From a virus, in the IMG/VR virus record IMGVR_UViG_3300025162_000114, positions 1 through 34,639 of that record: a DNA stretch of 34,639 nt; one strand, written 5' to 3'. The notes below the pieces were generated by a model, which did not search any database, had not been told where the DNA came from, and saw nothing but the letters and a program-made list of their open reading frames with translations. Below, in pieces: positions 1-34,639 of this stretch. A program made the translations under genes and the position numbers. How positions within the stretch are numbered: position 1 is the first letter of the stretch; each line of letters opens with the position of its first letter.

Positions 1-161
1 GCTATTAGTCGTTTTATATCCGAGATGTCTTCAGCATCCCATGGTAGCCAACCTGATCCTTCTACAATACTAGAAGCTATACCTTCTGTTTCGTCTTGTT
101 CAATTGGATCTGGATCTTCATCCGATAAACGTGGTGCTACTGCTTGAATTTTTGTTGTCAT
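1..161 (-). CDS. Hypothetical protein, N-terminal part only
   Basis: This is the first 53 codons of a leftward gene that runs off the left edge. It starts at an ATG (161..159) overlapping the helicase stop codon in an ATGA junction, so the two are translationally coupled. The visible part begins MTTKIQAVAPRL and is rich in Asp and Glu (residues about 13-27). I recognise no family, and too little is present to guess a function. Confidence 0.6.
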   Translation of the reverse strand, partial: MTTKIQAVAPRLSDEDPDPIEQDETEGIASSIVEGSGWLPWDAEDISDIKRLI

Positions 162-1492
162 AATTGAAGTGATTCTAGGATTGCCTCTTGTAAAGTTATT
201 TTGCCTTCTAATACTGCTACTACTCTTTCATCCACGCTATTAGACACTATTAGGTGATGTATAATAACCGGTTTTTCTTGCCCCTGGCGATAGATGCGGG
301 CATTTGCCTGGATATAGTTCTCAGATGACCAGGGGAGGTCGTACCACACTGTTTGTGCTGTGTCACCAATGTTGCATTGTAAATTGAGCCCAATACCTCC
401 TGATTGAGGATGGGCCAAGAGCATACGAATCTCGCCACGACGCCACGCTTCAATGTTGTCATCGTCCAGCACCACAGCCTGCGGGAATGTAAGACGAAGT
501 CTCTGGAGACTGTGTTTGAAGTGATAGAATACGAGCGTCGGGGAAGAAGATTCCTCCATGATCGATTCAAGATATTCCAGCTTACTGCGGTGTACTTCAT
601 GTGTATTACCTTGTTCGTCATACATCGCGCCTGATGTGAACTGCAAGAGTTTGTTCGCCAGTGCCGCTGCTGTTGGAGCTGTGATTTTTTCTTTTTTGAT
701 ATCAACGACCATGTCTTTTCTAAGTGTGTCATATTTATTTCTTACTTGTGGGTCCAGTTCAATTTTGTGATGAAGGCTTGTAAGCGAAGGGAGTTGCAAA
801 TAATCCTCAGCTTTAAGTGAATAACAAATATCCGAAATCTTATCTTGAATAACTTTAGCGGCACCACTTTTTGGTTTCCATGAATACACCACTCGGGTGT
901 GTCGGTTAAATTGATCTGGTTGTAAATACTTATCCCTGAACTTAGTCAGGCTTGTTTCTAAACGGGCTCCTAAGTCCAATATACCCACCTGAGACCAGAG
1001 ATCAGCTACTCCTTGAGGGGTGGGTGTACCTGTAAGAATAATACGCCGTGAGAAGCCTTTTAAATGCTTCTTAAGTGCTTTAAAACGCTTGGTACTAGGA
1101 TCCTTAAAACGGCTGGACTCGTCAATAACTAGGTTCTTGAACTGGCTCATCTGTGGCTGCTCGCATAGCCACACTACATTCTCCAAGTTAATAAGGTAAA
1201 TATCTGTATCTGCATTAAGGCCAGACATACGGGCGGATGGGCCCCCCATAATTTTGCTCACTTTTAGGTGCTTTAGGTGATCCCACTTCTTCACTTCCGC
1301 GTCCCACACTGTTTCTGCTACTCTCTTGGGGGCGATAATTAATGTCTTTCCTTGCATCTGCTCCGCAATGATGGTGAGAGTCGTTGTCGTCTTGCCTAGT
1401 CCCGGGGGTAACAGAAGTCCCAGATTGGGAATTGTCGATGCCTTTAAGATTAGTTCTTTTTGGTATTGGTGCAGTTGTGTTCGGTTTAGCAT
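158..1492 (-). CDS. SNF2-like superfamily 2 helicase/ATPase
   Basis: Likely an ATP-driven DNA translocase of the SNF2/DEAD type, acting in phage replication or recombination. The 444-residue product shows, in order, a Walker A motif (PPGLGKTTTT, about residues 28-37), a Walker B/DExx motif (LVIDES, about 120), motif III (LTGTP, about 153) and C-terminal motifs V and VI (GGIGLNLQ and ARIYRQGQ). The RxYRQGQ form of motif VI is typical of SNF2 proteins. I chose the ATG at 1492 because the Walker A motif then sits at the usual distance from the N-terminus; the frame stays open to 1567, but that extra part lies inside the HNH gene and lacks conserved features. The neighbours are HNH and VRR-NUC nuclease genes, a common phage grouping. 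Superfamily is sure; exact role is inferred. Confidence 0.9.
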   Translation of the reverse strand: MLNRTQLHQYQKELILKASTIPNLGLLLPPGLGKTTTTLTIIAEQMQGKTLIIAPKRVAETVWDAEVKKWDHLKHLKVSKIMGGPSARMSGLNADTDIYLINLENVVWLCEQPQMSQFKNLVIDESSRFKDPSTKRFKALKKHLKGFSRRIILTGTPTPQGVADLWSQVGILDLGARLETSLTKFRDKYLQPDQFNRHTRVVYSWKPKSGAAKVIQDKISDICYSLKAEDYLQLPSLTSLHHKIELDPQVRNKYDTLRKDMVVDIKKEKITAPTAAALANKLLQFTSGAMYDEQGNTHEVHRSKLEYLESIMEESSSPTLVFYHFKHSLQRLRLTFPQAVVLDDDNIEAWRRGEIRMLLAHPQSGGIGLNLQCNIGDTAQTVWYDLPWSSENYIQANARIYRQGQEKPVIIHHLIVSNSVDERVVAVLEGKITLQEAILESLQL

Positions 1493-1838
1493 ATAAGTGG
1501 TTCCAGATCCAGTCTGCAATATCGTAGTGTTCTTGCATTGTACCATCATCTTTAAGGCGATTGGCACGATACGAAATAAAAGCTACGTTGCCTTCTACGT
1601 AACCAAGATGGGGTTCAATCCGATCAAGCGTTGGGCCATTGGGTTTGGCATGTCCTTGCCCCAATCCAGATATTCCCCATTCAAAAGGTGTGTGGAATAC
1701 CGGACATTCATTTGTTGCAATCGAAAGCAGATACTCTCCAGTTATAGAAAAAGGCACGTTATCGCGTTTTGCTCTACGTTTAGCAGAACCTAAAAAGTTT
1801 GCTATGTGCAACTCTTTATCTGTCTTTCGTGGCGCCAT
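1215..1838 (-). CDS. HNH-type endonuclease, probably homing, with overlapping tail
   Basis: The first ~115 residues match the protein at 23400-23762: a basic N-terminus, CPVFHTPF (CPIFNCNL there), then LDRIEPHLGYVEGNV and a final DWIWN helix. This CP.F ... LDRI.P..GY..GNV pattern is a recurrent phage HNH-like endonuclease. The start is the ATG at 1838, inside the end of the VRR-NUC gene. The paralogue stops just after the final helix, but here the frame continues about 90 codons over the helicase start (278-nt overlap). That tail is Ser/Gly/Pro/Arg-rich and looks like an unselected alternative frame, so it may be read-through after loss of a stop rather than a domain. Nuclease activity is inferred from the motif. 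Confidence 0.75.
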   Translation of the reverse strand: MAPRKTDKELHIANFLGSAKRRAKRDNVPFSITGEYLLSIATNECPVFHTPFEWGISGLGQGHAKPNGPTLDRIEPHLGYVEGNVAFISYRANRLKDDGTMQEHYDIADWIWNHLYAKPNTTAPIPKRTNLKGIDNSQSGTSVTPGTRQDDNDSHHHCGADARKDINYRPQESSRNSVGRGSEEVGSPKAPKSEQNYGGPIRPYVWP

Positions 1839-2100
1839 TTATAAAATCCTCAACGTCTTCTTTTGATCTTAGAATATGAACCGGAAAACCTTGTTCACCC
1901 AGCTCGTCGAATACGAGCACTTGTCTTGGACTTATTACTCCCGTTTCCGTTTTTAGTTCTACGAGGTACACTTTTTGGTTTAGAAACACTATTCGATCCG
2001 GTACCCCCGTCACTGTTGCCACCCATTTGTATGAGCGCCCTGAGAACTTCTTCACGAGTTTTGTCAAGTGTTGTTCTATTGCGCTTTCTAGAATGTGCAC
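1816..2100 (-). CDS. VRR-NUC domain nuclease
   Basis: A compact nuclease of the PD-(D/E)XK superfamily, VRR-NUC type. In phages these are stand-alone proteins next to SNF2 helicases and are thought to cut branched DNA. The sequence shows the N-terminal E-x-x-I/L helix (ESAIEQHLTKLV), then GVPDRIVF, VYLVELKTE and the helix SPRQVLVFDEL, which together supply the D...ExK catalytic residues. I chose GTG at 2100 because AACGGAGG lies 9 nt upstream; ATG codons at 2109 and 2154 are also in frame, but the first is only just past the Shine-Dalgarno. The 5' part overlaps the preceding zincin-like gene by 206 nt, and the 3' end overlaps the HNH start. Confidence 0.85.
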   Translation of the reverse strand: MHILESAIEQHLTKLVKKFSGRSYKWVATVTGVPDRIVFLNQKVYLVELKTETGVISPRQVLVFDELGEQGFPVHILRSKEDVEDFINGATKDR

Positions 2101-2548
2101 GATTATCATCCTCCGTTGCATAAATTGAAAATACTTGTTTAAAGATGTGTTCACCTAAATACGAACGAGATTCATCACCCACTTTGGTTTCCTCTTCACC
2201 AATGTATTCAAAAACATGGGTAGTTGTGTGGGACACTTCATGGTAAATAATACCCATACGTTCTATTACATCTAACTTAGCCATGTCTTCCCAGTTAAAC
2301 ACAATCGCCATCATAGCTGCAGTTGTGCCTTCTTGCTGAATGTAGTGTGACTCAGCTAAGCCAACGTCAAGGGCATGGTGTTTGGTTGTGATTTTAGAAT
2401 CTTTAAGTGCTACTTGAAAAGCATGATCGGAGAAACACACTTTGATTTTGATACCAAAGTGTCCTGTATCTGCTATATAGTACGGCTTATTTTCCAAAGG
2501 GGATGGTTGCTCGGATTTCGTCGTCACGTTGTTTTTCCAATTCTTCAA
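1895..2548 (-). CDS. Zincin-like putative metallopeptidase (HEVSH)
   Basis: The middle of this protein contains IIYHEVSHTTTHV, a HExxH zinc-binding motif, followed by YIGEEE and DESRSYLGEHI. This arrangement (HExxH, a YIGE segment, then an acidic E/S-Y-L helix) is a widespread phage protein family thought to be zincin-like; its substrate is unknown. The open frame begins at TTG (2548), inside the preceding 56-aa gene, with no good Shine-Dalgarno; GTG at 2527 behind GGAAAA is another choice, so the start is uncertain. After about residue 150 the chain turns into a basic Ser/Gly/Asn/Lys-rich tail overlapping the VRR-NUC gene by about 200 nt. Confidence 0.65.
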   Translation of the reverse strand: MKNWKNNVTTKSEQPSPLENKPYYIADTGHFGIKIKVCFSDHAFQVALKDSKITTKHHALDVGLAESHYIQQEGTTAAMMAIVFNWEDMAKLDVIERMGIIYHEVSHTTTHVFEYIGEEETKVGDESRSYLGEHIFKQVFSIYATEDDNRAHSRKRNRTTLDKTREEVLRALIQMGGNSDGGTGSNSVSKPKSVPRRTKNGNGSNKSKTSARIRRAG

Positions 2549-2657
2549 GTGTGGGGATACCGTTTTTAAATATGGTATCCCAATTACTGTTAAACTGCTC
2601 TTCAGGTATTGTTAAAGGACGTTTAGTATCCCCTTTACCGCCGTCATGCTGTGTCAT
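2487..2657 (-). CDS. Small hypothetical protein, 56 aa
   Basis: An ATG at 2657 opens a 56-residue frame (MTQHDGGKGDTKRPLT...) that ends inside the next gene. The start overlaps the upstream stop as ATGA. The C-terminal half (about residues 20-50) is charged and looks helical (EELEKQRDDEIRA). There is no signal peptide or membrane segment. I do not recognise it. It is supported by its tight fit in the gene chain and by filling an otherwise empty gap. Confidence 0.55.
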   Translation of the reverse strand: MTQHDGGKGDTKRPLTIPEEQFNSNWDTIFKNGIPTLEELEKQRDDEIRATIPFGK

Positions 2658-2908
2658 TTCTTTAATCCTTTGCGTAATTCATGGCTGTGTAACTTCTTGC
2701 CGGGATCTTTAACTTCACCAGCAGCTTTCGCTATTTTAGCAGCTTTTTTACGATTTGCAATAGTTCCGTCAGAAAGCACAAACTCATGCTTGCCCTTCTT
2801 GCCTGTTTGGGCAATAATATCATCGTGGCTTTCCTTAACAGACTTAGCTTTGTCTACTTTGCCGGACTTCTCTACTATTGCCGGCTTAACTACTTTTAGT
2901 TTGCTCAT
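2654..2908 (-). CDS. Basic hypothetical protein, 84 aa
   Basis: Starts at the ATG at 2908, with AAAGGAAAAG just upstream; the frame is open to 2941 but that extension lies inside the upstream gene. The product is very Lys-rich, with a central KHEFVLSDGTIANRKKAAK stretch and several KxxK patterns. A basic, nucleic-acid-binding protein is plausible but not shown. The start overlaps the upstream stop (ATGA) and the stop overlaps the next start. Confidence 0.6.
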   Translation of the reverse strand: MSKLKVVKPAIVEKSGKVDKAKSVKESHDDIIAQTGKKGKHEFVLSDGTIANRKKAAKIAKAAGEVKDPGKKLHSHELRKGLKK

Positions 2909-3087
2909 TTCTTTTCCTTTTGTTGTACGTGCCAGTGGCACAGTTGTTTGTAGTACTGCAGATCAATCTCGTACTGTATTGCCTTCTTGTCGTAGATTGC
3001 CTTTTGCTCTTCTAAATCTTTGTCTTTGGGGCGCATAACAAGCCCGATCATAAAGCCTATTATAAACGCCAGTCCAATCTCAGTCAT
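2905..3087 (-). CDS. Small membrane protein with helical tail, 60 aa
   Basis: From ATG 3087 the protein has one hydrophobic segment (about residues 4-18, IGLAFIIGFMIGLVM), then a long charged region (KDKDLEEQKAIYDKKAIQYEID) likely to be helical or coiled coil. That topology, a short N-terminal anchor and a helical body, also occurs in inner-membrane spanins, but nothing else here suggests lysis genes, so the function stays open. It overlaps the genes on both sides by a few bases. Confidence 0.6.
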   Translation of the reverse strand: MTEIGLAFIIGFMIGLVMRPKDKDLEEQKAIYDKKAIQYEIDLQYYKQLCHWHVQQKEKK

Positions 3088-3199
3088 TTCTGTGGTGCCT
3101 ATCGTTAGGGTTGGCCAGCATGCTGGCAATAAGCTCGTCGGTGGTCTGGAACCACTGGATAGCTTTGAGGCCGTCTGCTTGGTAGATGGTGAAGCTCAT
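3080..3199 (-). CDS. Micro-protein, 39 aa
   Basis: An ATG at 3199 opens a 39-residue frame (MSFTIYQADGLKAIQWF...). It overlaps the stop of the upstream membrane-protein gene (ATGA) and the start of the next gene. It is soluble-looking with one likely helix. No family is recognised. The coupled start/stop on both sides is the main support. Confidence 0.45.
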   Translation of the reverse strand: MSFTIYQADGLKAIQWFQTTDELIASMLANPNDRHHRND

Positions 3200-3333
3200 T
3201 TGTTCATTGCCTGTAAAACTCCCGTAAGGATTGCAAACAATGCCTCACCAACAATGACACCCCAAAATACAGTAAAATAAATTGACGGCGCATCAAAATG
3301 ATCTAATAAAAAATAAGTTAAAAAGTAAATCAT
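3196..3333 (-). CDS. Small integral membrane protein, 45 aa
   Basis: The ATG at 3333 follows a strong Shine-Dalgarno (AGGAGAATAAA). The product is mostly hydrophobic: residues about 2-11 (IYFLTYFLLD) and 18-41 (TVFWGVIVGEALFAILTGVL) form one or two membrane segments, and the C-terminus is short and polar. A holin-like role is conceivable from size and topology, but there is no endolysin nearby, so I leave it as a membrane protein. Confidence 0.55.
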   Translation of the reverse strand: MIYFLTYFLLDHFDAPSIYFTVFWGVIVGEALFAILTGVLQAMNK

Positions 3334-3602
3334 TTTATTCTCCTATTCCGTGGGTGTGTTTTTAATGCCGTATTTATCTGGGTGCTCAAAGCAATCAACA
3401 ATGTCTCTAATTTCCCAATCAGCCAATTCGCCTTTCCATGACCCGTTGGTATGTTTTAGTCTGATAGACGCCAACAATACCTTTCCGTAATAAATTGGTA
3501 AATCAATTACTGGTGCCTCTTTAGTGTCTTGTAGATTAAATACTTTAAATGCTTTTTCTGCTAGTTCAATTGGTGTCATTTTTATTCTCCTATTCCGTGG
3601 GC
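3334..3602. repeat. Duplicated gene junction carrying a Shine-Dalgarno
   Basis: Two copies of a ~25-bp junction, at about 3334-3356 and 3580-3602, share TTATTCTCCTATTCCGTGGG on the plus strand. On the coding strand each contains the end of one gene (CCCACGGAATAG), the ribosome site GGAGAATAA and the next ATG. The copies differ at only a few bases, although the genes they join are unrelated. Confidence 0.6.
3343..3579 (-). CDS. Hypothetical protein, 78 aa
   Basis: ATG 3579 is preceded by GGAGAATAAAA. The protein starts MTPIELAEKAF and has a middle beta-like section (PIYYGKVLLASIRLKH), then ADWEIRDIVDCFEHPDKYG. It is soluble and slightly acidic, with no recognised family. Its stop and the following ribosome site form one copy of the duplicated junction. 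Confidence 0.6.
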   Translation of the reverse strand: MTPIELAEKAFKVFNLQDTKEAPVIDLPIYYGKVLLASIRLKHTNGSWKGELADWEIRDIVDCFEHPDKYGIKNTPTE

Positions 3603-3770
3603 GCGTTCGATGGCGCGCACAATGTCAATCAATCCCAAAATGTTTATATCTGCTGCGGCGGGATGTTGCCCACTACACAAAATCATTTGATGGGTAAAGT
3701 AACCAACTTCGTCATCAGTCAACGGTTCACGTTGCGCGTCTTGCCGGTCTTGTGTGGTGAATGTGGTCAT
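3582..3770 (-). CDS. Hypothetical protein, 62 aa
   Basis: ATG 3770 overlaps the upstream stop as ATGA. The protein has a Gln/Arg/Asp-rich N-terminus (TTQDRQDAQREPLTDDE) and a helical C-terminus (ILGLIDIVRAIERAHGIGE). The LTDDEV segment resembles the LTDEEI element of the neighbouring 99- and 101-aa proteins, so it may be a diverged relative. Function unknown. Confidence 0.6.
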   Translation of the reverse strand: MTTFTTQDRQDAQREPLTDDEVGYFTHQMILCSGQHPAAADINILGLIDIVRAIERAHGIGE

Positions 3771-3922
3771 AGTAATTGTGCCTTTTTTCCTTCGTAAAAC
3801 TCCAATAACGCATTAGCAAAAATCACAGGAAAATCTGCATCAGCACCGGCTCTGAGTAACCCCTCTGCAACACCGCTTTGGTGCAAATAAATGTTGTGTA
3901 TTTCTTCGTTTGTTAGTTTCAT
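3767..3922 (-). CDS. Micro-protein, 51 aa, LTNEEI family
   Basis: ATG 3922 follows the repeated AAAGGCACAAGAGAA ribosome site. The product begins MKLTNEEIHNIYLHQ and ends FANALLEFYEGKKAQLL. Its opening matches the LTDEEI motif and its end parallels the FARAILRKAQEK tail of the next genes. It therefore looks like the shared C-terminal module existing as a protein of its own. No biochemical role is known to me. Confidence 0.55.
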   Translation of the reverse strand: MKLTNEEIHNIYLHQSGVAEGLLRAGADADFPVIFANALLEFYEGKKAQLL

Positions 3923-4218
3923 TTCTCTTGTGCCTTTCTTAGTATTGCTCTAGCAAATGCTGGTGCGTTCAATTCGCCTTTCATTGTTGAATATGCTTTA
4001 GCCAGCCAATTTATTTCCTCATCTGTTAGTTCTTTTACTGGATGGGTGCTAGGCTTAATGCGGTATTCAACTTCATCCTCTTGCCATAAATCTGGATGGT
4101 TATCTTTGGTCATTAAATAAAAACCATCTGTTCTGTGTTTAAATTTCCATTCAATTTCAGCACCATCAGCCCAAGCCTTAATTAGTTCTGCGTGTTTATG
4201 TGGTTTCATTGTTTCCAT
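3919..4218 (-). CDS. Hypothetical protein with LTDEEI/FARAI C-terminal module, 99 aa
   Basis: The N-terminal half (residues about 5-50) is a compact alpha/beta region, HAELIKAWADGAEIEWKF then DLWQEDEVEYRIKP. It is followed by KELTDEEINWLAKAYSTMKG and a final FARAILRKAQEK. The LTDEEI...FARAI module recurs at 4847-5152 behind a different N-terminus and, in my recollection, is common in phage hypotheticals. ATG codons at 4218 and 4209 are both possible; the second overlaps the upstream stop. The W-x-D-G-x-x-I-E-W pattern resembles small phage proteins that take a DNA- or RNA-derived name only by homology, so no function is assigned. Confidence 0.65.
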   Translation of the reverse strand: METMKPHKHAELIKAWADGAEIEWKFKHRTDGFYLMTKDNHPDLWQEDEVEYRIKPSTHPVKELTDEEINWLAKAYSTMKGELNAPAFARAILRKAQEK

Positions 4219-4385
4219 CCTGCGTTAGAAATAAAGTCTTCATACATTGCACATTGCTTTTTCAACACTTCGATTTCAGCTTGCATAGCATCAACATCTT
4301 CTTGAACATAAATTTTCATCCATCTTTCACCTGTGAATAGTTCATAATCATCTATGTCGTAATTAAATCTTATTTGCATATTCAT
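4206..4385 (-). CDS. Small hypothetical protein, 59 aa
   Basis: ATG 4385 sits behind GGAGCAAGAGAA, the diverged form of the junction repeat. The product (MNMQIRFNYDIDDY...) has an N-terminal beta-like part, a helix containing DAMQAEIEVLKKQC that could form a coiled coil, and ends NAGWKQ. The stop overlaps the start of the next gene (ATGA). No family recognised. Confidence 0.55.
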   Translation of the reverse strand: MNMQIRFNYDIDDYELFTGERWMKIYVQEDVDAMQAEIEVLKKQCAMYEDFISNAGWKQ

Positions 4386-4549
4386 TTCTCTTGCTCCTCT
4401 TTTGTTGGTCTTGCTTCATACTCACGGTAGTGCTTTGTACATAAAACTCCATAAGCAATAGCTGGCTCACACTCTCTTGTCTCTGTATCCCACTCACAAA
4501 ATATGCCAAAGTTTGAGTGTTCTACTTTGCACCCACAAGTAAGTATCAT
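4382..4549 (-). CDS. Cys-rich small protein, possible zinc ribbon, 55 aa
   Basis: The ATG at 4549 lies directly behind the repeated ribosome site, so it is preferred over the open extension to 4579, which lies in the preceding gene. Five cysteines (TCGCKVEH near the start, FCEW, RECE and LCTKHY) suggest a small metal-binding fold. The tail ends KEEQEK, a diverged version of the RKAQEK end of its neighbours. Role unknown. Confidence 0.6.
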   Translation of the reverse strand: MILTCGCKVEHSNFGIFCEWDTETRECEPAIAYGVLCTKHYREYEARPTKEEQEK

Positions 4550-4680
4550 TTCTCTTGTGCCTTTCTTTCCCATCGCCATTTACGGACATAGCCATCTACC
4601 CATTGAAAATACAACATTACTAAAGCACCCAATATAAAAAATACCATTAACGCAGCAAACGCTATTAAGTTCCAGTTCAT
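4546..4680 (-). CDS. Single-span membrane micro-protein ending RKAQEK, 44 aa
   Basis: ATG 4680 follows the repeated ribosome site. Residues about 5-25 (LIAFAALMVFFILGALVMLYF) form a membrane helix, followed by a basic tryptophan-containing tail (VRKWRWERKAQEK). The last six residues are the shared junction tail. The N-in/C-in positive-tail pattern suggests an inner-membrane protein. Function unknown. Confidence 0.55.
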   Translation of the reverse strand: MNWNLIAFAALMVFFILGALVMLYFQWVDGYVRKWRWERKAQEK

Positions 4681-4850
4681 TTCTCTTGTGCCTTTCTTAA
4701 TAAAAGCGTGTTTACCGCATCGCTGATTGACAAAAGAAATTCTATTTTGTCCATTTCTTCTATTTGCCTTTCCGCCCAGCCTTCACCAAGTTCATGCTTG
4801 TTTTGTTGGTCAATGTAATGCTCCATAACAATGTCGTAAACAGTATTCAT
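4677..4850 (-). CDS. Small acidic protein ending LRKAQEK, 57 aa
   Basis: ATG 4850 follows a copy of the junction ribosome site (CACAGGAGAA variant). The product (MNTVYDIVMEHYIDQQ...) looks all-helical with an acidic middle (ERQIEEMDKIEF) and ends LLLRKAQEK. Its stop overlaps the following ATG. It belongs to the run of tail-sharing genes and has no recognised domain. Confidence 0.55.
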   Translation of the reverse strand: MNTVYDIVMEHYIDQQNKHELGEGWAERQIEEMDKIEFLLSISDAVNTLLLRKAQEK

Positions 4851-5152
4851 TTCTCCTGTGCCTTTCTTAGTATTGCTCTAGCAAATAGTGGTAGCTCGGC
4901 ATTTAAACAAACAACGGCAGGGTGAGTTTCGTTCCAGCACTCTAGTATTTCCTCATCTGTTAGTTCTTTTACTGGATTGGTATTAGGCTTTCTACCATCT
5001 TCAACACCATTGTCATAAGCCCTAATTTTTCCTGCTTTCAACGCCTCGATTTCAGCTTGTTGCTGGCGTAGCACAGAAGCAATTAGACTTAGTGATCCAC
5101 CATTTTCGGTGTACTGCGTTTCAATATCATCAGCTAGTTCATTTGCGTTCAT
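4847..5152 (-). CDS. Hypothetical protein with LTDEEI/FARAI C-terminal module, 101 aa
   Basis: The N-terminal 45 residues are helical with a coiled-coil-like stretch (LRQQQAEIEALKAGKI). They are followed by NPVKELTDEEILECWNE and the ending FARAILRKAQEK. The C-terminal ~45 residues match the protein at 3919-4218 in both protein and DNA, while the N-termini are unrelated, so this is a domain-swapped pair. ATG 5152 is embedded in the end of the upstream membrane-protein gene. Confidence 0.65.
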   Translation of the reverse strand: MNANELADDIETQYTENGGSLSLIASVLRQQQAEIEALKAGKIRAYDNGVEDGRKPNTNPVKELTDEEILECWNETHPAVVCLNAELPLFARAILRKAQEK

Positions 5153-5318
5153 TTTTAATAACCTGTATTAAAGTTGTTGTTGTTATTGAAGTTGGTACAT
5201 AAATAAAATATAAGAACCACATTAGTTCCGTGGCTTTGACAATGGTTAGTACACTATAGAGCAGGTATAACCAAATTGATAACGTCAGTAGTGTTAGTAC
5301 AACAATAGTTGCTTTCAT
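5139..5318 (-). CDS. Two-span membrane micro-protein, 59 aa
   Basis: ATG 5318 has a strong ribosome site (AAGGAGATACT). Residues about 4-24 (TIVVLTLLTLSIWLYLLYSVL) and 31-41 (MWFLYFIYV) are hydrophobic, giving one or two membrane spans, followed by a Thr-rich loop and a basic end (IKNERK). It overlaps both neighbours by a few codons. Function unknown. Confidence 0.55.
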   Translation of the reverse strand: MKATIVVLTLLTLSIWLYLLYSVLTIVKATELMWFLYFIYVPTSITTTTLIQVIKNERK

Positions 5319-5635
5319 AGTATCTCCTTAATGTCAATCACTCTCATCATACCAAGGCCACCCTCTTCAAGCTGTGTGGCCATGTTGTTCATTATCATCT
5401 CGGTGTAGGCGCTCATACCCTGATTACCTTTACGGCAGTGGTAGATGGAGCCTGAGTAGCCGTGAACCAAGTAGCAGTCACCCTCTTCTGTCACCTTCTC
5501 AATGCCGCTGTTCATGCGCCATGAGTCGCCCCCGGTGAAGTTGCCATACCAAGAGCCGACCACCTTGTCAATAGGGGGATGGTCTTTGCTAGTGATGTGG
5601 ACAATTGCCCACTTGTCTGGTGTGTAGTCACTCAT
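5315..5635 (-). CDS. Conserved phage hypothetical protein, 106 aa
   Basis: The protein begins MSDYTPDKWAIVHIT and contains VVGSWYGNFTGGDSWRMNSG, then GDCYLVHGYSGSIYHCRKGN and a C-terminal helix ending RVIDIKEIL. I recognise this overall pattern as a frequent phage protein of unknown role. It is a small beta-rich fold with no signal or membrane segment. It is coupled to its neighbours by short overlaps, as part of a three-gene conserved group upstream of the primase. Confidence 0.7.
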   Translation of the reverse strand: MSDYTPDKWAIVHITSKDHPPIDKVVGSWYGNFTGGDSWRMNSGIEKVTEEGDCYLVHGYSGSIYHCRKGNQGMSAYTEMIMNNMATQLEEGGLGMMRVIDIKEIL

Positions 5636-6161
5636 CTTCGTCTTCCTCTATACGTTTAGTTCTACCCATCTCTTTGGCATGTGTCTCACACAGTGTAGCA
5701 TGCCAGCCGTCGGGGTATGTTTCGCCCGGTGCGCCGCACTCCTCGCACGTAGATTGTGACATACATTCGGCAAAGGTGATATAAGCCCAGTGCTTTTCAG
5801 TTGCACCTTGAACATAGAATCGCAGGCCGCCAAACTTTTCCTTTACCTGAGAGGCAACGGGTACCTTAGCGGCCTCTTCGTCTAGCTTGGCTTTCTTTTC
5901 ATCAACATACTCTTGTGTTACCAATCCCTTATCGCTGTTCCATGGGTGTGGCTTGCCGATGAGTTCTTGCCAGTATTCGTACTGGCTTTTTGCTGTTCGG
6001 TAGTCACTGGTTAGCAGTCGGCACAGGGTGTCGATGATGTTGTACCAACCATCTCCACATGAAAAGCCCCAGCACATTGCTGTTTGGTTCATTGGCTTGT
6101 TACGATCACCAAAAATCAGAGGGTAGTCTGCACATAGTTTTGCGTCTAGTTCTTTGTTCAT
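5628..6161 (-). CDS. Conserved phage hypothetical protein with zinc-ribbon-like end, 177 aa
   Basis: The N-terminus has ADYPLIFGDRNKPMNQTAM then GFSCGDGWYNIIDTLC. The middle carries VKEKFGGLRFYVQGA. The C-terminus has CEECGAPGETYPDGWHATLC.THA, which looks like a four-cysteine zinc site. This string of motifs is characteristic of a widespread phage protein family of unknown role. The acidic end (RIEEDEDE) overlaps the next gene start. Probably cytoplasmic. Confidence 0.75.
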   Translation of the reverse strand: MNKELDAKLCADYPLIFGDRNKPMNQTAMCWGFSCGDGWYNIIDTLCRLLTSDYRTAKSQYEYWQELIGKPHPWNSDKGLVTQEYVDEKKAKLDEEAAKVPVASQVKEKFGGLRFYVQGATEKHWAYITFAECMSQSTCEECGAPGETYPDGWHATLCETHAKEMGRTKRIEEDEDE

Positions 6162-6568
6162 ACTGTGTCCTCGATGTTGATGTTGTTATCCAATCGGTAC
6201 TGCTGCTCGTCTTCAAACGCTTTGCGAATCTGTGGTCCGATGTGGTGTTGAGTTTGTAATATGGCCTCGATGTGGTTGTTAGTCATCTCAGATAGCTTAG
6301 CCCAGCGAAGTGGCTGATCTCCACCCTTGCCGTATGTGCCCCAGTGAAACGCATCACGGATAACATCATGTGGGTCATCAGAATATACACAGGCATCTTG
6401 GTGTGGAGCATCATCGTGGACATTACAACGTTGGTATTCAATGCCCCCATCTACCATGTACTCTTTACCGTTGGCGTCTGTATATTCTTTATAGTCATGC
6501 CGGCTAAAAGACTGCAACATGGTGCCGTCTGGTGTGATGATTCTATTTGCTAGTAATTTTGGTTCCAT
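6158..6568 (-). CDS. Conserved phage hypothetical protein, 136 aa
   Basis: Recognisable blocks are ANRIITPDGTMLQSFSRHDY, YMVDGGIEYQR, DDPHDVIRDAFHWGTYG and LSEMTNNHIEAILQ. The order (TPDGT.L.S..RHDY, then VDGG, then WGT.G, then S.M...HI.AI) is a common phage family without known function. ATG 6568 abuts the primase stop, so it is co-translated with the replication gene. Confidence 0.75.
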   Translation of the reverse strand: MEPKLLANRIITPDGTMLQSFSRHDYKEYTDANGKEYMVDGGIEYQRCNVHDDAPHQDACVYSDDPHDVIRDAFHWGTYGKGGDQPLRWAKLSEMTNNHIEAILQTQHHIGPQIRKAFEDEQQYRLDNNINIEDTV

Positions 6569-8898
6569 TAGAAAATCTCCTCGTTAAATGATTCAACACT
6601 GTCAACATACTTCTGAGCGCGGACGTTAAGTTTCACGCCCCTGTAAATTTGTATTCTACCACCATTTGATCTATCTTCGCCAGTCTCAATGCAATGTTCT
6701 TGCGTTGCAGCTAAAAAACGTCGTTTAAATGCCAATTCTGTACCCGGAGGTAAAGACTTTTTGAGCGCCCAATGCTTGTAGCAAGTAAACACATCATCTT
6801 TTGATACCATTCCAATGGGGTCAAACTCTAAGGCTTCGTCAACAAACGAACCGATTGGGTTACCTAGTTCGGCCATCAATTCTAGTAGCTGCTTACCTGA
6901 TTCCGGTTGAGTAAAGTGACCACCACGTGCTAGTCTGCGCTTCAAACCTTCCATGGCCCAGTTAAATATACCAGCTAATTCTTTATCCAGCTTGAGAGAC
7001 AGTTCAGTATCTTCGTTATTATAAAACGATTTGGTCATCTTAAACACTACCATACGTCCTGTCAATGCGTTGGAGTTCTCAGTTAGCTGAAGAACCTCGT
7101 TAGAGTAAACAACAATGCGAGTAGGCAAATAACCAGACCAAGCCTCTTTGTTTTTCCGGTTGACAGTAATGGTATCACCACCCACAATACGCAGAAGCTG
7201 AGATACAACAGCAGATCTGTTTCTCTCAGGTGCTCTTGCGTCAGTAAAAGAAGCGAGGAGCTTACCCAGCCAAGGCTGCAGACCAAATGTATCACAGAGT
7301 TCCTCCAGTTGTGGTGCTACCGTGTTGTGTTGTCCTAACAACGATACCAAGATCTTGTTAATTGTCCCCTTACCTGAACGGCGGGGTCCGATAATGTTAA
7401 AGAATTTTTGTTGCTTAGTTTCACCTGACAAAATGTAACCAAACATTTCTTGCAGCGCTGAAATAGACTGCGGATCATCACCCCATACCGAGTTTAAGAA
7501 TTGCATCCATTCAGGACATTGTGCCTGTGGGTTGTACTCGAACGGCAGTGAGTTCTGTGTAAAAAATCCCAATGAGTGCGGAATCATAACATAGTCTTTA
7601 AGGTGGAATATTCCATTTCTGAGGGAAATAAGATCAGAAGAATCTGGTTTGTCAGTGGCATATTGCTCAAGCCAAATTGGAGGCTTAGTATTTGGGTGAT
7701 TAGGAAGATGCGTGATTGATTTGACAGCATCAAGCGCGGCCGATACGGATGCTGGAGAAGGGTTAAACATTTCGAGCGCACCCTTGCGTCCCGTTTTCTT
7801 GCATTTATCCAAAAAAGCATAGAGCTTGGATCTGATAGTTGCTTCTTCAATATTTTCATAGTGAGTTCCCACGTATATAAAAAAGTCTTGCGCGTAGTGT
7901 ACTAAGGTATAACCTTCCTCAGATGAGAATAGATTTCCTAAGAATGTGCGAGCATGATTCATTGTTCCGGTATCAAGGATAATCTCACCACGTGCCAGTG
8001 CTTCTTGTTTGGTTTGGATGTTTACCTTAAAAATAAGCGAGCGCAGTGTGGCAGTCGAACCACGCTCAGTCTTAAAGGTATTCCACTTGTAGTGGCATGA
8101 CATCTCACCCGTTTCTTGATACTCTGGCGATGCTCCGTCGTTATAGCTCCAGCGATCCCATAGCTCACATGCCTCGGGGTCTCCTCTAAACTGATGGTGT
8201 AGTGCATAACCGACAGCCATCCAATCTGCATAACCGCAGTCAGTCGATGGTAGGTGTGCTAGGATGTCAGTTTCCACACGGGCTAAGTCATACTCAGGCA
8301 CCGGTGGCTTGTAGTCCGCAAAGTCGTCACCTGTGATGTGAACTGTGCGAGTTGGTATGATAGTTGATAGGTCTTGTTCCTGCGTCGGAATCGAACCTGA
8401 GATGATCTGACCGGTTACTGTGAAGTAACGACCATGCGGATATGCCTCGAACCCAATGGAATGGTCGACGTGGGCTGTCTTAAAGTCTGAACGGGTGAAT
8501 ATCTTTACTCCGGTTCCAGATGGGCTGATCTCCATATAGCCGTTTACTGACTGGGCTAATTGCTGCATTGCAGCATTTGTGAAACAGGACAAGTCGGCAT
8601 CATAGCAATCATCTAAATCGATACCGACTAGGTTATCATCTTCACTGAAGACAAAACCGACACCAGAAAAGCGGGTTGGGTTGTTTTGATAGGCAGCTTG
8701 GACTGTGAGAAAGTCTGCCCATGTTGTTGGGTTTGTTGAGGAGGCTGATTGGCCGTTTGCTTGGATAGGGAGCTTAGACCAGCGTTTGTGTCCGTCTGAA
8801 CCTACCTCTGTGTGGCTCCATAGAACCCAGCGTGGGATTCTTTTAAGCTCCATTGGTACGTTTTCAAATATAACGGGGAGTGCTTCAGGTTTTGACAT
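6568..8898 (-). CDS. Replicative primase-polymerase / SF3 helicase
   Basis: A large two-function replication protein (776 aa). Residues about 10-190 form a prim-pol-like domain with GVGFVFSEDDNLVGIDLDDC (catalytic-type Asp pair) and ISPSGTGVKIF. Residues about 205-300 match the primase C-terminal 2 type (YADWMAVGYALHHQF ... WDRWS). Next comes a D5-type N-terminal region, and from about 490 an SF3 ATPase with Walker A GPRRSGKGT (about 501), Walker B-type ASFTDA, and the sensor stretch RIVVYSNE. The expected role is priming and unwinding at the phage origin. ATG 8898 is close to the repeat-rich element at 8995-9110. No family A or B DNA polymerase is seen in the window. Confidence 0.9.
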   Translation of the reverse strand: MSKPEALPVIFENVPMELKRIPRWVLWSHTEVGSDGHKRWSKLPIQANGQSASSTNPTTWADFLTVQAAYQNNPTRFSGVGFVFSEDDNLVGIDLDDCYDADLSCFTNAAMQQLAQSVNGYMEISPSGTGVKIFTRSDFKTAHVDHSIGFEAYPHGRYFTVTGQIISGSIPTQEQDLSTIIPTRTVHITGDDFADYKPPVPEYDLARVETDILAHLPSTDCGYADWMAVGYALHHQFRGDPEACELWDRWSYNDGASPEYQETGEMSCHYKWNTFKTERGSTATLRSLIFKVNIQTKQEALARGEIILDTGTMNHARTFLGNLFSSEEGYTLVHYAQDFFIYVGTHYENIEEATIRSKLYAFLDKCKKTGRKGALEMFNPSPASVSAALDAVKSITHLPNHPNTKPPIWLEQYATDKPDSSDLISLRNGIFHLKDYVMIPHSLGFFTQNSLPFEYNPQAQCPEWMQFLNSVWGDDPQSISALQEMFGYILSGETKQQKFFNIIGPRRSGKGTINKILVSLLGQHNTVAPQLEELCDTFGLQPWLGKLLASFTDARAPERNRSAVVSQLLRIVGGDTITVNRKNKEAWSGYLPTRIVVYSNEVLQLTENSNALTGRMVVFKMTKSFYNNEDTELSLKLDKELAGIFNWAMEGLKRRLARGGHFTQPESGKQLLELMAELGNPIGSFVDEALEFDPIGMVSKDDVFTCYKHWALKKSLPPGTELAFKRRFLAATQEHCIETGEDRSNGGRIQIYRGVKLNVRAQKYVDSVESFNEEIF

Positions 8899-9122
8899 TA
8901 CGGATTCCTTTCCTATTTCCGCTATTGTACATCATAAATATCAAAACTTATATATAACTTTTTGTCATGTAGGTATAACTAAAAGTTTGTATTTGACAGG
9001 GTAGACAGGGTAGACAGGGTTACTTTATCTTTTTTATTATTTTTAAAAAATAAAAAATAAAAATTAAGAAAAGAGTAAACATACCCCCGCTACCCTGTCT
9101 ACCCTGTCTATTTGCCTACTTT
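8899..9122. other. Intergenic control region between primase and the island
   Basis: No gene is supported here. Next to the primase ATG is an ordinary ribosome site (AGGAAAGGAATCCGTA). Positions 8930-8990 are A/T-rich and could hold leftward promoter elements, although no convincing -35/-10 pair is visible. The rest is the repeat element described separately. Confidence 0.6.
8995..9110. repeat. A/T-rich element flanked by 9-bp repeats (copy 1)
   Basis: Three tandem GACAGGGTA units (8995-9020) face two inverted TACCCTGTC units (9091-9108) across about 70 bp, most of it A/T. The inner part contains AGAGTAAACATACCCCCGC, which recurs inverted at 20387-20500 together with the GACAGGGT repeats. 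Short iterated sites around an easily melted core next to a primase-helicase gene fit a replication origin or a regulatory switch. The facing arms could also fold in RNA. Function is inferred. Confidence 0.75.
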
Positions 9123-9320
9123 TTAGGCATTTGAGAGGATAATATCGGCTACTTCCTTGGTAATGGGGGTGCACTCGGCTACTGGAACCCATTCCTTTCG
9201 CATGCGGTATTCACCCATCCAGCCTTTTTCCTTAAACTCTACCCTGACATTTTCAGCGTTAAAAGAGGCATTATTGATTACTTGACATGCCATATTTTTG
9301 TATAGAACCCACTCTCTCAT
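9123..9320 (-). CDS. ITKEVADI-family small protein, 65 aa
   Basis: The first of eight related small proteins. The N-terminal ~50 residues are beta-strand-like and Trp/Tyr-rich (MREWVLYKNMACQVIN ... GWMGEYRMRKEWVPV). The end is CTPITKEVADIILSNA, the shared C-terminal helix motif. ATG 9320 overlaps the upstream stop (ATGA). The variable beta body plus constant tail suggests a common partner or fate for the family, which is inference. No enzyme motif. Confidence 0.65.
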   Translation of the reverse strand: MREWVLYKNMACQVINNASFNAENVRVEFKEKGWMGEYRMRKEWVPVAECTPITKEVADIILSNA

Positions 9321-9544
9321 GCCACACTCATCATAATGTCAGCTACCTCATCAGTGATTTCAGTTAGCTCTTCTGGGTTAAAGACGTACACAACAAGGTC
9401 AGTAACCTCGTCATTTTGTCTAGCTATTACGCATCTCATTATTTCAGTATCCCCCTCAACGCGCCTTTTAGGTAGGATTCTAAATAGGGTGTGTTGCGGT
9501 GCATCATAATTAACGTGGTATTCGTTTAAAGTGGCATACTTCAT
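9317..9544 (-). CDS. ITKEVADI-family small protein, 75 aa
   Basis: The product begins MKYATLNEYHVNYDAPQHT and ends LTEITDEVADIMMSVA. The body has alternating hydrophobic strands (TLFRILPKRR, MRCVIARQ, DLVVYVFNPEE), consistent with a small beta-barrel. Its start overlaps the upstream stop and its stop overlaps the next start. Function unknown; membership of the family rests on the final ~12 residues. Confidence 0.65.
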   Translation of the reverse strand: MKYATLNEYHVNYDAPQHTLFRILPKRRVEGDTEIMRCVIARQNDEVTDLVVYVFNPEELTEITDEVADIMMSVA

Positions 9545-9759
9545 GGATACCTCATAATATCAGCTACTTCTTTGGTAATCACTGTGGCGTCATTGGAAGA
9601 TACAGTAAAGACTTCATACTTATTAAAGGACTCAATGTTCTTTTTTGGTGTTAGGGTTTTTTGGACTTCTGCCCTTATTACTAAATTTAACCCATCATTA
9701 TAGACTGTAACCACTTCGCCGACCCTGTCAGTCCAGATAACAAAATCTCCTGGCTTCAT
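9541..9759 (-). CDS. ITKEVADI-family small protein with SH3-like body, 72 aa
   Basis: MKPGDFVIWTDRVGEVVTVY is an SH3/KOW-like opening: 'x-x-G-D-F-V' then 'G-x-V-x-x-V'. It is followed by LNLVIRAEVQK and the conserved end ATVITKEVADIMRYP. This is the clearest beta-barrel body in the family. Such barrels bind nucleic acid or proteins; which applies here is not visible. Confidence 0.7.
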   Translation of the reverse strand: MKPGDFVIWTDRVGEVVTVYNDGLNLVIRAEVQKTLTPKKNIESFNKYEVFTVSSNDATVITKEVADIMRYP

Positions 9760-9953
9760 AGCATAACTTCAAAATCTAGGCGCTTAATCATTTTGTATGA
9801 CCACTCCCTGAACTGCTCTCGGTTATCGCTAGTTTGCTCATCGTTATCATCCCAATTAGACTGGATTTCAAAGTCCCCTGTCAGATTGTGGAAATCAATA
9901 CGGATTAGATTACCGTCCTTATCATATACATCGGTTGGTATAACTTTAGTCAT
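9756..9953 (-). CDS. Hypothetical protein, 65 aa
   Basis: The protein begins MTKVIPTDVYDKDGNLIRIDF and has an acidic middle (NWDDNDEQTSDNREQF) and a basic end (YKMIKRLDFEVML). It lacks the ITKEVADI tail although it lies in the same chain, overlapping the next ATG. Its start is preceded by AGAAAGAGAAACA. No family recognised. Confidence 0.6.
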   Translation of the reverse strand: MTKVIPTDVYDKDGNLIRIDFHNLTGDFEIQSNWDDNDEQTSDNREQFREWSYKMIKRLDFEVML

Positions 9954-9970
9954 TGTTTCTCTTTCTAGTG

Positions 9971-10014
9971 TTTATAGGCGGGTCCGACGAATTTTTTTAT
10001 AGGCGGGTCCGACA
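9971..10014. repeat. Short direct repeat at the 3' end of a gene
   Basis: TTTATAGGCGGGTCCGAC occurs at 9971-9988 and again at 9996-10013. The second copy encodes the C-terminal end and stop of the 109-aa gene, and the first is a non-coding duplicate just downstream. It looks like a small slippage or recombination scar. Confidence 0.6.
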
Positions 10015-10326
10015 CAATTCTTTAACTTTGCTTGGTTTTTCATCCCAATTATCAGGTGTGCCGTAATCTCCACGACTTGACCTCATTCGCTCGGCTTCTC
10101 GGGATTTTGGCTCTACTTCAAGCCATTGTTTAAACGCTTCCACATATTCTAAATACTCGTCGTTGATGACATACAGGGGGTGGTTTAAACTCGCTACATC
10201 TACTGTATGAGAAATGACCGAAGCGCGTACCCACTTTTTGTTGCGCTTGTAAATTCTGTCCCGCGCTATAATAAATCGGTTGTAAGCCCTTGTTTGCTCG
10301 GGTGTAAATTCAATCGTCTTGCTCAT
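9997..10326 (-). CDS. Hypothetical protein, 109 aa, downstream of sigma
   Basis: The protein begins MSKTIEFTPEQTRAYNRFI and has a basic region (RDRIYKRNKKWVRASV), then HPLYVINDEYLEYVEAFKQW and an Arg-rich acidic tail. Its start lies inside the end of the sigma gene, so they are co-translated. I compared it with sigma region 4 because the sigma protein lacks one, but there is no helix-turn-helix of that type. It carries two GTTTAAAC sites. Function unknown; a sigma partner is a guess from position only. Confidence 0.6.
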   Translation of the reverse strand: MSKTIEFTPEQTRAYNRFIIARDRIYKRNKKWVRASVISHTVDVASLNHPLYVINDEYLEYVEAFKQWLEVEPKSREAERMRSSRGDYGTPDNWDEKPSKVKELCRTRL

Positions 10327-10879
10327 CGCTAAATCTCTCTGTGTTTAAATGGTCGATTGAAATTGGTTCTCTTGTCATAAAAGACTGCAACTGGGCTAGT
10401 TTGCGTTCACTAATACCCATAATTTTTGCTAACTCTGCGGGTTTGGGTTTGCGCCCTAGAATTTGGGACAATGCTCTGTCGTTGTAGTTTAGTTTTTTGA
10501 GGGCTTCGACTACATTCATGGGTAGACGAATGATATTGGATAGGTTGTCCAGTTCTCTACGAACACCCTTTTCAATAAACGACTTGGCATAGGTGGCAAA
10601 CTTAGCATTGTTTTTTGGCTTCCACTTCTTAGCGCACAGTAATAACTGCTCATTACCAAGTGCCACGATATCCTCGGCGGGCATCTTGCCATGATTCCAA
10701 TAGGTCATCTTACGCACAATATAAACAACAAAACGCAAATTATGGGTAACTAGCTTGTCAAGGGCTTCGTCATCTCCTTGCGCTATTCGCTTAGCCAATG
10801 CGTGTTCTTGCTCTGTTGTCAGGGGTTCAATCCCGTATAGGGACTGCAAGTAATCACTAAGTATATCGTTATCAATCAT
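10310..10879 (-). CDS. Sigma-70-like factor lacking region 4
   Basis: A 189-residue protein directing RNA polymerase, probably to phage promoters. Region 1.2/2.1 is seen as LTTEQEHALAKRIAQGDDEA then LVTHNLRFVVYIVRKM; region 2.3-2.4 as FATYAKSFIEKGVRRELDN. A region-3-like helix-turn-helix stretch follows (KPKPAELAKIMGISERKLAQL). The protein then ends, so the -35-reading region 4 is absent, as in T4 gp55-type late sigma factors, which are about this size. ATG 10879 puts region 1.2 at its usual place; the open extension to 10948 is unneeded. The start lies directly after a strong hairpin, suggesting translational control. Confidence 0.85.
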   Translation of the reverse strand: MIDNDILSDYLQSLYGIEPLTTEQEHALAKRIAQGDDEALDKLVTHNLRFVVYIVRKMTYWNHGKMPAEDIVALGNEQLLLCAKKWKPKNNAKFATYAKSFIEKGVRRELDNLSNIIRLPMNVVEALKKLNYNDRALSQILGRKPKPAELAKIMGISERKLAQLQSFMTREPISIDHLNTERFSDEQDD

Positions 10880-10907
10880 CGGGGTTCTATTTGTGGTTAG
10901 AACCCCG
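10880..10907 (-). promoter_or_regulatory. Hairpin abutting the sigma-factor start codon
   Basis: A perfect 10-bp inverted repeat (CGGGGTTCTA / TAGAACCCCG, 8-nt loop) ends exactly one base before the ATG of the sigma gene. In the leftward mRNA the start would sit at the foot of this stem, and no other Shine-Dalgarno is visible. It could block translation or, as DNA, be an operator. There is no T-run, so it is not a standard terminator. Confidence 0.6.
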
Positions 10908-10923
10908 ATTATACCATACTCGC

Positions 10924-11079
10924 CTATTTCTGCCCCAAAATGGTGCAAATACTCGATTTAACGAATTTGGGGTCGCATAAAACTAAACCCACCATAAACC
11001 ACACTAACTTAAATATGGTGAATTCCTCAAGCAAACCCCATCCCACAAATATTACAATGTATGCTCCTACATAGTTCAC
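10924..11079 (-). CDS. Small membrane protein with GTG start, 51 aa
   Basis: GTG at 11079 is preceded by GGGGAGG at a 7-nt spacing, which decides the start. Residues about 3-16 (YVGAYIVIFVGWGL) and 21-35 (IFKLVWFMVGLVLC) are hydrophobic, giving two membrane segments with a short EEF turn, then a polar end. The gene overlaps the upstream stop and ends just before the sigma start region. No family recognised. Confidence 0.55.
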   Translation of the reverse strand: MNYVGAYIVIFVGWGLLEEFTIFKLVWFMVGLVLCDPKFVKSSICTILGQK

Positions 11080-11192
11080 ATTGTAGCCTCCCCAAGTAGT
11101 TTAAACGCATCCAGAAATGTTAGTTTCTTGATTCTCTTTCGCTTCGGTTCTTGCCACACAACTGCGCCGAAATCGTCATACTTAATCTTCAT
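11076..11192 (-). CDS. Basic micro-protein, 38 aa
   Basis: ATG 11192 overlaps the end of the preceding gene. The product (MKIKYDDFGAVVWQEPKRKR...) has a basic patch and a helix TFLDAFKLLGEATM. The codons for A-F-K-L contain one GTTTAAAC. Support comes from the tight start/stop overlaps; function unknown. Confidence 0.45.
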   Translation of the reverse strand: MKIKYDDFGAVVWQEPKRKRIKKLTFLDAFKLLGEATM

Positions 11193-11413
11193 GTTATTGC
11201 TAGCACGATATCGGCTACCTCTTTGGTTATTTGGGTGCAAGTTCTAATCTTGTCAGCGAACATATTAGAGGGGATTGGTTCTCGCCTAATACCTACATAC
11301 TCTATGTTATACAAATCGTAATGGTAATTTTTTGCTTTATTAGCATTTATTCCTAAAACTTGGAACACCACATCGCCATCCACATACCACGCACCCGATT
11401 TAATCTTCGCCAT
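11189..11413 (-). CDS. ITKEVADI-family small protein, 74 aa
   Basis: The chosen start is the ATG at 11413 (MAKIKSGAWYVDGDVVFQVL), because the frame before it overlaps another small gene. The body 'K-x-G-A-W-Y-V-D-G-D-V-V-F-Q-V' reads as a small beta-barrel like its relatives. The end is CTQITKEVADIVLAIT. It lies apart from the 9.1-9.8 kb trio, which shows that the family is spread through the island. Confidence 0.65.
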   Translation of the reverse strand: MAKIKSGAWYVDGDVVFQVLGINANKAKNYHYDLYNIEYVGIRREPIPSNMFADKIRTCTQITKEVADIVLAIT

Positions 11414-11543
11414 TTTCGTCGCCGCCGATAAATGTTTCCTCGCCGCGGTCAAAACTTAACTCCTCCATGATTTTGAGTTTATACATATAGGACTTGGTGT
11501 CCTCATACTCCTCATCATCTTTAAAATAATCTCTATTAGGCAT
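11400..11543 (-). CDS. Acidic micro-protein, 47 aa
   Basis: ATG 11543 opens MPNRDYFKDDEEYEDTK..., a strongly acidic chain with a central helix (MYKLKIMEELSF) and ending GGDENGED. The end overlaps the next gene start. No family recognised. High acidity and small size are features also found in DNA-mimic proteins, but nothing specific supports that. Confidence 0.5.
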   Translation of the reverse strand: MPNRDYFKDDEEYEDTKSYMYKLKIMEELSFDRGEETFIGGDENGED

Positions 11544-11757
11544 ATCTAGCACTCCTTATAATGTCGGATACTTCTTTGGTTACGGGTGATACTTTTGCGG
11601 TTGATGACATGGACTTCATATACGGCTTACCTGTTTGGTCAATCCATATCACTTCAAAACTTCTCGGGGGCTTCTCATTAAAATCTAGCCACTCAGGTAG
11701 GTCAGCATACCCCACCATATCCCGTTCATTGGTTACATAAGTTTTACGCATCGTCAA
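11536..11757 (-). CDS. ITKEVADI-family small protein, 73 aa
   Basis: The body (YADLPEWLDFNEKPPRSFEVI then WIDQTGKPYMKSMSS) is followed by SPVTKEVSDIIRSARYA, a variant of the family tail. GGAGGGA lies 8 nt before TTG 11757 and 14 nt before ATG 11751, so the TTG may be the true start; they differ by two residues. The start overlaps the upstream gene's end. Confidence 0.6.
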   Translation of the reverse strand: MTMRKTYVTNERDMVGYADLPEWLDFNEKPPRSFEVIWIDQTGKPYMKSMSSTAKVSPVTKEVSDIIRSARYA

Positions 11758-11977
11758 TTTTGTATCCCTCCATAATGTCGGCTACTTCGTTGGTTACTGG
11801 AATAAGTCTGCTCTGACTGATCGTAAACCTATTCCTTGTGTCCTTAATATTCACTCGCACCATGTCGAATGAATACCTCTCATACTTACTCAATACTGCG
11901 ACACAACACAACTTACCCCGATACTTTGGGTGTATGTCCGTATCTTCAGGTATCAAGTAATATTGCTTTTCTGTCAT
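11744..11977 (-). CDS. ITKEVADI-family small protein, 77 aa
   Basis: Starts at ATG 11977 (MTEKQYYLIPEDTDIHPKY), overlapping the upstream stop (ATGA). The middle shows strands LCCVAVLSKYERYSFDMVRV, and the end is LIPVTNEVADIMEGYKIDDA, so the motif is followed by eight extra residues. Probably a small beta-barrel with the family helix. Function unknown. Confidence 0.65.
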   Translation of the reverse strand: MTEKQYYLIPEDTDIHPKYRGKLCCVAVLSKYERYSFDMVRVNIKDTRNRFTISQSRLIPVTNEVADIMEGYKIDDA

Positions 11978-12795
11978 GTCATCACCCAATAGCAAGACTT
12001 ACTGTTCTTTAACCCCACATCTTCTATAAACTGCTTCTCGTCTGTGATATCTAACACAAACATTTTACCTCGAATATGCTCGGGCAAGTCGTTTAAACTC
12101 GCTACTACATTGGGTTCTTTACTGTCTTTTGCTACCCATTCCACGCTATTGGGTTTAATCCACACAAAACAATACTCGGGGTTGTAGTTAGCGTATCGGT
12201 CAATGTTCTCTTTGTGCTTGGCTAAGTATTCCATCGCTTGTGAAAACTTCTCACACTTGGGTTTGTAGCCTGATTCGTGTAGGTAAATCATATCCTCGTA
12301 ACCTAAACTAAATGCGTGGTTTGTATGATGATCTACATTCCATCCCCACTTATTGCGTAACCCCTGTATCTCTTGTTCAAACTCCCGCTTGTGAGTACCT
12401 ATCACTTGGAATATAGATAATGGCTTTAAGGTTTTCTTGGCGATCTTAATGATGTTCTTTACATTGATAGATTGCTTATATTGCCCTAAGTTAGAGTAAT
12501 TCCTCCTACCATCGTTAATATTTTTATTAGAGATGGAATACTTCTTACCATACTTTTCTATATCAACTACCCCGATTATTTGGTGTGGGTCGGTTGTATC
12601 ATAGATATCTAATCTGTGAAATACACCATGCGGTTTGCACTCCTCGGGTATGTTGTAGTTCAGCTTATTGTCCCCGCCCTTATATACTAGGCTAAGGTTG
12701 TCCTTTAGCATAGCCTCGCATAGGTCAATCAATCGGGTATCTACAAACTGCTCACCCGCATAGGGGGCATAGGTTACTTTTAAATCATCGCTCAT
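11974..12795 (-). CDS. Unrecognised protein, 273 aa
   Basis: ATG 12795 has AAGGAGAAAATA just upstream and is preferred to the open extension. The chain opens MSDDLKVTYAPYAGEQFVDT and contains DPHQIIGVVDIEKYGKKYSI, NVKNIIKIAKKTLKPLSIFQ, GWNVDHHTNHAFSLGYEDMI and a C-terminal QFIEDVGLKNSKSCYWVMT. It looks like a globular alpha/beta protein with no membrane segment. I see no known catalytic motif. It follows the equally unrecognised 330-aa gene at an 11-nt spacing, so the two are probably made together. Confidence 0.7.
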   Translation of the reverse strand: MSDDLKVTYAPYAGEQFVDTRLIDLCEAMLKDNLSLVYKGGDNKLNYNIPEECKPHGVFHRLDIYDTTDPHQIIGVVDIEKYGKKYSISNKNINDGRRNYSNLGQYKQSINVKNIIKIAKKTLKPLSIFQVIGTHKREFEQEIQGLRNKWGWNVDHHTNHAFSLGYEDMIYLHESGYKPKCEKFSQAMEYLAKHKENIDRYANYNPEYCFVWIKPNSVEWVAKDSKEPNVVASLNDLPEHIRGKMFVLDITDEKQFIEDVGLKNSKSCYWVMT

Positions 12796-12805
12796 TATTT
12801 TCTCC

Positions 12806-13798
12806 TTAAAACCAAGATTTATATAGGTCTTTACATACTGTGCCAAGGGGGACTTCAATCTGTTTAAATGGCTTAACCAGTTTATAAAGGTCTTTAAACA
12901 ACTTCGCTTTTAGTTTGCTCTTATCGTATTCGGTTTTGCGGATGTGGCTGTATTCGGGCTTGCCGTTCACCAAAACCTTATCGTATAGGAATGAAGTCTT
13001 TTCGATACGATTCTTATAATGCTCGGCAATAGTAAACCAATGCTCAGGTGCGTTTCCATCAACTAGTTTAAACACTTTGTCTTGCGGTATGTCTTTGGTT
13101 GAACAGGCTAATGCGTTTTCCCAATAGCTAAGATACTTAGGCTCTACCATATCCACCATGACATCAAGGTACTCCAATAATGGTTTGGCGGTGGCTCTCC
13201 ACTCTTTAGTTTTGGCTCGATCTAAATTGTGGATTACTTCTCTATGAACCACCATTGGTATCCAGTATTTATTAACCACCTTGCGGGTGAAAGTAATATC
13301 TCCCTTTTCAAGGGTATAGAATTGATAACCTACTTCACAATCTAAGCGAACATACTTAGCCGACTTATGGTTGTGCATAGTCAATCCCACTGGCATATTA
13401 AAATCATAAAAGTAGAAAACAGAGGGGCTACTTAATGCTCTCGGATATAGTTTATCTTCTGCACTCCAATTTGTGCGTGGGGTGTGTACTGTTACTGTTT
13501 CCATCTCACCAGTTAAGTGAAATGAGATTGCCTTAGTGTGTGTTCTATCGGGTTGGTGGATGTCTGACCAGCTATACGCATCAAAGGTAAGATAGTATTG
13601 ATTCTCATTAACTTTAATAATGCGCTCACGGCTTCGATCTCGTTCGCCAATGGGTCGCACATCGAGGTGTTTGCGTTGCTTACTTTGAATTGGCTTGGTG
13701 TTCTCATAGCGTTCTTTGATCTTGGCAAAATCGAATCTGCCTCCGTTGTCCCGTTGCACCTCATAAGGTGTGCGTGAATTGTAATATCCAAAACTCAT
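12806..13798 (-). CDS. Unrecognised protein, 330 aa
   Basis: ATG 13798 overlaps the preceding stop (ATGA). The protein starts MSFGYYNSRTPYEVQRDNGG and has a basic segment (RPIGERDRSRERIIKVNENQ) and beta-rich stretches such as KAISFHLTGEMETVTVHTPR and VRLDCEVGYQFYTLEKGD. A helical, Lys-rich C-terminus follows (KLKAKLFKDLYKLVKPFKQ). No enzyme signature is obvious. It travels with the 273-aa gene and lies in the MoxR/VWA island, so a shared process is possible but unproven. Confidence 0.7.
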   Translation of the reverse strand: MSFGYYNSRTPYEVQRDNGGRFDFAKIKERYENTKPIQSKQRKHLDVRPIGERDRSRERIIKVNENQYYLTFDAYSWSDIHQPDRTHTKAISFHLTGEMETVTVHTPRTNWSAEDKLYPRALSSPSVFYFYDFNMPVGLTMHNHKSAKYVRLDCEVGYQFYTLEKGDITFTRKVVNKYWIPMVVHREVIHNLDRAKTKEWRATAKPLLEYLDVMVDMVEPKYLSYWENALACSTKDIPQDKVFKLVDGNAPEHWFTIAEHYKNRIEKTSFLYDKVLVNGKPEYSHIRKTEYDKSKLKAKLFKDLYKLVKPFKQIEVPLGTVCKDLYKSWF

Positions 13799-14061
13799 TT
13801 GTTTAACTCCTCTAAAAGTTTTTTGCGTGATTTACTCAACTCCTCCTCCAACACCATCAATGCCTGATCTGCTATTGATTGTGGTGTAAGTAGTGTGGTG
13901 CGTTGGTCGTGTTTGACTATGCCCGAACGAATCTCGGCTACCTCTTTGCTTGTCCATACACTATCCACCCATTGTGGTGAGTAATCCCTCTCGGCTTGCT
14001 GAATATTGCCTGATTGTAGGACTACCCAATCGCCCTTTTTTATAGCGTGTGTATCACTCAT
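13795..14061 (-). CDS. SH3-like small protein related to the ITKEVADI family, 88 aa
   Basis: The N-terminus IKKGDWVVLQSGNIQQAERD is the SH3/KOW-like 'K-x-G-D-W-V' opening. SVWTSKEVAEIRSGIVKHD is a diverged family motif, here internal rather than terminal. It is followed by a helical extension (LMVLEEELSKSRKKLLEELN) that could be a coiled coil. It is thus an extended member of the family. Function unknown. Confidence 0.65.
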   Translation of the reverse strand: MSDTHAIKKGDWVVLQSGNIQQAERDYSPQWVDSVWTSKEVAEIRSGIVKHDQRTTLLTPQSIADQALMVLEEELSKSRKKLLEELNK

Positions 14062-14063
14062 TC

Positions 14064-14330
14064 TTAATACTCCCTGTTCCTGTTTTCTCGTTGAACACTT
14101 GCTTGGATAATCGCCACTTCCTCGGTGGTGAATGTTGCAAACAGTTCATCCCTATATACCCTTAAAGGTCGGTTCTGATAACCACCATCATCCCTTAATG
14201 TTTTCCATATAACCCACACCACATCTATGGCATTAGCTCGCCTGTTGGGGTATCTGTAAATCACCTCGGTAATCTGACCATAATCACCTAAGAAATCAAC
14301 TACCCACCATCCTACTTTTAATCTGACCAT
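14064..14330 (-). CDS. SH3-like small protein related to the ITKEVADI family, 88 aa
   Basis: Starts at ATG 14330 (MVRLKVGWWVVDFLGDYGQI), preceded by GGGGTGTTTAAAC, so a GTTTAAAC copy lies between the G-rich stretch and the start and also holds the upstream stop. The body resembles a small barrel ('L-K-V-G-W-W-V-V-D ... G-Q-I-T-E-V-I'). Near the end FATFTTEEVAIIQASVQ is the most diverged form of the family motif. Confidence 0.65.
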   Translation of the reverse strand: MVRLKVGWWVVDFLGDYGQITEVIYRYPNRRANAIDVVWVIWKTLRDDGGYQNRPLRVYRDELFATFTTEEVAIIQASVQRENRNREY

Positions 14331-14332
14331 GT

Positions 14333-14536
14333 TTAAACACCCCGCCCAATATCTTGGGTGGCTTCCCATGCTACCCACACTTCGGGGTATGCGGTTTTAA
14401 CCCAGTAAGCAAACCTAAGCCAATGCTGATTTTCCTCTGCCATTCTTGTAGCAGAGTAGTCATACTGCCTTTGCTCGTTAGTCATACTGAATTGTTTAAA
14501 CATATCATAAACTAATCTAAACTCATCGGGTGTCAT
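14333..14536 (-). CDS. AYPE-family small protein, 67 aa
   Basis: ATG 14536 (MTPDEFRLVYDMFKQF) has AAAGGAGCAATCATT upstream. The chain is helical and aromatic-rich. Its C-terminal part, YWVKTAYPEVWVAWEATQDI, parallels segments in the proteins at 14533-14757 and 15921-16169 (W+...AYPE/D...Y/W.A..DIE). The stop codon lies inside a GTTTAAAC. It has no known domain. Confidence 0.6.
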   Translation of the reverse strand: MTPDEFRLVYDMFKQFSMTNEQRQYDYSATRMAEENQHWLRFAYWVKTAYPEVWVAWEATQDIGRGV

Positions 14537-14757
14537 AATGATTGCTCCTTTGCAAACGCTTCCCATGTTTCAACTAATTTTTTTATTCGGGGGTTGCTTG
14601 ATATATCAGCATCCATAACGGATTCCTCAATATCCTTAACTGCCTCGTATTGGTTGTAAATGTCAGGATATGCTTCTCTTAGCCAATCGGCTAAATAAAT
14701 GCGTCTTGGTTGCGGTTCTGCTCTATTACTCGCTACTTTTTTGGCTACTTTGTGCAT
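14533..14757 (-). CDS. AYPE-family small protein, 74 aa
   Basis: ATG 14757 follows GGAGTAGATA. The N-terminus is basic (MHKVAKKVASNRAEPQPRR). Next is YLADWLREAYPDIYNQYEAV then KDIEESV, the motif shared with two neighbours. The C-terminal helix is RIKKLVETWEAFAKEQ. Probably all-helical. Its stop overlaps the next start (ATGA). Role unknown. Confidence 0.6.
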   Translation of the reverse strand: MHKVAKKVASNRAEPQPRRIYLADWLREAYPDIYNQYEAVKDIEESVMDADISSNPRIKKLVETWEAFAKEQSL

Positions 14758-14760
14758 TAT

Positions 14761-15921
14761 CTACTCCTCAATATGGATAGTCTGACCAATAGGGGAATTG
14801 GTTTCCCTATTATCTACAATGCACCACAAAGTAGGGCAACTCCATTGACCTCCCCAATCGTTGCCTACATAGCCGTCTGTTAAAACAATGGCGCATACAG
14901 GGTCGATCTTATGCTTACGCATATACTTAGTAATGCACGATGGTGTTGTCCCACCTCCCCCTTTAGGTTTGGTAGATGTTCGCATTTTATCGGCTTCGTT
15001 TAAACCATACACCTCATGCCCCGCTACTTCACTATCCCAGTAAATCAAATCCACTTGCTCGGGGTTTACATTCTCCATAATGCTACTCACCTCGGATAAG
15101 AACCGATTGAGAATAGCACCTTGAATAGAACCCGATGTATCAACGGCTACCACAATGCGCCCTGTTGTTTCGCTAATGGTTGAAGGCATATAAATGTCAT
15201 GCTGTAACCATCTGCGGTTTGGTTTGCGCCATGTGCAATCATCTTTACCAGCGCATACTGCCGAAATGAATTCACGCAAGGCATCTTTCCAGTTCACCTT
15301 AGCCGACATAAGATCATCAAACGATCTGTTTAAACTGCCTCCCACTTTGCCCGCTAGAATTGCACCTTGACGAATGGCTTGGTCAATCTCGCTTGCCAAC
15401 TCCTCGGCTTCCTCTGCGCTCATCTCCTCTGCACCATCCCAATCATGCTCATCAAACTGCCCACCTCCGCTACCATCATTTTCGGGTGGGTCAGGTAATA
15501 GATGGAACACTTGACCACTATCCATGCCTTTGTATTTGGCATCAATAAGGCATCCTTTAGGTAGGGTTACGAATTGGTTTGATCGCTCGCCCTCATCCAT
15601 GATCTCCAAGTTAATCACATAATCGCAGGCATAGTTCGCCTTTGTGTGGTTGATCTTAGATAAGTGTTTCCATGTCAGTAAGTGCCTATACATTTTGTGC
15701 TTGGCTTCGTGGATGATTACACCCCGTAAGTCTGAATCGGATAAGCCCTCGACAAATTTGCGCCCGTAATAAACATTCTTACCATTGGTGCAAGCCGTTC
15801 TCACATTGTCTTTGATCTTAACTTCCCCGATCATCAAAATACCTGAATAGGCTACAAACTGCGGGGACTTCATTAGGTCAATGTGCGCCCGTTCAATGCG
15901 TTGCTCTGCGGTTAGTGCCAT
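14761..15921 (-). CDS. VWA-domain protein with N-terminal metallopeptidase-like domain (MoxR partner)
   Basis: The N-terminal half holds GVIIHEAKHKMYRHL (about residue 70), a HExxH motif, as in the putative metallopeptidase plus VWA-like family. A flexible Gly/Asp/Glu-rich linker (about 145-185) follows. The C-terminal half is a VWA fold with a MIDAS motif (VVAVDTSGSIQ, about 265), GGGGTTP and VLTDGYVG. Proteins of this layout work with MoxR AAA+ ATPases as chaperone-like pairs that insert metals or remodel complexes; the ATPase is two small genes upstream, at 16547. The phage target is unknown. The start ATG 15921 shares its last base region with the upstream stop. Confidence 0.85.
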   Translation of the reverse strand: MALTAEQRIERAHIDLMKSPQFVAYSGILMIGEVKIKDNVRTACTNGKNVYYGRKFVEGLSDSDLRGVIIHEAKHKMYRHLLTWKHLSKINHTKANYACDYVINLEIMDEGERSNQFVTLPKGCLIDAKYKGMDSGQVFHLLPDPPENDGSGGGQFDEHDWDGAEEMSAEEAEELASEIDQAIRQGAILAGKVGGSLNRSFDDLMSAKVNWKDALREFISAVCAGKDDCTWRKPNRRWLQHDIYMPSTISETTGRIVVAVDTSGSIQGAILNRFLSEVSSIMENVNPEQVDLIYWDSEVAGHEVYGLNEADKMRTSTKPKGGGGTTPSCITKYMRKHKIDPVCAIVLTDGYVGNDWGGQWSCPTLWCIVDNRETNSPIGQTIHIEE

Positions 15922-16169
15922 TATATTTTCCTTTCGACATCTTTAACTGCTTTATATCGTGCCTCTGCTATGCACACAAGTTCAGGGTATGCGTTACTAA
16001 CCCAGTCATAAAACTTCATAACCTCTCGGGCTTCGTATGCTTCATCTGCAAGGGCTTCGTTCTCATATTTTAATTGCTTGATCTCGGCTTCTGCTTCCTC
16101 TAATTGCTCCTCAATCTCTGCTATTGCATCCGATACTTTACCCGTGTTTATTACACCCCTCTTTAGCAC
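15921..16169 (-). CDS. Coiled-coil AYPE-family protein with GTG start, 82 aa
   Basis: The start is GTG 16169 (GGGGATTAAATC upstream), overlapping the preceding stop. Residues about 12-50 form a clear coiled coil (AIAEIEEQLEEAEAEIKQLK, continuing to the EAREV segment). The end, YDWVSNAYPELVCIAEARY then KAVKDVERKI, carries the AYPE motif. It lies between the MoxR and VWA genes, so it may be an adaptor in that complex; this is inferred from position. Confidence 0.6.
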   Translation of the reverse strand: MLKRGVINTGKVSDAIAEIEEQLEEAEAEIKQLKYENEALADEAYEAREVMKFYDWVSNAYPELVCIAEARYKAVKDVERKI

Positions 16170-16351
16170 GATTTAATCCCCACCTTATCACCATCCTTGT
16201 AAACAGTCGCCCTACCCTCTGCCAGTAACATTAAGCCCAACTGGAAAACCAATAGGGTTTTGTGCGCTCTGTTGGCGAGATGTTTAAACACTACTGCCAA
16301 AATGGTGGCAACGATAGCCCACACCATCAAAAAGATTTCACTTGACTCCAT
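16163..16351 (-). CDS. Two-span small membrane protein, 62 aa
   Basis: ATG 16351 has GAGGAAAATT upstream. Hydrophobic stretches at about 6-22 (IFLMVWAIVATILAVVF) and 33-44 (LLVFQLGLMLLA) are separated by KHLANRAHK, followed by a polar end. Probably an inner-membrane protein. It overlaps both neighbours and contains a GTTTAAAC read as F-K. Its place between MoxR and VWA genes hints at membrane anchoring of that pair, which is not shown. Confidence 0.55.
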   Translation of the reverse strand: MESSEIFLMVWAIVATILAVVFKHLANRAHKTLLVFQLGLMLLAEGRATVYKDGDKVGIKSC

Positions 16352-16589
16352 AATTTTCCTCGTATGTTAGATATGGTTTAAACACCTTGCGCTTCTCACC
16401 GAACACATAGAACAGGGGGTTTACCTCTGCCACTACTGCCCGCTTTTCTGCGGGGGTCTTGGCTTGGCTCATGCGGTATTGCATAGACCTCAGAATCTCA
16501 TCTTCGATCTTCTTGGCTCTGCGTTTGGGGATATTGTGCATAGCGTTTAAACTGTCTGTGCGAATAAGTAATTGTTTTCGGTAGCCCAT
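16338..16589 (-). CDS. Basic hypothetical protein, 83 aa
   Basis: The protein starts MGYRKQLLIRTDSLNAMHNI and has a Lys/Arg-rich helix (PKRRAKKIEDEILRSM), a second helix (KTPAEKRAVVAEVNPLFYV) and ends LTYEENYGVK. It overlaps the MoxR gene end by 43 nt. It carries two GTTTAAAC copies, one as S-L-N and one as F-K. No family recognised. Confidence 0.6.
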   Translation of the reverse strand: MGYRKQLLIRTDSLNAMHNIPKRRAKKIEDEILRSMQYRMSQAKTPAEKRAVVAEVNPLFYVFGEKRKVFKPYLTYEENYGVK

Positions 16590-17626
16590 TTGATAAATCC
16601 TTGATTAGTGCCTACTGTTGTTTTCTTACTGGTTCGCATTACTGATGTTGCGAATAGCCCTTGTGCTTCTTTAGATAGTCTGCCCATATACTCTACCCAC
16701 TTATTGATAGTGTCCTTCTCTACTTTCTGAATAGCGGAATAAACTAGCATACATACGGCACTTGGGCTATTAGGCACTTTGGTCTTGCTTGGCTCTTTAA
16801 TGATGGCTTCCCATGTTGGCAACTCATCTGTTAATTGAATGATGGAGAGCATATCGTATGTGGCTCTGTTTCCAATCGTGCCTTTTAATGCGTGTGCCAT
16901 GATGTCAATGCCTAAATGCTTGGACTTTTTAATGATGTCCGATGCCCTGTTTAAACTGCGTGGGGTGCAAAATGCGGGGCGGGGTGTGCGTGGGTCGTAG
17001 ATGTATTCATTATCCGATGCGTTATTAAAATCTTCGAATGATGCCAACATCTGCGGGAATTGTTTTACAGTCATTAAAACTTCGGGGGCGATGTTGTTGT
17101 CCAATGCCCACTCAATCCACTCATCTGATGAGGGCTTACGCACCTTCACAACAGAGATACGATTGCGGGCATGGGGTGGTAGGTTATCCCCAATAGCTTC
17201 GTTGGCTAGGTTGGTGGTGGCGAATACAATGCTTCCTTCGGGCAATTCAAATGTGCCTAGCTTGCGTTCTAACATCAATCTAAGACAAGCGTTCATTACT
17301 GCCTTTGATGCCTTGCCGATCTCATCAAGCATTAAGACAATGGGCTTATCAAAGTGAAAACCAAATTCCTCGTTAGGAATAAAACTACAAACTTCTGTGC
17401 CGTTTAAACTGCGTATCTTAGGGACTAGAAAATCCCCTACATCTTTGGTTGTCATATCACCATAACAGAAGTGATGAGTATCGGCTAGTTTAGATTTCAA
17501 GATGGACAGAATAGAGGACTTACCTATCCCCATCTCGCCTTGTGCTAATACTGTGGTTGTGTCGCCTACGGCTAAAATTAGGTTGGCGGTGTCGTTAAGT
17601 GATAGCGACTTGTATAAATCTGACAT
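16547..17626 (-). CDS. MoxR-type AAA+ ATPase
   Basis: ATG 17626 (GAAAGGCAACACC upstream) gives 359 residues. Walker A is AQGEMGIGKSSIL (about 33), Walker B is PIVLMLDEIGKA (about 98), and sensor 1 is SIVFATTNLA (about 133). The lid region has PPHARNRISVVKVRKP and an arginine finger candidate there. MoxR ATPases energise VWA-domain partners. The VWA/HExxH protein at 14761-15921 is the expected partner, separated by three small genes. The gene is the first large gene of the leftward run after the gene-poor zone at 17627-17805 and holds two GTTTAAAC copies in S-L-N codons. Confidence 0.85.
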   Translation of the reverse strand: MSDLYKSLSLNDTANLILAVGDTTTVLAQGEMGIGKSSILSILKSKLADTHHFCYGDMTTKDVGDFLVPKIRSLNGTEVCSFIPNEEFGFHFDKPIVLMLDEIGKASKAVMNACLRLMLERKLGTFELPEGSIVFATTNLANEAIGDNLPPHARNRISVVKVRKPSSDEWIEWALDNNIAPEVLMTVKQFPQMLASFEDFNNASDNEYIYDPRTPRPAFCTPRSLNRASDIIKKSKHLGIDIMAHALKGTIGNRATYDMLSIIQLTDELPTWEAIIKEPSKTKVPNSPSAVCMLVYSAIQKVEKDTINKWVEYMGRLSKEAQGLFATSVMRTSKKTTVGTNQGFIKWATENNYLFAQTV

Positions 17627-17805
17627 GGTGTTGCCTTTCAATTAAATTATGGTGATGTTTAAACTACTCCCCTTTTTCTAGGGGTTTAAAACTGATTACA
17701 TGGCTTTACCTCTTTGGTTGTAAGGGATTACTGCCCCCGCTTTTCTAGGCGGGTCTATGGTTCGCTTTGGGGTGTTGGTGTGTCCTCTCATGGTTGATTG
17801 TAAGA
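17627..17805. other. Intergenic stretch with small hairpins
   Basis: No gene is supported. It holds a GTTTAAAC (17657) preceded on the minus strand by GGGGAGTA but followed by ATC instead of ATG, a short hairpin CCCC-TTTTTCTA-GGGG (17669-17684) and a related one GCCCCCGC-TTTTCTAG-GCGGG (17733-17753). These may be mRNA processing or termination signals. The rest shows nothing I can name. Confidence 0.5.
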
Positions 17806-17901
17806 CTACTGATAACTAGGAATATACAGATCAGGGGCAAATAAAAATATAAGTAATAACCCTAATAACAAAATGGTGCAATATAGGTCATCTTTGGACA
17901 T
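17806..17901 (-). CDS. Membrane micro-protein, 31 aa
   Basis: ATG 17901 has GGGGAG upstream with the octamer GTTTAAAC in between. Residues about 8-21 (CTILLLGLLLIFLF) form one membrane helix; the ends are polar (MSKDDL and PDLYIPSYQ). It overlaps the end of the upstream 57-aa gene. Very short, so support is moderate. Confidence 0.4.
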   Translation of the reverse strand: MSKDDLYCTILLLGLLLIFLFAPDLYIPSYQ

Positions 17902-18061
17902 CGTTTAAACACTCCCCTAAATGTTTGGTGTTGGTGATCGTGGTTGAATGGGTATCAGGGAAACGAATCGTAGCCCATTCACCCGATATATCGACTATTT
18001 CGACCTCATCAAACCCGCACCATATAGCCCGATCACCTTGCTTAAAGTATTCGTTAATCAT
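17888..18061 (-). CDS. SH3-like small protein, 57 aa
   Basis: MINEYFKQGDRAIWCGFDEV has the 'F-K-Q-G-D-R-A' barrel opening seen in the ITKEVADI group, then VEIVDISGEWATIRFPD and TTITNTKHLGECLNDVQR. It lacks the clear ITKEVADI tail but has the same body type. The start overlaps the upstream stop (ATGA). The C-L-N codons contain a GTTTAAAC that also serves the next start. Confidence 0.55.
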   Translation of the reverse strand: MINEYFKQGDRAIWCGFDEVEIVDISGEWATIRFPDTHSTTITNTKHLGECLNDVQR

Positions 18062-18132
18062 AGCGTTGTCCCCACTAAAAGAATGGCAACTAAAACGATG
18101 GCTAAAATAAATCCTATAAGATGGTCTGACAT
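18058..18132 (-). CDS. Membrane micro-peptide, 24 aa
   Basis: ATG 18132 has GGGAG upstream with GTTTAAAC between, the same layout as at 17901. The peptide is MSDHLIGFILAIVLVAILL followed by VGTTL, essentially one membrane helix. It is coupled to the following gene (ATGA). Tiny size limits confidence, but start signals and hydrophobicity agree. Confidence 0.4.
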   Translation of the reverse strand: MSDHLIGFILAIVLVAILLVGTTL

Positions 18133-18135
18133 GGT

Positions 18136-18384
18136 TTAAACACTCCCTAAGTTTAATAAATTGTCAAAATAATCCTGTGGTTGGTCGATTGCTTTTACCC
18201 CATCAATCCACTTGTTAATGTGGCGGGTGGTGGTCTTAGACCACTTTTTAGTGGTTCGATGGAATGAATAGGTAGCTTTATCAAAACTTGCAACTGGTGT
18301 TGCATATGAGAATAAAACAATATGCTTCGGGGTTTCTAATAGGTTCATATTAGAAGCGATTGGTTTTAATTGTAGTTGGTTCAT
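18136..18384 (-). CDS. Conserved phage hypothetical protein, 82 aa
   Basis: The core KHIVLFSYATPVASFDKATY, then WSKTTTRHINKWIDG and YFDNLLNLGSV, matches a recurrent phage family of unknown role ('FSY.TPVA ... KKWS.TTSRHIN.WL'). ATG 18384 is preceded by AGAGAGAACCTAAACC. The stop codon is embedded in a GTTTAAAC. Soluble; no catalytic motif seen. Confidence 0.7.
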   Translation of the reverse strand: MNQLQLKPIASNMNLLETPKHIVLFSYATPVASFDKATYSFHRTTKKWSKTTTRHINKWIDGVKAIDQPQDYFDNLLNLGSV

Positions 18385-18401
18385 GGTTTAGGTTCTCTCT
18401 G

Positions 18402-18707
18402 TTAGTTATAGTCAATTTCGTAGCCATCTTCGGATAAGCTAGAGCAATAATCACTAAACCCAACACGATAGGCGATAGGGTCTAATTCTCTCAATGCTCT
18501 ACTAGGTTGATACTGATACCCGCAAATCTCTGCCATGGGGTAGCAATCATCTAACATATCATCATATTGGCTTAATGCTTCGGATTCGGTCATGGTAATG
18601 GTTTGATCTTCGGGTTCAGGTGCATCATCTTCGGGTTTGCTAAATCGTGCCTTAATGTATTGCTCAAGGTCTTTGCCTGTCAATTTTTGGGTGTAATTGG
18701 TTGTCAT
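18402..18707 (-). CDS. Conserved phage hypothetical protein, 101 aa
   Basis: ATG 18707 (MTTNYTQKLTGKDLEQYIKA) is preferred; the open extension to 18776 overlaps the upstream gene and a hairpin. The conserved C-terminal part reads YDDMLDDCYPMAEICGYQYQ, then SRALRELDPIAYRVGFSDYC and EDGYE, a pattern I recognise as widespread in phages with no known function. The N-terminal region is acidic (PEDDAPEPEDQT). Confidence 0.7.
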   Translation of the reverse strand: MTTNYTQKLTGKDLEQYIKARFSKPEDDAPEPEDQTITMTESEALSQYDDMLDDCYPMAEICGYQYQPSRALRELDPIAYRVGFSDYCSSLSEDGYEIDYN

Positions 18708-18742
18708 GGTATTGGTTTTCCTATTGGTTGCGTTTAAACAAT

Positions 18743-18761
18743 GCGGGGGATTGCCCCCCGC
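18743..18761. terminator. GC-rich hairpin between genes
   Basis: GCGGGGG-ATTG-CCCCCCGC forms a strong 7-8 bp stem just after the SprT-like gene stop on the leftward transcript. No clear U-run follows on that strand, so it may be an attenuator or RNA-stability element rather than a full terminator. Confidence 0.4.
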
Positions 18762-18768
18762 TTTGGTC

Positions 18769-19356
18769 TTAATCATCGGTTAGGTTTACTGACATATCCC
18801 ACCCAAATGCTTCGCAATCTACATCAGGGCAGGTCGGTTTGGCTAACTCAATCCACTTCTTGCTTGTATATACCTGATAGCCACAATGAGAGCATACACA
18901 TTTAAGCATGCGAGTGCCTTGTTTTTTGCGGTTAGATGATAAAAGGGTAGCATGGGGATACTCACCCGCTTCAGCAATCCAGTTTTGGATAATGGCTTTC
19001 AATTCAGCACCAGCCCCCGCACTTGTCATTTTGCCTTCTAATCCTACGGCATTGGCGCACTTCTTGAAAATTGCACCATGCCCCGCTTTGTTGCCTACTG
19101 TGGCATGACATAGCTCATGGATAAGGGTGTCAATAACATCAAATGATTTTGACAAGCGGGGTGCTATAAATATCTCACAATGTTTATCTTCGCTTGCTTC
19201 GCTTGACCAGCACTCACCTATTGCTTTTTTGGTGCTTGTTTGCCCGCATGACATACGCACCCTATCAGGGATTGTGTAGCCCTTAGCCTTGAAATGGGGG
19301 CGGGCATAGGTGTCAGTTATGTAGTTTAAATATGCTTCTCTGTTTAGTGCTTGCAT
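18769..19356 (-). CDS. SprT-like zinc metalloprotease
   Basis: 195 residues. LIHELCHATVGNKAGHGAIF contains HExxH plus a further His, the SprT/Spartan signature. The C-terminus CVCSHCGYQVYTSKKWIEL then PTCPDVDC is a zinc ribbon, as in SprT-family proteins. Spartan proteins degrade DNA-protein crosslinks; phage versions are presumed to act in DNA metabolism or on host proteins, but substrates are unknown. ATG 19356 lies behind AAGGAATAGAACACC, part of a repeated leader. The protein appears complete. Confidence 0.85.
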   Translation of the reverse strand: MQALNREAYLNYITDTYARPHFKAKGYTIPDRVRMSCGQTSTKKAIGECWSSEASEDKHCEIFIAPRLSKSFDVIDTLIHELCHATVGNKAGHGAIFKKCANAVGLEGKMTSAGAGAELKAIIQNWIAEAGEYPHATLLSSNRKKQGTRMLKCVCSHCGYQVYTSKKWIELAKPTCPDVDCEAFGWDMSVNLTDD

Positions 19357-19358
19357 GG

Positions 19359-19387
19359 TGTTCTATTCCTTGTAGGTTAGTAATCAT
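19359..19387. repeat. 29-bp leader repeat, copy 1
   Basis: The 29 bp upstream of the SprT-like gene are identical to 19616-19644, upstream of the next gene. Read leftward the repeat starts ATGATTACTAACCTAC and contains the ribosome site AAGGAATAGAACA. It therefore delivers the same translation start signal to two unrelated genes. Confidence 0.7.
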
Positions 19388-19405
19388 GGCGGGGTTGCCC
19401 CCGCC
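19388..19405. terminator. GC-rich hairpin after the 67-aa gene
   Basis: GGCGGGG-TTG-CCCCCGCC forms a strong stem in the short gap between the 67-aa gene and the SprT-like gene on the leftward transcript. It resembles the hairpin at 18743-18761. There is no U-run, so termination is uncertain. Confidence 0.4.
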
Positions 19406-19411
19406 TGTTAA

Positions 19412-19615
19412 TTAGTTAAATAAAGCCCAATCGATTTTGTAATCTTCGGTATGCTCTGCGCCCTTATAAAACTGAATCAGGTCAGGATTGTGGGCTTCCC
19501 AAAATTCCTTGTAGCCCTGTGCATTGTATATATTGCGTTCGAATAATCCTGTGCCATGCTCAACAGGGCTAAAGCCCCACTCTTGGATTAACTCTCGTTT
19601 GCGGTCTGTATTCAT
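19412..19615 (-). CDS. Hypothetical protein, 67 aa; first gene of the leftward run
   Basis: The protein begins MNTDRKRELIQEWGFSPVEH and contains GTGLFERNIYNAQGYKEFWE, then DLIQFYKGAE and DYKIDWALFN. It is soluble, aromatic-rich and has no known domain. It is the promoter-proximal gene of the leftward unit facing the gene-poor divergence zone, so it is probably expressed early. The ribosome site is in the 29-bp leader repeat. Confidence 0.6.
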   Translation of the reverse strand: MNTDRKRELIQEWGFSPVEHGTGLFERNIYNAQGYKEFWEAHNPDLIQFYKGAEHTEDYKIDWALFN

Positions 19616-19644
19616 TGTTCTATTCCTTGTAGGTTAGTAATCAT
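19616..19644. repeat. 29-bp leader repeat, copy 2
   Basis: Identical over 29 bp to 19359-19387. It lies directly upstream of the 67-aa gene and supplies its ribosome site. In this copy the leader's own ATG would give a ten-residue peptide ending in a TGA that overlaps the gene's ATG, so a coupled leader peptide is possible. Confidence 0.65.
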
Positions 19645-19975
19645 TATGTTGCGGTGCAACATGGTAGCGGTGTTTTGCTTGCCATGTGATAACTATATAG
19701 AGTTTTTGCCCTTGTGCCTGTTTGCCTACCTATCGCTTTCCCTAATAGGGTTTACCCCTAAGGGTTTACCCTCGAAAATCAAGATCGCAACCCCTCTGAT
19801 ACCCATACCCCATCTCTCAGGCAAACGGCTAAAAAGGGGCTTAAAACGCTTTAGATTAGATTGTCATGTTGATGGATAGTTTATATGACTTAGTGTTGTA
19901 TTTTGTCCAATCCCCCACCCCGCCACTCGCACCCGCATGGTGCATAGCCCCCCGCCATATTGCACCGCAACACAG

Positions 19976-20127
19976 CGCACCAATATAGTGCATCACTCTA
20001 CCCCCATTATGCCAACGCACCAATGTGGTGCATTCACTCTGTCCCCATTACCAACGAGCCACTATGCCAATGCACCAATGTAGTGCATCACTCTGTCCCC
20101 ATTATGCTAGTGCACCAATGTGGTGCA
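19976..20127. repeat. Iteron-like array of dyad repeats
   Basis: Four units, near 19976, 20016, 20071 and 20111, each carry an imperfect or perfect inverted repeat of the form TGCACC-AATGT-GGTGCA. They are followed by a shared linker (CACTCTGTCCCCATTATGC). Unit spacing is 40, 55 and 40 bp. Regularly spaced dyads at the divergence point suit binding of a dimeric replication initiator or repressor. The protein is not identified. Confidence 0.75.
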
Positions 20128-20386
20128 TACCGCATTGTGGGATAGGGTTTCATAATGCGGAATGATACCCCTCCTTTTTGCTAAGGGGGGCTTTTCAAAA
20201 GTCGATACCCCAATTAAACAGACCCCCATGGTGCCCGGCCGGGGGCCCCACAGACCGTGAGTTTTTATAATTTTCGCCACCGTAAATTTTTTTTTATAAA
20301 AATCAAGTACTTACAAAGATTGTCGCCCTGGGACCCTGATTATTAGTCGTTAAGTGTTTGATTATAAAAAAGAATCCGAAAAATTC

Positions 20387-20500
<114 letters not shown>

Positions 20501-20524
20501 CTTTTTAGTGGTTGACCCTGGAAA

Positions 20525-20544
20525 AAACACTAGATGTAGTGTTT
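20525..20544. promoter_or_regulatory. Inverted repeat next to late-type promoter
   Basis: AAACACTA-GATG-TAGTGTTT is a perfect 8-bp inverted repeat. It ends one base before the first box of the promoter-like motif at 20545, which puts it where a repressor or activator would act. It is the only one of the four motif copies with such a neighbour. Confidence 0.5.
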
Positions 20545-20583
20545 GGGGCGAAAACACCTACTTTTTTGCATTAGTTAGTGTAT
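20545..20583 (+). promoter_or_regulatory. Two-box late promoter motif, copy D
   Basis: GGGGCGAAAA, 11 nt, then TTGCATTAGT and GTATG. The second box is identical to the three other copies and the spacing is the same, while the first box is degenerate at its end. The ATG of the next gene lies eight bases after the second box, so the transcript may have little or no leader. Confidence 0.7.
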
Positions 20584-20884
20584 GACTAAGTATGCCTACC
20601 AAATCCAAGGCGCATTGGAAAATGCGGAAGGAAAATTTTGTGGTTTTCGGGTATTGGTAGGTAACGCGGACTTTTTAGATATTGCCGATGTTCCAGCTGA
20701 GGTGTTTCCAAAAGAAACGGCTAAGTACATCGAGTTTAGATTAAAAGTCACCGAAAGGTTTGATGTTAGGAAGCTACCTCCCACAGTGGAGAATAGCATT
20801 AGAGCGCCGCTAGGGCGCTGGTTAGATAGATGGGTACTTAACAACTTTGGCAATATTAGCAAACCAAAAAATACTAACGCTTGA
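20582..20884 (+). CDS. Hypothetical protein, 100 aa, first rightward gene
   Basis: The protein begins MTKYAYQIQGALENAEGKFC and continues FRVLVGNADFLDIADVPAEV, then IRAPLGRWLDRWVLNNFGN near the end. It is a soluble alpha/beta protein of no recognised family. It heads the terminase unit behind a late-type promoter with no visible ribosome site. Its position before terL is where a small terminase often sits, but there is no helix-turn-helix to support that. Its last 38 nt overlap the Hint gene. Confidence 0.65.
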   Translation: MTKYAYQIQGALENAEGKFCGFRVLVGNADFLDIADVPAEVFPKETAKYIEFRLKVTERFDVRKLPPTVENSIRAPLGRWLDRWVLNNFGNISKPKNTNA

Positions 20885-21845
20885 CTATTGGAAGACAGCC
20901 CACGACCTAAGAGTTGGGGATTACGTATTTGACAAAGAGGGCAACCTTCAAAAAGTAACCTTGGTCCAAGAATATCGAGCCACAGATTGCTACCAAGTTT
21001 ACTTTAACGACCACCTTACTGTGGCCGGCGATATGCACCTTGGATTTCAGATTGAGGACCAACGGTACCGCAACCGCCTAAACCAATACAAAGGTAAGTT
21101 TAAATTCAAGCGCCCGTTAAAGTTTCGTAAGGTTCAAGACCTTCCGACTGACAACCTAAAGCAAAACAATGGGGGCCATGCGTTTTCCATACCCACCACC
21201 AAGCCCCTACAGTTTCCCCACCAGACCCTACCGGTCCCTTCCTTTATATTCGGCTATTGGTTCTTCACACACGAAACCCGTAACCGTAGGATGCACTTCT
21301 CTAAAGGAAACCATGATTTTCTAACTGATGTCTTTAAGGGTGCCGGGTACAGCATCATTGAGCGTGGTAAACATTCAAATGGAGAACGGTACTTTTCTGT
21401 ACACCCAACCATTGAGTCACACCTATCGTTTGACTTACCGCACCGCATTCCAAACAACTACCTGCTTTCTTCTTCTGAACAGCGATTGGAATTGCTCAAA
21501 GGTATCTTGTGCGCCAAACCCAAGACCTACTCCAAGAAAACCGGTCTATTCCGGTTCTCTACCCAGCATCTACCAATTGTCCAACAGATACAATCTTTAG
21601 TGGAATCACTAGGGCACAAAACAATCCTGGAAGTAAACGAACAGCGTAAAAGCTATATACTTATTTTCAGATCTAAGTTACAATTAGTAAATAACCAAAT
21701 ACCACACCCAAAACCTTTAGTACATCAAGGACGTAGGTATATCACAGCAATTTCCAAGTTGCCGCCGCAATTGTGTGTTCACATTGAAACCGAAGGAGCT
21801 GATAATAGTTACCTGGTCGGAGAAGGATTTATAGCCGTATGCTAA
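20847..21845 (+). CDS. Free-standing intein-like Hint protein with decayed homing endonuclease
   Basis: The order of intein blocks is intact: N-terminal KILTLDYWKTAHDLRVGDYV (block A), HLTVAGDMHL (block B, about 60), an endonuclease-like part with FGYWFFTHETRN (about 134) and RLELLKGILCAKPKTY (about 212), then CVHIETEGADNSYLVGEGFI (blocks F/G). Key residues are gone: no Cys/Ser before block A, both endonuclease Asp positions replaced (usual LGDG and DTDG become FFTHE and LCAKP), and the final His-Asn replaced by VC and a stop. So neither splicing nor DNA cutting is expected. The start is probably TTG 20847, with no ATG available. Its stop overlaps the TerL ATG. Confidence 0.8.
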   Translation: MAILANQKILTLDYWKTAHDLRVGDYVFDKEGNLQKVTLVQEYRATDCYQVYFNDHLTVAGDMHLGFQIEDQRYRNRLNQYKGKFKFKRPLKFRKVQDLPTDNLKQNNGGHAFSIPTTKPLQFPHQTLPVPSFIFGYWFFTHETRNRRMHFSKGNHDFLTDVFKGAGYSIIERGKHSNGERYFSVHPTIESHLSFDLPHRIPNNYLLSSSEQRLELLKGILCAKPKTYSKKTGLFRFSTQHLPIVQQIQSLVESLGHKTILEVNEQRKSYILIFRSKLQLVNNQIPHPKPLVHQGRRYITAISKLPPQLCVHIETEGADNSYLVGEGFIAVC

Positions 21846-23281
21846 CCCCGCAACAAGAAAAGCTATTAACAGCTTTTATAACCAAAAACCAACACTGGCC
21901 TAAGCCCCAGCTTGACGCCGCTATTTGGCAAATCAAATGGAAACTACAAGCCCTACCACACCAAAAAGAACCAGAGGATGGAGAATATGACACGTTTCTT
22001 ATGCTGGCTGGTCGTGGATCCGGTAAGACTCACACAGCTTCTCATTGGATCGGCATTCGCGCTTGGATGTACGATAACACACGCTGGTTGGTCACCGCCC
22101 CAACCTCTAATGATATCCGTGCAACTTGCTTCGAAGGAGACTCCGGTCTTCTTAATATCATACCCGCGAGTCTTATCCGAGATTACAACAAGTCCCTCTT
22201 TGAGATTACCCTTACAAACGGAAGCCTTATTCAAGGAATCCCCGGCTCCGAGCCAGAACGATATCGTGGTAAACAATACCACGGGGCTTGGTTCGATGAG
22301 CTGTGCGCTTTCGATTATATTGACGACGCATACGATGGCGTACAGTTTACCCTACGTCTGCGAGATCCAAGACTCCCTAGAGTCCAGCAAATCATTACAA
22401 CCACCCCCAAGCCAAAAGAACTTATCGTTGACCTCAACGAAGGCAAAGTCGGTGGTGACGTGTACGTCGCAAATGCGTCGTCATACGACAACAGAGCGAA
22501 TTTGTCGGAAACGTTCTTTAAACAGCTAGAGACATACGATGGTACTGACATTGGCCGGCAGGAGATTTACGGTGAGATTCTTGATCCAGAGCAGGCTGGT
22601 ATTATCAAACGTAAGATGTTTAAACTGTGGCCAGCTAACAAGCCAACCCCAGAGCTAGAATACGTTATTGCCTCATACGACCCCGCTACTAGCGAAAAGA
22701 CACACAACGACCCAACAGCTTGTACAGTATGGGGTATCTTTGAAAACATGGATGTAGGTACCTGTGCCATCCTCCTCGATGCGTGGGATCACCACCTTTC
22801 TTATCCGGAATTGCGGCGTAAAGTAATTGAAGACTTCAAAGAAGTTGTTTACGGTGCGGACAACACCTTTGCCAAAGGCCGTAAAGCAGACCTCATATTG
22901 ATGGAGGATAAGTCCGCAGGTATCTCACTAATCCAGGAACTTCAAGGATCTGGAGCCCCTGTGCGCGCCTACAACCCGGGCCGTGCGGATAAAGTCCAGC
23001 GCCTTAACATTGTGGCCCCCCTTATTGCTAAGGGAAAAGTCTACATCCCCGAAGAACCCACAAAAAAGGGTGAGTTTGCAGAATGGGCCAAGCGTTTCTT
23101 GCGCCAAGTCTGTTCATTTCCAGAAATGGGAGGCCATGACGACTATGTGGACTCTCTATCACAAGCCCTGCGCGTCCTACGCGATTCTGGTTGGATCCGT
23201 CTTGATCCGCTCCCAGCCCGCGATTATGACTACGCAGACGAAGACCCAAGAAAAAGAACTGCCAATCCTTACGCACAGTAA
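21839..23281 (+). CDS. terL: Terminase large subunit
   Basis: The motor that pumps DNA into the capsid and cuts it. The 480-residue protein has Walker A MLAGRGSGKTHTA (about 54-66), Walker B YHGAWFDELCA (about 146), a coupling motif near TTTPKP (about 183) and an RNase H-like nuclease domain with IASYDPA (about 277), LILMEDKSAG (about 352) and GGHDDYVDSLSQA (about 430). ATG 21839 overlaps the Hint stop, so translation is coupled. The gene is intact, with no intein insertion at the Walker A site where phage terminases often carry one. One stray GTTTAAAC occurs at 22618. Confidence 0.95.
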   Translation: MLTPQQEKLLTAFITKNQHWPKPQLDAAIWQIKWKLQALPHQKEPEDGEYDTFLMLAGRGSGKTHTASHWIGIRAWMYDNTRWLVTAPTSNDIRATCFEGDSGLLNIIPASLIRDYNKSLFEITLTNGSLIQGIPGSEPERYRGKQYHGAWFDELCAFDYIDDAYDGVQFTLRLRDPRLPRVQQIITTTPKPKELIVDLNEGKVGGDVYVANASSYDNRANLSETFFKQLETYDGTDIGRQEIYGEILDPEQAGIIKRKMFKLWPANKPTPELEYVIASYDPATSEKTHNDPTACTVWGIFENMDVGTCAILLDAWDHHLSYPELRRKVIEDFKEVVYGADNTFAKGRKADLILMEDKSAGISLIQELQGSGAPVRAYNPGRADKVQRLNIVAPLIAKGKVYIPEEPTKKGEFAEWAKRFLRQVCSFPEMGGHDDYVDSLSQALRVLRDSGWIRLDPLPARDYDYADEDPRKRTANPYAQ

Positions 23282-23320
23282 AGGGCGGATTTAGTCTATA
23301 ATTTGCATTAGTGTATATAG
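23282..23320 (+). promoter_or_regulatory. Two-box late promoter motif, copy A
   Basis: AGGGCGGATT (23282-23291), 11 nt, TTGCATTAG (23303-23311), then TGTATATAGG. It begins immediately after the TerL stop codon and precedes the HNH/portal unit by about 80 nt of untranslated leader. The leader contains a direct repeat GCGCCTGCAGCGCCT and a short stem TTGGG/CCCAA. Confidence 0.75.
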
Positions 23321-23399
23321 GAACACGAAAAGCGCCTGCAGCGCCTGTTTGGGCCCACACCCAACCTAGTTTCCACCTATTCAACTTGTGGGAGTTAAA

Positions 23400-23762
23400 A
23401 TGTTTGACAAAAAAGAATACAAAAAACAGTACCATTGTACAAAAAATGGGCATCTAAGAAGAAATTTAGATCAAATAAAAACAAGAGCAAAATTAAAAAA
23501 TTTAGAATTTGATTTAGATGCCGAATATTTATTCAGCATACCATCTGAAGTATGCCCTATATTTAACTGCAATTTAAGTTGGGGTAAAGCTAAAAAACAA
23601 GCCAATTTTGACAGTCCCTCTTTGGATAGAATTGATCCTAAAAAAGGATATGTAAGAGGAAACGTGCAATGGGTCTCCCATTTAGCAAACACAATGAAAA
23701 ATAACGCAACTAAAGAACAGTTAGTTCAATTTGCAAATTGGATTTTAAAAACACATGGCTAA
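23400..23762 (+). CDS. HNH-type endonuclease, probably homing, 120 aa
   Basis: ATG 23400 follows GGGAGTTAAA; the frame is open four codons further. The product has a basic N-terminus, CPIFNCNL, then LDRIDPKKGYVRGNVQW and a final FANWILKTHG helix. It matches the N-terminal part of the gene at 1215-1838. The gene is much more A/T-rich than TerL and the portal, suggesting recent insertion between them. Its stop overlaps the portal start. Cleavage activity is inferred from the family. Confidence 0.75.
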   Translation: MFDKKEYKKQYHCTKNGHLRRNLDQIKTRAKLKNLEFDLDAEYLFSIPSEVCPIFNCNLSWGKAKKQANFDSPSLDRIDPKKGYVRGNVQWVSHLANTMKNNATKEQLVQFANWILKTHG

Positions 23763-26646
23763 CCAACCACAATTACCAATTAATATCGGCAGTAACTTGC
23801 CAAATCTCGAAAGCGAACAAGATCTTCACGAAAAGGAAGACCAAGACGCTGAGATGGAAGCGTACGCTGAAGAATTTGACCTAGACGATAGCGAAGTTGA
23901 ACAAGAAGTCATCGAGTTAGATGATGGTTCCGTTGTTATAAACTTCCAAGAAAAACAAGGCCCACAAAAGAATCCAGAGTTTTACACAAACTTAGCAGAA
24001 GTGTTTGACGACCAAACGCTTCAGTCTTTGGCCATCGAATATTTGGATTTGATCGATGTCGACAAAGAAGCACGTGAACAAAGGGATAAACAATACGAGG
24101 AAGGGCTTCGTAGGACCGGCCTTGGTAAGGACGCTCCTGGTGGTGCTACTTTCGACGGTGCTTCTAAAGTTGTTCATCCCGTCATGGCCGAGGCTTGCGT
24201 TGACTTCGCGGCTTCCTCTTCCAAAGAGTTACTACCACCAGACGGCCTTGTCAAATCGAACATCAAAGGTAACTCAGACAGACAAAAAGAAGACACAGCC
24301 GATCGTAAAGTAACCTTTATGAACTGGCAGCTCACAGAGCAAATTCCAGAATACCGTGACGAGATGGAGCAGTTGCTGACCCAACTCCCACTCGGCGGTT
24401 CCCAATTCCTTAAATGGCGCTACGATGACGAGCAACGTCGTCCAACATGCGAATGGGTACCGATTGACGCGATCCTCCTGCCTTATGCAGCATCAAACTT
24501 CTATACAGCTCAACGCGTAACAGAAGTACAAGACATCACAGAAGACATTTTCTTACAGCGTGTAGAAACTGGTATCTATCGTGACATTGACTCAGTTTAC
24601 AGTTCTGATGCTCCGCTTACTGATCAAACCCGCAGCCAAGAAGCCAACGACAAAATTGAAGGCAAACAAAACCCATCTAAAAACATTGACGGCCTGCGCC
24701 GTGTGTATGAGATTACATGTTTTTTACGTTTAGAAGACGATCCTGAAACTGAAGGTCGCCGCGCACCATACATTTTAACCATTGACGAAACCACTTCTGA
24801 GGTTATCGGTCTGTATCGTAACTGGGAATCAGGCGATGAAAAACTTGAGAAAATGGATTGGTATGTGGAGTTTAAATTTATTCCATGGCGTGGAGCTTAC
24901 GCTATTGGATTGCCTCACCTTATTGGCGGTCTTTCCGCTGCTCTTACTGGCTCTTTGCGCGCTCTGCTTGATGCTGCTCATATCAACAACAGCCAGACAA
25001 TGCTTAAACTCAAAGGTGGACGCATTGGAGGACAGTCTGACCGAATTGAGCCAACCCAAGTTGTAGAAATTGAAGGGGCACCAGGTGTTGATGACGTTCG
25101 TAAGATCGCAATGCCAATGCCGTTTAACCCACCGTCAAGCGTTTTGTTTGATTTACTTGGCTGGTTAACAAACGCAGCTAAAGGTGTGGTAACAACTGCA
25201 GAAGAAAAGATTGGCGACGCAACAAACAACATGCCAGTTGGAACAACCCAAGCTCTGATTGAGCAAGGCGCCAAGGTTTTCTCTTCAATTCATGCTCGCT
25301 TACATCGTTCACAAGCTAAGTCCTTACAAATCATCTCACGTATCAATCATTGGTACTTGGATGAAATGGACAACCAGTCTGGCGAAGAGATTGAAGTACG
25401 TGATTTTGCGTACAATTCAGACGTTCGCCCAGTTTCAGACCCTAATATTTTCTCTGAAACACAGCGTTTGGCCCAGAATCAAGCCCTTTTACAAATGGCT
25501 TCGACTGCGCCTCCAGGAATGTTCAACATTCGTGCAGTTTATCAGCGCATTTTAAGCCAACTTAAGATTCCGGCAATTGGAGAAGTATTACCCAATCCAA
25601 TAGGAATTGTAGAATCTAACCCGGCCCTTGAAAACGTTTCAATGACTATGGGCCAACCAGCTGCTGCTTTCCCAGATCAAGACCATTTAGCACACATTCA
25701 GGTGCACTTAGAGTACGCAAACAACCCTGCGTATGGCAACAGTCCAGTTATTGGACCAGTTTTTGCACCTCATGCTTTAGAACACATCAAGCAACACTTA
25801 ACTTTACACTATTTGCAAGAGATGCGTGGCTATGTATCACAAGCAGCCAACGGTAAAGACGAATTTGAGTTGCATAAAGAGAAGCCTTTGGATGCAGAAG
25901 CACAAAAAGCACTTGCTATGGCTTCTCGCATGGTCGATAACGATGCTAAAACCAATTTGGCTCCATATATTCAACAAATTCAAGTTCTGGCTCAAAAAGT
26001 TGCTCAAGCACAACAGCAACAGCAACAAGCTGCAATGATGTCTGACCCAACTGCCGCAGTAATCATGCAGACTCAGATGGCAGAAACCAAGCGTAAGCAA
26101 GAAGAAGCTCAAGCCGACATGCAACTTGATGCTAAAAAGCAAGAACAAGAGTATCAACTTAAAATTGCTCAGCTACAACAGAAGGTTCAAGAGCTACAAG
26201 CTAAGTATCAAACTCAAACTAGCATCGATAACCAGCGTAATGCTACGGATATCGCTATGGCTAACATCAATAACGCCGCAAAAGAGCGCGTTGCTATGAT
26301 TACAGCCCAAGCCAACATGAGCCAGCAGCAAATTGCCCTTGATGCGGAACAAAATCAGTCCGCAATGGAAGCAATTAACACAGCGCAGCAAGATATTCGC
26401 CAACATGGCTTAGCAGTTCAGCAACAACAGTTTGATCAACAAGCTCAACAGGTTCAACACCAGATTGAAGCTCAAAAATCACAGCAAGATTTGATTGCAC
26501 AGCAACAAGCACATCAGCAAACACTACAACAAAACGATCAGGCGCATCAACAACAGTTAATGCAAGCAGATCAGCAGCATCAACAGGCATTACAGCAACA
26601 ACAAGAACAACAAGCAGCACAACCACAACCTACTGAAGGGCAATAA
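23755..26646 (+). CDS. Portal protein, P22-like, with long Gln-rich coiled-coil end
   Basis: The portal ring through which DNA passes. The 963-residue protein has an acidic N-terminus. A core of about residues 90-640 includes VHPVMAEACVDFAASSSKEL, LPLGGSQFLKWRYDD, EWVPIDAILLPYAASN and KFIPWRGAYAIGLPHLIGGL, the pattern of P22-type portals. From about residue 750 it becomes a long Gln-rich coiled coil (AQAQQQQQQA onward, ending EQQAAQPQPTEGQ), probably the barrel seen in P22-like portals but unusually glutamine-rich. ATG 23755 overlaps the HNH gene end. P22-type portals suggest a short-tailed phage; this is inference. Confidence 0.9.
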   Translation: MANQPQLPINIGSNLPNLESEQDLHEKEDQDAEMEAYAEEFDLDDSEVEQEVIELDDGSVVINFQEKQGPQKNPEFYTNLAEVFDDQTLQSLAIEYLDLIDVDKEAREQRDKQYEEGLRRTGLGKDAPGGATFDGASKVVHPVMAEACVDFAASSSKELLPPDGLVKSNIKGNSDRQKEDTADRKVTFMNWQLTEQIPEYRDEMEQLLTQLPLGGSQFLKWRYDDEQRRPTCEWVPIDAILLPYAASNFYTAQRVTEVQDITEDIFLQRVETGIYRDIDSVYSSDAPLTDQTRSQEANDKIEGKQNPSKNIDGLRRVYEITCFLRLEDDPETEGRRAPYILTIDETTSEVIGLYRNWESGDEKLEKMDWYVEFKFIPWRGAYAIGLPHLIGGLSAALTGSLRALLDAAHINNSQTMLKLKGGRIGGQSDRIEPTQVVEIEGAPGVDDVRKIAMPMPFNPPSSVLFDLLGWLTNAAKGVVTTAEEKIGDATNNMPVGTTQALIEQGAKVFSSIHARLHRSQAKSLQIISRINHWYLDEMDNQSGEEIEVRDFAYNSDVRPVSDPNIFSETQRLAQNQALLQMASTAPPGMFNIRAVYQRILSQLKIPAIGEVLPNPIGIVESNPALENVSMTMGQPAAAFPDQDHLAHIQVHLEYANNPAYGNSPVIGPVFAPHALEHIKQHLTLHYLQEMRGYVSQAANGKDEFELHKEKPLDAEAQKALAMASRMVDNDAKTNLAPYIQQIQVLAQKVAQAQQQQQQAAMMSDPTAAVIMQTQMAETKRKQEEAQADMQLDAKKQEQEYQLKIAQLQQKVQELQAKYQTQTSIDNQRNATDIAMANINNAAKERVAMITAQANMSQQQIALDAEQNQSAMEAINTAQQDIRQHGLAVQQQQFDQQAQQVQHQIEAQKSQQDLIAQQQAHQQTLQQNDQAHQQQLMQADQQHQQALQQQQEQQAAQPQPTEGQ

Positions 26647-26648
26647 TC

Positions 26649-26858
26649 ATGGCAGACGAATTAGGCTTTCGCCAAACTTACAAACAAATGGGTAAACAAA
26701 GCTCCGGCGGCGGCCCTGGCGAGAAAACTATCGACAAAGGTAACTCGGGTTCCAAGCGTTCAAACAATGCAGTATTAAACCAGAATAAAATGGCTAAATC
26801 AAGCAAAGTTGGACCAGATAAGAACCTTAACGATATCGGCGGCGGTAACTTTTATTAA
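26649..26858 (+). CDS. Small Gly/Lys/Asn-rich protein, 69 aa
   Basis: Two bases after the portal stop, ATG 26649 opens MADELGFRQTYKQMGKQSSG, followed by GGPGEKTIDKGNSGSKRSNN and an end NDIGGGNFY. It is low in hydrophobic residues and probably disordered. It could be a minor virion or assembly protein given its place after the portal. No family recognised. Confidence 0.6.
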   Translation: MADELGFRQTYKQMGKQSSGGGPGEKTIDKGNSGSKRSNNAVLNQNKMAKSSKVGPDKNLNDIGGGNFY

Positions 26859-26862
26859 TTTT

Positions 26863-26902
26863 AGGGCGGATTCTTTCATATTGTTGCATTAGTAAGAGTA
26901 TG
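26863..26902 (+). promoter_or_regulatory. Two-box late promoter motif, copy B
   Basis: AGGGCGGATT (26863-26872), 11 nt, TTGCATTAG (26884-26892), then TAAGAGTATG. The next gene's ATG (26900) lies seven bases after the second box and no ribosome site is present, so a leaderless or near-leaderless message is predicted. Confidence 0.75.
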
Positions 26903-27088
26903 AAAGACTTTTTGTCCCAAATTATCTCTCGTACGAGAGATGAAAAGCAGAAACTTGCGGCAGCTATTGCTTCAGGTATCAATGTTAATACTTTTGATGA
27001 CTACCAACGTTTAATTGGGCGTCACGAAGGGTTTCAAGCCGTCTTGGACATTATTGACGAACTTTTGACGGAAGACGAAGAGCTGTAG
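26900..27088 (+). CDS. Small protein at head of the chaperonin-capsid unit, 62 aa
   Basis: The protein begins MKDFLSQIISRTRDEKQKLA and continues ASGINVNTFDDYQRLIGRHE then LDIIDELLTEDEEL. It is all-helical with an acidic end. The start lies at the end of the promoter motif without a Shine-Dalgarno. Small helical proteins like this often follow portals in phage gene orders, but I know of no function. Confidence 0.65.
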   Translation: MKDFLSQIISRTRDEKQKLAAAIASGINVNTFDDYQRLIGRHEGFQAVLDIIDELLTEDEEL

Positions 27089-27108
27089 AGCTCAGAAAGG
27101 ATTGCCGA

Positions 27109-27549
27109 ATGGCGATTGATATTAGAGAAGGCGACGAGCCGGATACACGAACAGAAACAGAGTGTTTTCCAGACGTTGACCCCGGTGTTGAAATTCTTGG
27201 TGACCGAGTATTGGTGCAATTGCGCCGTGAAAAGCTAACAAGTAAAGGCGGTATCTTCCTCGTGGAAGAAACCAGGCAGACGTTAAAGTTTAACGAGACT
27301 GTAGCCAAAGTACGTGGCATTGGTCCCTTAGCATATAAGAGCCCAGATGATCTGACTCCATGGCCAGAAGGCCCTTGGTGCCAAGTTGGCGATTTAGTTC
27401 GCACCATTAAGTACGGCGGTGACCGTTTTGTTGTGCAACCTGACGATGATGGCGCAGCTGTAGTGTTTATTACACTCCAGGCGCGTGAAGTGATCTCTAA
27501 GATCAAATCATTTGAAGCTGCACAGAAAATGAAATCGTTTGTAGACTAA
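27109..27549 (+). CDS. GroES-like co-chaperonin
   Basis: The fold signature is present: LGDRVLVQLRREKLTSKGGI (about 30-48, GroES strand plus mobile-loop start), FLVEETRQTLKFNETVAKVR, and CQVGDLVRTIKYGGDRFVV (about 98-117). This matches GroES 'GDRV...K..GGI...GxVxxVG...VK.GD.V.....G'. Phage GroES-like proteins such as T4 gp31 serve capsid-protein folding with host GroEL, and this gene sits just before scaffold and capsid genes. ATG 27109 follows AGAAAGGATTGCCGA. The protein has an acidic N-terminal extension of about 25 residues. Confidence 0.8.
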   Translation: MAIDIREGDEPDTRTETECFPDVDPGVEILGDRVLVQLRREKLTSKGGIFLVEETRQTLKFNETVAKVRGIGPLAYKSPDDLTPWPEGPWCQVGDLVRTIKYGGDRFVVQPDDDGAAVVFITLQAREVISKIKSFEAAQKMKSFVD

Positions 27550-27572
27550 TAACTTTTGTAGAAAAGACAAAG

Positions 27573-28556
27573 ATGGCAGATAATGATAAAGATGTTCCCA
27601 TTAAGGAACGTGAAGATGGCTCGGTTTTAGCCAAAATAGAGATCCCAGACGAAGTCGAAGATCACGAAGAACCAAAACATAAAAAAGACGAAGAACACGA
27701 CGACGAAGATGACGGTCACGAAGACGGCGATGATGCAGCTGCCGAAGAAGGTGAAACCGACGAAGAGCGGGAGTCAATCCGAGAAGCACGTCGTGAAGAG
27801 CGCAGACTCAAAAAAGAGTTAAAGAAACAACGCGATCTCTCCGCAAAGAACAAGATTACTGCACTTGAGCGCCGCAATGCGGAACTAGCAGAACGCTTGG
27901 CAAAAGTTGAAAGTACAACATCATCTTATCAGTTTGCACAACTGGACAAGGCTATCGAAGACGAAGCCACCCGTGTTGAGTATGCTAAGATGAAAATGGT
28001 ACAGGCAGCTCAGTCCGGCGATGCTGTAGCTCAGATGGAGTATTTAGAGCAGTTGACAGACGCTAAACAGCGCCTCAACCAAGCTCAACATTTTAAGAAA
28101 CAACAAGTTGATAACGCGCAGGCACCTAAGCAAAACGTGCCAAACCCGATCACTACTGAAGTTCAACAGAACGCCACAAAATGGCTTAAAAAGAACTCTT
28201 GGTACGATCCACAAGCCCGCGATGTCGATAGTAAGATTGCTAAAGTAATTGACCAAGAGCTCGTTTCTGATGGTTGGGATCCAAGTGATCCTGAGTATTG
28301 GGAAGAGTTAGACAATCGTTTACAATCCCGCCTTCCGCACCGTTACACCAGTAAGGGTAGCAAAGAAGGTAGACGATCTGCAGGCCCAACAGCCTCAAGC
28401 AGATCAGCAAGCACTGCAGCACAAAAGCCTGGCACCATCACACTAAGCCGTGAACGTGTTAGCGCAATTAAAGATGCTGGTGCATGGGATGATGTAGAAA
28501 AACGAAACAAAATGATCCGCGCATACGCGCTGTATGATCGTCAAAATAAAGGTTAA
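27573..28556 (+). CDS. Scaffold-like protein, 327 aa
   Basis: Its position directly upstream of the capsid genes and its composition suggest a head scaffold. The N-terminus (about 25-75) is extremely acidic (HDDEDDGHEDGDDAAAEEGE). A long charged coiled coil follows (about 80-190, including LKKELKKQRDL and ERRNAELAERLAKVES). The C-terminal part includes NSWYDPQARDVDSKIAKVID and a Ser/Ala-rich basic linker (RRSAGPTASSRSASTA). High charge and coiled coils are typical of scaffolds, and there is no catalytic motif. It could also be a minor head protein. Confidence 0.7.
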   Translation: MADNDKDVPIKEREDGSVLAKIEIPDEVEDHEEPKHKKDEEHDDEDDGHEDGDDAAAEEGETDEERESIREARREERRLKKELKKQRDLSAKNKITALERRNAELAERLAKVESTTSSYQFAQLDKAIEDEATRVEYAKMKMVQAAQSGDAVAQMEYLEQLTDAKQRLNQAQHFKKQQVDNAQAPKQNVPNPITTEVQQNATKWLKKNSWYDPQARDVDSKIAKVIDQELVSDGWDPSDPEYWEELDNRLQSRLPHRYTSKGSKEGRRSAGPTASSRSASTAAQKPGTITLSRERVSAIKDAGAWDDVEKRNKMIRAYALYDRQNKG

Positions 28557-28561
28557 TTAAA

Positions 28562-29119
28562 ATGGCAACAAATCCAAGAATCAAACGTGACTTAGAAGAC
28601 CGCTTACAAGAGCGAGTTGAAGAAACGAAAGAGCGGATCGAAAACAACGATCCAACAGTATTATCCAAAAAGGAGCGTGTAGCTGCGTTCCGTGATAAAT
28701 GGCAAAATTCGGCTTTACCGGACTTGCCAGGCGGGGTAATTCCCGGGTTTCACCTGTGTTGGTTATCCACCACAAACAATTATGACAGTATCGACAAACG
28801 ATTAGCATTGGGATATGAGCCAGTGAAAGCCTCGGATTTAGGAAAAGGCTTTGAGAACTTAGGCAAGATGAGCTCGGGCAAGTTTGAAGGCTGTGTTAGC
28901 TGTAATGAAATGGTTCTCTTCAAGTTACCAGAAGAAATCTATCAAGAAGTTATGCGCATGCTGCATCTCGAGGATCCTCTCGAGCATCAGAAAAACATTA
29001 CCGCTCAAGTGCGTTCAACCGCACAAGAAGGTAAAGGTGGCAGATCTATTCTTGAAGGTGGCATTTTGGAAATGGAAAAAGAAACCGCTAAGGCGAATAG
29101 TAATATTCGTTTTCAATAA
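28562..29119 (+). CDS. Conserved phage structural-region protein, 185 aa
   Basis: The N-terminus is highly charged and helical (KRDLEDRLQERVEETKERIE). The conserved core is GGVIPGFHLCWLSTTNNYDS, DKRLALGYEPVKASDL and FEGCVSCNEMVLFKLPEEIY. I recognise this 'GFH.CWLST.N..D.I..R...GYEPV' pattern as recurring next to phage capsid genes, with unknown role. AATTAAA precedes ATG 28562 and the ribosome site is weak, so it is probably translated by coupling to the upstream gene. Confidence 0.7.
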   Translation: MATNPRIKRDLEDRLQERVEETKERIENNDPTVLSKKERVAAFRDKWQNSALPDLPGGVIPGFHLCWLSTTNNYDSIDKRLALGYEPVKASDLGKGFENLGKMSSGKFEGCVSCNEMVLFKLPEEIYQEVMRMLHLEDPLEHQKNITAQVRSTAQEGKGGRSILEGGILEMEKETAKANSNIRFQ

Positions 29120-29146
29120 CATTCTTCAAAAACAAAGGAAACATTA

Positions 29147-29809
29147 ATGTCTACGACATACCAACCCTTTGGTCTGAAGCCGGCTTACCACCCAAGTGGT
29201 CTAGACCGTGCGACTCAATTTGTTGGCACAAACAGCTTCCAAGCTGCTACTGACAACACATACAACGCACCTTATGGACTCACTTCTGGTCAGGCTTTCT
29301 ACCAATATCAACCAGTGGGTATCAACTCATCTGGCCAATTAGTCCCAGCTGCTACTTTAGCAGCAACAAGCCGCATGTTTGGTGTATTCGACGGTGTTGA
29401 ATTCACAGACTCACAAGGTCGTCGCTCTGTAGCTAAATGGGCTTCTAAGCTCACTTTAGATGCCTCTACACAAATCATTTTCTGGGTATTCAGTGATCCA
29501 GCATTGGTTTACGAAGCACAAGTAAACGGTTCTGTAGCTACTTCAGCTATCGGACTTGAGTACAACTTTGACTCAACCAACAACGCAACGGTAGGTTACT
29601 CTATCGGTAACGGCGGTGCAGGTTTCAGCCAAACAGCATTAGCAGCTTCTCCTGTTGCTGCCGGTGCTCAAGGCCAAGTTAAAGTTGTTGGACTCGGACG
29701 TGAAGCAGCATTCCCAGCTGGGCAAACCAATGCTTGGGCTGATGCTTACACAATCGTTCAGGTTCAGATCGCTAACAGCCAATTGGTCGCTCCGTCGATC
29801 TCGGTTTAA
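29147..29809 (+). CDS. Virion protein upstream of the capsid, probable decoration type, 220 aa
   Basis: ATG 29147 follows AAAGGAAACATTA. The protein begins STTYQPFGLKPAYHPSGLDR and is rich in small and aromatic residues, with beta-strands (MFGVFDGVEFTDSQGR, QIIFWVFSDPALVYEAQV). The position immediately before the major capsid gene and the beta-rich composition suggest a head decoration or minor capsid protein. No enzymatic motif is visible. Confidence 0.65.
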   Translation: MSTTYQPFGLKPAYHPSGLDRATQFVGTNSFQAATDNTYNAPYGLTSGQAFYQYQPVGINSSGQLVPAATLAATSRMFGVFDGVEFTDSQGRRSVAKWASKLTLDASTQIIFWVFSDPALVYEAQVNGSVATSAIGLEYNFDSTNNATVGYSIGNGGAGFSQTALAASPVAAGAQGQVKVVGLGREAAFPAGQTNAWADAYTIVQVQIANSQLVAPSISV

Positions 29810-29836
29810 TCAATAACGAAAGAAAAGGAATAGCAA

Positions 29837-30754
29837 ATGGCAACCCCAATGCGCAGTACCGACTTTCGTGCGGTAGTCGAACCGATTATCAACGAAGTCT
29901 TTGATGGTGTATACGAACAACGCTCTGACGAGTGGAAAGGTTTCGTAGAACAGATCCAAGGTATCCCACGTAACTACCACGAAGAAGTAATGCTTTATGG
30001 TATGAACGCAGCTCCTGCAATGCCTGACGGCACTCCAGTTAGCTACGATCAAGGTGGTACATTGTACATCACCCGTTTCATCTACCAAATCTATGGCTTG
30101 GCTTATGCTTTGACCAAAGTTTTGATGGAAGACGGCGATCACATCCGTATCGGCTCAACTTTCGCTAAACACTTAGCTTCATCTATGATTGAAACTAAGG
30201 AAACTTTGTGTGCTAACTTGTTGAACTTCGCGTTCACAGCTGGTTACACTGGTGGTGATGGCGTAACTTTGATCAATACAGCACACCCAATCGCTAACGG
30301 CGCTTCTTACTCTAACCAGTTATCTACAGCTGCTTCTTTGAGCCAAACTTCTGTTGAACAGATGTTGATTCAAATCCGCTCAGCTATCGACAACAACGGT
30401 AAGCGTATCCGCTTGAAAGCAGAACAGTTAGTTGTTCCTCCAGCACTCGAGTTTCAGGCAGAGGTTATCCTCAAATCTGTACTCCGTTCTGGTACAGCTG
30501 ACAACGATTTGAACCCAATCAAATCAACAGGCATGTTGCCTAAAGGTACACACGTGGTTACACGTTTGTCCTCTAGCAAAGCCTGGTGGGTTCAGACTGA
30601 TGCTGAGAATGGTCTCATGCTCGTAATGCGTCGTCCGATGGAAAAATCGATGGAGGGAGACTTCGAAACAGACAGCATGCGTTACAAAGCAACAGAACGT
30701 TACGCAACTGGATGGCACGATGCTCGCAACATCTACGGCACCCCTGGACTTTAA
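29837..30754 (+). CDS. Major capsid protein
   Basis: A 305-residue protein with AVVEPIINEVFDGVYEQRSD, YQIYGLAYALTKVLMEDGDH, NTAHPIANGASYSNQLST and LKAEQLVVPPALEFQAEVIL, then an end with RYKATERYATGWHDARNIYG. This resembles Mu-type/HK97-fold major heads ('LFNTAHP' loop and 'P..L...A..I'). It is followed by a strong terminator, as expected for a highly expressed gene. ATG 29837 has AAAGGAATAGCAA upstream. Confidence 0.85.
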   Translation: MATPMRSTDFRAVVEPIINEVFDGVYEQRSDEWKGFVEQIQGIPRNYHEEVMLYGMNAAPAMPDGTPVSYDQGGTLYITRFIYQIYGLAYALTKVLMEDGDHIRIGSTFAKHLASSMIETKETLCANLLNFAFTAGYTGGDGVTLINTAHPIANGASYSNQLSTAASLSQTSVEQMLIQIRSAIDNNGKRIRLKAEQLVVPPALEFQAEVILKSVLRSGTADNDLNPIKSTGMLPKGTHVVTRLSSSKAWWVQTDAENGLMLVMRRPMEKSMEGDFETDSMRYKATERYATGWHDARNIYGTPGL

Positions 30755-30772
30755 TCCAAGTCTGGTAGTAAT

Positions 30773-30804
30773 AAAAAGCCCAGCCCACAAAGCTGGGCTT
30801 TTTT
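30773..30804 (+). terminator. Rho-independent terminator after the capsid gene
   Basis: AAAAAGCCCAGC-CCACAAA-GCTGGGCTTTTTT: a 12-bp stem with a 7-nt loop, ending in six T. It is also symmetric in its A/T flanks, so it could act in both directions. It lies 19 nt after the capsid stop. Confidence 0.9.
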
Positions 30805-30820
30805 CATGTATAATGTCAGA

Positions 30821-31273
30821 ATGGCAACTACAAAAGAAAACCAAAAACGATTAGCGCGTGAATGGTATTTACGCAATAAAGAATTAGCTAAAGAGCGGGC
30901 TAAAGCTTGGGTATTAGCTAATCCAGAAAAACGATATGCAATTCATCGCAAAAATCGTGACTCTAATTTAGAACAGCACAACGCATACAATAGGAAGTGG
31001 AACAAAAACAACAAGCCCGTTAAAGCCGCTTTAGAATGTAAACGTAGAGCATCACAACTCCAACGCACACCAGCATGGGACCCAGACGCGCACCTCATTA
31101 TCGCCAAATACCAACTAGCCGCTATGCTCACCAAAGCATCTGGCATTGAACACCACGTAGACCACATTATCCCCCTTCAAGGCCGTAAAGTATCGGGCTT
31201 GCATGTCTTTTCCAATCTCAGAGTCATTCCCGGCTCAGATAATGTCAAAAAATCTAACAAATTCACAGTTTAG
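30821..31273 (+). CDS. HNH homing-type endonuclease, 150 aa
   Basis: A basic protein with repeated Arg/Lys helices (LAREWYLRNKELAKERAKAW) and a C-terminal HNH motif: IEHHVDHIIPLQGRKVSGLH then VFSNLRVIPGSDNVKKSNKF. This matches HNH nucleases in which HVDH..PL and N....P...N chelate metal. It is a different subfamily from the LDRI-type genes. A TATAAT hexamer at 30809-30814 after the terminator gives it its own promoter; ATG 30821 is preferred over ATG 30806, which overlaps that hexamer. It interrupts the structural run and its stop overlaps promoter copy C. Confidence 0.85.
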   Translation: MATTKENQKRLAREWYLRNKELAKERAKAWVLANPEKRYAIHRKNRDSNLEQHNAYNRKWNKNNKPVKAALECKRRASQLQRTPAWDPDAHLIIAKYQLAAMLTKASGIEHHVDHIIPLQGRKVSGLHVFSNLRVIPGSDNVKKSNKFTV

Positions 31274-31310
31274 GGCGGATTTAACCTATTTTTTGCATTA
31301 GTAGGTATAG
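31272..31310 (+). promoter_or_regulatory. Two-box late promoter motif, copy C
   Basis: AGGGCGGATT (31272-31281), 11 nt, TTGCATTAG (31293-31301), then TAGGTATAGG. It overlaps the HNH stop codon. An untranslated leader of about 85 nt follows before the next gene, with no other feature I can name. Confidence 0.75.
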
Positions 31311-31397
31311 GTAGAACCGTCCATACATAGCTCCCGTAATCTACCCGGTGAGATAATCAAGTATCTAGTGTGGGCTCCCTCTTGATAGGAAATCAAA

Positions 31398-31967
31398 ATG
31401 TCAGTATCTTTCACAGGTCCAGTCCGGATCTACAAGTATAACAATCCAACAAACAACGGTGTAATCGCTCCAGATAACACAGGCGCAGCCCGTGTATCAC
31501 AACAAGCATTTATTACCAACCCAATTACAAGCACAACTTCTGGTGCTACAACCTTTACAACTGCCCCTGTAGGCACAACAACTCCAGTTCCATTCGAGTT
31601 GCCGGCCGGCGCAATCATTGAAAGTTTTGCATTGTATCAAGATACAGCTGCAACTGGCTTGACTGGTGGCGTAATCACTGTTTCAATCAACATCACAAAC
31701 CCAACAACTGGCGCTGTGACAACTACAGCAATTGGTACAATTACCCCAACAGCAGCTGGCGGTCGCATTGCTGGTGTATTTACAGCAACTGCAGCAACTG
31801 CAGCTATCCTTGAAAACATTGGCTTATTGGATGCTTCATTGTCATTCTCTGCAGCTACTGTTTCTGCTAACACTGGTACTTTGGGTGGCACAATCTCTGT
31901 AGACTACACAGCACGTAACTACACTGGCTCTATCATCAACGTTGGCCAAGGTTACACCAATAATTAA
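31398..31967 (+). CDS. Thr/Ala-rich virion structural protein, 189 aa
   Basis: The protein begins MSVSFTGPVRIYKYNNPTNN and is dominated by Thr, Ala, Gly and Ile in beta-strand patterns (ITSTTSGATTFTTAPVGTTT). It ends YTARNYTGSIINVGQGYTNN. The composition is that of exposed phage beta proteins such as head fibres or tail components. ATG 31398 follows TAGGAAATCAAA. The first gene behind promoter C. No named family. Confidence 0.65.
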   Translation: MSVSFTGPVRIYKYNNPTNNGVIAPDNTGAARVSQQAFITNPITSTTSGATTFTTAPVGTTTPVPFELPAGAIIESFALYQDTAATGLTGGVITVSINITNPTTGAVTTTAIGTITPTAAGGRIAGVFTATAATAAILENIGLLDASLSFSAATVSANTGTLGGTISVDYTARNYTGSIINVGQGYTNN

Positions 31968-31974
31968 TTGCCTC

Positions 31975-31990
31975 GGGGGCTACGGCCCCC
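31975..31990 (+). other. Tetraloop hairpin between structural genes
   Basis: GGGGGC-TACG-GCCCCC forms a very stable 6-bp stem with a closing-type tetraloop. No U-run follows, so it is more likely an RNA-stability or attenuation element between two differently needed structural proteins than a terminator. Confidence 0.55.
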
Positions 31991-32016
31991 TACTTCAACA
32001 TTAAAGGAAATTAATT

Positions 32017-32805
32017 ATGTCTTTAGTAACAAATCTACAAGCAACACCATACGCAATTGAGTCGGTAACTAAAGTCGGGGCCTATGAGCCTTTTGACCTT
32101 CAAGTTGCTCGTACTCAAATTATGGGCCACAGCACCGTAAATATTTATGGTTACCAAACCTCTGTAACAACATCAGTTATTCCTTTATGGGAAAACGCAA
32201 CGACTTATACATACCCAAGTTCTGCTATTACTATGAACTTAGCAGGTACTTCTGGCGATACTGCTAAAATTACCATTGATGGATTAGATGCAAATTATTT
32301 GCAAATATCTGAAACACTAACATTAAGCGGCGCGACTGCTGTACCAACAGTAAACAAATATTTCCGAATTAATAACATGTTTGTAACTTCTGGTAGCGCA
32401 TCAAACCCATCTGGCGCAGTTACATTAAAAGATGTAACAAATACTACAACATACGCACAGATTAATGCTGGTATCGGTAGAACGCAAATGGCTATTTACA
32501 CTGTACCAGCTGGCTATACTTTGTATTTAAGTCGAGTTAACGCGTATACTTCGTTCAATGGTAACAATGCCAACTATGTAACGTACAGAAATCAAAGCGT
32601 CTCTTCATCTGGTGTAGTGTCAGTAACACAACAATCTCCGTTTACCCAGTTCTATGCAGCACAGCGTGTAATGCCCCGTCCTTTTACTGAAAAAACAGAC
32701 CTTCAAATTCAATTTTCGACAAGTACTGGTACAGCGGCTATTAGTGTTGCAGTTGAATGTTTCTTGATCCAAAACGACGGTCAAGCATTACCTTCAGCAC
32801 TCTAA
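32017..32805 (+). CDS. Virion structural protein, 262 aa
   Basis: The protein begins SLVTNLQATPYAIESVTKVG, then FDLQVARTQIMGHSTVNIYG. Its beta-rich middle includes TAKITIDGLDANYLQISETL, and RTQMAIYTVPAGYTLYLSRV is a jelly-roll-like stretch. It ends FLIQNDGQALPSAL. This resembles phage virion proteins with a receptor-binding or adaptor beta domain, but I cannot name the family. ATG 32017 has AAAGGAAATTAATT upstream. Confidence 0.65.
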   Translation: MSLVTNLQATPYAIESVTKVGAYEPFDLQVARTQIMGHSTVNIYGYQTSVTTSVIPLWENATTYTYPSSAITMNLAGTSGDTAKITIDGLDANYLQISETLTLSGATAVPTVNKYFRINNMFVTSGSASNPSGAVTLKDVTNTTTYAQINAGIGRTQMAIYTVPAGYTLYLSRVNAYTSFNGNNANYVTYRNQSVSSSGVVSVTQQSPFTQFYAAQRVMPRPFTEKTDLQIQFSTSTGTAAISVAVECFLIQNDGQALPSAL

Positions 32806-32814
32806 GGCACCTAA

Positions 32815-33441
32815 ATGCCTGTTTATCTTGATACCCGAGGTAATTCTGTTCTTTCTGTTGCGGTGTGCGATCGCTGCAACAGAAAGATGGCTTACGTCGA
32901 CCTATTTCCGGATCCAAATTTTCCGGGAATGCGGGTATGCAAAGAAGACTTAGATCAGTTTGATCCTTGGCGTTTACCTGCGCTACAGACTGAAAACATT
33001 GCGTTACGTTTTCCACGTCCGGATGTTTCTATTGCTACAGGCCCAATTGGCGGCAATCAAATTATGACTGAAAACGGATTTCAAAACGGAAATTCAGTTT
33101 TTATTGAGGGCACCAATGGAACATACGCAAATAACACGGGCGACTTAAACAAAAACAGTAATGTGGTACCATCGCCATCAGTACTAAATCCATATATTTA
33201 TGGTGTATCACCAAACACAGGTGCAAAAACCGGCGGTACTTTTGTGACCATTACCGGAGCAAATTTTACAGCTGTAAACACTGTAAGATTTGGTAACGTC
33301 TTGGCATCATTTGAATTAATTAACTCTACTCAAATTAATGCGTTTACCCCAGCTTACCCGGTAACTGGTTTGGTTGACGTTTCAGTAATATCACCGTTTG
33401 GTATTGGCACCTCACATGGTGCCTTTACTTACACAACATAA
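32815..33441 (+). CDS. Zinc-motif plus IPT/TIG-domain virion protein, 208 aa
   Basis: The N-terminal ~45 residues carry AVCDRCNRKMAYVDLFPDPN and GMRVCKEDLDQFDPWR, a small zinc-site module known as a separate phage protein ('CDRCG....L....VC..D.D..HP'). The middle is low complexity and Asn-rich. The C-terminal ~85 residues form an IPT/TIG immunoglobulin-like domain (YIYGVSPNTGAKTGGTFVTI ... NTVRFGNVLAS ... VTGLVDVSVISP). IPT domains often decorate phage particles and bind surfaces. Fusion of the two parts is noteworthy. It ends four bases before the fibre gene. Confidence 0.75.
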   Translation: MPVYLDTRGNSVLSVAVCDRCNRKMAYVDLFPDPNFPGMRVCKEDLDQFDPWRLPALQTENIALRFPRPDVSIATGPIGGNQIMTENGFQNGNSVFIEGTNGTYANNTGDLNKNSNVVPSPSVLNPYIYGVSPNTGAKTGGTFVTITGANFTAVNTVRFGNVLASFELINSTQINAFTPAYPVTGLVDVSVISPFGIGTSHGAFTYTT

Positions 33442-33444
33442 TAC

Positions 33445-34639
33445 ATGGCCGATCAGTCAATAACACAGTTACCAATCGCTACCCCGCTAACGGGTGACGA
33501 ACAGGTACCTGTTGTACAAAAAGGTGTAACAAAACAAGCATCTGTTTCTCAGATTGCTAACGCAGCCTCGCCCGGCAAACTCATTACCAACATTATATAT
33601 AACTCAACAACGGGTTATTTAACAATTTATTACAGCGACGGATCAACAGAAGTTGTCGGCCCTGTATCCGGGTGGTCGGGATATTCAGGTCTATCTGGTT
33701 ACAGTGGTCTGTCTGGCTACAGTGGCGCGTCTGGTATTTCTGGGTACTCTGGTAAATCTGGTTTTTCTGGCATTTCTGGATATAGTGGTATCTCCGGGTA
33801 CTCAGGCTCTGGTGTATCTGGCTACTCTGGCTTCTCTGGATTCTCTGGATTCTCTGGTTTATCAGGATCTGTTTACATCGGCGCAACACCTCCCCCATCC
33901 CCAGGCGCAGGCTCAATGTGGTGGGATGATGTGTATGGTAAGTTAAAGATTTATTACTGTGACATTGATGGTTGCCAGTGGGTAGACTCAATTATGGGTA
34001 CCGCTGGTTTCTCTGGATACTCTGGTATCTCGGGCTACAGTGGTTCTGGTATCTCTGGCTACAGTGGTATTTCTGGCTACAGTGGGTCTGGTATCTCTGG
34101 CTACAGTGGTATTTCTGGCTACAGTGGATCCGGTATTTCTGGCTACAGCGGTATCTCTGGCTACAGTGGTATTTCTGGCTACAGCGGTATCTCTGGCTAC
34201 AGCGGTATCTCTGGCTACAGTGGTATTTCTGGCTACAGCGGTATCTCTGGCTACAGTGGTATCTCTGGCTACAGCGGTATCTCTGGCTACAGCGGCTCTG
34301 GTATTTCTGGCTACAGTGGTATTTCTGGCTACAGTGGTATTTCTGGCTACAGTGGTATTTCTGGCTACAGTGGTATTTCTGGCTACAGTGGTATTTTTGG
34401 CGACAGTGGTATTTCTGGCTACAGTGGTATTTCTGGCTACAGTGGTATTTCTGGCTACAGTGGTATTTCTGGCTACAGTGGTATCTCTGGCTACAGCGGC
34501 TCTGGTATTTCTGGCTACAGTGGTATTTCTGGCTACAGTGGTATTTCTGGCTACAGTGGTATTTCTGGCTACAGTGGTATTTCTGGCTACAGTGGTATTT
34601 CTGGCTACAGTGGTATTTTTGGCGACAGTGGTATTTCTG
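33445..34639 (+). CDS. Collagen-like (GXS repeat) fibre protein, truncated by window end
   Basis: The reading frame opens at ATG 33445 (MADQSITQLPIATPLTGDEQ) and is still open at the last base. The N-terminal ~75 residues resemble fibre attachment regions (VPVVQKGVTKQASVSQIANA). From about residue 75 a first Gly-X-Ser block appears (SGYSGLSGYSG), interrupted by a small globular piece with PPPSPGAGSMWWDDVYGKLK and IYYCDIDGCQWVD (about 150-185). A second, near-perfect block of GYSGIS units follows. Every third residue is Gly, as in collagen, but Pro is absent. Probably a tail fibre or appendage. Confidence 0.85.
   Translation, partial: MADQSITQLPIATPLTGDEQVPVVQKGVTKQASVSQIANAASPGKLITNIIYNSTTGYLTIYYSDGSTEVVGPVSGWSGYSGLSGYSGLSGYSGASGISGYSGKSGFSGISGYSGISGYSGSGVSGYSGFSGFSGFSGLSGSVYIGATPPPSPGAGSMWWDDVYGKLKIYYCDIDGCQWVDSIMGTAGFSGYSGISGYSGSGISGYSGISGYSGSGISGYSGISGYSGSGISGYSGISGYSGISGYSGISGYSGISGYSGISGYSGISGYSGISGYSGISGYSGSGISGYSGISGYSGISGYSGISGYSGISGYSGIFGDSGISGYSGISGYSGISGYSGISGYSGISGYSGSGISGYSGISGYSGISGYSGISGYSGISGYSGISGYSGIFGDSGIS
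34005..34639 (+). repeat. 18-bp coding minisatellite (GYSGIS units)
   Basis: About 30 tandem 18-bp units (GGTATTTCTGGCTACAGT and close variants) run to the window edge. Extra GGCTCTGGT inserts give SGSG steps. A variant unit GTATTTTTGGCGACAGT occurs at about 34391 and again about 222 bp later (34613), so a higher-order repeat of ~222 bp has itself been duplicated. Copy number may be unstable or mis-assembled. Confidence 0.85.

Follow-up and report, generated by a model that had tools for sequence, protein, structure and literature searches.

Tail-Family Genes in the Window

The DNA analyzed here (referred to below as the window) is the 34.6-kb record of an uncultured virus, 34,639 nucleotides in full, and all of the genes concerned are located on its minus strand (Table 1; genes are designated by their lower coordinate). 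Six of these genes encode small proteins in which differing N-terminal bodies are followed by a common C-terminal tail typified by the sequence ITKEVADI. A degenerate DNA pattern for TxEVxDI has 6 matches in the window compared with 0 in 100 shuffles. Furthermore, a held-out profile, which was constructed from 46 members taken exclusively from other contigs and run on the 335 ORFs of the window, picks exactly six ORFs (9123, 9317, 9541, 11189, 11536, and 11744) with nothing else below 0.1, and a tail-only profile gives these six ORFs 20–34 bits compared with a maximum of 6.0 in 20x shuffled ORFs. The ITKEVADI-tail family is defined here by a C-terminal tail near the stop codon together with a held-out profile E-value <1e-3, and all six genes belong to it.

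Table 1. Features of the window discussed in the text, with their coordinates and the evidence for each assignment.
Feature	Coordinates	Strand	Evidence
Tail-family gene, body type G, 65 aa, MREWVLY...	9123..9320	(-)	Held-out profile, 2.6e-15
Tail-family gene, body type H, 75 aa, tail ITDEVADIMMSVA	9317..9544	(-)	Held-out profile, 3.1e-9
Tail-family gene, body type A2, 72 aa, MKPGDFVIW..., tail ITKEVADIMRYP	9541..9759	(-)	Held-out profile, 4.7e-18; predicted structure
Sigma-70-like factor	10310..10882	(-)	Pfam Sigma70 r1.2, r2, r3; follows first array in relatives (synteny)
Tail-family gene, body type K, 74 aa from ATG 11413, tail ITKEVADIVLAIT	11189..11413	(-)	Held-out profile, 1.3e-6
Tail-family gene, body type C, 71 aa from ATG 11751, DLPEWLDFNEKPPRSF, tail VTKEVSDIIRSARYA	11536..11751	(-)	Held-out profile, 5.7e-16; predicted structure
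Tail-family gene, body type I, 77 aa from ATG 11977, tail VTNEVADIMEGYKIDDA	11744..11977	(-)	Held-out profile, 6.9e-11
Conserved 276-aa flank gene (g294aa after longest ORF)	11974..12804	(-)	Precedes first array in relatives
Possible distant relative, GWWVVD... TTEEVAIIQASV	14064..14330	(-)	E 0.62, not significant by itself
Small SH3-like body without tail, upstream of AAA ATPase gene	17888..18061	(-)	SH3-like by eye

The original prediction, which was made from the sequence of the window, placed the motif in eight neighboring genes. This holds for the six genes above, with E-values from 1e-6 to 1e-18, but not for 13795 and 14064. The 13795 gene was rejected as a family member (E 0.12), as its TSKEVAEI lies mid-protein at residues 37–44 of 88, and no relatives of it were found in related contigs. 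The 14064 protein shares 26% identity with L007:1176, which ends in TKEVAMIHASV (E 0.003). Because this relative has such an end, 14064 may be a distant tail-family member at best. Similarly, the G-D-x-V opening that had been noted for the bodies is present in several of them but not in 9123, 9317, 11536, or 11744, while it is reasonable to regard 17888, as was proposed, as a body that lacks the tail; this protein has no notable family match.

The 9123 gene is the final gene of the second array, and its tail (ITKEVADIILSNA, at 9126–9164) is without a Shine-Dalgarno sequence. Relatives of 9123 are L007:6443 and L089:13418, and the gene is overlapped by 9317 through ATGA. The 11189 cassette (the term used here for a body together with its tail) was not seen in the locus maps of the sister contigs L007 and L030. 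Pfam and PHROG searches yielded chance-level matches only (e.g., Bubble, DUF6832, YajC, and MreC), a PDB sequence search yielded no credible match, and the Pfam KOW profile does not match the nine tail/body proteins of the window or 30 family members. The 276-aa flank gene likewise has no Pfam or PHROG family.

Predicted Fold of the Tail-Family Proteins

The two most different bodies, 11536 (type C) and 9541 (type A2), were chosen for structure prediction, and AlphaFold models were built from shallow alignments (16 and 30 rows). The 11536 model (pLDDT 91) contains strands at residues 2–8, 13–18, 31–37, 43–50, and 54–57 and a helix at residues 59–70, while the 9541 model (pLDDT 82) contains strands at residues 6–9, 12–20, 25–31, 48–54, and 58–61 and a helix at residues 63–70. 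Both predicted structures are five-stranded barrels of the SH3/KOW/Tudor type, in agreement with the small SH3/KOW-like barrels originally predicted. In both models the tail makes up the end of strand five and the C-terminal helix. Since both place it in the last strand and helix, the tail is part of the predicted fold; it is modeled as integral to the barrel and not as an appended tag, which is contrary to the added tag that had been envisaged. The delivery role and the separate host target for each body in that prediction are conjectural.

Comparison with the PDB gives the 9541 model a Z of 7.3 to 3c4s and 7.2 to the NusG and Spt5 KOW domains (rmsd 1.1–1.7 over 47–49 residues), and the neighbors of this A2 model include NusG/Spt5 KOW, NdhS/Ssl0352, and Tudor barrels. 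The resemblance of the type C model to PDB entries is weaker, with mixed SH3-like matches and Z up to 5.6. In profile comparisons the A2, A, B, D, E, and G bodies have a weak mutual similarity, the C body aligns with other types solely over the tail, and body-only comparison gives no link of C to other types. As the profiles connect C through the tail only, its common fold with the other types rests on the AlphaFold models.

Conservation of the Tail

Among 52 members of the family, K is kept in 48, E in 48, V in 51, A in 46, D in 51, and I in 52, counts that are inflated because the contigs were found via the tail motif. Variants outside the search strings (IPKEVADI, ITDEVADI, ISEEVADI, IPKSVADI, ITKEIFDI, IDKAVADI, and others) retain V or I together with the final I and, in nearly all cases, D, while T, K, E, and A vary. 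The KEVADI codons among orthologs have undergone 7 amino-acid and 59 synonymous changes compared with 439 and 344, respectively, in the bodies, corresponding to an odds ratio of 10.8 (p 1e-13) for pairs that are non-independent. The tail is under strong purifying selection at the protein level, and the description of a constant helix on strongly varying bodies in the original prediction is borne out. Within a genome, the synonymous codons used for A, D, and I resemble one another more closely (0.55 vs 0.41, 7/2000), an effect that the bodies do not show. Gene conversion was considered as the sole cause of tail constancy and rejected, as it contributes but leaves the constancy of the amino acids unaccounted for.

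A helical wheel suggests that V, I, and the next M/I/L would lie on one face of the helix with K, E, and D opposite, an arrangement that fits contact with a common partner. Alternatively, the tail may be purely structural, in that it closes the barrel of a single ancient SH3-like family with a strand and a helix and is conserved for its contribution to the core, with no common partner. The assignment of the tail to the last strand and helix in both models agrees with this explanation, as do the degenerate relatives L017:5810 (ITPLDPAVSSILESI) and L030:6168 (IEPLDKAVQDLLDSI), which keep the hydrophobic pattern only. However, K, E, and D are retained opposite V, I, and M at the frequencies given above while the barrel varies freely, and these charges are not required by packing alone. 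A purely structural role is considered rather unlikely.

Distribution and Gene Order in Related Phages

The search for the tail in other phages that the original prediction had called for recovers the family in about two dozen phage contigs from IMG/VR scans, with 1–7 tail genes per contig and about 50 distinct tail-family proteins in all. In the pattern scan, short barrel-like proteins have TKEVADI 4–10 residues before the C-terminus, and its other occurrences are scattered among unrelated proteins. The main sites of the tail genes are two fixed early loci, namely the interval between the 276-aa gene and the sigma factor and the position directly upstream of primase. The conserved order is AAA ATPase, DUF2201/VWA, 330-aa gene, 276-aa gene, 1–4 cassettes, small genes, sigma factor, two small genes, 0–3 cassettes, and primase. 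Because the cassettes adjoin the sigma factor and primase genes, they are presumably expressed early. A putative anti-defense or host-takeover role would likewise have this position as its pointer. In the more distant phages L086, L091, and L040, a tailed cassette is located immediately upstream of the ATPase gene.

The tandem arrays have 2–4 paralogs per locus, and the body types (A, A2, B, C, D, E, F, G, H, I, J, K, and L) vary in combination and number at the same locus. A gene of 64 aa or 115–118 aa that separates the cassettes from the sigma factor was rejected as a candidate cassette because it has no tail. A body-anchored scan for C bodies returned five, one of them in a new contig and all of them tailed, together with two chance matches; no tail-less C body was seen in this narrow scan. 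Among named phages there is no match to the 9541 protein, the 330-aa flank gene, or the 276-aa flank gene, and no relative was found in bacterial genomes.

Exchange of Bodies at the Tail DNA

The DNA coding for the tail (the seam) is shared between cassettes with unrelated bodies. Identical 24-nt tail haplotypes occur on unrelated bodies in 22 cross-body pairs compared with 2.5 expected from codon shuffles (0/1000), and of the 125 internal ends of alignments, 12 coincide with seams in both contigs compared with 2.3 by random placement (0/2000), values whose significance is overstated by the shuffles because the contigs are related and which serve as support rather than as clean p-values. The shared identity covers the tail, the stop codon, and the next start codon, and it stops at the first base of the tail.

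Contigs L019 and L022 differ by a body swap. They are 97.3% identical on the left (positions 1–221 of L019) and 97.6% identical on the right (420–5194), and between these flanks L019 has a C body (222–419) and L022 an A body, with the breakpoints at the next start codon and the tail start. The L022 arrangement is shared by L082, whereas the L019 arrangement was seen once, and a chimeric metagenome assembly at a ~42-nt repeat could in principle account for the L019 junction. Additionally, cassette H (9317 in the window) lies between A2 and G in L007 and is missing in the sister contig L089, a gain or loss at the seam. The A2 gene of L089 has a hybrid tail in which IPKEVADI, as in A2, is joined to MMSVL, as in H; this hybrid is less exposed to the chimera objection because it has synonymous changes of its own. 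Breakpoints inside short repeats, which are the mark of boundary-sequence exchange, are thus found in this family. The seams have no excess of promoters or terminators, and the seam RNA folds like its shuffles, with no structure and no Rfam match.

Following the helix, most genes continue with MR[SGA]V, TAA, and AC(A)ATG, with AGGAG or GAGG a few bases upstream of the next start, such that the last codons of the tail are usually the Shine-Dalgarno sequence of the next gene. An Arg codon that forms part of AGGAG/GAGG follows the helix in 34/44 genes with a close downstream start and in 0/5 without one (p 0.0016), while EVADI is retained in these five genes also. Since Arg tracks the downstream start and EVADI does not, translation of the neighboring gene explains the tail end and not the EVADI helix. 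Both the recombination seam and the ribosome-binding site of the next gene within the tail DNA were missed by the original prediction.

These findings raise the question of whether the tail is conserved mainly as nucleic acid, serving as recombination seam and for translation coupling with its amino acids as a by-product. The identical haplotypes across bodies, the breakpoints at the seam, and the Shine-Dalgarno sequence encoded with MR[SGA]V are in line with this, and the ACC-AAA-GAA-GTA codons in the first half of the tail are strongly preferred beyond body codon usage. In contrast, variation at the third codon positions of A, D, and I comes close to the limit set by codon usage (near saturation), amino-acid changes are rare relative to synonymous ones, EVADI is kept in genes with no close downstream gene, and the seams are without RNA structure. 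Conservation mainly as nucleic acid is therefore improbable; as the sole cause it is largely refuted, and it stands as a second layer.

It is very unlikely that the arrays arose by recent tandem duplication of one gene followed by body divergence, with no exchange between phages. The tandem layout and the weak profile relationship among six of the body types would be expected under such duplication, but the same body types recur in varied combinations and numbers at one locus, bodies are swapped between L019 and L022 (unless L019 is chimeric), and the window paralogs have no body-level DNA similarity. Recent DNA duplication alone, which the original prediction named as the competing account of the motif, does not explain it because synonymous changes abound under the fixed protein sequence of the tail, whose DNA copies in the window are 60–90% alike, and the window bodies share nothing. 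DNA exchange at the tail takes place although duplication alone fails as an explanation.

Proposed Function of the Cassettes

The reading that we favor is that these genes are cassettes whose bodies are exchanged at a seam coding for a constant, functional helix, and the probability of this statement as worded is put at roughly 0.7. Each exchangeable cassette would consist of a start codon, a variable body that supplies the greater part of a small SH3-like barrel, and a ~45-bp seam that codes for the end of the last strand and the constant ITKEVADI helix and often also for the Shine-Dalgarno sequence, stop codon, and spacer that lead to the next start. By homologous recombination between copies of the seam, probably during co-infection, related phages would be able to swap or lose bodies while the reading frame, the fold, and the translation of the neighboring gene stay intact. 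This cassette-plus-seam portion of the proposal is regarded as highly probable.

The helix may be constant because its exposed K-E-D face, besides closing the barrel, meets one common partner, for which a phage protein, a host protein, or the sister cassettes are candidates, while the variable barrel surfaces would act on different targets early in infection. Contact of the helix with such a predicted partner is given slightly less than an even chance. The notion that the helix is instead recognized as a tag by a pair encoded by the phage itself, the MoxR-type AAA ATPase and the DUF2201 VWA protein, which would remodel or degrade the tagged barrels (MoxR/VWA pairs such as RavA-ViaA function as chaperone complexes; PMC3893208, PMC10585395), is highly doubtful, as its support is co-location (AAA and DUF2201 genes near the cassettes in nearly all contigs reaching that far, and a cassette directly before the ATPase in the most distant relatives) and the DUF2201 gene is matched by 502 named phages, none of which matches the tested tail protein.

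More tentatively, the cassettes could constitute a combinatorial phage system in which a library of barrel effectors docks via one helix to one partner and bodies are exchanged at the DNA coding for that helix. If this is true, every recombinant would automatically be in frame, translated, and correctly docked.

Comparison with Known Systems

Uncharacterized SH3-like small phage proteins in BFVD (DUF1642 and UBE2O-like SH3-B) belong to the same barrel class as the A2 model, with Foldseek probability near 1, but this resemblance is accompanied by no E-value <0.01 and no sequence family match. The arrays also recall PeSLs in having, at the boundaries of small genes, a repeated element that is tied to modular shuffling of accessory genes. 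Arbiol 2010 and Comeau 2014 are said to have described PeSLs as mobile regulatory cassettes, with promoter/stem-loop elements at small-gene boundaries. The PeSLs of T4-type phages are non-coding shuffling elements (cited in PMC3797505, PMC4503421). In contrast, the seams described here are coding, have no stem-loop, and have no terminator or promoter excess, and so do not qualify as PeSLs, whose mark is an early promoter with a stem-loop terminator between genes.

The arrays are also similar to MotB and MotB.1 of T4, early proteins of the Tevenvirinae that are encoded by neighboring genes and share a conserved C-terminal part on differing N-terminal parts (PMC7827196). MotB has a predicted N-terminal KOW (SH3-like) domain, and its constant part (about residues 69–149) is predicted to adopt an OB fold that may bind DNA (PMC7827196). 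Unlike MotB, the constant part of the tail family is a strand end and a helix of ~12 residues, and it is the barrel that varies. At the level of families, no PHROG or Pfam entry connects the tail proteins to MotB.

A parallel in mechanism is provided by the short conserved boundary sequences of mosaic phages, at which modules are exchanged by homologous recombination, an old model that is seldom visible (PMC3029335). The tail family resembles this model in the exchange of modules at short repeated boundaries, but differs from it in that the boundary lies inside genes, codes for a selected helix, and is repeated in each cassette along an array. Many small early phage genes are without an assigned role, and illegitimate recombination is often invoked for their rapid exchange. 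In the present family, bodies are exchanged at a visible seam within coding sequence, one that preserves the frame, the fold, the ribosome-binding site, and probably a binding surface. Consequently, the boundary-sequence model becomes testable with defined junctions, and the constant helix provides a handle for fishing the common partner of a whole set of early proteins. What is new in comparison with these systems is that the boundary sequence is itself coding, is selected at the protein level, and recurs with each cassette.

Shared C-terminal modules

A second C-terminal module, W[VL]xxAYPxxxxxYEAVKDIE, is common to neighbouring ORFs of the window and is distinct from the EVADI-type tail that closes the small SH3-like cassette proteins. 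Both seem to be joined in a single protein in L007:1176, a relative of ORF 14064 from another phage contig. A third module, PVKELTDEEI...FARAILRKAQEK, is carried by two small window proteins that differ in their N-terminal parts. In related phages, SH3-like proteins encoded upstream of the MoxR-type AAA ATPase gene (L017:5810-6016, L030:6168-6377) bear a degenerate tail, PLDxAVxxIL, in which just the hydrophobic pattern is kept. Two phages (L117:3804-3998, L064:6299-6493) have a 64-aa gene lacking the tail (MVITVFFENESPSHAD...) inside the row of cassettes or directly following it; this gene is perhaps another type of cargo at the same tail-coding seams.

Other features and annotation

A repeat search found a 25-bp unit (TTTATAGGCGGGTCCGACG...) as a tandem pair (9971-10020) at the 3' end of gene 9997. 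The intein/HINT-like ORF, immediately followed by the large terminase (21839), has no Pfam match at 0.01. The HNH/endonuclease VII-like ORFs are possible homing endonucleases. PHROG 1314 and some phage records name the DUF2201/VWA gene 'HNH endonuclease', but Pfam gives DUF2201 domains; the name is likely an error propagated across phage annotation.

Additional features of the window
Feature	Position	Strand	Remark
PVKELTDEEI module	3919-4218	minus	
PVKELTDEEI module	4847-5152	minus	
YEAVKDIE module	14333-14566	minus	
YEAVKDIE module	14533-14757	minus	
YEAVKDIE module	15921-16169	minus	
DUF2201/VWA	14761-15921	minus	Pfam: metallopeptidase-like DUF2201_N, VWA-like DUF2201
Intein/HINT-like	20847-21845	plus	MAILANQKILTLDYWKTAHDLRVGDYVFDKEG
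HNH/endonuclease VII-like	1215-1838		among phage genes
HNH/endonuclease VII-like	23388-23762		among phage genes
HNH/endonuclease VII-like	30806-31273		among phage genes
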